Source: Cognatiluteimonas profundi (GTDB lineage: Bacteria > Pseudomonadota > Gammaproteobacteria > Xanthomonadales > Xanthomonadaceae). Taken from it: DNA of 64,000 bases. The notes beneath the pieces were generated by a model, which saw only the letters and a list, made by a program, of their open reading frames with translations, had not been told where the DNA came from and did not search any database. Positions 1 to 64,000 of this stretch are shown piece by piece. The stretch spans positions 611,601 to 675,600 of the forward strand of contig NZ_VKHQ01000003.1 of assembly GCF_009792795.1 (NCBI RefSeq), in the 5' to 3' direction. Both the position numbers and the translations under genes were made by a program. Positions within the stretch are counted from its first letter, which is position 1. Each line of letters starts with the position of its first letter.

Positions 1-162
1 TTGTCCTGGTTGCTGTTTGGGGGACTGTTGCTGGGCCGATGGCGCTACGGCTGGCGCGGGACGACGGCCGTGCGCTGGACGCTGTCGGCCATGGCCCTGC
101 TGGTCCTGGCGTTTTTCGGCAGCAAATTCGCGCTTGAGGTCGTGCTGCCCCACGCTTCCTGA
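1..162 (+). CDS. C-terminal end of a CcsA/YpjD-like cytochrome c assembly membrane protein (partial)
   Basis: Reading frame 1 is open from the window edge to a TGA at 160-162 and encodes 53 residues. They contain a short helix end, a basic loop (LGRWRYGWRGTTAVRW) and a final hydrophobic segment ending in SKFALEVVL. This basic-loop/last-helix arrangement is typical of the C-terminus of the YpjD/CcsA-like inner-membrane family (cytochrome c assembly, heme-handling fold). Only the tail is present, so the assignment rests on a short stretch. The gene runs toward the marR gene but is separated from it by the palindromic operator, so it is probably not part of the efflux operon. Confidence 0.55.
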   Translation: MSWLLFGGLLLGRWRYGWRGTTAVRWTLSAMALLVLAFFGSKFALEVVLPHAS

Positions 163-192
163 ACAGGTCCGGCGGCCGCACGTCCTTGTAGT

Positions 193-220
193 AACAATAT
201 TTGCATTGACAAATATTGTT
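193..220. promoter_or_regulatory. Perfect 11-bp palindrome, probable MarR operator
   Basis: AACAATATTTG (193-203) and CAAATATTGTT (210-220) are exact reverse complements separated by CATTGA. The element is strikingly AT-rich in a GC-rich genome and ends 12 bp before the marR start. A TTGACA hexamer (207-212) lies across the centre, so a bound dimer would block a -35 element. MarR proteins commonly autoregulate through palindromes of this kind. Binding by this MarR is inference. Confidence 0.75.
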
Positions 221-232
221 CGGGCGGGAATC

Positions 233-697
233 ATGCGCTCCGCCATGAAGCTCCCCCCGACATCCAGCTGCACCGGCTCCACCCTCGGACTGCTGTTCCG
301 GCAGCTCCGGGACGGCATGTGGGCGCGCATGGAGCACGAACTCGCCGGCGCCGGCCATGAGCTGACCTTCAGCCAGTACATCGTGCTCAAGGAGCTGGCC
401 CATGGCACGGCGAGCGTGACCGAGCTCGCGCGCTCCGCCCAGCTGGACCCCGGAGCGATGACGCGCCTGCTGGACAAGCTGGAGGCACGCGGTTACGTCG
501 CGCGTGTCGCGGATCCGGCCGATCGCCGCGCGCTGCATATCCACCTGACCGATACCGGCCGTGCCATGTGGGAAGAGGTCAACCATCTGGGGCTTCGGGT
601 CAGGCAGCGCGCAATGCGCGGCCTGGGCGAAGCCGACGTGGAGCGACTGACCCGCCTGCTGGAGCAGGTTCGCGACAACCTCTATTCGGACGACTGA
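233..697 (+). CDS. MarR-family transcriptional regulator
   Basis: 154-residue winged-helix repressor. Helix-turn-helix lies at about residues 50-84 (TELARSAQLDPGAMTRLLDK) and the wing at about 90-102 with the DPADRRA signature of MarR proteins. The open frame extends upstream to position 17, but that part overlaps the previous gene and the operator, so ATG 233 (or ATG 245) is the likely start. The next gene, an outer-membrane factor, begins 2 bp after the stop, giving the order marR-OMF-emrA-emrB. This is the classical layout of a drug-inducible efflux operon repressed by its own first product. The ligand is unknown; phenolic or uncoupler-type compounds are usual for EmrR-like proteins. Confidence 0.9.
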   Translation: MRSAMKLPPTSSCTGSTLGLLFRQLRDGMWARMEHELAGAGHELTFSQYIVLKELAHGTASVTELARSAQLDPGAMTRLLDKLEARGYVARVADPADRRALHIHLTDTGRAMWEEVNHLGLRVRQRAMRGLGEADVERLTRLLEQVRDNLYSDD

Positions 698-699
698 CC

Positions 700-2169
700 A
701 TGCCTTGCGACCGGTTTTCCAATACTGCGCGCGTTGCGGCAGCCGCCCTCGCCGTCATGCTGGCCGGCTGCGCGAGCACGCACGGGCTTGCTCCCGAAGG
801 CCACCCGACCGATGCCGACCAGCTGTCTGCCGGACGCAGCTTCGGTGCGTTCTCGCCCGCGGACTTTCCCTCCAATGACTGGTGGATGGCGTTCGGCGAT
901 CCGCAACTCGATGCACTGGTGGCGCAGGCCTTGCAGGGCACGCCGACCCTGGACGTTGCCGACGCGCGCCTGCGCCAGGCCATCGCCCAGGCCGGGCTCG
1001 CCGACTCGGCGCGCAAGCCCCAGCTCGGCGTGGGCGCGCAGTACTCGGGAATCCGGATTCCCGAAACCGTCGCGCCGGCACCGCTCGGCGGCGCCTACAC
1101 GGGCGTCATCCTGCTCAACCTCGATTTGAAGTACGACCCGGATTTCTGGGGAGTGCGACGTGCGAAGTGGCAAGCGGCCCTGGGCCAGGCGCACGCTGCC
1201 CAGGTCGACGCCCAGGCCGCTCGCGTGGCGCTGGCGAGCAACGTCGTCTCGACCTACATCACGCTCGCGCAGGCCTTCGCGGCGCAGGACGTCGCGGTGG
1301 CCGACAAGGATCGCGCCTCGCACCTGCTGTCGCTGGCCGGTCAACGCGTCAAGGCCGGGCTCGACAGCCAGTTGCCGGTGCGCCAGGCCGAAGGTGGCGT
1401 CGCCAGCGCGTCGCAACAGGTCGAGGCGGCGCAGCAGCACATCGCCGCTGCACGCAATGCCCTGGCTGCACTGCTCGGCAAGGGACCGGATGCCGGATTG
1501 GCAATCACGCGACCCACGGTGTTGACGGCGCCCTCGCCCGGCGTGCCCGCGGTGCTGCCGAGCGAATTGCTCGGCCATCGCGCCGACGTCGTCGCCGCGC
1601 GCTGGCGTGTCGAAGCGGCATCCCAGGGCATCCGCGCAAGCAAGGCGGCGTTCTATCCGACGGTCAACCTGTCGGGAATGCTCGGGCTGGCATCGGGTGG
1701 CCTCTCCGATCTCCTCAGCAGCAAGGCATTGCTGGTGCAGGGCGGGCCGGCGATCAGCCTGCCGATCTTCGATGGCGGCGGTCTGCGCAACCAGCTGGCC
1801 AGGAGCGACGCCGATTACGACCTGGCGGTCGCCGACTACAACCAGATCCTCGTGTCCGCGCTGCAGCAGGTCGCTGACGCGCTGCAGTCGGCGCGCTCGC
1901 TCGACGCGCAGATCGCATCCGCGCAACGCGCGCAGGCCTCCGCGAAGGCGGCATGGCAACTCGCGCAGATCCGCTACCGCGCCGGCCTCGCCACGCAGCT
2001 GGACGTGCTTGTCGCGCAACAACCGCTGCTGCAATCCGAACAGCAACTCGCCGCGCTGCACGCGCAGCGGCTCGCGGCCACCGTCGACCTCGATCGCGCG
2101 CTTGGCGGCGGCCTCGACCTCGCCGCCACCACCCCAATCACCGAACCAGCCAAGGCCATCGCGCAATGA
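700..2169 (+). CDS. NodT-type outer-membrane efflux lipoprotein (EmrC/TolC-like)
   Basis: 489-residue outer-membrane factor of the RND/MFS tripartite efflux type. It starts with a lipoprotein signal (basic start, alanine-rich core, lipobox LAGC with Cys24). Two repeated OEP domains follow, with long helices and the typical PxFDGGGLRNQLARS stretch in the second half. As the exit duct it would form a trimeric channel and accept substrate from the EmrA-like adaptor encoded next. ATG 700 lies 2 bp after the marR stop, and its own TGA overlaps the emrA ATG (ATGA). The longer open frame from 568 only overlaps marR and is not needed. Confidence 0.9.
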   Translation: MPCDRFSNTARVAAAALAVMLAGCASTHGLAPEGHPTDADQLSAGRSFGAFSPADFPSNDWWMAFGDPQLDALVAQALQGTPTLDVADARLRQAIAQAGLADSARKPQLGVGAQYSGIRIPETVAPAPLGGAYTGVILLNLDLKYDPDFWGVRRAKWQAALGQAHAAQVDAQAARVALASNVVSTYITLAQAFAAQDVAVADKDRASHLLSLAGQRVKAGLDSQLPVRQAEGGVASASQQVEAAQQHIAAARNALAALLGKGPDAGLAITRPTVLTAPSPGVPAVLPSELLGHRADVVAARWRVEAASQGIRASKAAFYPTVNLSGMLGLASGGLSDLLSSKALLVQGGPAISLPIFDGGGLRNQLARSDADYDLAVADYNQILVSALQQVADALQSARSLDAQIASAQRAQASAKAAWQLAQIRYRAGLATQLDVLVAQQPLLQSEQQLAALHAQRLAATVDLDRALGGGLDLAATTPITEPAKAIAQ

Positions 2170-3353
2170 CCACCGAACTGAATCCCAACGCGGCAGAACC
2201 TGCGAAGCGCAAGCCGAGCAAGCGCAAGCGCGCATTGTTCATCCTGGTCGCCGTCGTCATTGCCGCCGGCATCGGCTGGGGGCTGTGGTATTTCCTCGTT
2301 GGCCGCTGGCACGAAGGCACGGACGATGCCTACGTGCAGGGCAATGTCGTCAGCATCACCTCGCAGGTGGCCGGCACGGTGGTCAGCATCGGCGCCGACG
2401 ACGGCATGAAGGTCCAGGCCGGACAGGTGCTGGTGCAACTCGACCCCAACGACGCCAGCGTCGCCTACGGGCAGGCTGTCGCGAACCTCGCCAACACCGT
2501 GCGCCAGGTGCGCGGCCTGTACAGCACCGTCGAGTCCGGACGCGCCGACATCGCCGCCGAGCAGGTCAACGTGCAGAAGGCACGCGCCGACGTGCAGCGG
2601 CGCAGCGGGCTGGTCGCCACCGGCGCGGTCTCGGCGGAGGAGTTGGCGCATGCGCGTGAAGCGCTGTCGGCCGCCGAAGCAGCGCTGTCGTCCTCGCGCG
2701 GCGAGTTGTCGCGCAGCAGCGCGCTGGTGGATTCCACCACGCTCTCCGACCAGCCGCAGGTGCAGGCCGCAGCCGGGCAGTTGCGACTGGCCTACCTCAA
2801 CCTGCAGCGCGCGGCGATCATCGCGCCCGTGTCCGGATATGTCGCCAAGCGCAGCGTGCAGCTCGGCCAGCGCGTGCAGCCCGGCACGCCATTGATGACC
2901 GTCATTCCGCTGGAACAGGTCTGGGTCGACGCCAACTTCAAGGAAACCCAACTCGGGCGCATGCGACTGGGCCAGCCGGTCGAACTGACCTCCGATCTCT
3001 ATGGCAGCGACGTCACCTACAAGGGCCGGCTCGTCAGCCTGGGGCTGGGCACCGGCGCGGCGTTTTCACTGCTGCCTGCGCAGAACGCCAGCGGCAACTG
3101 GATCAAGATCGTGCAGCGCGTGCCGGTTCGGATCGAACTGGATCCAAAGCAGCTCGCCGAGCATCCGCTGCGACTGGGCATGAGCATGTCCACGGACGTC
3201 ACCATCCGCGACCAGTCCGGGCCGGTGCTGCCTGCGGCGGTGCCCGCCAAGCCGGTGCTGTCCACGCAGGTTTTCGCACAGCAACTGCGTGATGCGGATG
3301 CCGTGATCGCGCGGATCATCCGGGACAACCTGCCAAACCCACGGCACGGCTGA
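2166..3353 (+). CDS. emrA: EmrA-like membrane-fusion (HlyD-family) efflux adaptor
   Basis: 395 residues. A basic cytoplasmic N-terminus (KRKPSKRKR) precedes one membrane anchor at about 22-44. A lipoyl-like half begins with TDDAYVQGNVVSI, a motif highly characteristic of EmrA/HlyD adaptors. A coiled-coil hairpin (about 100-210, rich in Ala/Gln/Val) and a second lipoyl/beta-barrel part (APVSGYVAKRSVQLGQ) follow. It would bridge the inner-membrane pump EmrB to the outer-membrane factor. ATG 2166 overlaps the upstream stop by four bases, indicating translational coupling. Normal length for the family. Confidence 0.92.
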   Translation: MTTELNPNAAEPAKRKPSKRKRALFILVAVVIAAGIGWGLWYFLVGRWHEGTDDAYVQGNVVSITSQVAGTVVSIGADDGMKVQAGQVLVQLDPNDASVAYGQAVANLANTVRQVRGLYSTVESGRADIAAEQVNVQKARADVQRRSGLVATGAVSAEELAHAREALSAAEAALSSSRGELSRSSALVDSTTLSDQPQVQAAAGQLRLAYLNLQRAAIIAPVSGYVAKRSVQLGQRVQPGTPLMTVIPLEQVWVDANFKETQLGRMRLGQPVELTSDLYGSDVTYKGRLVSLGLGTGAAFSLLPAQNASGNWIKIVQRVPVRIELDPKQLAEHPLRLGMSMSTDVTIRDQSGPVLPAAVPAKPVLSTQVFAQQLRDADAVIARIIRDNLPNPRHG

Positions 3354-3358
3354 TCCCG

Positions 3359-4921
3359 ATGTCAGCGAACGCCGCCACCGTCGGCGCCGTGCCGGCGCCG
3401 CAAGCGGGATTCCAGCCGCCCAGCCTCGCGCTGGCGACGATCGGCCTGGCGCTGGCGTCGTTCATGCAGGTGCTCGACACCACCATCGCCAACGTGTCGT
3501 TGCCGGCGATCTCGGGCAACCTCGGTGCGAGCGCCAACCAGGCGACGTGGGTCATCACGTCCTTCGCGGTCAGCAATGCGATCGCGCTGCCGCTGACCGG
3601 ATTCATGACGCGGCGATTCGGCGAGCGCAAGTTGTTCATGTGGGCGACGCTGGCATTCGTGGCGGCATCGCTGCTGTGCGGCCTGGCCAACAGCATGGGT
3701 TTCCTGGTGCTGGCGCGCGCGCTGCAGGGATTCGTCGCCGGACCGATGTATCCGGTAACGCAGGCGCTGCTGATCTCGATCTATCCGCCGCACAAACGTG
3801 GGCAGGCGATCGCGCTGCTGGCGATGGTGACCGTCGTGGCACCGATCGCCGGCCCGATCCTGGGCGGCTGGATCACCGACAACTACAGCTGGGAATGGAT
3901 CTTCTTCATCAACATCCCCATCGGGATCTTTTCCAGCGTGGTCGTCGGGCGCCAGCTCAAGGGACGGCCGGAACGGCTGGAAAAGCCGAAGATGGATTAC
4001 ATCGGCCTGGCCACGCTGGTGCTCGGCGTCGGCGCATTGCAGATCCTGCTCGACCTGGGCAATGACGAGGACTGGTTCAACTCGACCAAGATCGTGATGC
4101 TCGCGGTCGTCGCGGTGATCGCGCTGGCGGTATTCCTGATCTGGGAACTCACCGACCGCGACCCGATCGTCAACCTGCGATTGTTCCGCCACCGCAATTT
4201 CACCGCCGGCACCATCGCGATGGTCACGGCCTACGCGGCGTTCTTCTCCGTCGGTTTGCTGGTGCCGCTATGGCTGCAGCGCAACCTGGGATACACCGCG
4301 ATCTGGGCCGGCTACGCCACCGCTCCCATCGGCATCCTGCCGGTGTTGCTGACGCCGTTCGTAGGCCTGTACGCGGCGCGTTTCGACCTGCGCGTGGTCG
4401 CGAGCTTTGCGTTCGTGGTGATGGCGTTCACGAGCTTCGTGCGGTCGAGCTTCAACCTGGATGTGGATTTCCAGCATGTCGCCATGGTCCAGCTATGGCA
4501 GGGATTGGGCGTCGCGTTGTTCTTCATGCCGGTGCTGACGATCCTGCTCTCGGACCTGGAGCCGCACGAAATCGCCGCGGGGTCCGGTCTTGCGACCTTC
4601 GTGCGCACCCTTGGCGGCAGCTTCGCCGCGTCGCTGACGACGTGGGCCTGGAACCAGCGCACGATCGTCCATCATGCCCAGTTGACCGAGCACATCGGCG
4701 CATACGATCCGGTGGTGCGGCAGGCCGTGGATGCGTTGGGTGGCGCCGATACGCAACGCGGCGCGGTCATGCTCAACCAGATGATCTCCCAGCAGGCGGC
4801 GCAGATCGGCTTCAACGAGATCTTCCACCTGCTCGGAATCATGTTCCTGATCGTGATCGCCTTCGTCTGGATCGCCAAGCCACCGTTCGCGGCCAAGGCA
4901 TCGAGCGCAGCCGCGCACTGA
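3359..4921 (+). CDS. emrB: EmrB-like drug:H+ antiporter (MFS, DHA2 family, 14 TM)
   Basis: 520-residue major-facilitator protein of the 14-helix DHA2 family. The first helix carries LDTTIANVSLPAI (about 39-51), the family motif with a conserved acidic residue. A YPPHKRGQA loop follows, then the antiporter motif GPILGGWITDNYSWEWIFF in helix 5 and its loop. It would export hydrophobic drugs or uncouplers in exchange for protons, through the EmrA-like adaptor and the outer-membrane factor. It is the last gene of the marR operon, starting 5 bp after emrA stops. Substrate cannot be deduced from sequence. Confidence 0.93.
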   Translation: MSANAATVGAVPAPQAGFQPPSLALATIGLALASFMQVLDTTIANVSLPAISGNLGASANQATWVITSFAVSNAIALPLTGFMTRRFGERKLFMWATLAFVAASLLCGLANSMGFLVLARALQGFVAGPMYPVTQALLISIYPPHKRGQAIALLAMVTVVAPIAGPILGGWITDNYSWEWIFFINIPIGIFSSVVVGRQLKGRPERLEKPKMDYIGLATLVLGVGALQILLDLGNDEDWFNSTKIVMLAVVAVIALAVFLIWELTDRDPIVNLRLFRHRNFTAGTIAMVTAYAAFFSVGLLVPLWLQRNLGYTAIWAGYATAPIGILPVLLTPFVGLYAARFDLRVVASFAFVVMAFTSFVRSSFNLDVDFQHVAMVQLWQGLGVALFFMPVLTILLSDLEPHEIAAGSGLATFVRTLGGSFAASLTTWAWNQRTIVHHAQLTEHIGAYDPVVRQAVDALGGADTQRGAVMLNQMISQQAAQIGFNEIFHLLGIMFLIVIAFVWIAKPPFAAKASSAAAH

Positions 4922-4978
4922 GCCGGGTGCGCAACGCCGGACGGGCGGTTTCGATGATCGCGTCGGCGCCTTCGGCAG

Positions 4979-6367
4979 TCAGTCGACGGCGGCCAGGGCA
5001 TCCACCAGCCGTTCGACCGCAATGACCTCCAGCCCCTTGTAGCTTCCCGACTTCGGCGCGTTCGCCTTCGGCACGATCGCGCGTTTGAATCCATGCGTTG
5101 CCGCTTCGCGCAGGCGTTCTTCGCCATTGGGAACCGGGCGGATCTCGCCGGACAATCCGACTTCGCCGAACGCGACCGTCTTGTCGGCCAATGGCTTGTC
5201 GCGCAGCGACGACAGCACCGCGAGCAGCACCGGCAGGTCCGCGGCGGTTTCCTGCAGGCGGATGCCGCCGACGACGTTGACGAAGACGTCCTGGTCGCCG
5301 ACGCCGATGCCGCCATGCCGGTGCAGCACGGCCAGCAACATGGCCAGCCGGTTCTGCTCCAGCCCGACCGCAACCCGTCGCGGGTTGGACAATGGCGAGG
5401 AATCGACCAGCGCCTGCACCTCGACCAGCAATGGTCGCGTGCCCTCGCGCGTCACCGTCACGCAACTGCCCGCTTGCGGCGTGCTGCCGCCCGACAGGAA
5501 GATCGCCGATGGGTTGGGAACTTCGCGCAGGCCTTTTTCGCCCATGGCGAAAACGCCGAGCTCGTTGACGGCGCCGAAGCGATTCTTGAAGGCACGCAAC
5601 ACCCGGAAGCGGCTGCCGCTTTCGCCCTCGAAATACAGCACGGCGTCGACCATGTGCTCGAGCACGCGAGGCCCGGCGATGCCGCCCTCCTTGGTGACAT
5701 GGCCGATGAGGAAGACCGCCGTGCCGGTTTCCTTCGCGTAGCGGACCAGCCGCGCGGCGGATTCGCGCACCTGGCTCACCGAACCGGGCGCGGCACTGAG
5801 CTGCTCGGTCCACAGGGTCTGCACGGAGTCGGCGACGATGACCTTGGGCCGCATCGCGCTGGCGTGCTCGAGGATGCGCTCCACGCCGGTTTCGGCCAAT
5901 GCGTGCACGCCGTCGATCGACAGGCCCAGGCGCACGGCGCGACCGGCGACCTGCGCCAGCGATTCCTCGCCGGTGACATACAGCCCGGGAAGCGTGGACG
6001 CCATCGAGGCGACGGCTTGCAGCAACAGGGTCGACTTGCCGATGCCGGGATCGCCGCCGACCAGCACCACCGCCCCTTCGACCAGCCCTCCGCCGAGTAC
6101 GCGATCGAATTCACCGATGCCGGTGGACACGCGCGACTGCTCGTTCTGCACGACGTCCTTCAAAGCGGTGACGCGTTGGGCGTCCACCTTCCCTGCCCAG
6201 CCATCGCGCCGGGCGGCCGCGGGTCGGGCCGCGGACTGCACCGAGAATTCGCTGAGCGAATTCCATGCGCCGCACTCTCCGCATTGCCCTTGCCACTTGT
6301 TGTGGTCCGCACCGCACTCGCCACAGACATACGTCGAGCGCGACTTGACCGTCACGGCCTTGGCCAT
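4979..6367 (-). CDS. radA: DNA repair protein RadA (Sms), RecA-like branch-migration ATPase
   Basis: 462 residues, the usual length. It begins with a four-cysteine zinc finger (Cys15, 18, 29, 32; CGECGADH and CGECGAWN). The RecA-like ATPase core has Walker A GGDPGIGKST at about 104-113 and the RadA-specific KNRFG motif near residue 262. A C-terminal Lon-protease-like domain follows. It acts in recombination intermediate processing and branch migration. It is convergent with emrB (57 bp between stops) and stands alone on the minus strand after the small gene at 6480-6734. No missing key residues were seen. Confidence 0.96.
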   Translation of the reverse strand: MAKAVTVKSRSTYVCGECGADHNKWQGQCGECGAWNSLSEFSVQSAARPAAARRDGWAGKVDAQRVTALKDVVQNEQSRVSTGIGEFDRVLGGGLVEGAVVLVGGDPGIGKSTLLLQAVASMASTLPGLYVTGEESLAQVAGRAVRLGLSIDGVHALAETGVERILEHASAMRPKVIVADSVQTLWTEQLSAAPGSVSQVRESAARLVRYAKETGTAVFLIGHVTKEGGIAGPRVLEHMVDAVLYFEGESGSRFRVLRAFKNRFGAVNELGVFAMGEKGLREVPNPSAIFLSGGSTPQAGSCVTVTREGTRPLLVEVQALVDSSPLSNPRRVAVGLEQNRLAMLLAVLHRHGGIGVGDQDVFVNVVGGIRLQETAADLPVLLAVLSSLRDKPLADKTVAFGEVGLSGEIRPVPNGEERLREAATHGFKRAIVPKANAPKSGSYKGLEVIAVERLVDALAAVD

Positions 6368-6479
6368 CGGGAAACCGGAATGATGTTGGGGCTGCCACTG
6401 TAACCGGACGCATTCGCACCCGGAGAGATCGCCATGGTGGCGATGGGCAGCGTCGACGGGTCCGTGGACGCCGGTAGGC

Positions 6480-6734
6480 TTACAGCGACTGCGCTTCCTC
6501 GCGCTGCTGCACGATCCTGGCGGCCTGCGCGTCGGCGGCGACGCGGTGCTGCAGCGACTTGCACAGTTCGATCCCGGCCGTGGTCAGTTCGAGGCCGTAA
6601 TCGCCCTCCGAGATGAGGCCGCTTTCAACCATCCGCTGGCGGATCGCGCTATCGGAATCGGTCAGCAGCACATGCTGGTCGACCCGTTGCAGCACCTCGA
6701 GCAATGCCAGGTCTTCGAGCGAAATTGGATCCAT
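6480..6734 (-). CDS. Small conserved protein, possible winged-helix fold, unknown function
   Basis: 84-residue acidic protein without signal peptide or membrane segment. The middle (RQRMVESGLISEGDYGLELTTAGIELC) looks like a recognition helix followed by a beta wing ending in LTTAG, a pattern seen in winged-helix proteins; this is an impression only. The strand, length and GC pattern fit a real gene. On the minus strand it lies about 200 bp downstream of the Wza-like gene, beyond a hairpin, and upstream of radA. Function not recognised. Confidence 0.6.
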   Translation of the reverse strand: MDPISLEDLALLEVLQRVDQHVLLTDSDSAIRQRMVESGLISEGDYGLELTTAGIELCKSLQHRVAADAQAARIVQQREEAQSL

Positions 6735-6866
6735 CGATGTTCCCCGCTTTCGCGTCGTCAGCTAGCAGCGATCGGACCGCGTCGCCGCAGCCCGACCAGA
6801 AGGTTTGAAATGAAAGTGTAGGTTCGCCACACCGGACGTCAAGCCCTTCGCCGCACTGCTGGCATC

Positions 6867-6895
6867 GGGAAAGGCCCGCCTGGCGGGCCTTTCCC
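6867..6895 (-). terminator. Strong hairpin after the Wza-like gene (candidate terminator without T-tract)
   Basis: GGGAAAGGCCCGCC and GGCGGGCCTTTCCC are perfect reverse complements around a single T, giving a stem of about 12 bp. It lies 40 bp beyond the Wza-like stop on the minus strand, a sensible end for the 20-kb polysaccharide locus. No run of T follows, so intrinsic termination is uncertain. Confidence 0.5.
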
Positions 6896-6934
6896 GGAGA
6901 TCACCTGCAAGCCGCCCCGTTCAGGCGTCGTGGA

Positions 6935-8032
6935 TCACAAGCCGACGTTGTTGCCGGCGCTCACCGCATTGCGCAGGACACCGGAGAACGGCAGCAACTG
7001 GCTCACGAAGCGATTCCAGCGCGTGATGCCCGCCTGCCCGACGAACACGACGTCGCCCGGCTGCAGCAGGAACCGATCGGCAAGGACGAACGCGACGGGC
7101 GACTTTGCGTTCAGGTGATACACCGTCCCGGGCGCCCGTTCCATGCCCTGCATGCCGCGGATGACGTACACGGCGCTGGCATTGGAGGTGGTCGGGTCCA
7201 GGCCGCCTGCGCGACCGAGCGCCTGCGTCAGCGTCATGTCGGTGGTCTTGAAGTTGATCGCCTGGGGCTTGGTCACCTCACCGACGACATAGACCTCCTT
7301 GCGGTCGTTGAACGGCAGGTAGACCTGGTCGCCCGGCTTCAGGTAAATGTCTGGCGCAATGGTGCCATTGCGATTGAGTGCGTCCTGGTCGAGCCGGTAA
7401 CTCTTGCCATCGCGCACCAGCACCAGGCCGGAGATGTCGGCCTGCTCTGCATTGATACCCGCACGTCCGACCGCCTGCGACAAGGTCAGCGGCACCGGGG
7501 TGATTTCCTGCGGGGCGGTATTGGTGAAAGCACCCTGCATCGATACGCGGCTGCCGTAACCCACGACGTTGAGGTCGACCTGCGGATCGTTGAGGTAACG
7601 GCCGAGCTTGCTCGCAAGCGTGCTGCGGACTTTCTCGATGGTCATGCCGGTCACGTTGATCTTGCCCGCGTAGGGAAAGAAGAACGAACCATCCGGCTGC
7701 ACCTGCCGGCCGTTGGAGACAGCCTGCTGCTGCGAACCAGCCGGAGCGGTCAGTTCCGGGTGATCCCACACGGTCACCAGCAAGGTGTCGCCCGGCTGGA
7801 TCCGGTACGACTCGGGACGGTAACTGGCCAACTCGGCCGGAACCTGCTGGGCCTGCATGCCGGCCGTGCTGTTGGCGACGAGTTCCGGGGTGATCGGGAC
7901 CACCTTGACCTCACCGGTCTCGATCAAATTGACGCGGGGCGTCTCGCCTGTCGACAGCTGCTGACCCATGCACCCGCCGAGCAGGACGACGGCGACCGTC
8001 GGCATTGCAAAAGCACGAAGCAAGTTGTTCAC
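6935..8032 (-). CDS. Wza-type polysaccharide export lipoprotein
   Basis: 365 residues from a GTG start at 8032, chosen because GAGGA lies 7 bases upstream and because it yields a compact lipoprotein signal ending LLGGC (Cys21). The frame stays open to 8092, but that extension has no signal character. The polysaccharide-export domain has YRIQPGDTLLVTVWDHPEL, followed by SLBB-like repeats (QVYLPFNDRKEVYVVGEV; FLLQPGDVVFVGQ). An amphipathic C-terminal segment (WNRFVSQLLPF) fits the Wza pore helix. It would form the outer-membrane exit channel for the polymer made by this locus, working with the BY-kinase at 21740-23995. Confidence 0.92.
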   Translation of the reverse strand: MNNLLRAFAMPTVAVVLLGGCMGQQLSTGETPRVNLIETGEVKVVPITPELVANSTAGMQAQQVPAELASYRPESYRIQPGDTLLVTVWDHPELTAPAGSQQQAVSNGRQVQPDGSFFFPYAGKINVTGMTIEKVRSTLASKLGRYLNDPQVDLNVVGYGSRVSMQGAFTNTAPQEITPVPLTLSQAVGRAGINAEQADISGLVLVRDGKSYRLDQDALNRNGTIAPDIYLKPGDQVYLPFNDRKEVYVVGEVTKPQAINFKTTDMTLTQALGRAGGLDPTTSNASAVYVIRGMQGMERAPGTVYHLNAKSPVAFVLADRFLLQPGDVVFVGQAGITRWNRFVSQLLPFSGVLRNAVSAGNNVGL

Positions 8033-8263
8033 GTTGGCATCCTCGTTGACCAAAAGGCACCGGCAGTCGATTCGTTCGAATACCTGGATCACGCATCACG
8101 ACGCGCGAACATGCCGGTTGTGTGGGGACGTGGTCCCGAAGCGACGGACCGCGCCTGCTTGTTTCAACGGCAGCGTCCACTCAACGCAACCGTGAACGGA
8201 AGCCTAAGCGTGCATCCCGCGTTCATGATGTGAAATTCGGGTCCAGATGCCCGACGCCGGGAG

Positions 8264-9070
8264 TCAACGTCCGCCGCAATGGCAGTTCGTCCGGCCGCCA
8301 GGCTCCGGCCCGTCCACCCGATTCTCGATTTTCACGTCCAGGAGGCCCGCGTACTCCTTCAGCGCGCGGCCGCTGCGCCATAACGCGCTGCGGGTCGGGA
8401 GCCAGCGCTGCTCCCAATCCATCGGCGCGAATTCAGGCTCCGGCACCGAGACGGGAACCACCTCCACGCCTGCATCGCGGAACAACAGGCTCGCCCGCGG
8501 CATATGCAGCGAGGAGGTCACCAGCAGGACCCGATGCACGCCATGCTGCCGGGCGAGCTGGGCAGTGAAGACGGCGTTGTCGCGCGTATTCCTGCTGTGC
8601 TGCTCCAGCAGCAGGGCCGATGCGGGGATCCCCAGCCTGCCGATGGCCTGCGCCATCAGGTCGGCCTCCGTATGGCCTGGCCTGCCGCGACCGCCGGACA
8701 GGATGATGATTGGCGCGCGCCCCCCCAGCCAGGCGCGGGCCCCTGCCGCGAGTCGGCTGTGGACGAGGTCGTCCGGACCGACGTCCGGGCGCGCGGTCCA
8801 CTCATACGAGCCGCCCCCCAGCACGACGATGGCATCCGCGCGCGGGAGCGTGGCTTCGGCCACGACGGGATGCCGTCGCTCGAGTGACTGGCGCAACCAA
8901 TCCGAGAATGCCGGCACCGACCAGAGCAGGGACCAGCCCAGCGCCATCGCGCCAAAGGCCACGGCCAGCTTGCGCTGGCGCAGCAGCAGGACCACGAGGG
9001 CCAGCGCGAGCAGTACCGCCGACAAGGCAAGCGGATAGGTGAGCGTGACAAGCAGTTTGTGCAGGTTCAT
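8264..9070 (-). CDS. ElyC/SanA/YdcF family (DUF218) membrane protein
   Basis: 268 residues. Two N-terminal membrane helices (about 8-50) precede a periplasmic DUF218 domain. Its conserved motifs are all present: ADAIVVLGGG, ILSGGRGRPGHTEADLM, EQHSRNTRDNA and VTSSLHMPRA. In E. coli, ElyC affects peptidoglycan and enterobacterial common antigen assembly at the lipid-carrier stage; the biochemical activity of the family is not settled. Its place inside a polysaccharide locus, just upstream of the Wza-like gene, suggests a role with undecaprenyl-linked intermediates (inference). 231 bp separate it from the Wza-like start. Confidence 0.85.
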   Translation of the reverse strand: MNLHKLLVTLTYPLALSAVLLALALVVLLLRQRKLAVAFGAMALGWSLLWSVPAFSDWLRQSLERRHPVVAEATLPRADAIVVLGGGSYEWTARPDVGPDDLVHSRLAAGARAWLGGRAPIIILSGGRGRPGHTEADLMAQAIGRLGIPASALLLEQHSRNTRDNAVFTAQLARQHGVHRVLLVTSSLHMPRASLLFRDAGVEVVPVSVPEPEFAPMDWEQRWLPTRSALWRSGRALKEYAGLLDVKIENRVDGPEPGGRTNCHCGGR

Positions 9071-9083
9071 GGCGACAACGCGG

Positions 9084-10289
9084 TCAGGACGGCGCGCGCT
9101 GGTCGCAGTAGTCGACCGGCGCGGACGGCGGCCTGCCCGCAGCCGACCCCACGCTGCGATCGAGCAGCAATTCGTCGTACACGGCGATGGTCCTGGCGAT
9201 CACCGATCGTTCGTCGAATTCCGCCAGTGCCTTCTCGCGTGCGCAATCGCCCAGCCTCGCCAGCAACGCGCGATCGTCGTCCAGTTGCCTGAGCGCATCG
9301 GCAAGCGAGTGCGCGCTGCGCGGCTCGACGTGCAGGCCGTCCACGCCGTGCGTGCCCACGACTTCACGGCAGCCGGCCATGTTGGTTGTCACCAGCGCCA
9401 AGCCGCAGGCCGCGCCTTCGATCAGGCTTTTCGGCACGCCCTCGCGGTAGTAACTGGGGAGCGCCATGACGTCGACCGAACGCAGCAATGCAGGCATGTC
9501 GTCGACATGACCAAGCCAGGTGACGCACCCTTCCCTGACCCAGGCCTCGACCTGCTCGTGGCCGACCGAACGCGGATTGCCGGGATCGGGCGTTCCGGCG
9601 ATCCGGAAATCGATGCTCCTGCCCTCCTGTTTCAGCAGGCGTGCCGCCTCGACGTATTCGCCGATACCTTTTTCCCACAACAGGCGCGCGGCGAGCACGA
9701 CGCGCAGCGGCGGGCGCCCGGCCGGTCGCTCGACCGGGGTGAAGCGACTGATGTTGACGCCGGAACTGCGGATGACGCGGATCTGCTCCAGCGGGACCAT
9801 GCGCGAGCTGACGAACGCTTCCGCGTCGTCGGGATTCTGCAGGATCAGTCGCGATCTCCTGCCGCCAAGCGTGCCGCGCATCAGCAGCTTGACGACCGGC
9901 CGCAGGGCCCGCGCGAGCGCACGGTCGCTGGTGAAGACGTAACCCATGCCCGCCACGGCATTGATGACGACGGGAGTTCGCGCCATGCGCGCTGCCATCG
10001 CGCCATACACCGCGCACTTGACCGTGAAGTTGTGCAGCACATCGGGGCGCTCGGCCTTCAATACCCGCGCCAGCCGATGGACAGTCAGCAGCTCACGCAT
10101 CGGATTCAGGCTCGCGCGATCCATGTCAAGCGTGATCCAGCGCAATCCATGGCCGGCGAATCGCCCGCCGAACTCCCCCGGCGGCGACAGCATCACCACT
10201 TCGTGTCCGTGCGCCATCAGCTCCAGTGCCGTCGACAACCGGAAGTTGTAGAGGTACCAGTCGGTGTTGGCGTAGAGAACGAACTTCAT
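9084..10289 (-). CDS. GT4-family glycosyltransferase
   Basis: 401 residues from ATG 10289 (MKFVLYANTDWYLYNF); the frame continues upstream to 10337 but without glycosyltransferase character. GT-B fold: the N-terminal acceptor half carries HGHEVVMLSPPGEFGGRF. The C-terminal nucleotide-sugar half has LLWEKGIGEYVEAARLL and the EX7E region EGVPKSLIEGAACG. It is the only clear glycosyltransferase in the locus, so it would add one sugar to the lipid-linked intermediate begun by the WecA-like enzyme. Remaining sugars must come from enzymes elsewhere or the repeat unit is very short. Donor and acceptor are unknown. Confidence 0.88.
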   Translation of the reverse strand: MKFVLYANTDWYLYNFRLSTALELMAHGHEVVMLSPPGEFGGRFAGHGLRWITLDMDRASLNPMRELLTVHRLARVLKAERPDVLHNFTVKCAVYGAMAARMARTPVVINAVAGMGYVFTSDRALARALRPVVKLLMRGTLGGRRSRLILQNPDDAEAFVSSRMVPLEQIRVIRSSGVNISRFTPVERPAGRPPLRVVLAARLLWEKGIGEYVEAARLLKQEGRSIDFRIAGTPDPGNPRSVGHEQVEAWVREGCVTWLGHVDDMPALLRSVDVMALPSYYREGVPKSLIEGAACGLALVTTNMAGCREVVGTHGVDGLHVEPRSAHSLADALRQLDDDRALLARLGDCAREKALAEFDERSVIARTIAVYDELLLDRSVGSAAGRPPSAPVDYCDQRAPS

Positions 10290-10296
10290 TGTCGGG

Positions 10297-11451
10297 TCAG
10301 CCTCGCCTGTGCGGGCGCTTGTGCGGGTCGACGACAAAACGTTCGTCCTCGGCGGCCGCCAGTCCCGACAGGAACATCGACGGCAGGATCAGGAACAGCA
10401 GGAAGCACGAGGCGTAGCGAATGCCGCTGCCTGGGTTGTAGATGCCGAACGGCACGTAGGAAACGAGCATCACCGCGACCGCCGGCAACCAGCCCAGCAC
10501 CAGGATCTTGCGCACGATGCCGCGCGGCGACCTGCGCAGCGCCACGTTGAGCGAGTACAGCAATACGAGGACCACCGTCAGGCCCGACAGCAGGAACGGC
10601 AGCATCACCGGGCGAGCCATGACCTCGCCGGGTGTCGGGCCCACCAGCGCGAGCGGCAGCGTCCACCACAGGCTCTTGAAGAATCCCGCGGTGGTGTCGA
10701 TGTTGATCCACGTCCGGGTCGTGTCCGACGCAATGGTGAAGAAGGTCTTCGCCTTGGGAAGCACGTCGTTGGCGATGTAGTCATCGACGGTTGGCCACAC
10801 GGCCAACAGCACGATCGTCGCGATCGCCGCGAACGCCAATGCCTGGACACCCGCGCTCAATGGCGTCCGCGGTCCCCACGCATAAAGCAGGAACATCAGC
10901 AGGAACAAGCCTGCACCCATGCCGAACGGCGCGCGGATGAACGTCATCCCGGCCACGCACACCAGCGCCAGCAACAACCGATGGAACCCCCTCTTCAGGA
11001 GGTAACCGACCACTGCGCCCATGAAGAAGCCGAGCAGGCCGATGAACAGCGATTCGCGACCGATGACCGATGCCCACACACCGAAATTCGGCAGCAACAG
11101 GATGGCCAGCAGGGGCCATCGGTAGCGGTCGTGCACCTTCGCCTGGGTGATCAGGTAACACACGCCACTGGCCGCGAACAGCGAGTACACGAGGTGCGCC
11201 AGCAGGTCCACGTGGACGATTCCCATCAACGTGGTGGCGATGAGGGTGATGAACCGGGTGCGGGCATCGCCGGTCTCGTCGTACGCGCCGGTCAGGTAGG
11301 AGTTGGCGTCGCCGAGTTGGCTGAAGTGGCTGTAGACGAAAACGGAAAACAGCGTCCAGCAGATGAAGATCGCGTAGGTACTGGCCAGCGTCAGCCGACG
11401 GGGCTGTTCGACCTCCCGCTCTTCAATGATGTCGATGGGCTCCAGGCGCAT
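10297..11451 (-). CDS. Polytopic inner-membrane protein of the polysaccharide locus (possible Wzy-like role)
   Basis: 384 residues with about ten hydrophobic segments. No clear O-antigen ligase motif was found, so naming it a polymerase is only positional inference: the locus has Wzx, Wzc and Wza analogues but no other Wzy candidate. ATG 11451 with AAGGCGAC is preferred. A GTG at 11529 that overlaps the flippase stop (GTGA) has a good GAGAGGA, but the 26 codons it adds (several TTT, TCA, TAT, CAA) do not match the GC-rich third-base use of real genes here. An RGIVRKILVLG loop and an acidic, charged C-terminus are visible. Confidence 0.75.
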   Translation of the reverse strand: MRLEPIDIIEEREVEQPRRLTLASTYAIFICWTLFSVFVYSHFSQLGDANSYLTGAYDETGDARTRFITLIATTLMGIVHVDLLAHLVYSLFAASGVCYLITQAKVHDRYRWPLLAILLLPNFGVWASVIGRESLFIGLLGFFMGAVVGYLLKRGFHRLLLALVCVAGMTFIRAPFGMGAGLFLLMFLLYAWGPRTPLSAGVQALAFAAIATIVLLAVWPTVDDYIANDVLPKAKTFFTIASDTTRTWINIDTTAGFFKSLWWTLPLALVGPTPGEVMARPVMLPFLLSGLTVVLVLLYSLNVALRRSPRGIVRKILVLGWLPAVAVMLVSYVPFGIYNPGSGIRYASCFLLFLILPSMFLSGLAAAEDERFVVDPHKRPHRRG

Positions 11452-11525
11452 GTCGCCTTGATACGGCCCGTTGCGTGACAGAGCCGTAAATGAATGCGAA
11501 AAATCCGCCGGGTTCTCGGGTCCGT

Positions 11526-12908
11526 TCACACAGCGTTTCCTCTCGCGGCTTTCTCGTTGCGACGCCTGTGGAAGCGCCGGACGCCCAGCATCGTGCCCAG
11601 CAGCAGGACGGCCTCGCCGGCAACGGTTGCCCACGCCGCACCACCGCCGCTGTAGCGGGGAATCAGCAGGACGTTCAGCACGATTGCGACGACGGTTGCC
11701 ACGCCCATCGCATACACGCGATAGCGCATGTGGTCTTCGGTCAGCAACGCCGAGCCCATGGCAGTCGACAGGAAGCGGATCGGCGGACACAGCGCCAGGA
11801 TGTACAGGATGTCGATGACGCCGCGATAGCGTTCGCCGAAGACAATGGGCACGATCCAGGGGGAGACCACCACCAGCGCAACGCTCACCGCGATGCCGAG
11901 CAGGAACATCGCCACGTTGCCCTGGCGGTACACGGCCCAGAACTTCGGCACGTCATGCGCCGCCCAGCGGTGCAGCTTCGACATCAGGTACTTCTGGTAG
12001 ATGGTCGCCGGAATCAGGTAGATCGCCGTCATGATCGCCAGCGCGATGCTGTACATGCCGGCCTGCGCATCGCTGTGCAGGTACTTGAGCAGGATCGTGC
12101 TGATCTGGAAGAAGACCGGATACAGGATCGCGAACACGCCATAGGCCCAGGCCTGGGACCAGAGCTCGCCGATTCGCGGATGCGGTCCGGCCGGCACGGC
12201 CGCGGCTTCGCGCGGCCCGTGCCCATGCAGGTCCATCTCCCCCCGCATCATCCGGCGGATGTGCGGAAACGCCGAGCCGAAGACGAGCAACGCGATCAGG
12301 CTGTAGCTGACTGCAACGAACTTGCCAGTCAGCTGCGGCACCAGCAGCAACGACAGCGCCACCACCAGCCGGCTCGCCGGGATGGCCATCTGCCACAGCG
12401 CCATTTCCCCGTAACGCTCCTCCAGGCGCAACTTGTTGCTCATCAGGTCGATGGCCAGGAAGCTCAGCACGACGGGCGACAGCACCACCAGTGCGAAGCG
12501 GGTTCCGTTGGCGGGCGCGACCAGCACCGCCCAAGCGATGATGATGGCGAATGCGACCAGGGTCGTGCCATGGGTGAAGCGCAGCGACGGGGTCAGCCAG
12601 CGATTGGCGCCCCATCCCTCAACGCCGTAGGCCTTGAGGCGGAACTGCGTGAGGCCGAAGCCTGCCAGCGGCGCGACCATCGTCACAGTCGCCAGCGACG
12701 AGGCGAACAAGCCGTACGCCGACGGCCCCAGCTCGCGCGCAAGCAGTGTCTGCGTCGCGAAAACCATGCCCGCGCCAAGGGCCGTCGCCACGCCGAGCAT
12801 GGAAACGGTCGTCAGTGCCCGGCGCCAGCCAGGGATCATCCTGAAGCCGGTGCGGCGGGTGATCGAGGCCGAGGCAGCGACCAGCCCAGCCGCGAAATCT
12901 GATTTCAT
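11526..12908 (-). CDS. Wzx-like polysaccharide flippase (MOP superfamily)
   Basis: 460 residues with 12-14 predicted membrane helices and the RELGPSAYGLFA segment typical of polysaccharide transporters of the MOP/Wzx family. ATG 12908 is chosen because AGGA sits 9 bases upstream; the frame runs further to 12995 without support. It would flip the undecaprenyl-diphosphate-linked repeat unit to the periplasm. It is followed by the polytopic protein at 10297-11451. The stretch 12909-13074 upstream holds a GC-rich inverted repeat that may end the preceding beta-helix transcript. Confidence 0.88.
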   Translation of the reverse strand: MKSDFAAGLVAASASITRRTGFRMIPGWRRALTTVSMLGVATALGAGMVFATQTLLARELGPSAYGLFASSLATVTMVAPLAGFGLTQFRLKAYGVEGWGANRWLTPSLRFTHGTTLVAFAIIIAWAVLVAPANGTRFALVVLSPVVLSFLAIDLMSNKLRLEERYGEMALWQMAIPASRLVVALSLLLVPQLTGKFVAVSYSLIALLVFGSAFPHIRRMMRGEMDLHGHGPREAAAVPAGPHPRIGELWSQAWAYGVFAILYPVFFQISTILLKYLHSDAQAGMYSIALAIMTAIYLIPATIYQKYLMSKLHRWAAHDVPKFWAVYRQGNVAMFLLGIAVSVALVVVSPWIVPIVFGERYRGVIDILYILALCPPIRFLSTAMGSALLTEDHMRYRVYAMGVATVVAIVLNVLLIPRYSGGGAAWATVAGEAVLLLGTMLGVRRFHRRRNEKAARGNAV

Positions 12909-13026
12909 CAAGCCACTTCCTACGATAGCGGCCATGAATGTACAAGCGGCGAAGTGAAGAACCGCTCCACATTCAGTCGGGCTACCACCCCCCATGGCGC
13001 AATGGGCTGGCCCCGGAAACGATGAC

Positions 13027-13050
13027 GGCCCGGGCAGTGACGCCCGGGCC
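13027..13050 (-). terminator. GC-rich hairpin downstream of the first beta-helix gene
   Basis: GGCCCGGGC and GCCCGGGCC are perfect arms around AGTGAC. It lies 25 bp beyond the stop of the gene at 13075-14214. There is no T-run, so it may be only a transcript-stabilising or weak termination structure. Confidence 0.45.
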
Positions 13051-13074
13051 GATCATGTCCCCGCCCCCCGGGGC

Positions 13075-14214
13075 TTACTTGTAGAAGTTGGATCCGATCG
13101 TCACGTTGGTCGCCGTGCTCCTGATCAGCATGTCACGCGAGACCTTGCTGTTATATCCGGTCAGGTAGAAATCGACGCGGTCCTTGTTGCCCAGGCGACA
13201 GTAATTGTTGAAGGAGACATTGTTCTTCATCGTCAGGTTGCTGCCGCTGTAGAACTGGACGCCCGTGGCCGAATTGTTCTGCACCAGGCTGTTCTGCACC
13301 GTCACCTGCGAGCATCCCAGCGTGACCACGCCACAGCTGCCATTGCTCTCGATCGTGCACCCATCAAGGTTGATGTTGGAGGCGCGCTTGTAGATGTTGA
13401 TGCCGTACTTGGCATTGTTGTTCAGGCGGCAATTCTGGATCAGGATGTTGTAGGCCGGATCGGTGTTGTCCGGCTCGATGTCGATCCCGCATTCCGGACT
13501 CGTACCCTTGGTGTAGGAAAATTCGCTGTCATGGACCTGGACGTCGTGGCACCAGGTGAGGCTGAGTCCCTGGCGGCGGTTCTGCGTCGAGACGACATTG
13601 GCGATCACCAGGTCGGAGGTGTTGCCGCCGGTGCAGATGCCGTCGCCGGCGCACTTGCCAACCCACAGGTCGCGGATGGTGACGCCGGTGCAGCCGATGA
13701 TCTGGATGCCATGGTTCCATTCCGACGTACTGGTGCTGACATAGGTGTGCGTGTCGCGATCGCCCATCAACTGACCACCGGCGATCTCCACCTGCGTGCG
13801 CTTGCTGGCAAACAGGATGTAGGCGCGGATGGCCGAGTTGGACTTGGCCTTGAGGATCGCATTGGGATCCATGTTGAGCAGCATGTAGCTGCGCAGGTTG
13901 ATCTTCCTGGTCGGATCGATCAGGTAGGTTCCGGCCGGGACGTTGACGGTGCCGCCTGCCGCCGGTAGCGCATTGATGGCCGCCTGGAACGCCGCCGTGT
14001 CATCGTGGATGCCGTCACCGACCGCGCCATAGGTCTTGACCGACAGGACCGTGGTTCCGCGGGTACGGGTTGGTGGGACATAAGTGGATGCGGCGGCGGG
14101 CAGGCTGATCCCGCCCAGCACGAGGGGAACGCTCAGCAGGACGGAATTGCGCAGGAACTGACGACGGGGCATGCCTGCATTGCAGATCCCAGACAGCACT
14201 TGTTGCTCTTTCAC
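13075..14214 (-). CDS. Tat-exported right-handed beta-helix protein (pectate-lyase-3-like), paralog 1
   Basis: 379 residues from GTG 14214, chosen for the strong GGGAGG five to six bases upstream; an inner ATG at 14172 starts directly at the twin-arginine motif. MPRRQFLRNS plus a hydrophobic stretch and AAAS form a Tat signal. YGAVGDGIHDDTAAFQAAI opens a pectate-lyase-3/GH28-like parallel beta-helix, with NVPAGTYLID shortly after. The family motif NRRQGLSL (about 212-219), then DSEFSYTKGTSPECGIDIEP, is shared with the three neighbouring paralogs. It would act in the periplasm or outside on a polysaccharide as lyase, hydrolase or epimerase; which one is not decidable. Confidence 0.82.
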   Translation of the reverse strand: MKEQQVLSGICNAGMPRRQFLRNSVLLSVPLVLGGISLPAAASTYVPPTRTRGTTVLSVKTYGAVGDGIHDDTAAFQAAINALPAAGGTVNVPAGTYLIDPTRKINLRSYMLLNMDPNAILKAKSNSAIRAYILFASKRTQVEIAGGQLMGDRDTHTYVSTSTSEWNHGIQIIGCTGVTIRDLWVGKCAGDGICTGGNTSDLVIANVVSTQNRRQGLSLTWCHDVQVHDSEFSYTKGTSPECGIDIEPDNTDPAYNILIQNCRLNNNAKYGINIYKRASNINLDGCTIESNGSCGVVTLGCSQVTVQNSLVQNNSATGVQFYSGSNLTMKNNVSFNNYCRLGNKDRVDFYLTGYNSKVSRDMLIRSTATNVTIGSNFYK

Positions 14215-14638
14215 GGAAACCTCCCTCATGGCGCACTTGGCGTGCAGCCGGACACCGGTGGATGACAGCGGAATCACGCGGTTTTCACACCGGCCGGACC
14301 GGCCCCTGTTCCCATGTCAAGGCGGTGTGAACGTGACGTGGCCGAATCTAGCGAACGTCGCGCGCTTGTCATGCACCAATTCGCCGAACTGTGCGCTGGC
14401 TCAACAGTTCACATCGTGGATCGCGCATTCATCTTGTGATTGCGGCCCCTGGCATCCATGCAGCGCCGTGCATGCACCACACTTTGCGCAGCGCCGCGAA
14501 AAGGCCCGAATCCGGGCGCGCTGCACCTGGCCTGCGGGAGCTGGCATCCAGCGTCGCCCCGGGTTGCATGCGGCCACAAAAAAAGGGGCGTTGCTGCCAA
14601 CGCCCCTCGTCATGGTCCCCGCCACGTTTACGCGGCGG
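14215..14638. other. 424-bp intergenic region between beta-helix paralogs 1 and 2
   Basis: Non-coding leader of paralog 1 and tail of paralog 2. It holds the paralog-2 terminator (14578-14606) and, nearer paralog 1, an 8-bp inverted repeat TTCACACC (14284-14291) / GGTGTGAA (14324-14331). The duplicated upstream element found in front of paralogs 2 and 3 was not seen here. No small gene could be supported. Confidence 0.6.
14578..14606 (-). terminator. Rho-independent terminator of beta-helix paralog 2
   Basis: On the minus strand GGGGCGTTG, loop GCAG and CAACGCCCC form a 9-bp stem followed by seven T. It lies about 30 bp beyond the stop of the gene ending at 14639. A textbook intrinsic terminator; it isolates paralog 2 from paralog 1. 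Confidence 0.9.
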
Positions 14639-15811
14639 CTACTTGTAGCTGTTCGTCTGGATGGCGATACCGCCGACCGTGCCCCGGATCAGGATGTCGC
14701 GTTCGATCTTCGACGCCCACCCCGTCAGGGTGAAGGGTGTACGGGTCTTGATGCCACTGCGGGTGTAGTTGCCGTAGGACACCCCACCGGTCACGTTGAC
14801 GCTCGACGATCCGTCGCGGATGAAGATGCCCGTCGCCGAGTTGTAGCGCACCGTGTTGCCGACGAAATGGATGCCGGAACAGTAGTTGGTGACAGCCCCG
14901 CAGCTTTCGTTCCGCTCGATGGTATTGCCCGTCAGCGTGACGTTGCTGACGCGCTTCCAGATGTTGATGCCGTACATGGCGTTGTACTTGAGGCTGCAAT
15001 TCTGGATCACGATGTCGTAGGCGGTGCTGGTGCCATCGGGCTCGATGTCGATGCCGCACTGCGGGCTGGTGCCCTTGGTGTAGCTGAACTCGGAGTTGTA
15101 GACCCGGATGCCGTTGCAACGGGTGAGGGACAGTCCCTGGCGGCGGTTCTGGGTGGACACGATGTTGGCGATGACGACGTCGCTCGCCCCGCCACCCAGG
15201 CACACACCGTCACCGGCGCACTTGGCCACGTACAGGTCACGCACGGTGATGTGGCTCCCGCCGTTGATGCCAATGCCGTGGTTCCACTCGGAGGTGCTGC
15301 CACTGACGTAGTGGTGCGTATCGCGATCACCGATCAACTTGCCGCCCGCGATCTCGACGTTGGTGCGGCCGGTGACGTTCAGGATGTAGGAGCGCGTCGC
15401 TGAATTGGTCTTCGCCTTGAGCGTGGCGTTTGGATCCATGTTGAGCAACATGTAGCTGCGCAGGGTGATCCGCTTCGTCGGGTCGATCAGGTAGGTGCCT
15501 GAGGGGATGTAGACGGTGCCGCCGGTGGACGGGAGCGAATTGATCGCTGCCTGGATGGCCGCGGTATCGTCGCTGGTGCCGTTACCGAGGGCGCCGTAGT
15601 TCTTGACGTTGCGGTAGGCGGTACCGCGGGGGCGGGGGGCCGGGGCATAGGCGGCAGCGGCCGAGAAGCTCACGCCTCCCAGGACCAGCGGCACTGTCAT
15701 GACCATGGAGTTGCGGAGGAATTCCCTGCGGGGCATGTCGGAGCCGCGCGAGCTGGGCACGATTTCGTTTTGATTGACCAATTTTTTGAATCCTGGGCTG
15801 GCGCCGGACAT
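14639..15811 (-). CDS. Tat-exported right-handed beta-helix protein, paralog 2
   Basis: About 390 residues. The start is uncertain: ATG 15811 is given, TTG 15781 has AGGA nine bases upstream, and ATG 15736 begins at the Tat motif MPRREFLRNS. The twin arginine and VPLVLGGVSF core are nearly the same as in paralog 1. YGALGNGTSDDTAAIQAAI starts the beta-helix. The signature STQNRRQGLSL and then NSEFSYTKGTSPQCGIDIEP are retained; IERNESCGAV and repeated Asn-rich coils follow. This is the closest relative of paralog 1. It has its own upstream region (repeat copy A) and its own terminator, so it is a separate transcription unit. Confidence 0.82.
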   Translation of the reverse strand: MSGASPGFKKLVNQNEIVPSSRGSDMPRREFLRNSMVMTVPLVLGGVSFSAAAAYAPAPRPRGTAYRNVKNYGALGNGTSDDTAAIQAAINSLPSTGGTVYIPSGTYLIDPTKRITLRSYMLLNMDPNATLKAKTNSATRSYILNVTGRTNVEIAGGKLIGDRDTHHYVSGSTSEWNHGIGINGGSHITVRDLYVAKCAGDGVCLGGGASDVVIANIVSTQNRRQGLSLTRCNGIRVYNSEFSYTKGTSPQCGIDIEPDGTSTAYDIVIQNCSLKYNAMYGINIWKRVSNVTLTGNTIERNESCGAVTNYCSGIHFVGNTVRYNSATGIFIRDGSSSVNVTGGVSYGNYTRSGIKTRTPFTLTGWASKIERDILIRGTVGGIAIQTNSYK

Positions 15812-15855
15812 GAACAACCGACGTCTTCTCATGGGATTGGGCCTGGGCGGCCCAG

Positions 15856-16028
15856 CGAACCACGACACGAACGGAAAGACGTAAAGGAATGTCTAATCCA
15901 CGTGAAAACGTGTGCGGCAGAGCCTACTGGGCAGTTCGGGCCGTCGTGCAAAGAAAATGTAAAAAGCGCGCGAAGGTCACGGTCGTGACAGCCGCTTCTT
16001 CAGTTTCAATGCAGGTTGCTGACTACGC
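15856..16028. repeat. Duplicated upstream regulatory region, copy A
   Basis: Shares with 17426-17595, in the same order, CGAACCACGnCACGA, CCACGTGAAA, TGCAAAGAAAA followed by a GTnAAAnGCGCG block, GCCGCTTCTTCAG and TGACTACGC. Spacing differs by only a few to ten bases. Copy A includes a perfect small palindrome CACGT-GAAA-ACGTG (15899-15912). It sits directly upstream of paralog 2 on the minus strand, so it probably carries promoter and operator sites. Confidence 0.75.
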
Positions 16029-16065
16029 GGTTTGCACATTGGTGAATGCGCGTCCCGGACAACGG

Positions 16066-16090
16066 AAAGCCCCGGGGCGACCGGGGCTTT
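16066..16090 (-). terminator. Hairpin after beta-helix paralog 3
   Basis: AAAGCCCCGG, loop GGCGA and CCGGGGCTTT form a 10-bp perfect stem 28 bp beyond the stop of the gene at 16118-17233. The T-run is only three bases on the minus strand, followed by CCG, so efficiency is uncertain. Confidence 0.65.
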
Positions 16091-16117
16091 CGCGCTGAAA
16101 CAGGCGCGGGAACAGGG

Positions 16118-17233
16118 TTATTTGTAGAGGTTGGAACCGATGCTCAAGTGCTGCGTGTTGGACGGCTGCTGGATGTCACGGGAAATCGCAGACTTCCATC
16201 CGGTGTAGGAGAAGTCGGGGCTACGGTCGAGGGCGGCGCCCTTCGTGCGGTTGTTGTAGAAGGTGTTCCCCGAGATGTAGATGTAGTCACCGTAGTAGAG
16301 CGCGATGCCCGGGGCGTAGTTCTGCTGCACGACGTTGTTGGTGTAATGGATGTTGTTGGTGCCGGTCTTGCCGTTGACCACCATGCCGTTGCGGCCGTTG
16401 TATTCGATCAGGCACTTGGTCACGGTGACCTGGGACACATTGCTGACGCAATGGACACCGTCCTTGGCATTGTGGTGCAACCAGCAATTCTCGATGTGCA
16501 CGTTCTTGCACGTATAGGTGCCGAGCGGCTCGATGTCGATGCCGAACTCCGGCGCGGTGCCCTGCGTGTAGCTGAACTCCGAGTCGTAGACGGCGATGTT
16601 GCTGCACAGCGTCAGGGACAAGCCCTGGCGGCGGTTGTGGGTCGAGATGATGTTGACGAACATCACGTCGTCCGACCCGCCACCAACGCAGATCCCGTCG
16701 CCCGTGCACTCCGCGATCCGGATGTCGCGGATCGTCAAGCGGTCGCCGTTGGCGATCTGGATGCCATGGTTCCACTCATCCGTCGAACCGGATGCGTACT
16801 TGTGCGTCGCGCGGTCGCCAATGATCTGGCCGCCAGCGATCTCGACTTCCGAGATGTTGTTGATGTAGAGGACGTAGGCGCGCTTCACGGACGACGTCTT
16901 CGCCTTCAGCGTCGCACCATCGGCCATCTGCAACAGCATGTTGCTGCGCAGCCGGATGCCCATGGTGGTGACGGTATCGATCATGTAGGTGCCGGCCGGG
17001 ATCGCGACCGTGCCCCCAGTGGACGGCAGGCTGTTGATCGCGGCCTGGATGGCCTTGGTGTCGTCGGTGGATCCGTCACCCTTGGCGCCATAGTCCTTGA
17101 CGTTGCGAACGGTGGTCCCGCGCTTGCGGGACGTCGGGATGAAGCCGGAGCTGACGATTGCGGAGAAGGCCGGGGCCACGGCGATGGCGCAGGCAGCGGC
17201 GATTGCGGAGGTCAGGAACTTGCGACGATGCAT
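16118..17233 (-). CDS. Tat-exported right-handed beta-helix protein, paralog 3
   Basis: 371 residues from ATG 17233 (MHRRKFLTSA), with a GAGAG element about eleven bases upstream. The twin-arginine signal is followed by an alanine-rich core ending near AFSAIVSSG. YGAKGDGSTDDTKAIQAAI marks the beta-helix entry, and IPAGTYMIDT the first strand pair. The signature appears as STHNRRQGLSL and DSEFSYTQGTAPEFGIDIEP. Compared with paralogs 1 and 2 the residues after GIDIEP diverge (NVHIENCWLHHNAKDGVH), suggesting a different substrate subsite. It has its own upstream region (repeat copy B). Confidence 0.82.
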   Translation of the reverse strand: MHRRKFLTSAIAAACAIAVAPAFSAIVSSGFIPTSRKRGTTVRNVKDYGAKGDGSTDDTKAIQAAINSLPSTGGTVAIPAGTYMIDTVTTMGIRLRSNMLLQMADGATLKAKTSSVKRAYVLYINNISEVEIAGGQIIGDRATHKYASGSTDEWNHGIQIANGDRLTIRDIRIAECTGDGICVGGGSDDVMFVNIISTHNRRQGLSLTLCSNIAVYDSEFSYTQGTAPEFGIDIEPLGTYTCKNVHIENCWLHHNAKDGVHCVSNVSQVTVTKCLIEYNGRNGMVVNGKTGTNNIHYTNNVVQQNYAPGIALYYGDYIYISGNTFYNNRTKGAALDRSPDFSYTGWKSAISRDIQQPSNTQHLSIGSNLYK

Positions 17234-17624
17234 GGAATTGGGTTCTCTCGGGAGTTGGACAGACAGCGTGTCCATCAGGGGGATGAGTTGCGGGAAGATT
17301 CATGGCAAGGCATCCAAGCCCCGCGCGCCTTGGGCACGAGTTCTGTGTTGATCAGCAAAGTCACCGCACCCCAGGTTGTGCCGACTGCTGCCGGCGCCTC
17401 GACGTATTCAGTCCAAACGGACCATCGAACCACGCCACGATCGAGCTGCGGATCGACGTTTATCGATGTCGAGCCCACGTGAAAGCGCGGACCGTGAGGC
17501 TACGGTCCACTGTCGAGTCCAATGCAAAGAAAACGTGAAAGCGCGACGGCGGTACGGCCGCTTCTTCAGCGTTCATCCATGTAACTGACTACGCCTTTCG
17601 GACGACGCCAGCCCCCTGAGGTCG
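17234..17624. other. 391-bp intergenic region with promoter-like repeat copy B
   Basis: Upstream region of paralog 3 and tail of paralog 4. It carries repeat copy B at 17426-17595, within which ACGTGAAAGCGCG occurs twice exactly (17477-17489 and 17533-17545). No believable gene and no clear terminator for paralog 4 were seen. Confidence 0.6.
17426..17595. repeat. Duplicated upstream regulatory region, copy B
   Basis: Second copy of the element at 15856-16028, upstream of paralog 3. Conserved blocks are CGAACCACGCCACGA, CCCACGTGAAAGCGCG, ATGCAAAGAAAACGTG, GGCCGCTTCTTCAG and TGACTACGC. The 13-bp word ACGTGAAAGCGCG appears twice, 56 bp apart. The duplication probably arose together with the duplication of the beta-helix genes. 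Confidence 0.75.
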
Positions 17625-18722
17625 TCAGCCCCCGCCGACGTTGTCTGAAAACGTGACGCCGTGGGCGTCATCCGCGACGTGCACCTGCCTTCTCCACGCA
17701 GGCGTAGCGGTATCGCGTGCAGCACCCGCATTCAGCGTTTCCATCCCGTTCGCGTCGAACTGGTTCCCGCGGATCTCGACCCCGACCGCGTTCCCGCGCA
17801 GCGAAATCCCCGGCTGTCGATTGTCATGAATGCGGTTGCCTGCAATCACCGAGTCCCTCGCCCCCACGACAACGATGCCTGGCGCCTGGTTTCCCGCGAT
17901 GGTGCAATCGGCAATCGTGACGCCCCAGACCCGCCTGTACACCTGGATGCCGGGGCCGCGGTTGTTCCGCACCAGGCAGCGCTCGATGCGGATGTCGCCT
18001 GCGTCGGAGGGCGAATCAGGCTCGATGTCGATCCCCGCCTGCGGTGCCGTGCCGCCTGTGTCGCTGAATTCGGAGTCGTAGACGCGCACGTTCTGCGATC
18101 GGCCGATGGTGAGCCCTTGTCGCCGGTTTCCCACGCACACCACGCGCGCCACGACCACGTCCCGGCTCGTCGGCACGGGACGGCCAGGCCGCGACGCATC
18201 CGCACCGATGGAGATCCCGTCTCCCCAGCAACGGGAAATCCGGATGTCGCGAATGGTCACCGCCGATGAACCACGGGACGTGAGGCCATGCCCCCACTCG
18301 CCGCCGAGCCCCAGGTGCCGATCGCGATCTCCGACGATCGCGCCACCGGAAACCTCGACGTCGTGCGCATCCTGGATCAGGACGACGTACGCGCGCTCGA
18401 GCGCATTGCTCTTCGCCACCAGTGTCGCGCCCGGTGCCAGCTGCAGGTGCATCCGGCTGCGCAGGCGCAGGCTGCGCGCCGGGTCGACCAGGTAGTTGCC
18501 CGGCCCGACGCGCACGGTCCCGCCATCGGACGGCAGGGCGTCGACGGCGCGCTGCAACGCCAGCGTATCGTCGTGGACGCCGTCGCCACGCACGCCAAAA
18601 TCCCGAACATCCAGTTGCGCCGCTCCCCTCGCCCGCATCGGCACGAGAGTGGCCGCCGCTCCGACGCGGGCCGATGCCAGTGGCGAAAGCAAAGCGGCAT
18701 ACAGCAGCTGCCTGCGCTGCAT
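17625..18722 (-). CDS. Exported right-handed beta-helix protein, paralog 4 (most divergent)
   Basis: 365 residues from ATG 18722 (MQRRQLLYAALLSPLASA), a Tat-like signal with twin Arg. A GTG at 18761 overlaps the stop of the upstream ligase-like gene (GTGA) and could be the coupled start. FGVRGDGVHDDTLALQRAV begins the beta-helix. The signature is present as GNRRQGLTI and DSEFSDTGGTAPQAGIDIEP, so the presumed active-site residues are kept although the rest is divergent and richer in Arg and Asp. Unlike paralogs 1-3 it lies in the same operon as the two asparagine-synthetase-like genes, which links the two families functionally. Confidence 0.82.
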   Translation of the reverse strand: MQRRQLLYAALLSPLASARVGAAATLVPMRARGAAQLDVRDFGVRGDGVHDDTLALQRAVDALPSDGGTVRVGPGNYLVDPARSLRLRSRMHLQLAPGATLVAKSNALERAYVVLIQDAHDVEVSGGAIVGDRDRHLGLGGEWGHGLTSRGSSAVTIRDIRISRCWGDGISIGADASRPGRPVPTSRDVVVARVVCVGNRRQGLTIGRSQNVRVYDSEFSDTGGTAPQAGIDIEPDSPSDAGDIRIERCLVRNNRGPGIQVYRRVWGVTIADCTIAGNQAPGIVVVGARDSVIAGNRIHDNRQPGISLRGNAVGVEIRGNQFDANGMETLNAGAARDTATPAWRRQVHVADDAHGVTFSDNVGGG

Positions 18723-18757
18723 GCCGACGTTTCCCAGCACGCGTTCGTCGCGATCCG

Positions 18758-20302
18758 TCACGGACGTGGCTGGTCGTCGGCCGGTTGCCCGGCGATCCAG
18801 GGCAGGACCACGGCAAGCAGGTAGAACTTCGACGCGTGGTACTTGTTGTCCAGCCGGCACCGGTTGCGGTCCAGCCAGTCGACGGCACCGGGCAACACGT
18901 CGCGGGCCTCCTGCGCGAACCCACGGACGCGGTCGAATCGCTGCCTGGCCAGGCCGCAAAGGTCGAAGCGGAAGCTGCCCTTCCTGGCGACATACGGCAA
19001 CACGCCGAACCGTTCGGCGATGTGCCTGCGCACGAGGACCTTGTTGACCTTCGCCACCGGATCGATCATCTGCTCACGCGGAACGTTGTTGTAGACCCAC
19101 TCGCGCAGGTCGTGGTCGCACAGCGGATAGGCTGCATGGATCCCCATCGCATCGGTCGTGTAGAGACCCTTGGCGAAACCGGCGGCAGCGCCCGAGATGG
19201 ACATGCTGATGACGCGCAATTCGTCGTGGCTGGTCGCGGAGCAAATCTCTGCCTTGAACGGATTCAGGCGCTCGCGTGACCTGGATGCGATCTTCATGCC
19301 GAACAACGCATCAACCTCCGCATCGGTGAAGCGCGAGCCCGGGAAGATCCGCTCGATGGGGTCCATCTGCACGGTGCCGAGCAGATAGCACAGCTTGAAG
19401 TTGTGCCCGATCAAGGGCAGCTCCGAGATCGCCGGAGGCAGCCGCAGGCCCCGCGCCAGCCAGTACAGGAATTTCTTGCGCGCCTGCGCTGGCGCGCCGA
19501 AGTAGCTGTCGGAACCCATGCCGTCGATGATGCCGTCGCCGCCGTTGGCCGCGACTTCGGTGGCGAGGTCCGCGTAGGACAGCAACGCGAAATCGGCCGT
19601 CAGGAGCGGCATCCTGTGCGCGATCGCCACATAGCGGTCATAGGCCCGACCCGGCTCGCACACGAGGGCCTCGTGCCGAAGCCCGAGTCTCCTCGCCACG
19701 AATTCGGCCGATGCGAGTTCGTTCTCCTCGGGGCCGCCCAGGTATGTGATGCAGGTGGTGTCCGGCCTGGTTTCCGCGATGGCGATCGCCATCGTCGTCG
19801 AATCCTTGCCTCCGCTTTGCAGCAACCAGGGCGTGCGGAGCTCCGCACAGGATCTCGTCACCGCCTCGCACAGCAACCGGTGGTAGGTGGCCACGAGGTC
19901 CTCGTCGATCTTGCCCGCCTCGCTGCTCTTCCCCGCATCGCGGAACCGGTAGTGGAACTCAGGATCCGCCTGCATGTCGTGGTGGGGGAAAAATCCGAAC
20001 GTCGCGAGCTTGACCTCTTCGTAGATCGAGTGCGGTGGATAGACGAAGGCATTGCGCAGCAGGTCGGCGACCGAAACAGGATCGATCTTCGTGCGCTGCG
20101 ATCGCGCATCGATGCTGGCGAAATCCGGTTTGCCGTAATAAGGGGACATGGCGATCTGCATGTTGCCGGTCGGCATGGAATCCCCGACCGGGGTCGTCGG
20201 CCCTATGCGAGCCAGCGGCGCCGGCTGGAGGGTGGCGCGTGCCGAAGTCGCGCCAGTGATGCCGGCATTCAGTGGCAGCGTACCGGATGTTTCCCTCGTC
20301 AT
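18758..20302 (-). CDS. Asparagine-synthetase-like ATP-dependent ligase without glutaminase domain, paralog a
   Basis: 514 residues from ATG 20302, which overlaps the upstream stop (ATGA) and has GGAG six bases ahead. The C-terminal two thirds match the synthetase half of AsnB: PP-loop SGGKDST at 163-169 for AMP-forming activation, CITYLGGPEENE and DGIIDGMGSDSYFG. The N-terminal glutaminase half is missing: no Cys2 nucleophile and only about 110 residues before the synthetase domain, including LLRNAFVYPPHSIYEEV like the AsnB interdomain segment. It could adenylate a carboxylate (for example a uronic acid) and couple it to ammonia or an amine. Such a role in polysaccharide amidation is inference from location. 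Confidence 0.8.
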   Translation of the reverse strand: MTRETSGTLPLNAGITGATSARATLQPAPLARIGPTTPVGDSMPTGNMQIAMSPYYGKPDFASIDARSQRTKIDPVSVADLLRNAFVYPPHSIYEEVKLATFGFFPHHDMQADPEFHYRFRDAGKSSEAGKIDEDLVATYHRLLCEAVTRSCAELRTPWLLQSGGKDSTTMAIAIAETRPDTTCITYLGGPEENELASAEFVARRLGLRHEALVCEPGRAYDRYVAIAHRMPLLTADFALLSYADLATEVAANGGDGIIDGMGSDSYFGAPAQARKKFLYWLARGLRLPPAISELPLIGHNFKLCYLLGTVQMDPIERIFPGSRFTDAEVDALFGMKIASRSRERLNPFKAEICSATSHDELRVISMSISGAAAGFAKGLYTTDAMGIHAAYPLCDHDLREWVYNNVPREQMIDPVAKVNKVLVRRHIAERFGVLPYVARKGSFRFDLCGLARQRFDRVRGFAQEARDVLPGAVDWLDRNRCRLDNKYHASKFYLLAVVLPWIAGQPADDQPRP

Positions 20303-21696
20303 GCAGTCTCCGGCTTGTGCGTGTGCTCGACGATCCACGGAAGAACGATCGCCAACAGGTAGAACTTCGACGCGTGGTACTTGTTGTCGAGCAGGCTGCG
20401 GTTGCGCTCGAGCCATCGCGCCGCACCGGGCAGGACGTCGCTGGCCTGGCGTGCAAAGGCATGGACCTGGTCGAAGCGCGCGCTGGCCAGGCCACACAGG
20501 CTGAAGCGGAAACTGCCCTTGGCGGCCACGTAGGGCAACTCCCCGAAGCGCGTGGAAATATGCTCGCGCACCAGCACCTTGCTGAGCCTGGTGGCGGGAT
20601 CCACCTTCTTGTCCAGGGGAACCTCGTCATACACCCAATCGCGAAACTGGCGGTCGCAAAAAGGAAAGGCAATCTGCATCGACAGCGCGTTGGTCGTGTA
20701 GATGCCCTTGCCGAAGCCGCCGGTGGCGGCAGCTATGGACAAGGAGATGTCGCGCCACTCATCCAGGCTCGATGCCGACGCCAGCTCCGGCTCGAACAGG
20801 CCCAGCCGCGCCCTGGATTCCTGCGCGACCTGCCGCCCGAACAGCGCGTCCACTTCGTCGTCGGTGAAGCGCGACCCCGGGAAGACGCGCTCGACCGCGC
20901 GCATCTGCAGCGTGGACAAGGCATAGCAGAGCTTGAAATTCCGCCTGACCAGCGGCAATTCGAAAATGGAGGGCGGCAGGCGGATTCCGCGCGCAAGCCA
21001 GAAGAGCATGCGTTGCTGCAGCTTCACCGGTGTCCCGAAATAGTTGTCCGATCCCAGGCCGTCGATCACGCCGTCGCCGCCGTTGCGCGCGATCTCCGTG
21101 GCCAGGTCCACGTAGGACAGCAGCGCGAAGTCCGCGCTGAGCAGTGGCATGCGGTCGATAAGGTCGAGGTAGCGGTCGTAGGCACGGCCGGGATCGCATA
21201 CCAGCTGCTCGTGGCGCAGGCCCAGGGTCGCCGCGACGTGGGTCGCCGAAGCGACCTCGTTCTCCTCGGTTCCTCCCAGATAGGTGATGCAGGTCGTATC
21301 GGGTCGGGATTCGGCCAGCGCGATCGCCAGCGTGGTGGAATCCTTGCCTCCGCTCTGCAGCAGCCATGGGGATTGCATGCCTTCGCATGCGCGCGCAGTC
21401 GCCTCGCACAACAGCCGATGGTAGTTGCCGACCCAGTCCTGCTGCCCACCGTCGACGGCCTTGCTCTGTCCCTGGTGGCGAAAATCGAAATGAAATTCCG
21501 GGGCGCTGTCCATCTCCTGCTGGGGAGTGAAACCGAGCGGCAGCTGCTTGACTCCTTCGAGCGTGGAGTGCGGGGCGAAGACGATCGAGTTGCGCAGGAT
21601 GTCGGCAACGGAAACCAGGTCGATGTCGCCGGCAAGCTTGCCGGCAAGCCGGGAAAAATCCGGCTTGCCGTGGTAAGGCGACAAGTTGACGTGCAT
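20299..21696 (-). CDS. Asparagine-synthetase-like ATP-dependent ligase without glutaminase domain, paralog b
   Basis: 465 residues from ATG 21696 with AGGGGA about seven bases upstream. It is clearly homologous to its downstream neighbour over the whole length: SPYHGKPDF near the start, LLRN-like region, PP-loop SGGKDST at 115-121, CITYLGGTEENE, DGVIDGLGSDNYFG and DNKYHASKFYLLA at the end. Like paralog a it lacks the N-terminal glutaminase domain. The tandem arrangement with ATGA overlap suggests recent duplication and co-production, perhaps as a heterodimer or for two different acceptors. Substrate is unknown. Confidence 0.8.
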   Translation of the reverse strand: MHVNLSPYHGKPDFSRLAGKLAGDIDLVSVADILRNSIVFAPHSTLEGVKQLPLGFTPQQEMDSAPEFHFDFRHQGQSKAVDGGQQDWVGNYHRLLCEATARACEGMQSPWLLQSGGKDSTTLAIALAESRPDTTCITYLGGTEENEVASATHVAATLGLRHEQLVCDPGRAYDRYLDLIDRMPLLSADFALLSYVDLATEIARNGGDGVIDGLGSDNYFGTPVKLQQRMLFWLARGIRLPPSIFELPLVRRNFKLCYALSTLQMRAVERVFPGSRFTDDEVDALFGRQVAQESRARLGLFEPELASASSLDEWRDISLSIAAATGGFGKGIYTTNALSMQIAFPFCDRQFRDWVYDEVPLDKKVDPATRLSKVLVREHISTRFGELPYVAAKGSFRFSLCGLASARFDQVHAFARQASDVLPGAARWLERNRSLLDNKYHASKFYLLAIVLPWIVEHTHKPETA

Positions 21697-21739
21697 GCGT
21701 CTTCCCCTGCGGCGAATCGCCTGCGGGCAATGCGCCCGG

Positions 21740-23995
21740 TCAGGCCGCATTGCTCTTGGCGGGGAGGTACTCGTAATAGCTGTACGCATAGCGGCCCGCG
21801 CTGCGCTTCTGGACGCCATTGAAGATCGCGCCCTTGACCTCGACCCCGTTCTGCTCGAGTCGCTGCTTGGCCAGGGCGATCTCGCGCTGCTGGTTGAGCC
21901 CGAAGCGGACGACCATCAGGCAGGTTCCCGCCTGGTGGCCGATCACCGCGGCGTCGGTCACTGCCAGCACCGGCGGCGTATCGATCACCACCACGTCGTA
22001 CAACGGGGCGAGCTGGTCGAGCAACTCATGGAAATTCGGATGCATCAGCAATTCGGACGGGTTCGGGGGAACCTCGCCGCGCGCGATGAAGGACAGGTTC
22101 TCCGCACCCGCGACACGCCGCACCGCGGCCGCCAGCGGGATCTGCCCGGAGATCAATTCCGACAGGCCATTTTCCGAACGCGCGCCCATGGCATGGTGCA
22201 GCGTGCCGCGTCGCATGTCGGCGTCGATCAGCAGCACCCGCTGTCCGGCCTGGGCCATGGTGACGGCCAGGTTGGCGCAGACGAAGGTCTTGCCGACCCC
22301 GGGGCTCGGCGCGGTGATCATCAACACGTTGTTCTTGGTCTTGAACCGCGCGAAGTGCAGGCTGGTGCGCAGGCTGCGCAACGCCTCCATCGCCAGGTCC
22401 GTGGGTGCCTTCAGCGCGAGCAGGCGCTGGTGCGTCCCACCGCCGATGCGTCCCTGCCCGACCGAGAGCTCACGACCCTTGTCGCTGTAGGGGATCGATG
22501 CATAGACCGGCAGGCCGAGCAGCTCGATGTCCACCGGATCCTCGACGCCGCGACGCAGCATCTGCTGCAACAGCACGAAGGCGACCATCAACAGCGCGCC
22601 GAGCACCGTGGCGCCGGCAACCACCGGGATGGGCTCGGGCCATGCCGGGTTCTCGAGGTCCACGGCGGCCGGATCGATGATGCGCACATTGCCGATCGCG
22701 CTGGCGCGGGCGATGTCCAGCTGCTGCGCCTGGTCGAGCAGGTTCGCGTACGTCTGGTTGGTCACCTCGACGTCGCGGCTGCGCCAGAACAGGCCCTGCT
22801 GCGTGTCAGGCAGTCGTTCGATCTCGCTCTGGATGGCGGCCTTCGCGCGCTGGAACTGCGCGATCTGCCCCGCCACCGCCTTGTACGCCGGGTGTTGCGG
22901 GGTGAAGCGGCTCGCGAGGTCCGATTGCTGCACGCGCAACTGGTTGATGTTGGTTTCCAGCGCGACACTCTGGTCCAGCAGCGCCTTGTTCTGGACGCCC
23001 ACGTCCAGCGTCCGCGTCTGCGACTGGAATGCAGTCAGGGCCGATTGGGCCTTCGACAGTTCGTCGCGCACCTTCGGCAACTGCGCCTTGACGAATTGCA
23101 GGCGCTTGGCGGCCTCGGCGGAATTGCGCGCGATGTTCTGGCTGACGTATGCGGTGCTGACCTGCTCGAGGATTTTTTTGGCGAGCAATGGATCGGCATT
23201 GTCGTAGCGCAGCTCGATGATGCCCGAATCGCGGCCCTGCTCGACTGCACTGATGTCCCTCTTGAGCTTGTCGAGGATGACCAGGGAATTCAGGTGGGTC
23301 ACGTCGAAATAGGTGCCAGGATTGGCCTGCAGCACGTCGACCTTGGAAGTGACACCACCACCGCTGGCGACTTCCCCAACGCGGCCTTCGAGCAGGCGCG
23401 TGCCATTGTTGTCCAGCAAGGTGTAACTGCCCTGCTCACCGGCAACCAGCCGCAGGGGGATATCGGTCATGTCGTCGGGAACATCCAGCGTCCCGAATTG
23501 CACGCGCTCGCCTCCCCATCCGTAGCTGCTGAGCCCGAACCACGGCGATGCAACCTGCCCGACCTGGTCCGGCGTATAGCGACGGGCAATGAAGCTGCCG
23601 ATGAGGGGGAAGCGCCTTGGCTGGACTTGGATATCCAGGTTGAGCGCATTGACCGCATCGATCAGCACTTGCCTGGAAGTCAGCAGCTGGATCTCGGTCG
23701 ACGCCGGTGCATCCTGCGCGGTGGTCGTCTGGCCCGATTGATTGTTGGACAGGCCCGGCACCGTCGGCGTCTTCTTTTCGACCTGCACCACCGCATTGGC
23801 CTCGTACTGCGGAGTCGCGAGTACCACGTACAGCACGGCCACGAGCACGAACAGCGCCGTGCCCATGAGGATCAGTCGCTTGTGGTCGCCCAGTGTCGCC
23901 AGCAGCGTGCGCAGGTCGATCTCGGCGTCGCGCATTGAAGGCGCGGCGTACGAGGGAGAAGGCGATGCCAACTTCGGGGTCAGGTGGGTGGCCAT
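21740..23995 (-). CDS. Wzc-type chain-length determinant / BY-kinase
   Basis: 751 residues. First membrane helix at about 41-60, long periplasmic Wzz domain with coiled coil (about 230-400), second helix before about 490. The cytoplasmic tyrosine kinase carries Walker A SPGVGKT (564-570), Walker A' VLLIDAD (about 587-593) and Walker B VVVIDTPP (about 668-675). The C-terminal tyrosine cluster YAYSYYEY is the usual autophosphorylation site. It would control polymer length and open the Wza-like exit pore, with the phosphatase at 26790-27224 resetting it. ATG 23995 begins MATHLTPK; no strong Shine-Dalgarno was seen. Confidence 0.93.
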   Translation of the reverse strand: MATHLTPKLASPSPSYAAPSMRDAEIDLRTLLATLGDHKRLILMGTALFVLVAVLYVVLATPQYEANAVVQVEKKTPTVPGLSNNQSGQTTTAQDAPASTEIQLLTSRQVLIDAVNALNLDIQVQPRRFPLIGSFIARRYTPDQVGQVASPWFGLSSYGWGGERVQFGTLDVPDDMTDIPLRLVAGEQGSYTLLDNNGTRLLEGRVGEVASGGGVTSKVDVLQANPGTYFDVTHLNSLVILDKLKRDISAVEQGRDSGIIELRYDNADPLLAKKILEQVSTAYVSQNIARNSAEAAKRLQFVKAQLPKVRDELSKAQSALTAFQSQTRTLDVGVQNKALLDQSVALETNINQLRVQQSDLASRFTPQHPAYKAVAGQIAQFQRAKAAIQSEIERLPDTQQGLFWRSRDVEVTNQTYANLLDQAQQLDIARASAIGNVRIIDPAAVDLENPAWPEPIPVVAGATVLGALLMVAFVLLQQMLRRGVEDPVDIELLGLPVYASIPYSDKGRELSVGQGRIGGGTHQRLLALKAPTDLAMEALRSLRTSLHFARFKTKNNVLMITAPSPGVGKTFVCANLAVTMAQAGQRVLLIDADMRRGTLHHAMGARSENGLSELISGQIPLAAAVRRVAGAENLSFIARGEVPPNPSELLMHPNFHELLDQLAPLYDVVVIDTPPVLAVTDAAVIGHQAGTCLMVVRFGLNQQREIALAKQRLEQNGVEVKGAIFNGVQKRSAGRYAYSYYEYLPAKSNAA

Positions 23996-24127
23996 GTTTC
24001 GATTACCGGGAGAAGAAGTGGTTGAGGGGCGTTTGCAGCCGTGTGGCGACCCTGAATGCAGTCGCCGACCCAAGGCAGTGGACGCATAAGGGTGTCGACG
24101 GGGCGTCAATCCCGATCGTCGCGGATG

Positions 24128-26542
24128 TCATGACGCTTCCCTCAGGCCTTCCACGACCGGCCGGATCTGCACGGGGGGCATCAGTCGGTTGGTCGCCGGG
24201 GCAGGCGGCATTTGCCGCAGGTTGGCGAGCGCGTCCGCGATGCGCTGGCTGGCGTCGCGATGGGTGGTACGAAGCCCGACCGACTGGCCGGCAGTGGCCT
24301 GGTTGGCGAGCAGCCGAAGCAGGCTGGCGGCAATGGCATGTTGCTGGATGCCGACACGGCTGACGTTGCCCGCGTCGATCGCCGGCGAAACGCCCGACTG
24401 CTCCTGCACCAGCAGCACCGGCGTGCCGAACGCCGCCACCTCGAAGGCGAGGTCGCTGGAGTCGGCGAGGATCACGCTGGCATGGTTGAGCAGGTAGGCG
24501 AAGCTCAGGTAATCGGTCGGTGCGATGAGGTGCACGTTCGGGTACTCGCGCATCTGCTCCTTCAGCTCCGCAATCGACACCGTGCGCTCGTCGATCGGAT
24601 ACACGATGTCGACATCCGGGCGACGTGTCGCCACGGCCATCAGCGCATGGCAGATCGGTTCGAATGCGTCATTGATCGGCGCGTCGCTGGCACGTCGACG
24701 ATGCAGTACGGGGAATTCCTGATAGCTCGGCTTGCCGTCCGAATTGCCGAACTGCATGCTCTCGCGGTCGGCCATCAGCACCAGCGGGCTGCCTTCGCGC
24801 AGGAATGCGAAGCACTGGCCCAGGTGCCTGGCGAGGATCTCGTCCTGCCGGATTCGTTCCGCGGCGGTGCGCAACGTACCCATTGTCGTATTGCCCGAAA
24901 CGACGATGCGCTCGGCGGGTACACCCTGCGCCTGCAATCGCTCACCGGCGGACTCGCTCGGGGTGAAATGCAGCGAAGCCAGTGTTCGGGTGACCTTGCG
25001 ATTGGCATCGTCGAGCCGGTCGGCGGCAGGCCGGGCCTGCGCCCCGCCCGGCTCGATGGAGACGACGGGAATCTGCTGGTAGAACGCAGCCAGCGTCGTC
25101 GCAAGCGTAGTCGACGTATTGCCGGGAACCAGCACCACGTCGGGCTTGAAATCGTTCAGCACGCGCTTGATGCCCCCCAGGGCGCGCGACGCGATGTCGG
25201 CGGGGTCCTGTCCGGGACTTGCGATTTCCAGATGCATGTCCGGCTCGATTCCAAACAGGCTCAACACCTGCTCCGGGGTCTGGTCCGGCTGGGCTGCCAC
25301 GCACACACGCATATCGAACCGTGCATCGCGTGACAACTCCTCGATGATCGGCGCAAGGCGGATGGCGTCGGGCGGCGTTGCCATCACGCACAGCGTCTTC
25401 AGCACCCCCGATGGCGAAGCGGCCCGCGCCACCGGCTTGCCGGCCAGCGACATCGCCGCTGGCCCAGGCGACTGGTGCGCTCGATTGTCCTGGTCACGCT
25501 CCTGCAGGTACTTGCACAGCACCTCCAGCACGCGCTGGAACCGCAGCACGTACAGCGCCATGATCGTGGCGAACACGAGGAGGCTGACGGTCTCGGGCGC
25601 ATTGCGCAGCGCATAACCGACCAGGGCGAGGACGCCAGCGCCCATGACGATGCAGGCCAGCGTCACCCGCGGCGTGCAGCCTGTGTCCTGCAGCAGGTGA
25701 TGCAAGTGCTGGCGATCGGGCTTGAACGGAGACATCCCGTTGCGCATGCGGCGCACCATGACGGCCAGTGTGTCCATGACCGGCAGGGCCACGCACCACA
25801 AGGCATCGACCGGGGCGATCCGATCCACACCGCGATGGCTCAGGAACACCAGGCTCCAGGCCAGGAGGAATCCGATCAGCGTGCTGCCGGCATCGCCCAT
25901 GAACACCTTGCGTCCGTCCGGCCACCCCATGTTGACGCAGAGGTAGGGAATGAGCGACGAGAACAGGACCTGCAACAGCAGCGTCACGCCAAGCACGGGG
26001 AGGCTGGCATTGCCGAACAGCATGATGGCGCCGATGCTCACCATCGCCAGGCTTGCCGCCAGGCCGTCGATGCCATCGAGCATGTTGAACGCGTTGATCA
26101 GGCCGATCACCGCGATGATCGTCACCGGGATGCCGATGACACCCAGCTCCAGCCCGTGCCCGCCGAAGATCTGACCGGTGTGATCCAGGTAGATGCCCGA
26201 TGCGGCAATGACCATGCCGGCGGCGCAGGTCTGGATGATCAGTCGCGAGCGGACGCTGAGGTCATGCAGGTCGTCCACCATGCCGGTCATCACGATCAGC
26301 GCGCAGGGCACCAGCAGGCTCGCGACGAAGCGATCCACGTAGCCCAGGTAGAAGAACCCGACGACTGTTCCGAGGAAGAAGCACAGCCCGCCCACGAGCG
26401 GTACGCGTCCGCGGTGGCGCTTGCGGCCATCGGGACGATCAACGAGCCCGAGCCGGCGCGCCACGGGGCGCATCGAGAAAAGTGCGAACAGGGTAACGGC
26501 GAGCGAAATCGCGCTTGCAGCCACCAGCTTTGCATCATCCAT
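24128..26542 (-). CDS. WecA-type phosphoglycosyltransferase fused to a degenerate WecB-like epimerase domain
   Basis: 804 residues from ATG 26542 (GAGG five bases upstream; the ATG at 26563 lacks one). Residues 1-340 are an intact polytopic polyprenyl-phosphate sugar-1-phosphate transferase: DDLHD 90-94, NAFNMLDGIDG 150-160, MGDAGS 215-220 and HLHH 279-282. It should start the lipid-linked repeat unit. After a 40-residue linker, about 381-780 follow UDP-GlcNAc 2-epimerase (WecB) colinearly. However, FGTRPEA has become MATPPDA, HGDTT is PGNTS (N475), PEEANR is LDDANR, TGHRRE is MADRES and DSGGIQEE is DSSDLAFEV. Most WecB catalytic residues are therefore gone. The domain may bind nucleotide sugar or be regulatory. 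No frameshift is seen. Confidence 0.85.
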   Translation of the reverse strand: MDDAKLVAASAISLAVTLFALFSMRPVARRLGLVDRPDGRKRHRGRVPLVGGLCFFLGTVVGFFYLGYVDRFVASLLVPCALIVMTGMVDDLHDLSVRSRLIIQTCAAGMVIAASGIYLDHTGQIFGGHGLELGVIGIPVTIIAVIGLINAFNMLDGIDGLAASLAMVSIGAIMLFGNASLPVLGVTLLLQVLFSSLIPYLCVNMGWPDGRKVFMGDAGSTLIGFLLAWSLVFLSHRGVDRIAPVDALWCVALPVMDTLAVMVRRMRNGMSPFKPDRQHLHHLLQDTGCTPRVTLACIVMGAGVLALVGYALRNAPETVSLLVFATIMALYVLRFQRVLEVLCKYLQERDQDNRAHQSPGPAAMSLAGKPVARAASPSGVLKTLCVMATPPDAIRLAPIIEELSRDARFDMRVCVAAQPDQTPEQVLSLFGIEPDMHLEIASPGQDPADIASRALGGIKRVLNDFKPDVVLVPGNTSTTLATTLAAFYQQIPVVSIEPGGAQARPAADRLDDANRKVTRTLASLHFTPSESAGERLQAQGVPAERIVVSGNTTMGTLRTAAERIRQDEILARHLGQCFAFLREGSPLVLMADRESMQFGNSDGKPSYQEFPVLHRRRASDAPINDAFEPICHALMAVATRRPDVDIVYPIDERTVSIAELKEQMREYPNVHLIAPTDYLSFAYLLNHASVILADSSDLAFEVAAFGTPVLLVQEQSGVSPAIDAGNVSRVGIQQHAIAASLLRLLANQATAGQSVGLRTTHRDASQRIADALANLRQMPPAPATNRLMPPVQIRPVVEGLREAS

Positions 26543-26647
26543 GTGCGCCTCTGCAATCGCCATTCACGTTGGCCATCGGGGCGTGCGGAACCGCCTGTCC
26601 GCCCCGGCCTGTCTTGCATCCGGATGTTGCGTCGCCAGCGGGTAGCC

Positions 26648-26724
26648 AGCCTCCGGAAGTGAAAGGAGGCTAGTGATCTTCACTTGATGAGAAGATGAAG
26701 ACGGGTCACGGAAACCACGTGACC
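26648..26724. promoter_or_regulatory. Cluster of three inverted repeats upstream of the WecA-like fusion gene
   Basis: Within 77 bp are AGCCTCC/GGAGGCT (26648-26671), ATCTTC/GAAGAT (about 26677-26696) and GGTCACG/CGTGACC around GAAACCA (26704-26724). They lie in the 247-bp space between the phosphatase gene and the fusion gene. The last one contains CACGTGA, reminiscent of the CACGTGAAA word upstream of beta-helix paralogs 2 and 3. Function as operator or leader structure is inference. Confidence 0.45.
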
Positions 26725-26789
26725 AGCGTCTCTGTTAATCCGGGGGCGGGATCTGCTTCAGCCCCGGTTGGGGCGCCGCTGGCGACCGG

Positions 26790-27224
26790 CTACAGGCGGG
26801 AATGCCAGCTGTCGACCGCCTCGCGGATCATCGTGTAGGCCTTTTCGAAGGCAGCCCGGTCGCGACCATAGGGGTCTGGAATGGGCACATCCCCCTGCCA
26901 GCGGCCCAGGAGGAAGGTCTTCCCCCGTGCGTGCGGAGCCAGCGCCTGGATGGCCGACACATGGCGCCGGTCCATGGCGATCACCATGTCGGCGGCGCTG
27001 ATCATGTCCTGGGACACCTGCCGCGCCACATGACCCGCTGCCGACAACCCGTTTGCCGCGAGGACCGATTCGGCCATCGGGTCGATGGACTGCCCAACCA
27101 GTGCCGCCAGGCCGGCGGACTCGACCTGCTTGTCCTTGCCACGCAAGCGATCGCGCAACAGGTATTCGGCGGTGGGACTGCGGCAGATGTTGCCGACGCA
27201 CACAATCAGGACGCGGTTGATCAT
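26790..27224 (-). CDS. Low-molecular-weight protein-tyrosine phosphatase (Wzb-like)
   Basis: 144 residues, the normal length. The P-loop CVGNICRS supplies the nucleophile Cys9 and Arg15 (CX5R). The general acid is Asp117 in IPDPYG. It would dephosphorylate the tyrosine cluster of the BY-kinase encoded at 21740-23995, a pairing required for polymer production in many capsule systems. It is the first gene of the polysaccharide locus in reading direction and starts about 55 bp after the tRNA-Thr terminator, so the locus promoter should lie in or near that interval. Confidence 0.93.
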   Translation of the reverse strand: MINRVLIVCVGNICRSPTAEYLLRDRLRGKDKQVESAGLAALVGQSIDPMAESVLAANGLSAAGHVARQVSQDMISAADMVIAMDRRHVSAIQALAPHARGKTFLLGRWQGDVPIPDPYGRDRAAFEKAYTMIREAVDSWHSRL

Positions 27225-27277
27225 CCGGACAGTTTAACGAACGCCTGCCTGCTCAAGCCGATGGCCGGGCCATGGCC

Positions 27278-27304
27278 AAAAAAAAGCCCGCGCAAGCGGG
27301 CTTT
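27278..27304 (-). terminator. Rho-independent terminator downstream of tRNA-Thr
   Basis: On the minus strand AAAGCCCGC, loop TTGC, GCGGGCTTT and a further run of T form a textbook intrinsic terminator. It lies about 55 bp beyond the 3' end of the tRNA and ends its transcript before the polysaccharide locus. Confidence 0.92.
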
Positions 27305-27357
27305 GAAAATCCCCAAGTCCAGCAACGGGAGACCCGGTGCCGCCTGCGGGGAGTCAA

Positions 27358-27433
27358 TGGTGCCGGAAATAGGAATCGAACCTACGACCTACGCATTACG
27401 AATGCGCCGCTCTACCAACTGAGCTATTCCGGC
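27358..27433 (-). tRNA. tRNA-Thr (anticodon CGT)
   Basis: 76 nt including an encoded CCA. The minus strand starts GCCGGAATAGCTCAGTTGG, has the D-arm, an anticodon loop TTCGTAA with anticodon CGT on the stem GCGCA/TGCGT, then T-arm GGTTCGATTCC and acceptor TCCGGC. All cloverleaf arms pair. A consensus promoter lies just upstream and a terminator downstream, so it is a monocistronic tRNA gene. Confidence 0.97.
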
Positions 27434-27443
27434 GTGGACGCGA

Positions 27444-27472
27444 AGTGTAGGCAGGGCGCCGCACGGGGTCAA
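27444..27472 (-). promoter_or_regulatory. Sigma-70 promoter of tRNA-Thr
   Basis: On the minus strand TTGACC (27472-27467) and TACACT (27449-27444) are separated by exactly 17 bp and are followed by a GC-rich discriminator. Transcription would begin only a few bases before the tRNA 5' end at 27433. It sits right behind the ispH stop. Confidence 0.8.
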
Positions 27473-27480
27473 TGAAACCG

Positions 27481-28431
27481 CTAGTCGACCAGCTGTACCC
27501 GCAGTTCCCTGGGCAGGGCAAACACCATGTCTTCCGGCTTGCCGTCCAGTTCATGCACCGATCCTGCGCCCAGCTCGCGCAAGCGGTCGATGACGCCCTG
27601 CACCAGCACCTCCGGCGCGGATGCGCCAGCGCTGACGCCAACGTGCGTGCGGCCGTCGAGCCATGCCGGGTCGATCTCCCCGGCACCATCGATCAGGTAT
27701 GCATCGATGCCTTCGCGCTCCGCCAGTTCGCGCAGGCGGTTGGAATTGGAGCTGTTGGGCGAGCCGACGATCAGCACCAGGTCGCACTGTGCCGCGAGTT
27801 CGCGCACGGCGTCCTGTCGGTTCTGCGTCGCATAGCAGATGTCGTCGTTGCGCGGTCCCTGGATCGCCGGGAACCTCTCGCGCAACGCGGAGATGATATT
27901 GCGGGTGTCATCGACGGACAGCGTCGTCTGCGTCGTATAGGCCAGGTTGCCCGGTTGTCCCACGACCAGCCGCGCCACGTCGTCGAGCGCCTCGACCAGG
28001 TAGATCCGGCCCAGGCCGACGTCGTTGCGCCACTGCCCCATCGTCCCTTCCACCTCCGGGTGGCCCGCATGGCCAACCAGCACCATGTCCCGCCCCGCCC
28101 GGCATTGCCGCGCGACTTCCAGGTGCACCTTGGTCACCAGTGGGCAGGTGGCATCGAATATCTTCAGTCCGCGCTGCGAGGCGACGCTGCGCACCGACTG
28201 CGACACGCCGTGCGCGCTGAAGATGACGGTCGCGCCATCAGGCACCTCGTCGAGTTCTTCGACGAAGATCGCGCCGCGACGCTTGAGGTCGTCCACGACG
28301 TAACGGTTGTGGACGACTTCATGGCGCACGTAGATGGGCGCGCCCAGCGTCTCGAGGGCGCGGTTGACGATCTCGATGGCGCGATCGACGCCGGCGCAGA
28401 ATCCACGCGGGTTGGCGAGGGTGATGTCCAT
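27481..28431 (-). CDS. ispH: 4-hydroxy-3-methylbut-2-enyl diphosphate reductase
   Basis: 316 residues from ATG 28431 ([19 protein letters not shown]); the longer frame to 28620 only overlaps lspA. It carries out the last step of the MEP isoprenoid pathway, reducing HMBPP to IPP and DMAPP with a [4Fe-4S] cluster. The three cluster cysteines are visible: Cys12 in GFCAG, the DATCPLV cysteine near 95, and [11 protein letters not shown] near 190. The substrate-binding SPNSSNS motif follows. The gene lies 7 bp after lspA in the ileS-lspA-ispH run that is common in Proteobacteria. Confidence 0.96.
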
Positions 28432-28438
28432 GCGCGGA

Positions 28439-28933
28439 TTATCCCGCGTCCTGCGCCGGCTTGCCTTGCAGCAGGCCAAACAGGCCGATGCCGATGGCGC
28501 CGGCGACGATCGCCGAATCGGCGAGGTTGAAGGCGGGCCAGTAATGGTCGTGCCAGTACCACTGGATGAAGTCGACCACGTGCCCATGCAGCAGCCGGTC
28601 GATGACGTTGCCGATCGCACCGCCGATCACCAGCGCGAATGGCGCAGCCGTCCTCCAGTCGGCGCGTGGCGTCCGCGCCAGCATCCGCCCCAGCAGCCCG
28701 CTGATCACCAGTGCCAGCACGATGAACACGTACTTCTGCCAGCCCCCCGCATCGCTGAGGAAGCTGAAGGCGGCGCCCTCGTTGTACGTCCGGAACCAGT
28801 TCCAGACACCGGGGATCACCGGCACCTGCTGGAACTCCGGCAACGTCGCGAGCACCCAGGCCTTGCTGAACTGGTCCAGCACCACAACGATCGCCGAGAG
28901 CCCGAGCCAGGGCAGCGCATTGTTCCGCTCCAT
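28439..28933 (-). CDS. lspA: Lipoprotein signal peptidase (signal peptidase II)
   Basis: 164 residues with four membrane helices. The aspartyl protease pair is Asp112 in GNVIDRL and Asp139 in FNLADS. It cleaves the signal peptides of diacylated prolipoproteins such as the outer-membrane factors and PstS2 of this window. ATG 28933 shares its A with the ileS stop (TGATG) and has AGGAGG eight bases upstream, inside the end of ileS. The GTG at 28942 is too close to that ribosome-binding site to be the start. Confidence 0.95.
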
Positions 28934-31791
28934 CAGAACCACCTCCTGGTCTCACCCGGTCCATCGACATTGGACACGCAGCGCGTGCACAGGTCCGGAT
29001 GTTCGCCGTTCGTGCCGACGTCGGCACGTCGCTGCCAGCAACGGATGCATTTCGGCTTGTCCGAGACGCTCGCGCTGACGCCGATCTCCATCGCCGCATC
29101 GTCCACATGCAGGTGGACGTCGCCGCTGATCAGCAGGAACCGCAGCTCGTCGATCATCGGCGACAGCCAGTTGCGATCGGCAACGCCACAGTGCAATTCG
29201 ATTTCCGCATCGAGCGCGGCACCGATCTCGCCATTGGCGCGCATCGGCTCCAGCACCTTGGCGATGCGCTCGCGCAACTCGAGCAGGCGGTCGAAATCGG
29301 CGGCAGACAGCACCGCATCGCCGTCGGACGCGTCGAGGCCGGTGTACCAGGTCGCGAACAGCACGTTGCCCTCGCGCTCGCCCGGCAGGTAACGCCACAT
29401 CTCGTCGGCGGTGAAGCCGAGGATGGGCGCGATCCAGCGCACGAATGCCTCGGCGATATGGAACATCGCGCTCTGCGCGGAGCGGCGTCCGGGCGAATCC
29501 TCGCCCATCGTGTACACGCGGTCCTTGGTGACGTCCAGGTACAACGCGCCGAGATCGACGCTGCAGAAGTTGGAGATGGAATGCACGACCTCGGCGAAGT
29601 CGTAGCGCGCGTAGGCATCGGCGATCCTGCCCTGCAGCTCGGCCGCGCGCTGGACGATCCAGCGATCCAGCGCAACCATGTCGCCGGTCGCAACCAGGTG
29701 CCGCGCGGGATCGAATCCATGCAGGTTGCCAAGGACGAACCGCGCGGTGTTGCGGATGCGCCGGTAGGCGTCGCCCGTGCGCTTGAGGATTTCGTCGGAC
29801 AGCGACATCTCGTTGCGATAGTCGGTCGACAGGATCCACAGGCGCAGGATGTCCGCGCCGAGCTTGCCGATGATGTCCTGCGGTTCGATGCCGTTGCCAA
29901 GCGACTTCGACATCTTGCGGCCGTGCGCATCGACGGTGAAGCCATGCGTCAGGCAGTTGAGGTAGGGCGCCTGTCCGTCCATCGCCACCCCGGTGAGCAG
30001 CGAGGACTGGAACCAGCCGCGATGCTGGTCGGATCCTTCCAGGTACAGGTCGGCCGGCTTGCGCAATCCATCGCCAGCGCGCTTGGCCAGCACGCAGGCG
30101 TGGGTGACGCCCGAGTCGAACCACACGTCCAGGATGTCGGTCACTTTTTCGTAGCGCGGGGCGTCATCGCCCAGCAGCGTTGCCGGATCCAGCGCGTACC
30201 ACGCGTCGACACCGTCGCGTTCGACCATGTCCGCAACCTGGCGCATCAACGCCGGCGTGTCGGGATGCGGCTGCCCGCTCTCGCGATCGAAGAACAGCGC
30301 GATCGGAACGCCCCACGTGCGCTGGCGGGAGATGCACCAGTCCGGACGCCCTTCGATCATGCCGAAGATGCGCGCCTGGCCCCACTCCGGGATCCAGCCG
30401 ACCTGCGCGATCGCCGCCAGCGCGTCGCGACGCAGGCCGGCCTGTTCCATCGAGATGAACCACTGCGGCGTGGCGCGGAATGCCACCGGCGTGCGATGCC
30501 GCCAGCAATGCGGATAGCTGTGGGTGATCGTGGCGAAGGCGAGCAGCGAGCCGTTGCCGCGCAGGCCTTCGACGATGGCGTCGTTGGCCTTCCAGATGTG
30601 GGTGCCGGCCAATGCGTGGTCGCCCAGTGGCGGCGTCGATGGCAGGTAGACGCCGCGGCTGTCGACGGGATTGAGCTGCGCCGCGCCGTACTGCTCGACC
30701 AGTCCGTAACGCTGGCCGACGACGAAGTCGTCCTGGCCATGTCCGGGCGCGGTATGCACGGCGCCGGTGCCTTCCTCGGCCGACACGTGGTCGCCCAGCA
30801 GCAACGGGATCTCGCGCTCCGCATAGAACGGGTGCTGCAGTCGCTGGCCTTCGAGGTCGACGCCGCGCGCGCGGCCGTGCACGACGACGTCATCCACGCC
30901 ATAGCGCTGCAGCGCGCGTGCCGCCAGCGCCTCGGCCAGCACCAGCCATTGGCGATGGCCGTCGCGTGCCGGGCCTTCGACGAGGGCGTAGTCGAGCTCC
31001 GGCCCCAGGGTGACGGCAAGGCTTGCCGGCAACGTCCACGGCGTCGTCGTCCAGATCGGGACGGCGATATCCACGCCGTCGGGCAAGGTCGCCGCGAATG
31101 CCGAGGCCAGGGCCTGCGGCTGGCGCGCGCGATAGGCAACGTCGACGGCGGGGGATTTCTTGTCCTGGTACTCGATCTCCGCCTCGGCCAGCGCCGAGCC
31201 GCAATCGAAGCACCAGTGCACCGGCTTGACGCCGCGCGCGAGGTGGCCACGCTCGATGATCGACGCCAGCGCGCGCAACATCTCGGCTTCGTAGCCGAAG
31301 TCCATCGTGCGATACGGATGCTGCCAGTCGCCGATCACGCCCAGGCGCTGGAAGTCCACGCGCTGCACGTCGATTTGTGCATTGGCGTACTCGCGGCATT
31401 TGGCGCGGAAGGCTTCGGCGTCGAGCTTGTCGCCGACCTTGCCCCACTTCTTCTCGATCGCGATCTCGATCGGCAACCCGTGGCAATCCCAGCCAGGCAC
31501 GTAGGGCGCGTCGAAGCCTGCGAGCAGCTTCGACTTGACGACCGCATCCTTGAGCACCTTGTTGACCGCATGGCCCAGGTGGATCGCACCGTTGGCGTAC
31601 GGCGGGCCATCGTGCAGGACGAAGGAGGGCCGACCGCGAACCTGCTCGCGCAGCCGCGCGTAGAGGCCTTCGTCCTGCCAGCGCTTGAGCGTTTCAGGCT
31701 CGCGCTTGGGAAGATCGCCGCGCATCGGGAAATCCGTCGCGGGCAGGAGGATGGTCGCCTTGTAGCGGAGGTTGCTTGGATCCTGGGTCAC
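28933..31791 (-). CDS. ileS: Isoleucyl-tRNA synthetase
   Basis: 952 residues, class I aminoacyl-tRNA synthetase. The HIGH-type motif is HLGH at 71-74; KMSKSLGNG supplies the second signature near 620. The editing CP1 domain lies between. The C-terminus has the zinc site CIRCWQRR...LCTRC, which marks the bacterial form with the zinc tail. GTG 31791 overlaps the ribF stop (GTGA), with AGG eight bases upstream. It stands in the usual ribF-ileS-lspA-ispH order. Nothing unusual. Confidence 0.97.
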
Positions 31792-32738
31792 GCGCAGGCC
31801 TGCCTGGGAAGATCATCGAGTAGGGCGCGCGCCTGCATGGCGTCGCGATGCATCTGCGCGACCATGGTCGGCAGATCGCGGAATGTTTCCTCGTCGCGCA
31901 GCTTGGCCTTGATCTCGACATCGATCCGGCGCCCATACAGGTCGCCATCGAAATCGAACAGGTGCGCTTCGAGCAACGGCTCGGTGCCGCCGACGGTGGG
32001 CCGGGTTCCGACGCTGACCACCGACGGCCAGGCCTTGTCGTCGATGCCATGCACCATGGCCGCGAAGATGCCGGACACCGGTGGCCTCTTCGAATGGAAT
32101 CGCAGGTTGGCCGTGGGATATCCCAGCGTGTGCCCCAGCCGGTTGCCATGCACCACGCGCCCCTGGACGGAATACGGTCGGCCGAGCAGCCGTGCCGTCG
32201 TCTCGAAATCGCCCGATGACAGTGCATGGCGCACCCGCGTGCTGGAGACGCGCTCGCCATCCAGCGACACGGGATCGACCGCGCCCGCCGTGAATCCGCA
32301 TTCGGCGCCAAGGCGCTGGAGTGTCTCCAGGTCGCCCGTGCGGTCGTGGCCGAAACGAAATCCCGGGCCCACCCAGACTTCGCGCGCGCGCAGGCGCTGC
32401 GCGATCACATTGCGCACGAATGCATCCGGCGGCATCGATGCAAGCGCTGCGTTGAAGCGCAGCAATCCCACGACATCGATCCCCAGTGCCCGCAGGCCCT
32501 CGATCCTGGCGCGAGGCGGCGTCAATCGGGCCGGCGGTGCGCCGGTGCCGAAGAACTCGCGTGGGAGCGGCTCGAAACTCAGCGCCACGGATGGAAGCCG
32601 CAGTTCACGCGCACGCGCGACCGCGTGGCGCACCAGTACGCGATGGCCGAGATGCAAGCCGTCGAACGCGCCGATGCAGACCACGCTGCCTTGGGGGCAC
32701 AAGGGCCCGCCTTCGACGTCACGGAACAGCCTGCTCAT
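31788..32738 (-). CDS. ribF: Bifunctional riboflavin kinase / FMN adenylyltransferase
   Basis: 316 residues from ATG 32738, with AGGG five bases upstream; an in-frame ATG at 32759 would add only seven residues. The N-terminal FAD synthetase half has the nucleotidyltransferase motif [10 protein letters not shown] (23-32) and the STRVR loop. The C-terminal riboflavin kinase half has [18 protein letters not shown] and LGYPTANL. It makes FMN and FAD from riboflavin. Its stop overlaps the ileS GTG start. Confidence 0.96.
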
Positions 32739-32770
32739 TGAACCCTGAAGTATAGCCATCCGCTCCAGGC

Positions 32771-34378
32771 TCAATGCTCGCGCAGCTCGCGCCAGCGGAA
32801 TCCGACCAGCACCATCGCCGCCAGGTAGACCAGTCCCCCACCGATCACCAGCACGCCGAGCCAGATGAGGCGATCGGTCAACGGAACGACGGTGAAATCC
32901 GGTGCCCAATGGCGTCCGGCGAGCAACGCAGCCGCCATCGCAGCGCAGGCCGTCGACAGCCGCAGCACGAAGCGCCCCCACCCGGGTTGCCGTTCGTACA
33001 CCCCTGCCTTTCCGAGCCAGCGCCAGAGCAGTGCCAGGTTGAGATAGCTCGCAACGGCGCTCGCAAGCCCCAGTGCGAAGTGCAGGCCCGGCACGCGCGC
33101 GAGCGCTGCGAGGATCGAGCCCTGCTGCAGATCCCGCGGAACCCAGAGATGGAACAGGATCGCGAGGAAGATGACGTTGAACACCATGTTCGCCACCAGC
33201 GACGCGACGCCGGCACGCACCGGCGTCCGGGTGTCCTGGCGCGCATAGAACGCGGGCAGGATCACCTTCACCAGCGCGAAAGCCGGCAGGCCGAAGCTCA
33301 GGCCGAACACCGACAAGGCCGCCATCCGTGTATCGAAGGGCTTGAACTGCCCGTGCTGGAACAGCGTGGCGACCAGCGGCACGGACAGCAGCATCAGGCC
33401 GAGCATCGCCGGGACGGCGATCATCAGCGTCGTGCGCAGCCCCCAGTCCAGCGCCTTGGAAAATCCCGCGTGGTCGGTGTTGACGTGGTGGCGCGACAGC
33501 GTCGGCAGGATGACGGTGCCCAGGGCGATACCGAATACGCCCAGTGGCAATTCAAGGAATCGATCGGCCTGGGACAGCCAGGTCTGCGAACCGGCCACCA
33601 GCAGGGACGCGATCACGGTGTCGAGCAGCAGGTTGATCTGCGCGACCGACGATCCGAACAGGGTCGGCACCATCAGCCGCATCACCCTGCGCACATCCGG
33701 ATGACGGGCGCCCCAGCGCGGCAGCGCCAGCAGGTCGAGTTTCCCCAGTTGCGGCAGCAGGAACAGCAGCTGCACGATGCCGCCGATGAGGATCGCCCAT
33801 CCCAGCGCAAGGATCGGTGTCTGCAACAGCGGCGACAGCCACAGCGCGGCGGCGATCATGCACAGGTTGAGGATGACCGGCGCCAGGGCCGGCATGCCGA
33901 AGCGATGGAAACTGTTCAGTGCGCCCCCGGCCAAGGCCGTCAGCGAAACGAACATCAGGAACGGGAACGTCAGCCGCAGCAGCTGCACCGTGAGTGCGAA
34001 CTTCTGCGGCTCGTCGACGGCGCCGGGCGAAAACAGCATGGCGACCTGCGGGGTGAACAACATCCCCAGCCCCACGACCACCAGCAGGACGCCGCCCAGG
34101 GTGCCCGCCGTACGCGAGATCAGCGTTTTCAGGTCCGCGTGCGGGCGTGTCTCCTTGATCTCGGTGAACACCGGCACGAAGGCGGTCGTGAAGGAGCCTT
34201 CGGCGAACAGGCGTCGCATGAAATTGGGGATGCGGAAGGCGACCCAGAAGGCGTCGGTGGCCGCATTGGCGCCGAAGACGCTGCTGATGACGATGTCCCG
34301 CACCAGGCCGAAGACCCGGCTGACCATGGTCATGCTGCCGAACGAAAGCAGCCCCCTGAGCATGTTCGGGCGGCTCAT
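32771..34378 (-). CDS. murJ: Lipid II flippase MurJ (MviN)
   Basis: 535 residues with about 14 membrane helices of the MOP superfamily. It begins MSRPNMLRGLLSFGSMTMVSRVFG with the RVFGLVRD motif of MurJ. ATG 34378 has GGAGG eight bases upstream; the frame beyond lacks support. It translocates lipid II for peptidoglycan synthesis across the inner membrane. It is divergent from rpsT, with about 130 bp between the two starts, and is followed 32 bp later by ribF. This link between rpsT, murJ, ribF and ileS is standard for Gammaproteobacteria. Confidence 0.96.
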   Translation of the reverse strand: MSRPNMLRGLLSFGSMTMVSRVFGLVRDIVISSVFGANAATDAFWVAFRIPNFMRRLFAEGSFTTAFVPVFTEIKETRPHADLKTLISRTAGTLGGVLLVVVGLGMLFTPQVAMLFSPGAVDEPQKFALTVQLLRLTFPFLMFVSLTALAGGALNSFHRFGMPALAPVILNLCMIAAALWLSPLLQTPILALGWAILIGGIVQLLFLLPQLGKLDLLALPRWGARHPDVRRVMRLMVPTLFGSSVAQINLLLDTVIASLLVAGSQTWLSQADRFLELPLGVFGIALGTVILPTLSRHHVNTDHAGFSKALDWGLRTTLMIAVPAMLGLMLLSVPLVATLFQHGQFKPFDTRMAALSVFGLSFGLPAFALVKVILPAFYARQDTRTPVRAGVASLVANMVFNVIFLAILFHLWVPRDLQQGSILAALARVPGLHFALGLASAVASYLNLALLWRWLGKAGVYERQPGWGRFVLRLSTACAAMAAALLAGRHWAPDFTVVPLTDRLIWLGVLVIGGGLVYLAAMVLVGFRWRELREH

Positions 34379-34411
34379 CGGCCCGCCTCCCGGGTTCCTG
34401 GCGATTGTGCG

Positions 34412-34440
34412 TTGACCCAAGTCACTGAATCCCCCATACT
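34412..34440 (+). promoter_or_regulatory. Sigma-70 promoter of rpsT
   Basis: TTGACC (34412-34417) and CATACT (34435-34440) are 17 bp apart, giving a start near 34447 and a 5' leader of about 60 nt before the GTG start of rpsT. Direction fits rpsT and not the divergent murJ. Confidence 0.7.
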
Positions 34441-34506
34441 TTCCTGTCTACCGGCGCGAATCTCCGCCCCACCTTCAGCTCCAACCAACATTCTCAGGAT
34501 TCCATC

Positions 34507-34776
34507 GTGGCCAACATCAAGTCCGCAAAGAAGCGCGCCAAGCAGGCTGTCGTGCGCAATGCCCGCAACGCAGGCCAGCGCTCGATGCTGCGCACCGCCG
34601 TCAAGAAGGTGCTCAAGGCGCTCGAAGCCAATGACGCCGCCGGCGCGAACGCCGCTTTCGCCGTCGCCCAGCCGATCCTCGATCGCTTCAGCGCGCGCGG
34701 CCTGATCCACAAGAACAAGGCTGCACGGCACAAGAGCCGCCTGACGGCTCGCATCAAGGCGCTGCAAGCCGCCTGA
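34507..34776 (+). CDS. rpsT: 30S ribosomal protein S20
   Basis: 89 residues, strongly basic and Ala/Lys rich: [16 protein letters not shown] at the start and [13 protein letters not shown] at the end, as in S20 of other bacteria. It binds 16S rRNA early in 30S assembly. The start is GTG 34507 with AGGA seven bases upstream; non-ATG starts are known for rpsT and support autoregulated translation. A promoter is seen upstream and a strong terminator directly after, so it is monocistronic. Confidence 0.98.
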
Positions 34777-34798
34777 GTCAACTGCCGGCAGGCAATTG

Positions 34799-34826
34799 AA
34801 AAACCCGGCTCCGGCCGGGTTTTTTG
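34799..34826 (+). terminator. Terminator of rpsT (probably bidirectional with obgE)
   Basis: AAAACCCGGC, loop TCCG and GCCGGGTTTTTT form a strong stem followed by T. It lies between the convergent stops of rpsT (34776) and obgE (34844); the A-run on the other arm gives a T-run on the minus strand as well. Confidence 0.92.
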
Positions 34827-34843
34827 TTGTCCCGCACACCCGC

Positions 34844-35959
<1,116 letters not shown>

Positions 35960-35991
35960 TCAGATAGGGGAGGCAGTGGGTCGGGTACAAA

Positions 35992-36019
35992 CAAAAAAGC
36001 CCCGCAGCGCGGGGCTTTC
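35992..36019 (-). terminator. Terminator or attenuator between rpmA and obgE
   Basis: On the minus strand GGAAAGCCCCGC, loop and GCGGGGCTTTTTTG form a strong hairpin with a T-run about 20 bp after the rpmA stop. obgE, 40 bp further, would then depend on read-through or its own promoter. Confidence 0.9.
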
Positions 36020-36038
36020 CTGCGCTCGCCTGGATGGA

Positions 36039-36296
36039 TCAGGCGGCGACGACGCTGACCATGCGGCGCTTCTTCAGGCCCTTGACCGAGAACTCGACCT
36101 TGCCGTCGATCAACGCGAACAAGGTGTGGTCGCGGCCCAGGCCGACGCCCATGCCCGGATGGAACTGCGTGCCGCGCTGGCGGACGATGATGTTGCCGGC
36201 GTCGATGGACTGGCCACCGTAGATCTTCACGCCGAGGTATTTCGGGTTGGAGTCGCGGCCGTTGCGCGAGGAACCTACGCCCTTTTTATGTGCCAT
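36039..36296 (-). CDS. rpmA: 50S ribosomal protein L27
   Basis: 85 residues. [19 protein letters not shown] and [12 protein letters not shown] match L27 exactly in character; the N-terminal tail reaches the peptidyl-transferase centre. Mature N-terminus starts right after Met, as in Proteobacteria (no processed Firmicutes-type extension). It lies 12 bp after rplU in the conserved rplU-rpmA pair. Confidence 0.98.
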
Positions 36297-36308
36297 GGCT
36301 GCTGCTCC

Positions 36309-36629
36309 TTATTTCTTGTCGCCACCGGCAATGCCGGTGATCTCGATTTCGGTGTAATGCTGCCGGTGGCCCATCTGCTTGCGATGGTGCTTGCGGCGGC
36401 GGAACTTGACGATGCGGATCTTGTCGGCGCGGCCGTGGCCGAGCACCTTCGCCGTCACGCTGGAACCCTTCAGGTCCTCACCAAGCTTGACGCCCTCGCC
36501 GTCGCCGAGCATCAGGAGTTGGTCGAACTTGACCTCCTTGCCGGCTTCCAGATCGAGCAATTCGACGCGGAGCCTTTCGCCCTGCATCACGCGGTATTGC
36601 TTACCGCCAGTAACAACAACTGCGTACAT
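36309..36629 (-). CDS. rplU: 50S ribosomal protein L21
   Basis: 106 residues. [20 protein letters not shown] at the start and [20 protein letters not shown] near the end are characteristic of L21, which binds 23S rRNA domains. First gene of the rplU-rpmA unit, preceded by a good sigma-70 promoter at 36694-36723 with a leader of roughly 57 nt. Convergence with uvrA does not occur; the two genes are divergent. Confidence 0.98.
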
Positions 36630-36980
36630 GACCAGACTTCCTCTGTAGTTATTTTTGGTCGCCTGAACGCCGTCGAGGGCGGACAGAAGCGGAATTGTAG
36701 AGGTTTCAGCTAGTTAGGGTCAACTGGGGCGCCGGCCGGCTCGACAGGCCGGCTGTCGCCCCGCCCCCGGGCGGACCGGCAGTCACCATCGGGGCGGCCG
36801 GGCCCCGCCGGGCCGATCCTGAACGGGTCAGCCGGCCGCGGTCTCGGCATCTGCGATGACGCCACCGCAGGCTGGCAAACCCTGCGATTTGCCCCCATCT
36901 GGATGGCTCGCTACCCTCCCCTGTTGGCTCGCGCCTTGCGCCGGCCTTCCCCTGTTGCCGGAACCGAGACCCTGCCCCCG
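36630..36980. other. 351-bp divergent intergenic region between rplU and uvrA
   Basis: It holds the rplU promoter (36694-36723) and then a very GC-rich part with several inverted repeats, for example GCCGGCC-type words at 36731-36763 and around 36797-36830. No clear LexA box for uvrA was recognised by eye. The open frame upstream of uvrA from 36903 is treated as leader. Confidence 0.6.
36694..36723 (-). promoter_or_regulatory. Sigma-70 promoter of rplU-rpmA
   Basis: On the minus strand TTGACC (36723-36718) and TACAAT (36699-36694) are 18 bp apart, a strong match in a GC-rich neighbourhood. Direction and distance fit rplU at 36629. Confidence 0.78.
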
Positions 36981-39856
<2,876 letters not shown>

Positions 39857-39860
<4 letters not shown>

Positions 39861-40363
39861 GCGAAACCAGCAAACCTTCGCCGCAAGGCAGGAAGCCCGC
39901 TCCGCGCAGGAAGCGGGCGACGCCTGCCGCGGATTCGCCGCAACTACCGGCTGGATCCGCGCCCGCAAGCCTGATCCGCGTGCCGCTGTCGGTGCGATGG
40001 CGCGACCTGGACGCCTTCAACCACGTCAACAATTCGAAGTTCCTCAGTTACCTGGAGGAAGCCCGACTGCGCTGGATGATGTCATTGCCTGGCGAATGGA
40101 TCGACGACAACGTCGCACCCGTGGTTGCGGCCGCGCACGTCAACTACCGGCGTCCCATCGAATGGCCGAATGAGATTGTCATCGAGCTGTTCGTCGAACG
40201 GCTCGGTACCACCAGCCTGACGATCGGGCATCGCATCGTCAGCGCACGGGACGACAAGGTGCTCTACGCAGACGGCAACGTGGTGATGGTGTGGATCGGC
40301 AAGCAGGACGGCCAAGCCGCCGGATTGCCCGACATCGTCCGCAAGGCCTGCGCGGGGAATTGA
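39857..40363 (+). CDS. YbgC/FadM-like acyl-CoA thioesterase (hot-dog fold)
   Basis: 168 residues from ATG 39857, coupled to uvrA by a four-base overlap. The first 35 residues are basic and Pro/Ala rich, probably disordered. The hot-dog domain starts with [25 protein letters not shown]; the DxDAFxHVNN motif contains the catalytic Asp52 of the 4-hydroxybenzoyl-CoA thioesterase family. It would hydrolyse acyl-CoA thioesters in the cytoplasm; chain preference is unknown. Link with uvrA is positional only. Confidence 0.85.
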
Positions 40364-40372
40364 ACGGCCCGG

Positions 40373-40819
40373 TCAGGGCGCGGCGGGACGCAACTCGAAT
40401 GTACCCGACAGGCTGCGGCCATCGCGCAACGAAAAATCGATCGTGACGCGATCGCCGGCCTTCAGCGTCGCGGTCGGCTGCATCAGCATGAGGTGGTAAC
40501 CGCCGGGCGCGAGTACCGCGGACGCCTTCGGTTCGATGTGGAGGTCGGGAACGGGCCGCATGCGGCTGATGCCATCCTCGATCCGGGTTTCGTGGATCGA
40601 CGTGTCGGCGAACGCGCGGCTGCTGGCGGAAACGATGTCCGCCGCGTTGCCACAGGGGTTGTCGATGTGTCCGAACCCGGCAAGCATCGCCATTCCGCCG
40701 GGCATCAACCGGATCCAGCCGTCGCGCACGACAGGCGTGCACGGTGGTGCCGCCCAGGCCATGCCGACACACAGGTACAGGCATGCGGCAATGGCCGCCT
40801 TGGTTCGATTCGAATGCAT
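40373..40819 (-). CDS. Periplasmic copper chaperone PCuAC
   Basis: 148 residues from ATG 40819 with a Sec signal ending at AWA-AP. The copper-binding signature H-X10-M-X21-H-X-M is complete: His76, Met87, His109 and Met111 (GGYHLMLM). Such proteins hand Cu(I) to the CuA or CuB site of cytochrome c oxidase together with Sco. Two extra cysteines (Cys27, Cys56) could form a disulfide in the periplasm. It is convergent with the thioesterase gene and stands alone; no Sco gene is adjacent. Confidence 0.9.
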   Translation of the reverse strand: MHSNRTKAAIAACLYLCVGMAWAAPPCTPVVRDGWIRLMPGGMAMLAGFGHIDNPCGNAADIVSASSRAFADTSIHETRIEDGISRMRPVPDLHIEPKASAVLAPGGYHLMLMQPTATLKAGDRVTIDFSLRDGRSLSGTFELRPAAP

Positions 40820-40896
40820 CCGACTATGATACCTGCGGCTCGCGGGATCGTCCCGTGCGGACATGCCATTCAGCTTGAAACCCCGGGGATTCCGCG

Positions 40897-41658
40897 ATGA
40901 CCAACCTTGTCCAGCACATCACGCATGGCCCTGTGCACGAACTGCGGATGGCGCGCGCACCAGTCAATGCCCTCGATCCTGAACTGTGTGCCGACCTGGA
41001 GCAGGCGATCGACGGTGCCATCGCCGATGGCGCGCAGGGCCTGGTGCTGTCGGGCGGACCCAAGGTGTTTTCCGCCGGGCTGGATGTGCCCTACCTGCTC
41101 TCGCTTGGCGACGATCGCAACGCGCTATCGGCTGCCTGGGGGCAGTTCTTCGCGGCCGCTCGCGCGCTGGCGCAGTCACCAATACCCGTGGTGGCGGCAA
41201 TCGCCGGCCATGCGCCAGCCGGCGGCTGCGTACTGGCCCTGTGCTGCGATTACCGGGTGATGGCCAGCGGACCCTTCCGCATCGGCCTCAACGAGACGCG
41301 CGTTGGCCTGGTGGCGCCAGAGGGCATCGCGCAACTGTTGCGCCGGGTGGTCGGCGTGCACCGAGCAGAGCGCCTGCTAGTGTCCGGTGAGCTGGTGGAA
41401 GCAGAGCGTGCGCTGGAGATCGGCCTGGTCGACGAACTGACGGACATCGACGATGTCCCCACGCGTGCGCGCGCATGGCTGGAAGACCTGCTGTCCCTGC
41501 CGCGCCAACCGATGCTGCTGACCCGTGCGATTGCACGCGCCGACCTCGTCGCCGCCGTGCAGCCCGAACGCATCCAGCTGGATCGTTTCATCGACGGCTG
41601 GTTCTCGCCCGACACCCAAGCCGGGTTGCACGCGCTGGTCGCTTCCCTGCGCAAGTGA
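40897..41658 (+). CDS. Enoyl-CoA hydratase/isomerase, ECI1-like
   Basis: 253-residue crotonase. The oxyanion-hole regions are FSAGLDVPYLL (58-68) and APAGGCVLALCCDYR (106-120). GLNETRVGLVAP with Glu133 strongly recalls mitochondrial Delta3,Delta2-enoyl-CoA isomerase (ECI1), which uses one catalytic Glu there. The first hydratase glutamate of the GGGxELA type is replaced by Gly-Cys. It is therefore more likely an isomerase for unsaturated fatty-acid oxidation than a hydratase. Stands alone, divergent from the copper chaperone and convergent with the sulfurtransferase. Confidence 0.83.
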   Translation: MTNLVQHITHGPVHELRMARAPVNALDPELCADLEQAIDGAIADGAQGLVLSGGPKVFSAGLDVPYLLSLGDDRNALSAAWGQFFAAARALAQSPIPVVAAIAGHAPAGGCVLALCCDYRVMASGPFRIGLNETRVGLVAPEGIAQLLRRVVGVHRAERLLVSGELVEAERALEIGLVDELTDIDDVPTRARAWLEDLLSLPRQPMLLTRAIARADLVAAVQPERIQLDRFIDGWFSPDTQAGLHALVASLRK

Positions 41659-41712
41659 TCCAGGACTCGCTGGTTGCGCACCGCCGCAACCGGGATGCCG
41701 ACGGATCGGGTT

Positions 41713-42561
41713 TCAGCTGCTTCCCATCGCCACTGGGCGGCTGCCGTCCGCGATCCACCCGCTCCATGATCCGGTAAACAACTTGGCGCCCTTGATGCCG
41801 GCGCGCTCCATGGCCAGCAGGTGATGGCAGGCGGTGACGCCGCTGCCACACATGACGATGGTGGATTCCGGGGCGTGGTCGCCCAGGAGTTCGCGGAACT
41901 CCGCGGCCAGTTGCACTGGTGTCTTGAAACGCTTGTCGGTCAGGTTGGTGGCGTACGGTCGGTTTCGCGCGCCCGGCACATGGCCTGCGATCTTGTCCAA
42001 TGGCTCGACGTCACCGCGGAAGCGCTCGAGCGCGCGCGCATCGATCAACAGGTCGCCAGCATCCAGCCGGGCCTGAACCTGGTCGGCATCGAGCAGGCGC
42101 GACTTGTCGAATTGCGCGACGTATCGTTGTGGCGCCGGGACCGGATTCCGCGTATCCACCGGCAAGCCGAGCGAGGTCCATCGCGACCAGCCACCATCGA
42201 GCACGGCGACCTTCGCATGGCCCAGCATCCGCAGCAGGAACCACAGGCGCGCCGCGTAGGCGCCTTCGCCGTCGTCATAGGCCACGACCTGGTGGTCAGG
42301 CGTGATCCCCCACTGACCGAGCCTGGCGGTGAATTCGGCAGCATCGGGCCACGGATGCCGCCCCTGCCCCTGCTGCCGGTGGTTCGAGAGATCGCGCTCA
42401 AGGTGCGCGTACAAGGCGCCGGGGACATGGCCCTGCTGGTAGGCCCTCTCGCCCGCACCGGGATCCATGAGCGAGAACCGGCAATCGAGCACGACGACAT
42501 CCGGTCGCCCCACTGCAATGGCCAGTGTTTCGGCCGGAACCAGCGTCGTCCATCCACTCAT
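41713..42561 (-). CDS. sseA: 3-mercaptopyruvate/thiosulfate sulfurtransferase
   Basis: 282 residues with two rhodanese domains. The N-terminal one is inactive as usual (DCRFSLMDPGAGERAYQQGH). The C-terminal one carries the active loop CGSGVTAC with Cys238; CGSGVT is the 3-mercaptopyruvate sulfurtransferase form rather than the CRKGVT rhodanese form. ATG 42561 overlaps the stop of the Nudix gene (ATGA). The three genes DUF1289-Nudix-sseA form one translationally coupled unit. Confidence 0.92.
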   Translation of the reverse strand: MSGWTTLVPAETLAIAVGRPDVVVLDCRFSLMDPGAGERAYQQGHVPGALYAHLERDLSNHRQQGQGRHPWPDAAEFTARLGQWGITPDHQVVAYDDGEGAYAARLWFLLRMLGHAKVAVLDGGWSRWTSLGLPVDTRNPVPAPQRYVAQFDKSRLLDADQVQARLDAGDLLIDARALERFRGDVEPLDKIAGHVPGARNRPYATNLTDKRFKTPVQLAAEFRELLGDHAPESTIVMCGSGVTACHHLLAMERAGIKGAKLFTGSWSGWIADGSRPVAMGSS

Positions 42562-43175
42562 CGGGTGTTCTCCATGCGTTCTCTGAGGTTGAGCAGGATC
42601 GAGGCACTGACGCCCCAGATACGGCGTCCGCTGGAGTCCGGATCAACGAACTCCAGGATCGAACGCGGCCGGCCGCCGATGTCCATGCTGATACGGCGCA
42701 GGTTCGCGGGTGCCATGAGGTAATCGAAGGACACCTCGAAGACTTCGTCCACTTCGCGAGGATCGGGCGTCGCGATGTAGTCGGGCGTGACGAGCGCCAC
42801 GAGTGGCAGCACCCGGAAGCCGGTCACCGTCCGCACCGGGTCCAGGTATCCGAGCGGGCGGACCTGCGAGGCCGCGATGCCGACTTCCTCATGGGTTTCG
42901 CGCAGCGCGGCTGCGCAGGCATCGACGTCGCCGACTTCGACGCGGCCGCCGGGAAAACTCACCTGCCCTGCGTGATGTCGCAGGCCATGCGTGCGCCGCG
43001 TCAGCAGCACGTGCAGTCCGCCTGGCCTTTGCACCATTCCCACGAGGACGGCGGCCGACACTGGCGGGGCATCGGGCAGGAGCCCATCCAGTTCAACGAG
43101 GTTCCAGCATTCGCACGCCGGCACCGACTGCAGCGGGTGCAGTGCAGACTGGATGCGGGCGAGCGCGTCGATCAT
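42558..43175 (-). CDS. Nudix hydrolase, CoA pyrophosphatase (NudL) type
   Basis: 205 residues from ATG 43175, which overlaps the DUF1289 stop (ATGA). The Nudix box GX5EX7REUXEEXGU is complete: GGRVEVGDVDACAAALRETH then EEVGI. It is preceded by LRHHAGQVSFPGG, the mark of the NudL/UPF0035 subfamily that hydrolyses CoA and acyl-CoA to phosphopantetheine and 3',5'-ADP. The frame continues upstream to 43436 over DUF1289, which is a shadow. Confidence 0.9.
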   Translation of the reverse strand: MIDALARIQSALHPLQSVPACECWNLVELDGLLPDAPPVSAAVLVGMVQRPGGLHVLLTRRTHGLRHHAGQVSFPGGRVEVGDVDACAAALRETHEEVGIAASQVRPLGYLDPVRTVTGFRVLPLVALVTPDYIATPDPREVDEVFEVSFDYLMAPANLRRISMDIGGRPRSILEFVDPDSSGRRIWGVSASILLNLRERMENTR

Positions 43176-43384
43176 CCCGTCGTTCGCAGCGCGCGCAATG
43201 GCAGGACGGACTCCATCAGTCGATGGCGTTCGCGGTCGGACATGCGCAGCCAGCCGCCGATTTCCGCCGCGGTGCGCTGGCAGCCTTCGCACAATCCGTC
43301 GCTGCCCAATTGGCACACGCCGGTGCATGGGCTGGCAATGGGCGCATTGATCAAGCGGTCGTTCACGTATTCCCGTTCCAGCAA
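43172..43384 (-). CDS. DUF1289 small cysteine protein
   Basis: 70 residues. The DUF1289 pattern is SPCTGVCQLGSDGLCEGCQR followed by EIGGWLRMSDRER, with Cys20, 24, 32 and 35 as a likely metal (zinc or iron-sulfur) site. Function is unknown for the family. It heads a coupled unit with the Nudix and sulfurtransferase genes; it starts just after the terminator of the FKBP-like gene. Confidence 0.9.
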   Translation of the reverse strand: MLEREYVNDRLINAPIASPCTGVCQLGSDGLCEGCQRTAAEIGGWLRMSDRERHRLMESVLPLRALRTTG

Positions 43385-43395
43385 GTCCTTCCAAT

Positions 43396-43423
43396 AAAAA
43401 ACCCGGCTCTTGCAAGCCGGGTT
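43396..43423 (-). terminator. Terminator of the FKBP-like gene
   Basis: On the minus strand GAACCCGGCTTG, loop CA and AGCCGGGTTTTTTATT form a strong intrinsic terminator about 40 bp beyond the stop at 43461. Confidence 0.92.
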
Positions 43424-43460
43424 CGATCCTGTCCAAGCCCGGATTGAATCCGGAGGCTGC

Positions 43461-44141
43461 TTACTTGACGCTCAGCAGCTTCACTTCGTACACGGCCGCG
43501 AGGTTGGGCGGCATGCCCGAGCTCGGGTCGTTGCCGAACGCGGACGGCACGACGATTTCCCACTTGGAGCCAGCCGGCATCTGCATCAGCACTTCGCGGA
43601 TACCCGGCGTCGGGATCTGGCTGATCTTCATGCTCGGGGTCTTCTGCGGCGGCTGTGCCTGCGGCGGATGCTGGCCCAGCGGGAACGGCGTGCTGACTTC
43701 CAGGTCGACCGTGCTCGCAAGCGTCGGCTTGGCGCCCGTGCCGGTTTCCAGGATGCGGTACTGCACGCCGCTCGCAAGCACCTTCACGCCGGGCTTGGAC
43801 TTGTTCTGGGCAAGGAAGGCGTCACTCTTGGCCTTGTTGTCGACCGCGGCTTTCTGGAACTCAGCCTTGGCCTTGCCCTCCATGCGCTGCATCATCGACT
43901 GGTAGGCAGTCTTCATCTGCTCCACCGGCACGGCAGGCGCCTTCTTGGCGTAGCCGTCCTGCACCGCCTTGATCACGGTATTGATGTCCAGCGGCTCGCC
44001 ACTGTTCAACAGCTGGTTGCCGAACTGGAATCCCAGGGCGTAGCTCAACTGCCCCTTGGAAGAGGACGTATCCTGGGCAAGGGCTGTGCCCCCGGTCAGG
44101 GTCAGGGCCACGAGCGTGGCAGCAAGCAAGCGCAACTTCAT
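43461..44141 (-). CDS. Periplasmic FKBP-type protein (FkpA/Mip-like) with degenerate isomerase domain
   Basis: 226 residues from ATG 44141, with GGAGG nine bases upstream. A Sec signal ends near TALAQ. An FkpA/Mip-like N-terminal helical dimerisation part (SYALGFQFGNQLL...VEQMKTAYQSMMQRM, coiled) is normal. In the C-terminal FKBP domain the usual YxGxLxDGxxFDSS core is absent; instead there is DLEVSTPFPLGQHPPQ and a Pro/Gln-rich insert. The VIxGWxE motif reads TPGIREVLMQM, without the Trp. SAFGNDPSSGMPPN retains the later part. It is probably a chaperone with weak or no prolyl-isomerase activity. Confidence 0.82.
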   Translation of the reverse strand: MKLRLLAATLVALTLTGGTALAQDTSSSKGQLSYALGFQFGNQLLNSGEPLDINTVIKAVQDGYAKKAPAVPVEQMKTAYQSMMQRMEGKAKAEFQKAAVDNKAKSDAFLAQNKSKPGVKVLASGVQYRILETGTGAKPTLASTVDLEVSTPFPLGQHPPQAQPPQKTPSMKISQIPTPGIREVLMQMPAGSKWEIVVPSAFGNDPSSGMPPNLAAVYEVKLLSVK

Positions 44142-44178
44142 TCGGTACAACCTCCGGATTGGAGTCCTGTCGCGGAAC

Positions 44179-44197
44179 GGGGCGGCTCAGCCGCCCC
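44179..44197. repeat. GC-rich perfect palindrome upstream of the FKBP-like gene
   Basis: GGGGCGGC and GCCGCCCC flank TCA. It lies 38 bp upstream of the FKBP-like start and would form a stable hairpin in its leader transcript. No T-run on either side; role unclear. Confidence 0.5.
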
Positions 44198-44332
44198 GCA
44201 GGACAAGACACATTGACGCGCTAGGATAGCGGCCGCAGGGCTGAACCGCCACTGACGACACCCTTCCGACCCGGGCCGCGCCGACAAGTTCCGGCGGGGC
44301 TGGGCGACCACCCCAGCGACGACATTCCACTC

Positions 44333-45115
44333 ATGATCGATTCACCCTTGCAGGTCAGCGACCGCGGCCCCGTCCGCATCATCACAGTCAATCGTCCCGA
44401 CAAGCTCAACGCGTTGAACGCCGCGACGCTGGACGCTCTCCAGGCTGCCTTCACGGCCGCAGCCAATGATGCAGGTGTCCATGTCGTCGTACTGACGGGC
44501 GCCGGCCCGAAGGCATTCGTCGCAGGCGCCGACATCGCCGAAATGGTCCAGCTGACGCCGGTGCAGGGACGCGACTTTTCCCAGCGCGGGCAACGGATGA
44601 TGCGTGCCGTCGAAACGATGCCCAAGCCGGTGATCGCAATGATCAACGGGTTCGCGCTCGGTGGTGGCCTGGAGTTGGCGATGTGCTGCCACCTGCGCAT
44701 CGCATCGGACACGGCGAAGGTCGGCCAGCCGGAAATCAACCTCGGCCTGATCCCCGGCTTTGGTGGCAGCCAGCGACTGCTGCGACTGGCTGGCCGGGCG
44801 GCGACCCTCGAGTTGTGCCTGCTCGGTGCGCCGGTCGATGCGGCCCGCGCGCAGCAGCTGGGCATCGTCAACCGGGTCGTTCCGGCCGCGGAGCTCGAGG
44901 ACCGCACCATGGAAATCGCGGCGCAGTTGGCCGCCGCCGCTCCACTTGCGTTGCGCGGCATCCTGGACTGCGTCAATTTCGGTGGGGAATCGGGCATCGA
45001 GGAAGGCCTTGCCTATGAAAGCGCGCAATTCGGATTGATGTTCGCCACGGAAGACATGCGCGAAGGCACCACCGCGTTCCTGGATCGCCGCAAGCCGGCG
45101 TTCTCCGGCCGCTGA
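44333..45115 (+). CDS. Enoyl-CoA hydratase (crotonase family)
   Basis: 260 residues, the standard length. Both catalytic glutamates of crotonase are present: Glu114 in ALGGGLELAM and Glu134 in GQPEINLGLIPGFGG. The oxyanion hole lies at AFVAGADIAEM. It hydrates trans-2-enoyl-CoA in fatty-acid oxidation or a related acyl-CoA route. Its TGA overlaps the ATG of the next small gene (TGATG), which in turn overlaps nth, so the three are co-translated. Confidence 0.92.
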   Translation: MIDSPLQVSDRGPVRIITVNRPDKLNALNAATLDALQAAFTAAANDAGVHVVVLTGAGPKAFVAGADIAEMVQLTPVQGRDFSQRGQRMMRAVETMPKPVIAMINGFALGGGLELAMCCHLRIASDTAKVGQPEINLGLIPGFGGSQRLLRLAGRAATLELCLLGAPVDAARAQQLGIVNRVVPAAELEDRTMEIAAQLAAAAPLALRGILDCVNFGGESGIEEGLAYESAQFGLMFATEDMREGTTAFLDRRKPAFSGR

Positions 45116-45501
45116 TGGGCGCCGCGGCCTGCCGCTGCGGCTGCACTGTCCCGCAGGATGGCGGCGCGCACGCCATCGTCGCCGCACTGGCCAGCGATGA
45201 CGTGGACGCAGCGCTGCAAGCGGGATTGCTGACGAGCGAGGCTTGTCCCGGCTGCACGGAAGCCTGCCGGGAGACATTGCGCATCGCGCGCGACGCTCGC
45301 CACTTCGCCCTCGCGGCGCGTGATCGGTTCCGCGCACGCGAGGCGCGACTTGCACGAATAAAGGAAGAACGTCGTCGTCGTGCGACCCCTGCACGCAATG
45401 ACGCATCCGATCGGTTGGCAGTCGCACCTGCATTGCCACCGGCTGCCGCCGCTGCGCTGGCGCGCGCCCGGGACAAGGCCGCCGGCCGTCGAAGCCCATG
45501 A
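45115..45501 (+). CDS. Small cysteine-containing protein, unknown function
   Basis: 128 residues. The N-terminus has two cysteine pairs, CRCGC and CPGCTEAC (about residues 6-51), which could bind a metal. The rest is helical, rich in Arg and Ala (RDRFRAREARLARIKEERRRR), and may bind nucleic acid. No signal or membrane segment. It overlaps its neighbours on both sides (TGATG and ATGA), so it is clearly translated in the operon between enoyl-CoA hydratase and nth. I do not recognise the family; a link with the iron-sulfur enzyme endonuclease III is a guess. Confidence 0.65.
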   Translation: MGAAACRCGCTVPQDGGAHAIVAALASDDVDAALQAGLLTSEACPGCTEACRETLRIARDARHFALAARDRFRAREARLARIKEERRRRATPARNDASDRLAVAPALPPAAAAALARARDKAAGRRSP

Positions 45502-46205
45502 GCAGTGTTGCCAAACGCGCCGCGCCTCGTCGCGGACCAGACCTGCGACCTGCCGAGGTACGCGAACTGTTCGCGCGCCTCGCCGAATTGAACCCGCATC
45601 CCACGACCGAACTGGTCTACAAGACCCCGTTCGAATTGCTGGTTGCGGTGATGCTCTCGGCGCAGGCGACGGATGTCTCGGTGAACAAGGCCACGCGGCG
45701 CCTGTTCCGCGTCGCCCGGACGCCGAAGACGATGCTGGCGCTTGGCGAGGACGGCCTGAAACCGTACATCTCATCCATCGGCCTGTTCAACGCCAAGGCC
45801 AGGAACGTCATCGCGACTTGCCGATTGCTCATCGAACGCCACGGCGGCCAGGTCCCCGCCGACCGCGAAGCGCTTGAGGCGCTACCGGGCGTGGGCCGCA
45901 AGACGGCGAACGTCATCCTCAACACCGCATTCGGCCAGCCCGTGATCGCAGTCGACACGCACATCTTCCGCGTCTCCAACCGCACCGGCCTTGCACGCGG
46001 CGACACGGTCCGCGCCGTGGAGGATCGGCTGGCGAAGGTCGTCCCGCCCGAATACCAGCAAGATGCGCACCACTGGCTGATCCTGCATGGCCGCTACGTC
46101 TGCAAGGCGCGCGTGCCCGTATGTCCCGCCTGCGTCATCCGTGACCTGTGCCGTCATCCGCACAAGACGCTGGCATCGGCCACAAAGAAAAACGGCGAGC
46201 CGTAG
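45498..46205 (+). CDS. nth: Endonuclease III
   Basis: 235 residues. Helix-hairpin-helix LPGVGRKTANVI contains catalytic Lys135; Asp153 follows in VDTHIFRVSNR. The [4Fe-4S] cluster loop C-X6-C-X2-C-X5-C is Cys202, 209, 212, 218. It is a base-excision DNA glycosylase/AP lyase for oxidised pyrimidines. The N-terminus is about 20 residues longer than in E. coli. ATG 45498 overlaps the preceding stop by four bases; its own end is built into a terminator. Confidence 0.96.
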   Translation: MSSVAKRAAPRRGPDLRPAEVRELFARLAELNPHPTTELVYKTPFELLVAVMLSAQATDVSVNKATRRLFRVARTPKTMLALGEDGLKPYISSIGLFNAKARNVIATCRLLIERHGGQVPADREALEALPGVGRKTANVILNTAFGQPVIAVDTHIFRVSNRTGLARGDTVRAVEDRLAKVVPPEYQQDAHHWLILHGRYVCKARVPVCPACVIRDLCRHPHKTLASATKKNGEP

Positions 46206-46216
46206 CTCGCCGTTTT
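46188..46216. terminator. Bidirectional terminator between nth and the porin gene
   Basis: AACGGCGAGC, loop CGTA and GCTCGCCGTTTT make a 10-bp perfect stem with A- and T-runs on opposite sides. It includes the end of nth and serves both nth and the convergent porin gene ending at 46237. Confidence 0.92.
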
Positions 46217-46236
46217 CGTTTGCACTGCAGGTCCGA

Positions 46237-47472
46237 TCAGAACGCCACTTCGCCCCAGATGCCGAACTCCTGGGTCTTCAGGTCGACCGCGGTGTCGTTC
46301 TTGCGCTGGTCATGCTTGTAGGCCGCGGCAAGCTTGACGCCCTTGCGCAGCGGAAATTCGACACCGAGGTTGTAGTAGGTGTCGGTCAGGCTGGGATCCA
46401 GGTCCTTGCTCAGGTTGCTGCGGTCATAGCGGGCGAATGCGGTGATGCCGCCGGAGCCGAGGCCAAGGCTGCCCCACAGTGAATAACCGTCGGCCTTGTC
46501 GGACGCCGCCGTGAGCACGTTGTTCCAGTTGCTGGCATTGAAATACTCGCCACCGACACGAATCGGGCCCTTTGCATAGGCCACCATCAGGTCACCGCGC
46601 TGCGCGGTATGCAGCGTGTCGACGTTCTGGGTGTCCTTGCCGAGCTTGCCCGAGTAAGCGCCAACGGCCACGACCATGCCATCGAACGGCACGAAGCCCA
46701 CGCGGCCTTCGACATCCATGCTGTTGCTGCGGGTCGGGTTCTTGTAGCCCGCGCCATTGACCATCGAGACGGCGTAATTGACTTTCTTCCCGGCAAGGTC
46801 GCCGCCGGCGTGCACGCCCCAGTCGGCGGACGTACCGAACTTCAGGCGATCGGTCAGCGTGTTCTCCACGTAGCGGAAACCGTAGTAATTCTCGGCGAAC
46901 GGGATCCACGGCAGGTCGGCCGAACCGGCACGCACCACGAATGCATCGCTGAACTTGCCCTGCAGGTACGCCTTCTTGACGTAGATGTCGGCGGCGCTGT
47001 CCAGCGACGAGCTGTACTGGAAATCGGTGGTCAGGTTCGCCGACCAGGTCGGGTCGAACTGGTGGGTCACGCTCAGGTAGAAGCGCTTGACGTCGAATCC
47101 GGTGCCGCTGGCGCTGGTCTTGTTGCCGTTGTCCTGCTGGTCGATGTTGGTCATGTCGAAGAACATCTTGCCATTGAGCTGGGTGTCGTTGACCACCTTC
47201 GCCAGCTTGTCCAGCTTGTCCTGGGTCGCCTGCGCGGCCTCGGTGGACTGCGCGGTGGCGACGTTGATGTCGGACTGCGCGTCGGTCCGCTGCTGCAGCG
47301 TGTCGAGTTGCGCCTGCAGCGACGCGATCTGCGCCTTGAGGTCCTGCAGCTGCTCGGCGGTCACGGCCGTCGGCTGCGTGGACGCATTCGCAGCGCGCAC
47401 CGGGTTGGCCACGAACACCGTGGCAAGGCCGAGCCCGGCTGCAATGGCCGTCGTGAGCATGTTGTAACGCAT
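46237..47472 (-). CDS. Phosphate-selective porin (OprP/OprO-like)
   Basis: 411 residues from ATG 47472, with GGAG seven bases upstream. A Sec signal ends near VRAAN. A coiled-coil segment (EQLQDLKAQIASLQAQLDTL) stands before the barrel, as in Xanthomonad OprO/OprP porins and SlyB-type periplasmic tethers. The rest is an Asn/Asp/Gly-rich 16-stranded barrel with the C-terminal Phe (GEVAF) recognised by BamA. It would let phosphate or polyphosphate into the periplasm for PstS. A Pho-box-like sequence lies upstream at 47555-47572. Confidence 0.9.
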   Translation of the reverse strand: MRYNMLTTAIAAGLGLATVFVANPVRAANASTQPTAVTAEQLQDLKAQIASLQAQLDTLQQRTDAQSDINVATAQSTEAAQATQDKLDKLAKVVNDTQLNGKMFFDMTNIDQQDNGNKTSASGTGFDVKRFYLSVTHQFDPTWSANLTTDFQYSSSLDSAADIYVKKAYLQGKFSDAFVVRAGSADLPWIPFAENYYGFRYVENTLTDRLKFGTSADWGVHAGGDLAGKKVNYAVSMVNGAGYKNPTRSNSMDVEGRVGFVPFDGMVVAVGAYSGKLGKDTQNVDTLHTAQRGDLMVAYAKGPIRVGGEYFNASNWNNVLTAASDKADGYSLWGSLGLGSGGITAFARYDRSNLSKDLDPSLTDTYYNLGVEFPLRKGVKLAAAYKHDQRKNDTAVDLKTQEFGIWGEVAF

Positions 47473-47554
47473 GGGTGGTCTCCGTTTGGGAATGTCGAGG
47501 CTGCCGTTGCGCAATGGATGCACGACGGATCGGTGTGTAGATTCCGTTAAGAAC

Positions 47555-47572
47555 ATGACCGTTTTGCGACAA
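47555..47572 (-). promoter_or_regulatory. Pho box for the porin gene
   Basis: On the minus strand TTGTCGCAAAACGGTCAT matches the PhoB consensus CTGTCAT-AAAA-CTGTCAT at 14 of 18 positions, with the required 11-bp periodicity. It lies about 83 bp upstream of the porin start in the region shared with pstS1. Confidence 0.7.
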
Positions 47573-47607
47573 CGAGTCACCGCATTGCACCTTTCCCCCA
47601 ACCGGGA

Positions 47608-47647
47608 CTGACATCCGGCTGACACGCAAGGGACATCCTTCTGTCAC
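47608..47647 (+). promoter_or_regulatory. Double Pho box upstream of pstS1
   Basis: Four 7-bp half-sites CTGACAT, CTGACAC, GGGACAT and CTGTCAC start at 47608, 47619, 47630 and 47641, exactly 11 bp apart, the hallmark of tandem PhoB sites. A TGCAATAG stretch at about 47658-47665 is a plausible -10. Activates pstS1, whose start is at 47707. Confidence 0.88.
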
Positions 47648-47706
47648 GAAGTTCCCATGCAATAGCGGCCGAACATCCGGCTACGCTGCTTCCCTTGGAG
47701 AACTTC

Positions 47707-48726
47707 ATGAAACATGGCATCAAGATCGGCTTCACGCTCGCCGTCCTCACGGCATCCGTCGCTTCGGCCGCGAATGCCACCAATGTCACCGGCGCCGGTT
47801 CCAGCTTCGTCTACCCGGTCCTGTCCAAGTGGTCGGCCGCGTATCACCAGGCCACGGGCAGCCAGGTCAACTACCAGTCGATCGGATCGGGTGGCGGCAT
47901 CGCCCAGATCGAAGCGGGCACCGTCGATTTCGGCGCGTCGGACAAACCACTGCCGGCGGCTGAGCTGCAGAAGTACGGCCTGGGCCAGTTCCCCGTCGTC
48001 ATCGGCGGCATCGTTCCCGTGATCAACGTGCCGGGCGTTCCCTCGGGCGCGATGAAGCTCGACGGCGCGCTGCTGGCCGACATCTACCTCGGAAAGGTCA
48101 CCCGCTGGAACGATCCGGCCATCGCCGCGCTCAATGGCGGCGTCACGCTGCCCGACGCGAAGATCACCGTCGTCCACCGCTCGGACGGCTCGGGCACGAC
48201 GTTCAACTTCTCCAACTACCTGTCCAAGGTCAGTGGCGCATGGAAGGCCAAGGTTGGCGAAGGCACTTCCGTGCAGTGGCCGACCGGCGTCGGCGGCAAG
48301 GGCAACGAGGGCGTGTCCGCCTATGTCCGCCAGATCAACGGCGGCATCGGTTACGTCGAATATGCCTATGCATTGCAGAACAAGCTGGCCTACACGCGCA
48401 TGAAGAATGCAGCCGGCAAGTTCCTGCTGCCCGACGCAGGCGGCTTCGCCGCGGCTGCCGAAACCGCCGACTGGAAATCAGCGAAGGACTTCAACGTGAT
48501 CATGACCAATGCGCCCGGTGACGACGCCTGGCCGATCACCGCGACGACCTGGGCGATCATGTACAAGAAAGCGAAGAATCCGGCGCAGTCCAAGGCCACG
48601 GTCGATTTCTTCAAGTGGTCGTTCGAGCACGGCCAGCCGCAGGCCAGCTCGCTCGACTACGTGCCACTGCCTCCGGCGCTGGTCCGGCAGATCGAGACCT
48701 ACTGGACGCAGAACCTCAAGTACTGA
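47707..48726 (+). CDS. pstS: PstS phosphate-binding protein, copy 1
   Basis: 339 residues from ATG 47707, with GGAG six bases upstream. Sec signal with cleavage near SAANA, no lipobox, so soluble in the periplasm. The phosphate-binding motifs are NYQSIGSGGGIAQI, TVDFGASDKPL and VHRSDGSGTTFNFSNYL. It captures phosphate for the PstCAB transporter. It differs from copy 2 (49985-51070), which is a lipoprotein. A strong terminator follows, so its transcript can end before the threonine aldolase gene. Confidence 0.95.
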   Translation: MKHGIKIGFTLAVLTASVASAANATNVTGAGSSFVYPVLSKWSAAYHQATGSQVNYQSIGSGGGIAQIEAGTVDFGASDKPLPAAELQKYGLGQFPVVIGGIVPVINVPGVPSGAMKLDGALLADIYLGKVTRWNDPAIAALNGGVTLPDAKITVVHRSDGSGTTFNFSNYLSKVSGAWKAKVGEGTSVQWPTGVGGKGNEGVSAYVRQINGGIGYVEYAYALQNKLAYTRMKNAAGKFLLPDAGGFAAAAETADWKSAKDFNVIMTNAPGDDAWPITATTWAIMYKKAKNPAQSKATVDFFKWSFEHGQPQASSLDYVPLPPALVRQIETYWTQNLKY

Positions 48727-48763
48727 GCACCGTCTCTCCGATCCTCCTGTCCCACGCAAACCT

Positions 48764-48791
48764 GCGGGCCCATCCGGGCCCGCTTTTTTTT
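48764..48791 (+). terminator. Terminator of pstS1
   Basis: GCGGGCCC, loop ATCC and GGGCCCGC followed by eight T make a textbook intrinsic terminator about 40 bp beyond the stop. Confidence 0.95.
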
Positions 48792-48844
48792 GGGCCGCGG
48801 TACATGGATATGATGTCCACCTCGAGAAACCAGCGCCGGACGCC

Positions 48845-49921
48845 ATGAAACACAGCTTCCTCAATGACTACTCCGAGGGCGCGCATCCACGCGTGCTCGA
48901 GCTGCTCGTGTCCAGCAACCTCAGGCAGGAGTCCGGTTACGGGGAGGATGCGCTGTCGTTGCAGGCCGCGTCCCTGCTGCGCGAGGCGACCGGCAATGCC
49001 GATGCAGCGGTGCATCTGGTGTCCGGCGGAACGCAGGCGAACCTCATCGCGCTGGCGTCGATGCTCAAGCCATACGAATCGGTCATCACGGTGGAAACCG
49101 CCCACATCCTCGTGCATGAGACCGGGGCGATCGAGGCGACGGGACACAAGATCCATGGCCTGCCCGGCCACGAAGGAAAGCTCTCGCCAGGGCAGGTGCG
49201 CGAGGTGGTCGCGCAGCATTGCGACGAGCACATGGTGCTGCCGCGCGTGGTCTACCTGTCACAGGCCACCGAGGTCGGCACGCTCTACAGCAAGGCCGAA
49301 TTGACGGCGCTGTCGGCGACCTGCCGCGAACTGGGCCTGTACCTGTACCTGGATGGCGCCCGCATTGCGCCGGCGCTGGTCAGCGCGGCGGCGGACATGA
49401 CACTGCGTGACGTTTCGGCGCTGGTGGACATGCTCTATGTCGGCGGCACCAAGAACGGCGCGCTGCTGGGCGAAGCGTTGGTGATCAACACGCCGGCGCT
49501 GCAGGAACGCTTCCGCTTCCACCTCAAGCAGCGGGGCGCCTTGCTGGCCAAGGGGCGATTGCTCGGTGCGCAGTTCGTCGCCCTGCTCGAAGACGGCCTG
49601 TATTTCGAGCTTGCACGCCACGCCAACGCCATGGCGGCGATGCTCGCCGACGGGCTGCGATCCACAGGCACGCGCTTCCTGAGCGAGCCGGTGACCAACC
49701 AGGTGTTCCCCATCCTGGCGGACACGCAGATCGCGGCTCTGCGGTCGCTCTATGGCTTCCACGTCTGGTCCCGGGTCGATCCGGGGCATTCAGCGATCCG
49801 CCTGGTCACCTCCTGGGCAACCCGCCCCGAAGCGGTCCAGGGCTTCCTGCAGGATTTCGCCAAGGTGGCGGTTGGCCACCCGGTTCCAGGGTCCCGCGCC
49901 TCCCCTGTCATCGGCATGTAA
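48845..49921 (+). CDS. Low-specificity L-threonine aldolase-like PLP enzyme
   Basis: 358 residues from ATG 48845; the frame upstream overlaps pstS1 and its terminator. PLP-dependent fold type I: YLDGARIAPAL with Asp170, and the Schiff-base Lys203 in YVGGTKNGALLGEA. SGGTQANLIAL (60-70) binds the phosphate. It splits threonine to glycine and acetaldehyde, or a related beta-hydroxy amino acid. It sits between two pstS genes without obvious functional link, and its last codons overlap the Pho box of pstS2. The terminator before it suggests a separate, weak promoter. Confidence 0.9.
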   Translation: MKHSFLNDYSEGAHPRVLELLVSSNLRQESGYGEDALSLQAASLLREATGNADAAVHLVSGGTQANLIALASMLKPYESVITVETAHILVHETGAIEATGHKIHGLPGHEGKLSPGQVREVVAQHCDEHMVLPRVVYLSQATEVGTLYSKAELTALSATCRELGLYLYLDGARIAPALVSAAADMTLRDVSALVDMLYVGGTKNGALLGEALVINTPALQERFRFHLKQRGALLAKGRLLGAQFVALLEDGLYFELARHANAMAAMLADGLRSTGTRFLSEPVTNQVFPILADTQIAALRSLYGFHVWSRVDPGHSAIRLVTSWATRPEAVQGFLQDFAKVAVGHPVPGSRASPVIGM

Positions 49922-49937
49922 CAAAAACATCATTTCA
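49905..49937 (+). promoter_or_regulatory. Pho box of the pstS2-pstCAB-phoU operon, overlapping the end of the aldolase gene
   Basis: Half-sites CTGTCAT (49905), ATGTAAC (49916) and ACATCAT (49927) are exactly 11 bp apart; the first is a perfect Pho half-site. The first one and a half lie within the last codons of the preceding gene. pstS2 starts at 49985. Confidence 0.75.
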
Positions 49938-49984
49938 TGGCGCGATCCGCCGGAACCCCGGCCTCCAGTCATGGAGATCTGCGC

Positions 49985-51070
49985 ATGAACCACATTCTTC
50001 GCTACAGCGCCCTCGCCCTCGGCCTTTCGACCGCGCTGCTGGTCGCCGGCTGCAAGCAATCCGGCACCGAAACCGCTGGCGCCCCGGCGACGGCCACGGC
50101 GCCCGCCGCGGACCAGGTGTCCGCCCAGATCACCGGCGCCGGCGCGACGTTCATCTATCCGCTGCTCTCGCAGTGGTCGGATGCCTACAACAAGGCAACC
50201 GGACACAAGATCAACTACCAGTCGATCGGATCGGGTGGCGGCATCGCGCAGATCAAGGCCGGCACGGTCGACTTCGGCTCGTCCGACAAGCCGCTGCCCA
50301 GCGAGGAACTGGCCGCTTCCGGGCTTGGCCAGTTTCCGTCCGCCATCGGCGGCGTCGTCCCCGTCGTCAACCTCGATGGCATCGCCAGCGGCAAGTTGCG
50401 GCTGACCGGACCGGTGCTGGCCGACATCTACATGGGCAACATCACCAAGTGGAACGACGCGCCGATCGCGGCCCTCAATCCCGGCGTTGCGCTGCCGTCA
50501 TCGAAGATCAACGTCGTGCATCGTTCCGACGGCTCCGGCACGACGTTCAATTTCGTCAACTACCTGTCCAAGGTCAGCCCGACCTTCAAGGCCAAGGTTG
50601 GCGAAGGCACGTCCGTGCAGTGGCCGGGTGGCATCGGCGGCAAGGGCAATGAAGGCGTCGCGGCCTACGTCAAGCAGATCAAGGGCTCGATCGGTTATGT
50701 CGAGCTGGCGTATGCCTCGCAGAACGCGATGACGTTCGCGTCGATGCAGAACGCGTCCGGCAACTGGGTGCAACCAAGCGCCGAGAGCTTCCAGGCAGCG
50801 GCATCGAGCGCCGATTGGGCCAGCGCGCACGACTTCAACCTGGTGATCACCAATGCGCCGGGCGCCACCGCATGGCCGATCACCGCCACGAATTTCATCC
50901 TGATGTACAAGCAGCCCAAGGATGCCAAGCGCTCGGCGGACACGCTGGCCTTCTTCAAGTGGGCGCTCGAGAACGGCCAGTCGCAGGCCAAGTCGCTGGA
51001 TTACGTCCCCCTGCCGCCAGAACTCGTGCAGCAGGTGGAGCAGTACTGGTCGGCGGAATTCAAGCACTGA
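49985..51070 (+). CDS. pstS: PstS phosphate-binding protein, copy 2 (lipoprotein)
   Basis: 361 residues from ATG 49985, with GGAG eight bases upstream. Lipoprotein signal with lipobox VAGC (Cys23), then a low-complexity linker of Ala, Thr and Pro before the binding domain. Motifs NYQSIGSGGGIAQI, TVDFGSSDKPL and VHRSDGSGTTFNFVNYL match copy 1 closely over the whole length. It is the first gene of the pstCAB-phoU operon. Membrane anchoring may keep it near PstCA, while copy 1 diffuses in the periplasm. Confidence 0.95.
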   Translation: MNHILRYSALALGLSTALLVAGCKQSGTETAGAPATATAPAADQVSAQITGAGATFIYPLLSQWSDAYNKATGHKINYQSIGSGGGIAQIKAGTVDFGSSDKPLPSEELAASGLGQFPSAIGGVVPVVNLDGIASGKLRLTGPVLADIYMGNITKWNDAPIAALNPGVALPSSKINVVHRSDGSGTTFNFVNYLSKVSPTFKAKVGEGTSVQWPGGIGGKGNEGVAAYVKQIKGSIGYVELAYASQNAMTFASMQNASGNWVQPSAESFQAAASSADWASAHDFNLVITNAPGATAWPITATNFILMYKQPKDAKRSADTLAFFKWALENGQSQAKSLDYVPLPPELVQQVEQYWSAEFKH

Positions 51071-51088
51071 CGGGGCGGCAATCCCCGC

Positions 51089-52054
51089 ATGAGCACCACC
51101 ACACTGCCGCTGGCTGAGCAGCGCAACACGCGGGACGCCGCGACCGATCGCGGCTTCCGCTGGCTGGTGACGGCCGCAGGCGTCTTCGTGCTGGTCGCAC
51201 TGGGCGCCGCTGCCTTCTCGATGATCTGGGGCGGTCACGCGGCGCTGCAGAAATTCGGCCTTGGCTTCCTCTGGTCGCGGACCTGGGATCCGGTGGGGCA
51301 GCAGTTCGGCGCGCTGGTCCCGATCTACGGAACGATCGTCACGGCACTCATCGCCATGGTGATCGCGGTGCCGGTGAGCTTCGGCATCGCGATGTTCCTG
51401 ACCGAGATCGCGCCCAAGTGGCTGCGCGGCCCGGTCGGCACCGCCATCGAATTGCTGGCCGGTATCCCCTCGATCATCTACGGCATGTGGGGCCTGTTCG
51501 TGCTGGTGCCGGTCCTGGCCGAGCACGTGTATCCGTGGATCGATTCGCACATGGGCCAGTGGCCGGTCGTCGGCGCGCTGTTCTCGGGACCGCCGCTGGG
51601 CCTGGGCATGCTGACCGCGGGACTGGTGCTGGCGGTCATGGTCATCCCGTTCATCGCATCGGTGATGCGCGACGTCTTCCTCACGGTTCCGGGACCGCTC
51701 AAGGAGTCCTCGTACGCGCTGGGATCGACGCGCTGGGAAGTCATCTGGGACGTCGTGCTGCCCTACACGCGCTCGGCGGTGATCGGCGGCGTGTTCCTCG
51801 GCCTTGGCCGGGCGCTGGGCGAAACGATGGCGGTGACCTTCGTGCTGGGCAACGCGCACGAATTGACGGCCTCGCTGCTGATGCCGGGAAATTCCATCGC
51901 CGCCACCATCGCCAATGAATTCACCGAAGCCGATTCGGAAATGTACCGGTCGACGCTGCTCGCACTGGGCTTCGTGTTGTTCCTGGTCACCTTCGTGGTG
52001 CTGGCGGCAGCCCGGTTGATGCTGCGCCAGCTCGCCAAGCGCGAGGGAAACTGA
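51089..52054 (+). CDS. pstC: Phosphate ABC transporter permease PstC
   Basis: 321 residues with six membrane helices. The EAA-type loop is [37 protein letters not shown] is the PstC/PstA signature. A periplasmic loop ([14 protein letters not shown]) is normal. It forms the membrane channel with PstA. Starts 18 bp after pstS2 and ends by overlap with pstA (TGATG). Confidence 0.95.
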
Positions 52055-52905
52055 TGTTCGACTCACGCTACGGCTTCCGTCGCGCGAAGAACATCGTCGC
52101 GCAGGTGCTCGCCGTGCTTGCGGCGATCTTCGGGCTGTTCTGGCTGGTTTGGATCCTGTGGACCACGCTGCACAACGGCCTGGCGTCGATCAACGCCGCG
52201 CTGTTCACCAAGATGACACCTCCACCCGGCGAAACCGGCGGCATGCTCAATGCCTTCTTCGGCAGCGCCGTGATGAGCGTGCTCGGCATCGCGATTGGCG
52301 CACCCATCGGCGTGCTGGCGGGCACGTTCCTCGCCGAGTATTCGCAGAAGAGCTGGCTGGGCGAAACCGTGCGCTTCGTCAACGACATCCTGTTGTCCGC
52401 GCCATCGATCGTGCTGGGATTGTTCGTCTATACGCTGGTCGTTGCGCCGATGGGGCATTTTTCCGCCCTCGCCGGCGCGATCTCGCTGGCTTTCATCGTG
52501 CTGCCGGTGGTCGTGCGCACGACCGACGAAATGCTGCGGCTGGTTCCGGCCCAGATGCGCGAAGCGGCGCTGTCGCTGGGCGTTCCGCAGTGGAAGGTGA
52601 TCGTGCAGGTGCTGTATCGCGCGTCGCTGCCTGGCATCGTCACCGGCATCCTGCTGGCGCTGGCGCGCATCAGCGGCGAAACCGCGCCATTGCTGTTCAC
52701 CGCGCTCAACAACCAGTACTGGTCGACCGACGTGTCGGGTCCGATGGCCAACGTTCCGGTGGTGATCTTCCAGTACGCGATGAGTCCCTACGACAGCTGG
52801 CACACGCTCGCATGGGCCGGCGCCTTCGTGCTGACGCTGTTCGTGCTGCTGGTCAGCCTGGCTGCGCGTGCCATCGTGGCGCGCAACAGGATCAGCAATG
52901 AATGA
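52054..52905 (+). CDS. pstA: Phosphate ABC transporter permease PstA
   Basis: 283 residues with six membrane helices. EAA loop [20 protein letters not shown] and [18 protein letters not shown] are the PstA marks. Its ATG uses the A of the pstC stop. The end overlaps the pstB start by eight bases. Standard partner of PstC. Confidence 0.95.
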
Positions 52906-53758
52906 CCTTTCCCTTTCCCTTACTCCTGCCCAGGCTCCCGCCATGAATGACGCACGCCCTGCCATGTCGATGCCGGCACGCGACGCAAGCACGCGCGCCC
53001 AGGCACCCACCAAACTGGCAGCCCACGAGCTCAACTTCTGGTACGACAAGTTCCATGCGGTCAAGGACATCAACCTCGACATCCCCGAAAAGCAGGTCAC
53101 TGCGCTGATCGGCCCGTCGGGCTGCGGGAAGTCGACCTTGCTGCGCGTATTCAATCGCATCTACGCGCTGTATCCCAAGCAGTTCGCCCGCGGTGAAGTG
53201 CTGCTGGACGGCGTCAATATCCTCGACCCGAAATACCCCATGAACCGGCTGCGCAGCAAGGTCGGCATGGTGTTCCAGAAGCCGGTTCCATTTCCGATGA
53301 CGATCTTCGAGAACGTCGCCTATGGCATCCGCCACCACGAGCGCCTGTCGAAAGCGGAGATGGAAACGCGCGTCGAGGCGGCGCTGCGCCAGGCCGCGAT
53401 CTGGGACGAGGTCAAGGACAAGCTGAAGCAGAACGCCCTTGGTTTGTCGGGAGGACAGCAACAGCGCCTGTGCATCGCCCGGGCTGTGGCCCTGCGGCCG
53501 GAGGTGTTGCTGCTGGACGAGCCGACGTCGGCGCTGGACCCCATCTCCACCAGCCGGATCGAGCAGCTGGTCGCGGATCTCAAGTCGACCTATACCATCG
53601 TGATCGTCACCCACAACATGCAGCAGGCGGCGCGCGTGTCGGACTACACCGCCTTCATGTACCTGGGCGACCTGATCGAGCACGACACCACCGAGACCAT
53701 CTTCTCCAACCCCTCGAAGCAGCAGACCGAGGACTACATCACCGGCCGTTTCGGCTGA
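52898..53758 (+). CDS. pstB: Phosphate ABC transporter ATP-binding protein PstB
   Basis: 286 residues from ATG 52898 (AGGA six bases upstream, overlapping pstA). A 40-residue Pro/Ala-rich leader precedes the usual PstB start at [13 protein letters not shown] 52943 is an alternative. Walker [10 protein letters not shown] (72-80), signature LSGGQQQR, Walker [13 protein letters not shown]. It powers phosphate uptake and takes part with PhoU in signalling to PhoR. Confidence 0.95.
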
Positions 53759-53768
53759 GGACACAGAC

Positions 53769-54467
53769 ATGCCAACCCACCAGCACATCGTCAGAAGCCT
53801 GGACGAAGAGCAGCAGCGACTGCTCAACGAGATCCTGCGCATGGGCGAGATGGCCGCCTCGCAACTGGAAGCCGCGCTGGACGTGGTCGACCGTCGCGAC
53901 GACCAGGCGGCGGCGCGCATCATCGGCAACGACGATGCGATCGACACGATGGAACATGAAATCAGCCACGACGTGATGCGGTTGGCCCTGCGCGGCCCGC
54001 TGGCGCGCGACCTGCGCGAGATCCTCGCCGCGCTGCGCATCGCCGCCGACATCGAGCGCATCGGCGACTACGCCGCCAATGTCGCCAAGCGTTCCATGGC
54101 ATTGAACCTTGCGCCGCCATTGCCGCACACGCGCGGCCTGCATGCGCTTGGCGAACTGGCCGTGCAGCAGGTCCGGGACGTGCTTGCCGCGTACCGCGAC
54201 AACGACGCCGATGCGGCGCATCGCGTGCGCGAGCGCGATGCCGAACTCGACGCCCAGTACACCGGCCTGTTCCGCGAGCTGCTGACCTACATGATGGAGG
54301 ACGCACGCAGCATCACGCCCTGCACGCATTTGCTGTTCATGGCCAAGAACATCGAGCGCATCGGCGACCATGCCACCAACATCGCCGAGAACGTCTGGTA
54401 CCGGGTGCATGGCGAAGGCATCCTGCCTCCACGGGACAAGCGCGACGAGACCAACACCGCCGGCTGA
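53769..54467 (+). CDS. phoU: Phosphate signalling protein PhoU
   Basis: 232 residues with two repeated three-helix PhoU domains. The metal motifs are recognisable as ADIERIGDYAANVAK (about 99-113) and AKNIERIGDHATNIAE (about 198-213). It couples PstCAB state to the PhoR/PhoB system and restrains Pho expression. Starts 10 bp after pstB. Neither phoB nor phoR is in the window. Confidence 0.95.
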   Translation: MPTHQHIVRSLDEEQQRLLNEILRMGEMAASQLEAALDVVDRRDDQAAARIIGNDDAIDTMEHEISHDVMRLALRGPLARDLREILAALRIAADIERIGDYAANVAKRSMALNLAPPLPHTRGLHALGELAVQQVRDVLAAYRDNDADAAHRVRERDAELDAQYTGLFRELLTYMMEDARSITPCTHLLFMAKNIERIGDHATNIAENVWYRVHGEGILPPRDKRDETNTAG

Positions 54468-54549
54468 CACGCATTGGCAACCGCGCCGCGGCCAGGCCAG
54501 CGCGGCAGCGGTGGACGCGAGCGGAATTGCGCTCTGCTAGGCTTGCGCA

Positions 54550-55188
54550 ATGACGCAGATCGATCCACAGACCGGGGTTCCAGCGCCCTTCCGGAAGATG
54601 AGCGAACGCTTCCGCGGCTACCTGCCGGTGGTGGTGGACGTGGAAACCGGCGGGTTCGACTGGAACCGGCATGCGCTGCTGGAAATCGCCGCGATCCCAA
54701 TCGAACTGGACAGTGACGGCCGCTTCATCCCCGGCGAAGTCGCCTGCGTCCACCTGGATCCCGCACCCGGGACGCTGATCGACCCGAAGTCCCTGGAAAT
54801 CACCCGCATCGACATCGGGCATCCATTCCGGATGGCGAAGCAGGAAAAGGAAGGACTGGACCATATCTTCGCCGCGGTGCGCGCCGCGGTGCGTCGCCAC
54901 AACTGCCAGCGCGCGATCCTGGTCGGGCACAACGCGCATTTCGACCTGAACTTCCTCAACGCCGCCGTCTCGCGCGTGGAACACAAGCGCAATCCGTTCC
55001 ACCCCTTCAGCGTCTTCGACACCGTCTCGCTGGCCGGCCTGGCCTACGGACAGACGGTGCTCAGTCGCGCCATGCAGGCAGCGGACCTGCCATGGAACGG
55101 CGAGGAAGCGCACTCGGCCGTCTACGACGCCGAGCGCACCGCCGAGCTGTTCTGCAAGATCGCCAACGCGTGGCAGCCGACGACCTGA
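54550..55188 (+). CDS. rnt: Ribonuclease T
   Basis: 212 residues, DEDDh exonuclease. Catalytic acids Asp30 and Glu32 in [12 protein letters not shown], the [10 protein letters not shown] motif near 125-134 and His188/Asp193 in [10 protein letters not shown]. It trims tRNA and stable RNA 3' ends. ATG 54550. It is convergent with the small membrane-protein gene (4 bp between stops). Nothing unusual. Confidence 0.95.
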
Positions 55189-55192
55189 TCGA

Positions 55193-55459
55193 TCACTGTT
55201 GCCCGGGCCGACGCGTCGCAAGCAGCGATCGCCCCAGGCCATAGACGCTGATCAGCAGCCAGGCCAGCTCGAGCAGGAACACCGGCAGGTTGAAGCCCCC
55301 CAGCAGCGACACCAGCACGCCGGCCGAACCGATTGCATTGAACACCTGGTAACGGCGATCGGTACCGCTGATGCGTCCTGACTGCAACAGGAAAAACGCG
55401 GACAGGATGACCAGCGTCCCGCCAAGCCCGACCCAGTCGAACCATGCCAGCGCGGGCAT
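55193..55459 (-). CDS. Small three-helix membrane protein (CBU_0592-like)
   Basis: 88 residues from ATG 55459 with three hydrophobic segments (about 7-25, 38-57, 58-78) and a basic tail (LLATRRPGQQ). The loop SGRISGTDRRYQVFNAIGS resembles the small CBU_0592-type membrane family. Function unknown. It lies downstream of rlmB on the minus strand with 23 bp between. The longer frame upstream is an rlmB shadow. Confidence 0.75.
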   Translation of the reverse strand: MPALAWFDWVGLGGTLVILSAFFLLQSGRISGTDRRYQVFNAIGSAGVLVSLLGGFNLPVFLLELAWLLISVYGLGRSLLATRRPGQQ

Positions 55460-55482
55460 CAGTTGTCCTCGTGCCACACGGT

Positions 55483-56229
55483 CTACGCCTGGCGCTGGCG
55501 CACCGCCTCGAACAGGCTGACGCCGGTGGCGACGGACACGTTGAGGCTTTCCGTGGTGCCGGGCATCGGGATCTTCACCAGCTGGTCGCAATGTTCGCGC
55601 GTGAGTCGACGCAAGCCGTCGGCTTCGCCGCCGAGCACCAGCGCGACGTTGCCGCGCAGGTCGATCTTGTACAGCGATTCGGTGGCATCGCCGGCCAAGC
55701 CGTAGAGCCACACGCCCATCTGCTGCAGGTCGCGCATGCAGCGCGCCAGGTTGGTCGCACGGATCACCGGGATGCTGTCCGCGGCGCCGGCCGACGTCTT
55801 GCGCACGGTTGCATTGACCTGCACCGCCTTGTCCTTGGGGATCACCACGGCAGTCACACCCGCCGCCGCGGCGCTGCGCAGGCAAGCGCCGAGGTTGTGC
55901 GGATCCTGCACGCCATCCAGCACCAGGATCAGGGCCTTGCCGCCTGCGGCTTCGACCAGCTCCGGCAGTTCGTTCTCATCCCACGTCCTGGCGGCTGCGT
56001 AGCGTGCGACCGCGCCCTGGTGGCGTAATCCACCGGCGATGCCTTCCAGCGCCTGCTGCGTCACGCGACGCACCTCGATGCCGTATCTGCGCGCGTTGGT
56101 CTCGATCTCGCTGATGCGCGGATTGCGCGCGCCGGCCTCGATCAGGACTTCGCGGACGTTCTCCGCGTCGTTGGCGATGGCTGCCTCGACGGAGTTGATG
56201 CCCGCGATCCACTGGTTGTCCTTGCTCAT
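55483..56229 (-). CDS. rlmB: 23S rRNA (guanosine-2251-2'-O)-methyltransferase
   Basis: 248 residues of the SPOUT/TrmH class. The L30e-like N-terminal RNA-binding part begins KDNQWIAGINSVEAAI. Catalytic motifs: GVQDPHNLGACLRSAAAAG, LVLGGEADGLRRL and IPMPGTTESLNVSVATGV (knotted SAM site). Encoded 43 bp after rnr, the usual rnr-rlmB pair. Confidence 0.96.
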   Translation of the reverse strand: MSKDNQWIAGINSVEAAIANDAENVREVLIEAGARNPRISEIETNARRYGIEVRRVTQQALEGIAGGLRHQGAVARYAAARTWDENELPELVEAAGGKALILVLDGVQDPHNLGACLRSAAAAGVTAVVIPKDKAVQVNATVRKTSAGAADSIPVIRATNLARCMRDLQQMGVWLYGLAGDATESLYKIDLRGNVALVLGGEADGLRRLTREHCDQLVKIPMPGTTESLNVSVATGVSLFEAVRQRQA

Positions 56230-56272
56230 GCGTCAGGTTGCCGCTTGGTGCCGCGTGCTGGGTGGCGGCGCA

Positions 56273-58717
56273 TCAGTAACGCGCCTTCTTGCGTTTTGCC
56301 GGCTGTCCGCGCGGCGCCGGTGGCCTGTCTTCGGCGACACCAGCCGCTTCGTCGACGAGGCGGAAATCGATGCGCCGGTCCTCGACGCTCGCCTTCAGGA
56401 CAACGATCTCAACGCGGTCGCCCAGGCGGTATTCGCGGGCACGTCGCTCGCCGGTCAGCGTCTTTCGGATCGGGTCGAAATGGTAGAAATCCCGTGGCAG
56501 CTGGGTGACGTGCACCAGTCCGTTGACCTTCGAGTCGTCGAGCTCGATGAACAGGCCAAAGCTGGTCACCCCGCTGATCGTGCCCATGAACTGTCCGCCG
56601 ACGTGCTGTTCCATCCAGGCCGCGCGATAGCGCTCGTCGACCTCACGTTGCGCCTCATCAGCGCGGCGCGAGCGCTCCGAGCACTGCAGCGACAGCGCCG
56701 CCATCGCATGGGCCGTGTACCGGTAGGAATCCGCATGGCCACCCACCAGCGCGTGCTTGATGGCGCGATGCACGAGCAGGTCGGGATAGCGCCGGATTGG
56801 CGAGGTGAAATGCGCGTAGGCCGACAACGCGAGCCCGAAATGCCCGATGTTGTCGGGTGCGTACACGGCCAGGCTCTGGCTGCGCAGCACGACCGATTCG
56901 AGCAATGCCGCATCGGGGCGGTCGCGGATGGTCTCGAGCAGCTGGCGGAAATCGCGCGGCTGCACTTTCGCCCACGACGGCAGGCGCAGCTTGAACTCCT
57001 TGAGGAATTCGAGCAGGTCGGTGAACTTCGCTTCGGGTGGCTTGTCGTGGTCGCGATAGGGTGCGGGGACCGCTGCGCCGAGCAGGTATTTCGCCGCCTC
57101 GACGTTGGCCGCGATCATGCATTCCTCGATCAGCTTGTGCGCGTCGTTGCGCTGGATCATGCCGGCCTGCGTGACCTCGCCCTGCGGCCCGAGCACGAAC
57201 CGCACCTCCGACGTCTCGAACTCGATCGCTCCGCGTTTCTGCCGCGCCTTGTCCAGGATGCGGTACAGCTGGTGCAGGCGTTCGATCTGCGGCAGCAATT
57301 TACCGATCACACCAAGCGCGTGCCCGCGGTCCTCCTCCGGGACGCCTTCGCCGACCGCATTCCACACCTGCGTGTAGGTCAGGCGCGCATGCGAATGCAT
57401 CACCGCTTCGTAGAATGTCGATGAGCTAACCCCGCCGCTCCGATCGACCTGCATGTCGCAGACGAAGCAGAGGCGATCGACCTTGGGCTTCAGCGAGCAG
57501 ATGCCGTTGGAGAGGGTCTCCGGCAGCATCGGCACGACGAAACCAGGGAAATACACCGACGTCGCACGCTTGGTGGCTTCGTCATCCAGCGGCGTGCCCG
57601 GCATCACGTAGTGCGAGACGTCCGCGATCGCGACCACCAGGCGGAACCCGTCCGGGTTGGGCTCGCAATACACCGCGTCATCGAAGTCCTTGGCATCCTC
57701 GCCATCGATCGTCACCAGTTGCAGGTGACGCAGGTCGACGCGCGCGGCGGCAGTCGCATGCTCGACATCGACCGGCACGGCTGCGGCCTGCGCGATCACC
57801 TCGGTCGGGAATTCGTGCGGAATCTCGTGTCCGTGGATCGCGGCCTCGACCGCCAGCGATGCCGTCAGCTTGTCGCCCAGCACCGCCAGCACGCGCCCGA
57901 TCGGCGGACGCCTGGCATCGGGGGCCTGCACGATCTCGCACACCACCAGCTGCCCGTGCGAAGCCTCCAGGCGCGCGTCGGGCGGAATCATGATGTTGCG
58001 CTGGATGCGCTTGTCGTCCGGAACGACGTAGCTGATGCCTGCCTCGATCGTGTAGCGACCGATCAGGCGATTGAGGCGTCGTTCGAGGACCTCGACGATC
58101 GCGCCTTCGCGACGACCGCGACGATCGACGCCGGTGACGCTGCCGAGCACGCGATCGCCATGCATCGCCTTGCGCATCTCGAAGGGCGGCAGGAACAGAT
58201 CGTCGCCGCCGCCGGCGTCGGGACGCAGGAAACCGAATCCGTCCGGGTTGGCGATGACGACGCCGGGAACCAGGTCCATGCGCGCCGCTGGCGCGTAGCC
58301 GCCACGGCGGTTCTGCAGCAACTGCCCGTCGCGGACCATCGCGCCCAGGCGCTTGTTCAATGCGTCCAGCCGGTCAAGCTCGAGCAGGCCGAGCTTCTGC
58401 GCCAGTTCGCCCGCATCCAGCGGCCCTTCGGCCGCGGTCAGCAGTTGCACGATCATTTCGCGGCTGGCGATCGGTTGCTCGTAGCGCGCCGCCTCGCGCG
58501 CGGCCTGGGGATCCTGCAGGTGGGCACCGCTGGGTCGATCACTCGCTGGCGCCTGCCTGGCGCCCATCGCCCGTGCCAGCCCGGCGTCGGGCATCCAGCC
58601 GGGAAGGGCCGCGGCGCGTGGCGCCTTTCGATCGCCCCCACCACGTCGCCCACTCGAGGAATCGGACGACTTTTTCGCCTTGCCGCCGCTGCGACGCTTG
58701 CCTGGTGGTTTGTTCAT
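56273..58717 (-). CDS. rnr: Ribonuclease R
   Basis: 814 residues. A basic N-terminal tail (KRRSGGKAKKSSD) and winged-helix region, cold-shock domains, then RNB domain with VTIDGEDAKDFDDAVYCE containing the metal-binding aspartates. A C-terminal S1 domain (HVGGQFMGTISGVTSFGLFIEL) and basic tail (KRKKARY) follow. It degrades structured RNA 3' to 5' and acts in rRNA quality control. Starts ATG 58717; the 274 bp upstream is shared with the divergent response-regulator gene. Confidence 0.96.
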   Translation of the reverse strand: MNKPPGKRRSGGKAKKSSDSSSGRRGGGDRKAPRAAALPGWMPDAGLARAMGARQAPASDRPSGAHLQDPQAAREAARYEQPIASREMIVQLLTAAEGPLDAGELAQKLGLLELDRLDALNKRLGAMVRDGQLLQNRRGGYAPAARMDLVPGVVIANPDGFGFLRPDAGGGDDLFLPPFEMRKAMHGDRVLGSVTGVDRRGRREGAIVEVLERRLNRLIGRYTIEAGISYVVPDDKRIQRNIMIPPDARLEASHGQLVVCEIVQAPDARRPPIGRVLAVLGDKLTASLAVEAAIHGHEIPHEFPTEVIAQAAAVPVDVEHATAAARVDLRHLQLVTIDGEDAKDFDDAVYCEPNPDGFRLVVAIADVSHYVMPGTPLDDEATKRATSVYFPGFVVPMLPETLSNGICSLKPKVDRLCFVCDMQVDRSGGVSSSTFYEAVMHSHARLTYTQVWNAVGEGVPEEDRGHALGVIGKLLPQIERLHQLYRILDKARQKRGAIEFETSEVRFVLGPQGEVTQAGMIQRNDAHKLIEECMIAANVEAAKYLLGAAVPAPYRDHDKPPEAKFTDLLEFLKEFKLRLPSWAKVQPRDFRQLLETIRDRPDAALLESVVLRSQSLAVYAPDNIGHFGLALSAYAHFTSPIRRYPDLLVHRAIKHALVGGHADSYRYTAHAMAALSLQCSERSRRADEAQREVDERYRAAWMEQHVGGQFMGTISGVTSFGLFIELDDSKVNGLVHVTQLPRDFYHFDPIRKTLTGERRAREYRLGDRVEIVVLKASVEDRRIDFRLVDEAAGVAEDRPPAPRGQPAKRKKARY

Positions 58718-58991
58718 CCGGCGATTTTACACGCCGCTGTCCCCGGTCCCCGCTCGACCATCCTGCCCTGGCCATGGTCGGTATCGATGCCGGACTGCCA
58801 GCCCTTGTCCCAGGCAGGCCGGCTGGCGCGGAATGTCGGCAGCAGCACCCCGTTTGTGCGACGCGACGCGTCACCCGTGCCCAACAAAACATTAACGCAG
58901 CAGATGGGCGTTCGCGTTGAACTACGCATCGGAGTCGCGGTCTTGCCTCTGCCCTACCTCGAACTCCCCGAAAAAAGGAAACACCTGCCTG

Positions 58992-59687
58992 ATGCGCATC
59001 CTGATTGCCGAGGACGATAGTGCGATCGCCGCTGCCCTGAAGGCATCCCTCGCCGAATGTGGGCACGCGGTGGACAACGTCGATGACGGCGTCTCCGCCG
59101 ACCACGCATTGTCCAACGATGCGTATGACCTGTTGGTACTGGATCTCGGGTTGCCGCGGATGGAAGGCAACCAGGTGCTCCGGCTCGCTCGCGCACGCGG
59201 ATCGAACATCGCCGTGATGGTGATCACCGCGCGTGATCGAGTTGCCGACAGGGTGCAGATGCTGGACAGCGGCGCCGACGACTACCTCGTCAAACCATTC
59301 GAGCTTGCCGAATTCCTCGCGCGATCCCGCGCGCTCCTGCGGCGCCGCTCAAGTGGTGGCGTGCCGGAGGTGGTGGTGGGCCGACTGCGGGTGAATATCG
59401 GCGCGCGCAGGGCCTGGCTGGACGATGCCCCCCTCGAATTGACCGCCCGCGAGTACTCGCTGCTCGAAGCCTTGCTTGCCAGGCAGCAACGCGTGGTCAG
59501 TCGCGCGCAACTCACCGAGGCGTTGTGCGACTGGGAGCAGGACCTCACCAGCAACGGCCTGGATATCTCCATCCACCGGCTTCGACGCAAGCTGCACAAT
59601 TCCGGCGCGCATATCCGGACGATCCGTGGGCTTGGTTACCTGCTCGAGCCAACGGAAACCGGACAGGCGATCGCCCTGGACGCCTGA
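58992..59687 (+). CDS. OmpR-family response regulator
   Basis: 231 residues from ATG 58992 (MRILIAEDDSAI). Receiver domain: Asp8, Asp9, phospho-acceptor Asp51, Thr79 and Lys101. Effector: winged-helix OmpR domain with LTAREYSLLEALL and HRLRRKLHNSGAHIRTIRGLGYLL. It is followed after about 16 bp by its kinase and then by an efflux system, which it most likely controls. The closest known class is the QseB/PmrA group. Confidence 0.93.
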   Translation: MRILIAEDDSAIAAALKASLAECGHAVDNVDDGVSADHALSNDAYDLLVLDLGLPRMEGNQVLRLARARGSNIAVMVITARDRVADRVQMLDSGADDYLVKPFELAEFLARSRALLRRRSSGGVPEVVVGRLRVNIGARRAWLDDAPLELTAREYSLLEALLARQQRVVSRAQLTEALCDWEQDLTSNGLDISIHRLRRKLHNSGAHIRTIRGLGYLLEPTETGQAIALDA

Positions 59688-59703
59688 CGTGCACGCATCA
59701 GTG

Positions 59704-61119
59704 ATGGAACCCACGCAGGCGGTGGCGCATCGACAACCCAGCCTGCGCAGGCGGCTGCTTGCCTTCCTGTTGATTCCCACCCTGGCCCTGATGCTGCTGG
59801 ATACCGCCTTCGTCTATTACGTGGCCTTGCGCTACTCGAACGGCATCCACGACAGGGACCTTGCGTTTTCGACGCTTGGCCTGGCGCAGGCCCTCCAGGA
59901 GGGTCGTTCGGGCGGCGGCCTGACCAGGGAGGCCCATCTGCTGCTGGAATACAACCCGAACGGACAGAGCTTCTTCTCCGTGCGAAGCCAGCGCCATGGT
60001 GTCGTCAGCAGCAGCAAGGCGCGCATCCCACCATTGCGCGAAGCGCCGACCGGAAGCCCCCCCATCCTGTTCGACGCATCCATCGACGCCATGCCCGTGC
60101 GGGTTGCATCGGTGACGATACCCTCGCCCGTCGAGCCAGGGGACAGGCTGGTCGTGTCGCTGGCCGAATCGCTCCATGGCAGGCACCAGCGCGCCAAGGA
60201 AATACTCTGGCTCACGATTCCGATCGAATCGGCATTGATCGTCGTCCTGCTGGCGTTGGTGTGGCAGGGGGTGAAGTTCGGCCTGCAGATACTGGATCCA
60301 CCCATCCGCCGGCTCGCCGCTCGCGAACGCAACCTCGAGCCGATCAGCGGTCCGGACATCCCGATCGAGATCCTTCCACTCACCCGGACGATCGACGTCC
60401 TGTTCGGACGGGTGCAGGCACTGGTTGCGCTCCAGGACCGGTTCATCGCGGACGCCGCGCATCAGTTGCGAACACCACTGGCGGGATTGGCGATGCACGT
60501 GGAGAGGGCGTCCAAGGCCCATTCGGAGAGCGACTTCGTGGCGGCCATGCAGCACGTGCAGGCATTGACTGCTCGCGTCACGCGCAGCGCCACGCAACTG
60601 CTTGCGCTCGCCCGCGCGCAAGGTCGCCAGGACGATGCGTCGACACCGCAGTACCTGGATCTTGCAGCGCACCTGCCGGAGATCGTCGCGTCGCGCATTC
60701 CAGAGTCCCTGCATGCGGGTGTCGACCTCGGCTACGACGCAGGCGACCAGCCGGCGATGATCCGCGGAGATTCCAACGCACTGCAGGAATTGTTCGACAA
60801 CCTCATCGACAACGCGCTCAACCATGTGTCGCGTGGCGGCGTCATCACGATCAGCTTGCGGGTGCCGTCGGAATCCGGCGGGGGAATCCTCGCGGCGGTG
60901 GACGATGACGGCCCCGGCGTTCCCGACGACCTCATCCCCAGGTTGGGCGAGCGCTTCTTCCGCTCGCCAGGCGCCCCGGGTGGCGGCAGCGGATTGGGCT
61001 TGGCGATCGTGCGCCGCATCGCCGAGGCACACGGAGCCAAGGTCTCGTTCGGTCGATCGATACTGGGCGGGCTTCGGGTCGAGTTGCTGTTTCCCCCGCC
61101 AGGCACGGTTCCGGCGTGA
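59704..61119 (+). CDS. Sensor histidine kinase (QseC/TctE-like)
   Basis: 471 residues from ATG 59704 (GTG 59689 is possible; neither has a clear ribosome-binding site). Two membrane helices (about 18-42 and 180-200) flank a 2CSK-type periplasmic sensor domain. The H-box DAAHQLRTPL has His253. ATP-binding motifs are NLIDNALNH, DDDGPGVP and GSGLGLAIV. It phosphorylates the response regulator encoded just before. The signal sensed is unknown. Its stop overlaps the next gene (TGATG). Confidence 0.92.
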   Translation: MEPTQAVAHRQPSLRRRLLAFLLIPTLALMLLDTAFVYYVALRYSNGIHDRDLAFSTLGLAQALQEGRSGGGLTREAHLLLEYNPNGQSFFSVRSQRHGVVSSSKARIPPLREAPTGSPPILFDASIDAMPVRVASVTIPSPVEPGDRLVVSLAESLHGRHQRAKEILWLTIPIESALIVVLLALVWQGVKFGLQILDPPIRRLAARERNLEPISGPDIPIEILPLTRTIDVLFGRVQALVALQDRFIADAAHQLRTPLAGLAMHVERASKAHSESDFVAAMQHVQALTARVTRSATQLLALARAQGRQDDASTPQYLDLAAHLPEIVASRIPESLHAGVDLGYDAGDQPAMIRGDSNALQELFDNLIDNALNHVSRGGVITISLRVPSESGGGILAAVDDDGPGVPDDLIPRLGERFFRSPGAPGGGSGLGLAIVRRIAEAHGAKVSFGRSILGGLRVELLFPPPGTVPA

Positions 61120-62540
61120 TGGCCGCGCAGCCAAGGGGAGCATTTCGGCTGAATGGCGCAGTGGCATTGCTGGCCTGCGTGCTGTCTGCGCTGGGTTCTG
61201 CCTGCGTATCGACTCCAATGCCGGACCTTGCGGTGCCATTGCCGGACCGCTGGCAACACGGGCCGGCTGGAGCGCCCGTCGCGGCGATGGCCGATGCGCG
61301 GTGGTGGCGCGCGCTGGGAGATCGCCGCCTGGATGCGTTGGAGGAACAAGCGCTCGGCGCAAACCTGGACGTTGCCCAGGCGGCTGCCAGGTTGCGTGCC
61401 GCCCGTGCCCTGTCTGGTCACGCCGGCGACTCGTTGCGGCCTGATTTCCACATCCGGACGACCGATCCGGTCGATCCCGATGCGAGTGCGTCGTACATCG
61501 TCGTCGGCTTCGACTCCGTGTGGGAGTTGGGACTTTTTGGCCGCGGCACCGCGATCCATCGCATGGCGCGTGCCGATCTCCAGGAGGCGAAGGCTGACGT
61601 CGGCGACGCCGAGCTTTCCCTGGCCGCCGAAGTCGCCAGGCAATGGGTCCTGTTGCGCGGCGCGCAGGAGCGAGCGTCGCTGCTTGGCGACATCCGCGAC
61701 CGGCGCGTGGAGCAGGCGCGATTGATCCATGCAAGGCAGCGGCTGCAGCTGGCCATGCCACAAGAGGGTGCGCAGGCCGACGTCGACGTTGCGAAGGCGG
61801 AAATGGCCCTCGCCGAGCCGGGCGAAGCGATCGCGACTGCGTCGCAGGCGCTTGCGGTGCTCGCCGGGCGCAGCGAGCCGGATCCCGACTGGATGCGCCC
61901 GGGCGCGACGCCCGCGGCGCCCGACCTGCGTGCGGAAGGTCCGCCGGCCGACCTGATTCGACAGCGTCCGGACATCGCACGGGCGCAAGCTGCGGTATTG
62001 GCCGCCGCAGGTGCGCTCGGGATGGCGAAGGCCGCCATGTATCCCAACGTTGCGATCGGTGGCTCGCTGGTCCAGTCGACGAGCCTGGCGGAGCGAACGC
62101 AGAAGAGCACGGGCAGCATTGGTGCATTCGGGCCGCTGATCGACATCCCGCTCTTCGACTGGGGGATGCGGCGTGCAACCGCCGATGCCAAGGGCGAACT
62201 GCTCAAGGCAGCGACCTACGCATACAGGAAGAGCGTCCTGGACGCGGTCGCGGAAGTGGAAACCTCGCTGGCGGCGCTGGAGCAGCAGCGCATGCGCGAG
62301 CAGGAAGGCGAGCGCGCATTGCACGCACTGGACGCGGTCGACCGCGCGACCGCCAGTCGCCATCGCCTGGGCCTGGCCAGCGGGTTGGACGTCGCGGCCA
62401 GCCAGGTCGATCGCGACGAGATGGCCCTGGAGGTCGCCGGCGCGCGTTCAAGCCGCGCGATCGACTACGTCGCCGTCTGCAAGGCGCTGGGCGGCGCAGC
62501 CGGCCTGCCGTCGACCGCGACCGCGGAGCGGAATCCCTGA
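61119..62540 (+). CDS. NodT-type outer-membrane efflux factor
   Basis: 473 residues from ATG 61119, coupled to the kinase by TGATG. Signal region MAAQPRGAFRLNGAVALLACVL ends with GSACVS, a weak lipobox (Gly at -3). Two OEP domains follow; QRPDIARAQAAVLAAAGALG and IDIPLFDWGMRRATADA are typical. It is homologous only distantly to the EmrC-like protein at 700-2169. It would form the exit duct for the ABC pair encoded next. Confidence 0.87.
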   Translation: MAAQPRGAFRLNGAVALLACVLSALGSACVSTPMPDLAVPLPDRWQHGPAGAPVAAMADARWWRALGDRRLDALEEQALGANLDVAQAAARLRAARALSGHAGDSLRPDFHIRTTDPVDPDASASYIVVGFDSVWELGLFGRGTAIHRMARADLQEAKADVGDAELSLAAEVARQWVLLRGAQERASLLGDIRDRRVEQARLIHARQRLQLAMPQEGAQADVDVAKAEMALAEPGEAIATASQALAVLAGRSEPDPDWMRPGATPAAPDLRAEGPPADLIRQRPDIARAQAAVLAAAGALGMAKAAMYPNVAIGGSLVQSTSLAERTQKSTGSIGAFGPLIDIPLFDWGMRRATADAKGELLKAATYAYRKSVLDAVAEVETSLAALEQQRMREQEGERALHALDAVDRATASRHRLGLASGLDVAASQVDRDEMALEVAGARSSRAIDYVAVCKALGGAAGLPSTATAERNP

Positions 62541-62541
62541 C

Positions 62542-63675
62542 ATGGTTGCCCTCGCACGCCGGACATTGCGCTACGAATGGCGCCGCTTCCTGCCCGCAAC
62601 GGTGGCAATCGCATTCGCCAGCCTGCTGCTGCTGCTCCAGGCATCGCTGGTGCTCGGCATTTTCGGCAGCGCCAGCGTGTACGTGACCGGATCAAGCGCG
62701 GACCTGTGGATGGGCTATCCGGGCACGCAAAGCGTCGACCAGGGTCGGCCGATCGATCCCGATGTCGCAACGCTGCTGGAAATGGATCCGGACGTCAGCC
62801 GGATTGAATCATTCCAGTGGTTCGAAGGCGACTGGCGTGGCCCCCCGGGCACCGGCTCCGTGGCGGTGTACGTCTCGGGCATCGACGCCAGGCCCGGCGG
62901 CATGATGTTCTCGCGCGTCCTGTCGCCTGCCCTGCGCGCGCAGCTTCGCATTCCGGGCGCGGTCGTCGTCGATCGCGCGGAACTGGAGAAACTCGGGGTC
63001 CGTGTCGGCAGCCCGGCGTACATCAACGGCGAGCCAGTGCATGTCGTGGGAGTCGGGTCGGGCCTGCGCGCACTGGGTGGCGTCAACGTCCTCGCCTCGC
63101 TGGAAACCGCGCGTGGCTTGAATGCGGACTCCGCGCGCCCGGACTGGCCGACCTACCTGGTGGCAACTCTCAGGCACCCGCAGCGGGCCGCCACGATCGC
63201 GGCGCGACTGAATCGCATGCCGGGCGATGCCCCTCACCAGGCCTGGGATGCGGGCGCCTTCGCACGGCAATCGACGCTGTTCTGGTTGTTCGATACGGGT
63301 GCGGGGGCCGGCGTCCTGTTCCTCGCGGGCGTCGTGTTCCTCGTCGGCGCGGCCATCACCAGCCAGACGCTCGTGGCCGCGGTCTTTGGTTCCATTCGCG
63401 AATACGCCACCTTGAACGCATTGGGCGTGGGGATGGCCGCCTTGCGATGGGTGGTGCTCGAACAGTCGGTATGGGTCGGTGCCGTCGGAATGGTCGCCGC
63501 CAGCCTCAGTGGCATCGTCGTGATCGGCATCGCGCACATGCGGGACATACCCGTGGCGTTCAATGCGTCGTTGTGGGTGGCCTGTGGACTGGTCGTCATG
63601 CTGCTCGCCGTCGTGTCGGGCCTGGTCGCGTTGCGCAGCCTGCGCCGGGCCGATCCAGCCGAGTTGCTGCGTTGA
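62542..63675 (+). CDS. MacB/DevC-like ABC transporter permease
   Basis: 377 residues with four membrane helices: one at about 19-42 and three in the C-terminal half (from about 255). A large periplasmic MacB-PCD-like domain lies between, and the FtsX-like core is SQTLVAAVFGSIREYATLNALG near 280-300. This topology is that of mechanotransmission-type (type VII) exporters such as MacB, LolCE and DevC. ATG 62542 follows the outer-membrane factor by one base. It works with the ATPase encoded from 63672. A membrane-fusion protein is expected beyond the window. Confidence 0.85.
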   Translation: MVALARRTLRYEWRRFLPATVAIAFASLLLLLQASLVLGIFGSASVYVTGSSADLWMGYPGTQSVDQGRPIDPDVATLLEMDPDVSRIESFQWFEGDWRGPPGTGSVAVYVSGIDARPGGMMFSRVLSPALRAQLRIPGAVVVDRAELEKLGVRVGSPAYINGEPVHVVGVGSGLRALGGVNVLASLETARGLNADSARPDWPTYLVATLRHPQRAATIAARLNRMPGDAPHQAWDAGAFARQSTLFWLFDTGAGAGVLFLAGVVFLVGAAITSQTLVAAVFGSIREYATLNALGVGMAALRWVVLEQSVWVGAVGMVAASLSGIVVIGIAHMRDIPVAFNASLWVACGLVVMLLAVVSGLVALRSLRRADPAELLR

Positions 63676-64000
63676 CCGGCGCGACCAACGGGCCAAAGGC
63701 GGCGCTGCAGGCGGAAGCGATCAGCAAATCCTTCGTCTCCGGTCGCATGCGGACCACCGTGCTCGAGCGCATCACCCTGGACATCCACGCCGGAGAGCTC
63801 ACGCTGATCGCCGGTCCATCCGGCTGCGGGAAGAGCACGCTGCTGTCGATCCTCAGCGGACTGCAGCGCCCGGACGGCGGCCGCGTCGTCGCACTGTCTC
63901 AGGAGCTTGCCGCGCTCGGCCTGCCGGCACTGGAGCACTTCAGGCTCAGGCACACCGGCTTCGTGTTCCAGGGTTTCAACCTGTTTCCCGCATTGAAGGT
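63672..64000 (+). CDS. MacB/DevA-like ABC transporter ATP-binding protein (partial)
   Basis: The frame starts with TTG 63672, overlapping the permease stop (TTGA), and is still open at the window edge (109 residues visible). Walker A is GPSGCGKST at 48-56 and the Q-loop VFQGFNLFP near 98-106; the LSGGQ signature and Walker B are outside. No ATG is available before the ATPase domain, so TTG (or an internal ATG at 63747) is the start. Belongs to the MacB/LolD-like ATPase group. Confidence 0.88.
   Translation, partial: MTGATNGPKAALQAEAISKSFVSGRMRTTVLERITLDIHAGELTLIAGPSGCGKSTLLSILSGLQRPDGGRVVALSQELAALGLPALEHFRLRHTGFVFQGFNLFPALK

Follow-up and report, generated by a model that had tools for sequence, protein, structure and literature searches.

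Beta-helix proteins with a shared NRRQGL/GIDIEP motif in an exopolysaccharide locus of Cognatiluteimonas profundi and their pairing with an asparagine-synthetase-like gene

The described systems closest to the proteins studied here are beta-helix enzymes acting on polysaccharides and the tail proteins of phages. The catalytic residues of AlgE are Tyr149, Asp152, His154 and Asp178 (PMC7385640). RbmB of Vibrio cholerae is a lyase that cleaves Vibrio polysaccharide (VPS), the exopolysaccharide (EPS) of its own species (PMC11637428), chondroitinase B has a layout of Ca2+ plus Lys/Arg (PMC6488583), and Glu245 and Asp247 are candidate catalytic residues in GH82 (PMC4919138). Among phage proteins, the tail fibre gp22 of phi-crAss001 is trimeric, and the passages on gp22 in its description report no enzyme activity (PMC10172136). 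The NRRQG/GIDIEP family of beta-helix proteins considered below is little studied: our literature searches turned up neither an activity nor a substrate for any member, and no paper on the locus described here.

Four beta-helix genes and the surrounding locus

The window, that is the whole stretch of 64,000 nucleotides analysed, comes from a genome of 2.71 Mb (19 contigs, 99.98% complete). Four intact open reading frames lie on the minus strand, where the earlier note had placed four genes by coordinates: W1 (13075..14229, start codon approximate), W2 (14639..15811), W3 (16118..17275) and W4 (17625..18722), with the Tat-like signals GMPRRQFLRNS, MPRREFLRNS, MHRRKFLTSA and MQRRQLLYAAL, respectively. 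The twin-arginine motif (RRxFL/RRxLL) stands ahead of a hydrophobic stretch in 4/4 proteins, the entry motif GDGxxDDT is present in W1, W3 and W4 (GNGTSDDT in W2), and NRRQGL with (D/N)SEFSxTxGTxPxxGIDIEP is found in all of them; in W1, the NRRQGL codons are at ~13564-13581 and the GIDIEP codons at ~13471-13488 of the minus strand. Together with the Pfam matches PF12708 (N-terminal) and PF13229, these data confirm the tandem arrangement of Tat-signal beta-helix genes that the earlier note had described. The free divergence that it saw outside the signal and entry motif does not hold, as W2, W3 and W4 are 61%, 48% and 40% identical to W1 over their full length. Distal coils vary (GINIYKR, GINIWKR, GVHCVSN, GIQVYRR) while the core-groove residues are constant, a pattern that would fit one chemistry with altered subsites.

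In transcription order, the locus begins with a WecA-type phosphoglycosyl transferase (PF00953) fused in one ORF to a WecB-type UDP-GlcNAc 2-epimerase (PF02350; 24128..26563, minus strand, as for all coordinates that follow). Then come a Wzc-type BY-kinase and chain-length co-polymerase (21740..24109), two asparagine-synthetase-like proteins with approximate starts, AsnL1 (20299..21819) and AsnL2 (18758..20440), the genes W4, W3, W2 and W1, a Wzx-type flippase (11526..12995), a probable Wzy-type polymerase (10297..11790), a GT4 glycosyltransferase (9084..10337), a DUF218 protein (8264..9070), a Wza-type outer-membrane export protein (6935..8092) and RadA. Judged by sequence, Wzx and Wzy are weakly assigned: the Wzx matches are weak but consistent, and the hydrophobic Wzy candidate, without a Pfam match, is assigned by its position, which is conserved in relatives. 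The initiating transferase, Wzx, Wzy, Wzc and Wza are thus found together, and the placement that had been proposed from Wzx, Wza and a BY-kinase can be extended to a complete Wzx/Wzy-type EPS locus that encloses W1-W4 and recurs in relatives. Indeed, the beta-helix genes of Luteimonas and Lysobacter are flanked by these genes in a near-identical order, and Frateuria and Dyella share part of the arrangement; some relatives have extras (GT2, an EpsG-family protein, pyruvyl transferase or nitroreductase). Two nucleotide-sugar dehydrogenases are encoded in the genome, which makes uronic acids possible.

Some side observations concern this locus. In several relatives, too, the fused WecA-WecB query aligned with a single stretch of >2 kb. 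A contig filed as the cyanobacterium Tolypothrix campylonemoides (L009) carries the EPS locus of Lysobacteraceae (its RadA is 82% identical) and is probably a contaminant. On a contig of an Eremiobacteraeota MAG (L018), the AsnL, beta-helix, Wzc and Wzx genes are closest to Dyella, by horizontal transfer or because the contig was misbinned.

Pairing of AsnL with the beta-helix genes

The main new result, absent from the earlier note, is the pairing of the beta-helix gene with AsnL. Among 149 genomes of the family, searched at E values of at most 1e-20 for the beta-helix and 1e-60 for AsnL, the two were present in exactly the same 25 genomes, which belong to 11 of 54 genera. The naive probability of identical sets is ~10^-28, shared ancestry making the real value larger. 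The genus of the window is mixed, with two carriers and four non-carriers among those listed, and thus the beta-helix and AsnL genes come and go together. Moreover, AsnL lies upstream of a beta-helix gene, on the same strand and with 38-134 bases between match ends, in 24/24 genomes with both on one contig; in the 25th carrier, both are near contig starts. In an order-wide sample, the pairing recurs in one Rhodanobacteraceae-type genome (G532; AsnL 4805-6169, beta-helix 6229-7323), whereas a family further away, where the beta-helix matches are weaker, has no AsnL. At the thresholds used, AsnL was not found in more distant relatives in the order and class.

The SGGKDST ATP-pyrophosphatase loop (PP-loop) is retained in AsnL, which in Pfam matches Asn_synthase only and has no recognisable glutaminase domain. 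Both tandem genes, AsnL1 and AsnL2, are without this domain, and AsnL2, directly upstream of W4, retains the PP-loop. Searching the PDB by sequence with AsnL found no relative. Its model, of medium confidence (pLDDT 69), resembles TsnB9, carbapenam synthetase, beta-lactam synthetase and asparagine synthetase. With the beta-lactam and carbapenam synthetases and asparagine synthetase B it shares the PP-loop amide-synthetase domain (Z 17-19.6), whereas the glutaminase domain is not recognisable in AsnL. AsnL should make an amide bond. The strict pairing points to an unrecognised two-part step in slime making, and its tightness could mean that the beta-helix protein acts only on lipid-linked intermediates or as a structural assembly factor.

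In a maximum-likelihood tree that left out W1-W3, the Lysobacteraceae copies split into a clade with W4, which is AsnL-adjacent (clade A), and a second clade (clade B), with moderate backbone supports (87/95 and 89/93). A FastTree with all four window genes placed W1-W3 in the second clade, and W1, W2 and W4 each had a sister in a genome of the same genus (G108). The trees therefore give 1+3 in place of four equal paralogues, and the four-fold expansion of the earlier note is reduced to three clade-B copies, W4 being the single AsnL-linked member of the other clade. In some cases, clade-B copies lie away from the EPS locus. A fifth beta-helix copy lies on contig 15 of the genome and a third AsnL copy elsewhere (G000:C13:469136-470518); no clear polysaccharide genes were found around either.

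Conserved residues, predicted fold and candidate chemistries

W1-W4 carry, on a right-handed beta-helix and in order, GDR..H, (E/Q)WG (EWN in place of EWG in W1-W3), GDG, NRRQG and GxDxEP. Relatives were searched with two patterns, of which one contained GIDIE and is biased towards motif carriers and the other, DDTxAxQxA, is free of this bias; motif-bearing relatives occur in Acidobacteriota, Bacillota, Bacteroidota, Actinomycetota and Alphaproteobacteria, and the family is rare in the sampled gammaproteobacteria outside Lysobacterales. A 32-member profile matches the phi-crAss001 tail fibre gp22 (PDB sequence 7qoj_J) at E 2.8e-49, and 62% of W3 aligns with gp19 of Corynebacterium phage phi674 at 37% identity. 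Both phage proteins carry GEWG, WGDG, NRRQG and GTxPxxG(I/L)D(I/L)EP (the last as GTSPKAGLDIEP in gp22) but are virion appendages. Matches in PHROGs are confined to tail proteins, a few other virion proteins and unknown families, and phage tail proteins are the sole relatives found with a known role, the neighbourhoods of distant bacterial relatives having been sampled lightly. The motif is thus not a hallmark of the four-gene set but the signature of a family that spans many phyla and includes a tail fibre of an abundant gut-phage group.

Conservation was counted in a set of 44 members with pairwise identities below 60% (numbered as in the 385-residue model sequence of W1), and the recurrence of the motif among them indicates that it is not due to chance. 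D197, R220, P246, G249 and E253 are conserved in 44/44, N218, D251, H162 and R159 in 43/44, R219 in 42/44 and E171 in 39/44, with Gln in the rest; no Lys is conserved across the set. In the AlphaFold2 model of W1 (mean pLDDT 80, >90 in most of the helix, pTM 0.82), NRRQG forms the turn ahead of the PB1 strand 223-225 and I250-D251-I252 the next PB1 strand. Because side chains alternate along a strand, the aliphatics at 250 and 252 should point inward and D251 and E253 outward into the groove, as read from strand register and not from measured coordinates. This places D251 and E253 on a groove strand of a confident model, in an active-site-like position.

The earlier note had read the Asn-Arg-Arg, Asp, Glu and Asp-x-Glu residues as an active site, and part of this reading survives, namely the invariant charged residues that the model puts on the groove side. 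The Glu of SEFS (E237), like (D/N)S, is kept locally but not family-wide; E237 is not among the conserved residues of the 44 members and was rejected as catalytic. The Asn of NRR (N218) is probably not catalytic either: N218, N273, N297 and N320 each stand first in an NxxxG unit, coil after coil, a repeat also seen in AlgE4, and N218 is therefore more likely structural. R219/R220 and D251/E253, in turn, are specific. The conserved residues allow a hypothesis of the active site to be tested in a large family whose annotation is so far only right-handed beta-helix.

The best solved folds for the W1 model are an alginate epimerase/lyase (8ja4, Z 39.5), AlgE6 (5lw3, 38.5) and AlgE4 (2pyg, 38.3), at 1.5-1.6 A over ~294 residues, followed by phage tail proteins, RbmB (Z 33) and polygalacturonases; the adhesin PfbA is also among the matches. 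The set of polymer-modifying enzymes that had been suggested is therefore consistent with the fold, which is closest to polysaccharide epimerases, lyases and hydrolases, and with the EPS locus, catalysis itself being inferred.

With even confidence for and against, we propose that W1-W4 are periplasmic enzymes that cleave the polysaccharide of their own locus by one shared active site, W4 doing so within a module with AsnL. After Tat export, they would act on the polymer made by the same Wzx/Wzy/Wza locus, holding the chain along the PB1 groove, and the shared site would comprise D197, R219/R220, D251 and E253, assisted by H162 and E171. Cleavage might set chain length or clear stalled polymer, as RbmB and phage depolymerases act on their polymers; put more broadly, the proteins are likely to cut or tailor the polymer of their locus in the periplasm. 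AsnL, as a cytoplasmic ATP-dependent amide synthetase, would probably amidate a carboxylated sugar or add an amide-linked group to the repeat unit, and the adjacent W4 would act on, or be gated by, this decoration, W1-W3 being second-clade duplicates that keep this core groove but differ in their distal coils. The candidate chemistries may be those of a hydrolase using the D-x-E pair (compare GH82), a Ca-assisted lyase or an epimerase. For GH82 iota-carrageenase, the family has D-x-E on a PB1 strand against E-x-D, and the sequence match is confined to the N-terminal part. If the proposal is true, these would be new polysaccharide-cutting enzymes, and an AsnL-plus-beta-helix step of exopolysaccharide assembly would have gone unrecognised in Lysobacteraceae and Rhodanobacteraceae. 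A bolder form, to which we lean only tentatively and with chances clearly below even, is that AsnL and the clade-A beta-helix make an obligate two-enzyme module, in which the amide decoration made by AsnL is recognised or cut by a D197/Arg-Arg/D-x-E site that our comparisons matched to no known beta-helix enzyme, and that phages, for example crAss-like ones, use the same catalytic fold to cut capsules.

The fold itself could suggest C5-epimerases of the AlgE/AlgG type, which would invert uronic acid residues in the polymer with no cutting. AlgE4, AlgE6 and the alginate epimerase/lyase share the N-terminal GxGDGxxDD and the NxxxG coil repeat with W1-W4, hhalign of the family to AlgE4 gives a probability of 99, several paralogues occur as in AlgE1-7, and the two nucleotide-sugar dehydrogenases would allow uronic acids. 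However, Y149, D152, H154 and D178 of AlgE4 align with D197, C200, G202 and ~T226 (in a profile alignment, by sequence register and not by superposed coordinates, with an AlgE4 sequence that agrees with the AlgE4 stretches obtained elsewhere in the analysis). None of the four catalytic residues is matched, so AlgE-type chemistry is not indicated, and the invariant Arg and Asp-x-Glu of the family lie one to two coils further on, apparently putting the active site in different coils. We thus regard an epimerase as unlikely, and a mannuronan C5-epimerase of the AlgE type was rejected.

Beta-elimination as in PL6 and RbmB, in which Arg would serve as base or acid and the D-x-E pair would hold Ca2+, is a sub-case of the cleavage that we propose and competes with the hydrolase within it; we find it doubtful. 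Arg-Arg one coil ahead of D-x-E resembles the Ca2+ and Lys/Arg layout of chondroitinase B (PMC6488583), both elements being present in the family although the coil register may differ, and RbmB combines a high fold match with lyase activity on the EPS of its own species (PMC11637428). Against this, Lys is not conserved, the RbmB sequence alignment covers the N-terminal part only and leaves the NRRQG/GIDIEP region unaligned, and uronic acid in the EPS is an assumption. There is also a slim chance that the proteins keep a lyase-like fold as non-catalytic polymer-binding guides or chaperones of EPS assembly. Beta-helix adhesins and tail-fibre domains can bind with no cutting (PfbA), and the AsnL pairing suggests an assembly role, but charged residues so strictly kept across phyla and phages are a more usual sign of catalysis than of attachment to different polymers.

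Export signals and gene arrangement

The RR motif is present in 68/78 copies of a mainly Lysobacteraceae group and in few outside it, and Tat export appears from this distribution to be a habit of the lineage, not a trait of the family. A precedent is E. coli WcaM, which we take to have a beta-helix fold and to lie in the colanic acid locus. WcaM has been assigned to the biosynthesis of colanic acid and is predicted to be exported by Tat (PMC7549933), and is thus a Tat-type protein from a Wzx-dependent EPS locus, as W1-W4 are; in our literature searches, no paper combined WcaM, colanic acid and the beta-helix. Given this precedent and that most members outside Lysobacteraceae are without the motif, Tat export needs no special explanation. 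The cofactor loading before export that the earlier note had considered is rejected as unneeded.

Copy number varies, and the largest array seen has six consecutive beta-helix genes on one contig (G020:C32, L121). In the window, a promoter-like site ahead of W1 is no better than chance level. A strong terminator-like hairpin (14583..14608, minus strand; 11 pairs, then a T-run) lies between W2 and W1 and, with the roughly 300-400 bases that separate neighbouring beta-helix genes, suggests that these are not one simple operon. Moreover, a 50-base repeat (15988-16037 and 17554-17603, 74% identical) occurs in the intergenic stretches upstream of W2 and of W3, and might be a duplicated regulatory or RNA element.

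Follow-up and report, generated by a model that had tools for sequence, protein, structure and literature searches.

In the window, by which we mean the whole 64,000-nucleotide stretch of Cognatiluteimonas profundi DNA analysed here, a single minus-strand ORF joins a WecA-type phosphoglycosyltransferase to a WecB-like domain, with Pfam assigning Glycos_transf_4 to residues 81–240 and Epimerase_2, in two stretches (181 bits), from residue 409 onward. An earlier note on this DNA had described one uninterrupted gene, and that description was borne out; an assembly or frameshift artefact was rejected, as 61 genomes show the identical architecture. The ORF reaches back to an ATG at 26563 (811 aa), but we preferred the ATG at 26542 because the nearest homologue shares AHMDDAKLVAAS at that point and AGAGG lies ahead of it. 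Residue numbers for the parts of the fusion follow the 811-codon ORF, and substitutions in the WecB-like part are given in E. coli WecB numbering. The features of the locus are as follows.

24128..26542, minus strand: whole WecA–WecB-like fusion gene, 804 aa from the ATG at 26542
25529..26542, minus strand: WecA-type polytopic phosphoglycosyltransferase domain, residues 8–345 (PF00953, TIGR02380 just below cut-off, invariant motifs, modelled helices)
25406..25528, minus strand: linker, residues 346–386, of which 364–384 are predicted to be disordered (pLDDT under 50); median dN/dS above both flanking domains
24866..25405, minus strand: WecB-like N-terminal Rossmann domain, residues 387–566 (R10P, D95N, E131D; E117 and R135 kept)
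24269..24865, minus strand: WecB-like C-terminal Rossmann domain, residues 567–765 (H213R, SGG altered; S290 and E296 kept)
24209..24268, minus strand: C-terminal helix, ASQRIADALANLR, about residues 766–785, retained also in members that have lost the C-terminal domain
26790..27224, minus strand: Wzb-like low-molecular-weight tyrosine phosphatase (PF01451), upstream neighbour, synteny conserved with the fusion
21740..24109, minus strand: Wzc-like tyrosine autokinase/chain-length protein, downstream neighbour, synteny conserved with degenerate fusions
18758..21819, minus strand: two tandem AsnB-like paralogues (PF00733, Asn_synthase), glutaminase domain not detected, downstream
27283..27304, minus strand: terminator-like stem and T run between ispH and the phosphatase gene, a consensus match only

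The WecB-like domain occupies residues ~387–785 and is followed by a short tail, whilst its C-terminal Rossmann domain carries an extra low-confidence loop at ~604–632. As a terminator-like stem lies between ispH and the phosphatase gene, the phosphatase, fusion and Wzc genes may form a transcription unit of their own. More broadly, positions 6935–27224 of the window resemble a Wzx/Wzy-type exopolysaccharide locus, with Wza-like, DUF218, GT4, flippase-like, Wzc, WecA and Wzb components. The polymerase of this locus may be a 497-aa protein encoded at 10297–11790, for which neither Pfam nor NCBIfam gave a match, and four consecutive right-handed β-helix/pectate-lyase-like proteins are encoded within the polysaccharide cluster at 13075–18959.

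The WecA half has the hallmarks of a polytopic phosphoglycosyltransferase: membrane helices are seen in the full-length model of the fusion, and the DD (97–98), NxLDGIDGLA (NMLDGIDGLA, 160–169) and HxHH (HLHH, 286–289) motifs are all in place. It scored 105 bits against PF00953 and 295 bits against TIGR02380, for which the cut-off is 326. The motif residues were invariant across 44 aligned fusions, in agreement with the earlier description of an intact polyprenyl-phosphate sugar-1-phosphate transferase, and the half can thus be regarded as an active-looking enzyme. The WecA of the enterobacterial common antigen pathway is of the same polytopic type and also has the Asp-rich and HxHH motifs, but it is single-domain, with WecB encoded by a separate nearby gene. 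Separately, we observed a 1134-codon open frame (L237:2285–5686) with WecA at its end and ~750 unmatched codons ahead; a second domain was looked for in this ORF and none was seen, and the extra frame is probably merely an open frame in GC-rich DNA.

The second half aligned with E. coli WecB (1f6d) at an E-value of 7.6e-66, far above chance, with ~34–35 % identity over the whole domain and the same order of elements. An AlphaFold model of the domain (pLDDT 81.6, pTM 0.82) returned 1f6d as its best Foldseek match, with a TM-score of 0.85 by target length, and has the two-Rossmann, GT-B-like fold of the WecB/MnaA family. In the model of the full-length fusion the parts were good and the packing of the two halves was not fixed (pTM 0.54). 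Unlike WecB/MnaA epimerases, however, the domain is fused to WecA and evolves much faster than working WecB, and it lacks the complete set of residues to which putative catalytic (Asp95, Glu117, Glu131, His213) and substrate-binding (Arg10) roles have been ascribed (PMC11464976), having N, E, D, R and P, respectively, at these positions. Alignment with E. coli WecB therefore confirmed what had been noted before, that only Glu117 of the five is kept, and all of the listed motif changes were present (FGTRPEA to MATPPDA, HGDTT to PGNTS, PEEANR to LDDANR, TGHRRE to MADRES and DSGGIQEE to DSSDLAFEV). The window protein additionally keeps R135, S290 and E296, which are absent from the earlier note, and has R in place of K15. 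Judged from its residues, loss of catalysis in the WecB-like domain is well supported, and the domain would be expected to be without epimerase activity.

Using the window protein as query, we found the fusion in 61 of 397 sampled Lysobacteraceae (Xanthomonadaceae) genomes. A search started from an intact fusion found no WecA–WecB fusion outside the family in a 250-genome sample of the order and a 369-genome sample of the class, where the matches outside the family were to WecA or WecB as single proteins. The fusion frames were open over at least 600 codons in every family member but L107 (G048); this was considered as a truncated form and rejected, as its contig stops within the gene. Eighteen genomes carry a canonical WecB half, 66–70 % identical to E. 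coli WecB and with every motif intact, whilst in 43 genomes from 12 genera, including that of the window, this half is degenerate and 26–36 % identical (41 % over the L107 fragment). Named species, which were found by an alignment-based contig scan (a scan with a single-protein query returned none), were Lysobacter enzymogenes (L152) and Luteimonas salinisoli (L154) for the intact form, and Lysobacter dokdonensis (L151) and Lysobacter sp. MMG2 (L150) for the degenerate form. It is from these relatives that the family name of the sampled genomes is taken.

Both the two-domain architecture and its substitutions therefore recur in relatives. Arg10 was lost in all 42 degenerate members that could be scored, H93 was replaced by P in 35 of 42, H213 was retained in only 3 of 34 and the SGG motif was mostly lost. 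Other positions were largely kept, with R135 retained in 41, an acidic residue at 117 in 39, an acid at 132 in 37 and D95 in 28 of the 42. No degenerate member kept more than three of R10, D95, E117, E131 and H213. One near-basal degenerate fusion (L052:1027–3414) keeps three of these (D95, E117 and E131), and may represent an intermediate stage on the way to lost catalysis. The earlier note had held that homologues of the fusion with intact catalytic residues would count against its reading. Such homologues do exist, in the 18 genomes of a sister clade, and none was found inside the degenerate clade; they explain the ancestry of the window protein and do not refute the loss of catalysis in its own clade.

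A tree of the WecA halves was constructed from the fusions and their closest single-domain relatives (sister families, Dyella and Rhodanobacter), with other gammaproteobacterial WecAs as root. The fusions formed one clade (support 97/93) and the degenerate members one branch (96/86), with the intact fusions as its weakly supported sister (71/73). In a tree of the WecB halves, made by a quick method and containing long branches, one split divides the standalone WecBs from every fused domain (96), another unites the degenerate domains (100), and the intact fused domains lie between the two. By these trees both halves of the window protein share ancestry with the intact bifunctional fusion; two independent fusions are unsupported by the WecA tree with its nearest single-domain relatives and by the domain tree. 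Because both trees point to one fusion clade and one degenerate branch with intact domains intermediate, the simplest account would be one fusion with a working WecB followed by one later loss of catalysis. WecA and a working-type UDP-GlcNAc 2-epimerase would thus have been fused once in the Lysobacteraceae. In the intact branch, wecC lies directly downstream, and the pair would convert UDP-GlcNAc to UDP-ManNAcA; the other branch lost the catalytic residues, lacks an adjacent wecC and spread over at least 12 genera.

The intact fusions (those of L. enzymogenes, Luteimonas salinisoli and relatives) share with the window protein the domain order, the WecA clade and nearby Wzc and Wzb genes, but differ in the order of the locus as well as in their complete catalytic residues. 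Intact loci read phosphatase, Wzc, fusion and WecC, placing Wzc upstream, whereas degenerate loci read Wzb-like phosphatase, fusion, Wzc-like kinase and AsnB-like. In those degenerate loci that were retrieved over a sufficient length, AsnB-like genes lie downstream of Wzc; beside intact fusions none was found. WecC (NF008286) was detected in 18 of 18 intact versus 6 of 43 degenerate genomes (Fisher 1e-10, relatedness ignored). All six of the latter carry a separate intact WecB, and the 31 degenerate genomes that have no strong separate WecB are also without WecC. Losing the catalytic residues thus goes hand in hand with lacking the UDP-ManNAcA route. In the window genome WecC was not found, and the window fusion has neither the complete WecB catalytic set nor an adjacent wecC.

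Pairwise NG86 estimates for 13 pairs of degenerate members, made in GC-rich genomes, gave a median dN/dS of 0.13 for WecA, 0.19 for the N-terminal half, 0.29 for the C-terminal domain, 0.40 for the linker and 0.52 for the tail, compared with 0.01 for the N-terminal half in intact pairs. As these values are mostly well below 1, the domain is under purifying selection and thus constrained, though more loosely than working WecB. The WecB-like domain was never wholly lost in the clade, and its N-terminal Rossmann domain is present in every degenerate member. Eight members, at four places in the tree, lack E. coli positions ~176–355, such that the N-terminal domain joins directly to the last helix (typically DACxRIxEALAxLR). 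These correspond to four separate in-frame removals of the C-terminal Rossmann domain along the domain border. The earlier statement that fold and length are preserved thus holds for the window protein, with its domain model and match to 1f6d, but not across a clade in which eight relatives are without half of the domain. When truncated members were included, conservation at first seemed confined to the N-terminal half; this was toned down, as the set of full-length members shows partial conservation of the C-terminal half (mean column identity 0.47 versus 0.58 for the N-terminal half). In members that retain it, the C-terminal domain is accordingly not a mere passenger.

The reading that we favour, with a probability of roughly 60 %, is that the window protein combines an active-looking WecA with a pseudoenzyme accessory domain that would serve in oligomerisation, docking or regulation. 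For this reading speak the single fusion clade with its single degenerate branch, the position of the intact fused domains in the domain tree, the loss of Arg10, the scarcity of WecC, the constraint, the four domain-precise excisions, the retained fold and the invariant WecA motifs; against it stand the packing of the two halves, which the full-length model does not fix, the degree of conservation of the C-terminal domain where present, the reliance of dN/dS on pairwise NG86 in GC-rich genomes, and the kept acid at 117, R135 and, often, D95, which could reflect retained ligand binding. Once ManNAcA was no longer made, the N-terminal Rossmann half and the C-terminal helix may have become a structural part of WecA, and the retained domain would support oligomerisation, docking or regulation on the cytoplasmic side, next to the Wzc/Wzb phosphorylation pair encoded alongside. 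A parallel is offered by the large monotopic phosphoglycosyltransferase WbaP, an initiating enzyme whose cytoplasmic domain is non-catalytic, brings about its dimerisation and serves as a sensor of uridine nucleotides (PMC10942596). The catalytic folds are unrelated, however, and the accessory domains differ, with WbaP pairing a monotopic catalytic domain with an N-terminal accessory domain and the fusion a polytopic Glycos_transf_4 with a WecB-like domain. For EpsZ, a regulator protein has been proposed to activate the enzyme via dimer promotion (PMC12802240). More tentatively, the epimerase half of the bifunctional enzyme may have become, across this whole lineage, an allosteric regulator of a polytopic phosphoglycosyltransferase. 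It would then govern how undecaprenyl phosphate is committed to exopolysaccharide, as a convergent counterpart of the accessory domain of WbaP.

A rival proposal, which we consider unlikely, is that the cleft, though no longer catalytic, has kept its affinity for a uridine nucleotide or UDP-sugar and tunes WecA, much as has been reported of the WbaP accessory domain and its own enzyme. The residues kept in the window protein (R135, S290, E296 and E117, with R replacing K15) and the constraint on the C-terminal domain where present are consistent with this, as is the finding that UMP, UDP and UTP stabilise the WbaP accessory domain and that UMP inhibits WbaP (PMC10942596). Sensing of nucleotide sugar, as raised in the earlier note, is nevertheless weakened by the universal loss of Arg10 and the predominant loss of H213 and SGG, and by four lineages that excised the C-terminal, UDP-side half and kept the remainder; it may still apply in full-length members such as the window protein. 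The domain might, instead, be a slowly decaying relic without a role, persisting since clean deletion is rare or since its loss would destabilise the mRNA or the membrane protein. In almost all degenerate pairs its rate of evolution exceeds that of WecA, and it also outpaces intact WecB; several partial deletions have occurred, and nowhere is a full catalytic set left. We regard such decay as quite improbable, however, given a dN/dS that does not reach 1 and that the linker of the same genes exceeds in most pairs, an ORF that is open in 43 of 43 genomes and a domain that is never wholly lost, with excisions that follow the domain borders and retain the last helix. The earlier judgement that catalysis is lost, clade-wide as it proves, and that decay is unlikely is thus upheld.

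Two further suggestions of the earlier note, presentation of substrate to WecA and a new activity, found no direct support. A new enzymatic activity could rest on what is left of the acidic cluster (95, 117 and 132) and on Arg135 of the N-terminal domain, whose retention counts speak for it. No newly fixed polar set resembling an active site was seen, though, the cluster varies in the window protein itself (N at 95) and the neighbouring genes suggest no substrate, making this very improbable.

Searches of an open-access library turned up no paper on the WecA–WecB fusion or on its degenerate counterpart; fusion with a pseudoenzyme domain is of a known kind, and the instance of WecA with a degenerate WecB appears to be new. 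It also constitutes an annotation trap. The degenerate domain scores 232 bits with TIGR00236, the NCBIfam wecB equivalog, over the cut-off of 210, so that the window protein would be named a working UDP-GlcNAc 2-epimerase, leading to wrong ManNAc predictions in genomes without another such enzyme; in the window genome, no other Epimerase_2 was found besides the fusion gene. Since its intact and degenerate branches both survive, along with four natural half-domain excisions, the family offers a traceable case of an enzyme domain kept after its pathway was dropped. Moreover, as polytopic phosphoglycosyltransferases have been listed as 'PGT only', without an accessory domain (PMC10942596), such a domain on a polytopic initiating enzyme would open a new mode of regulation.
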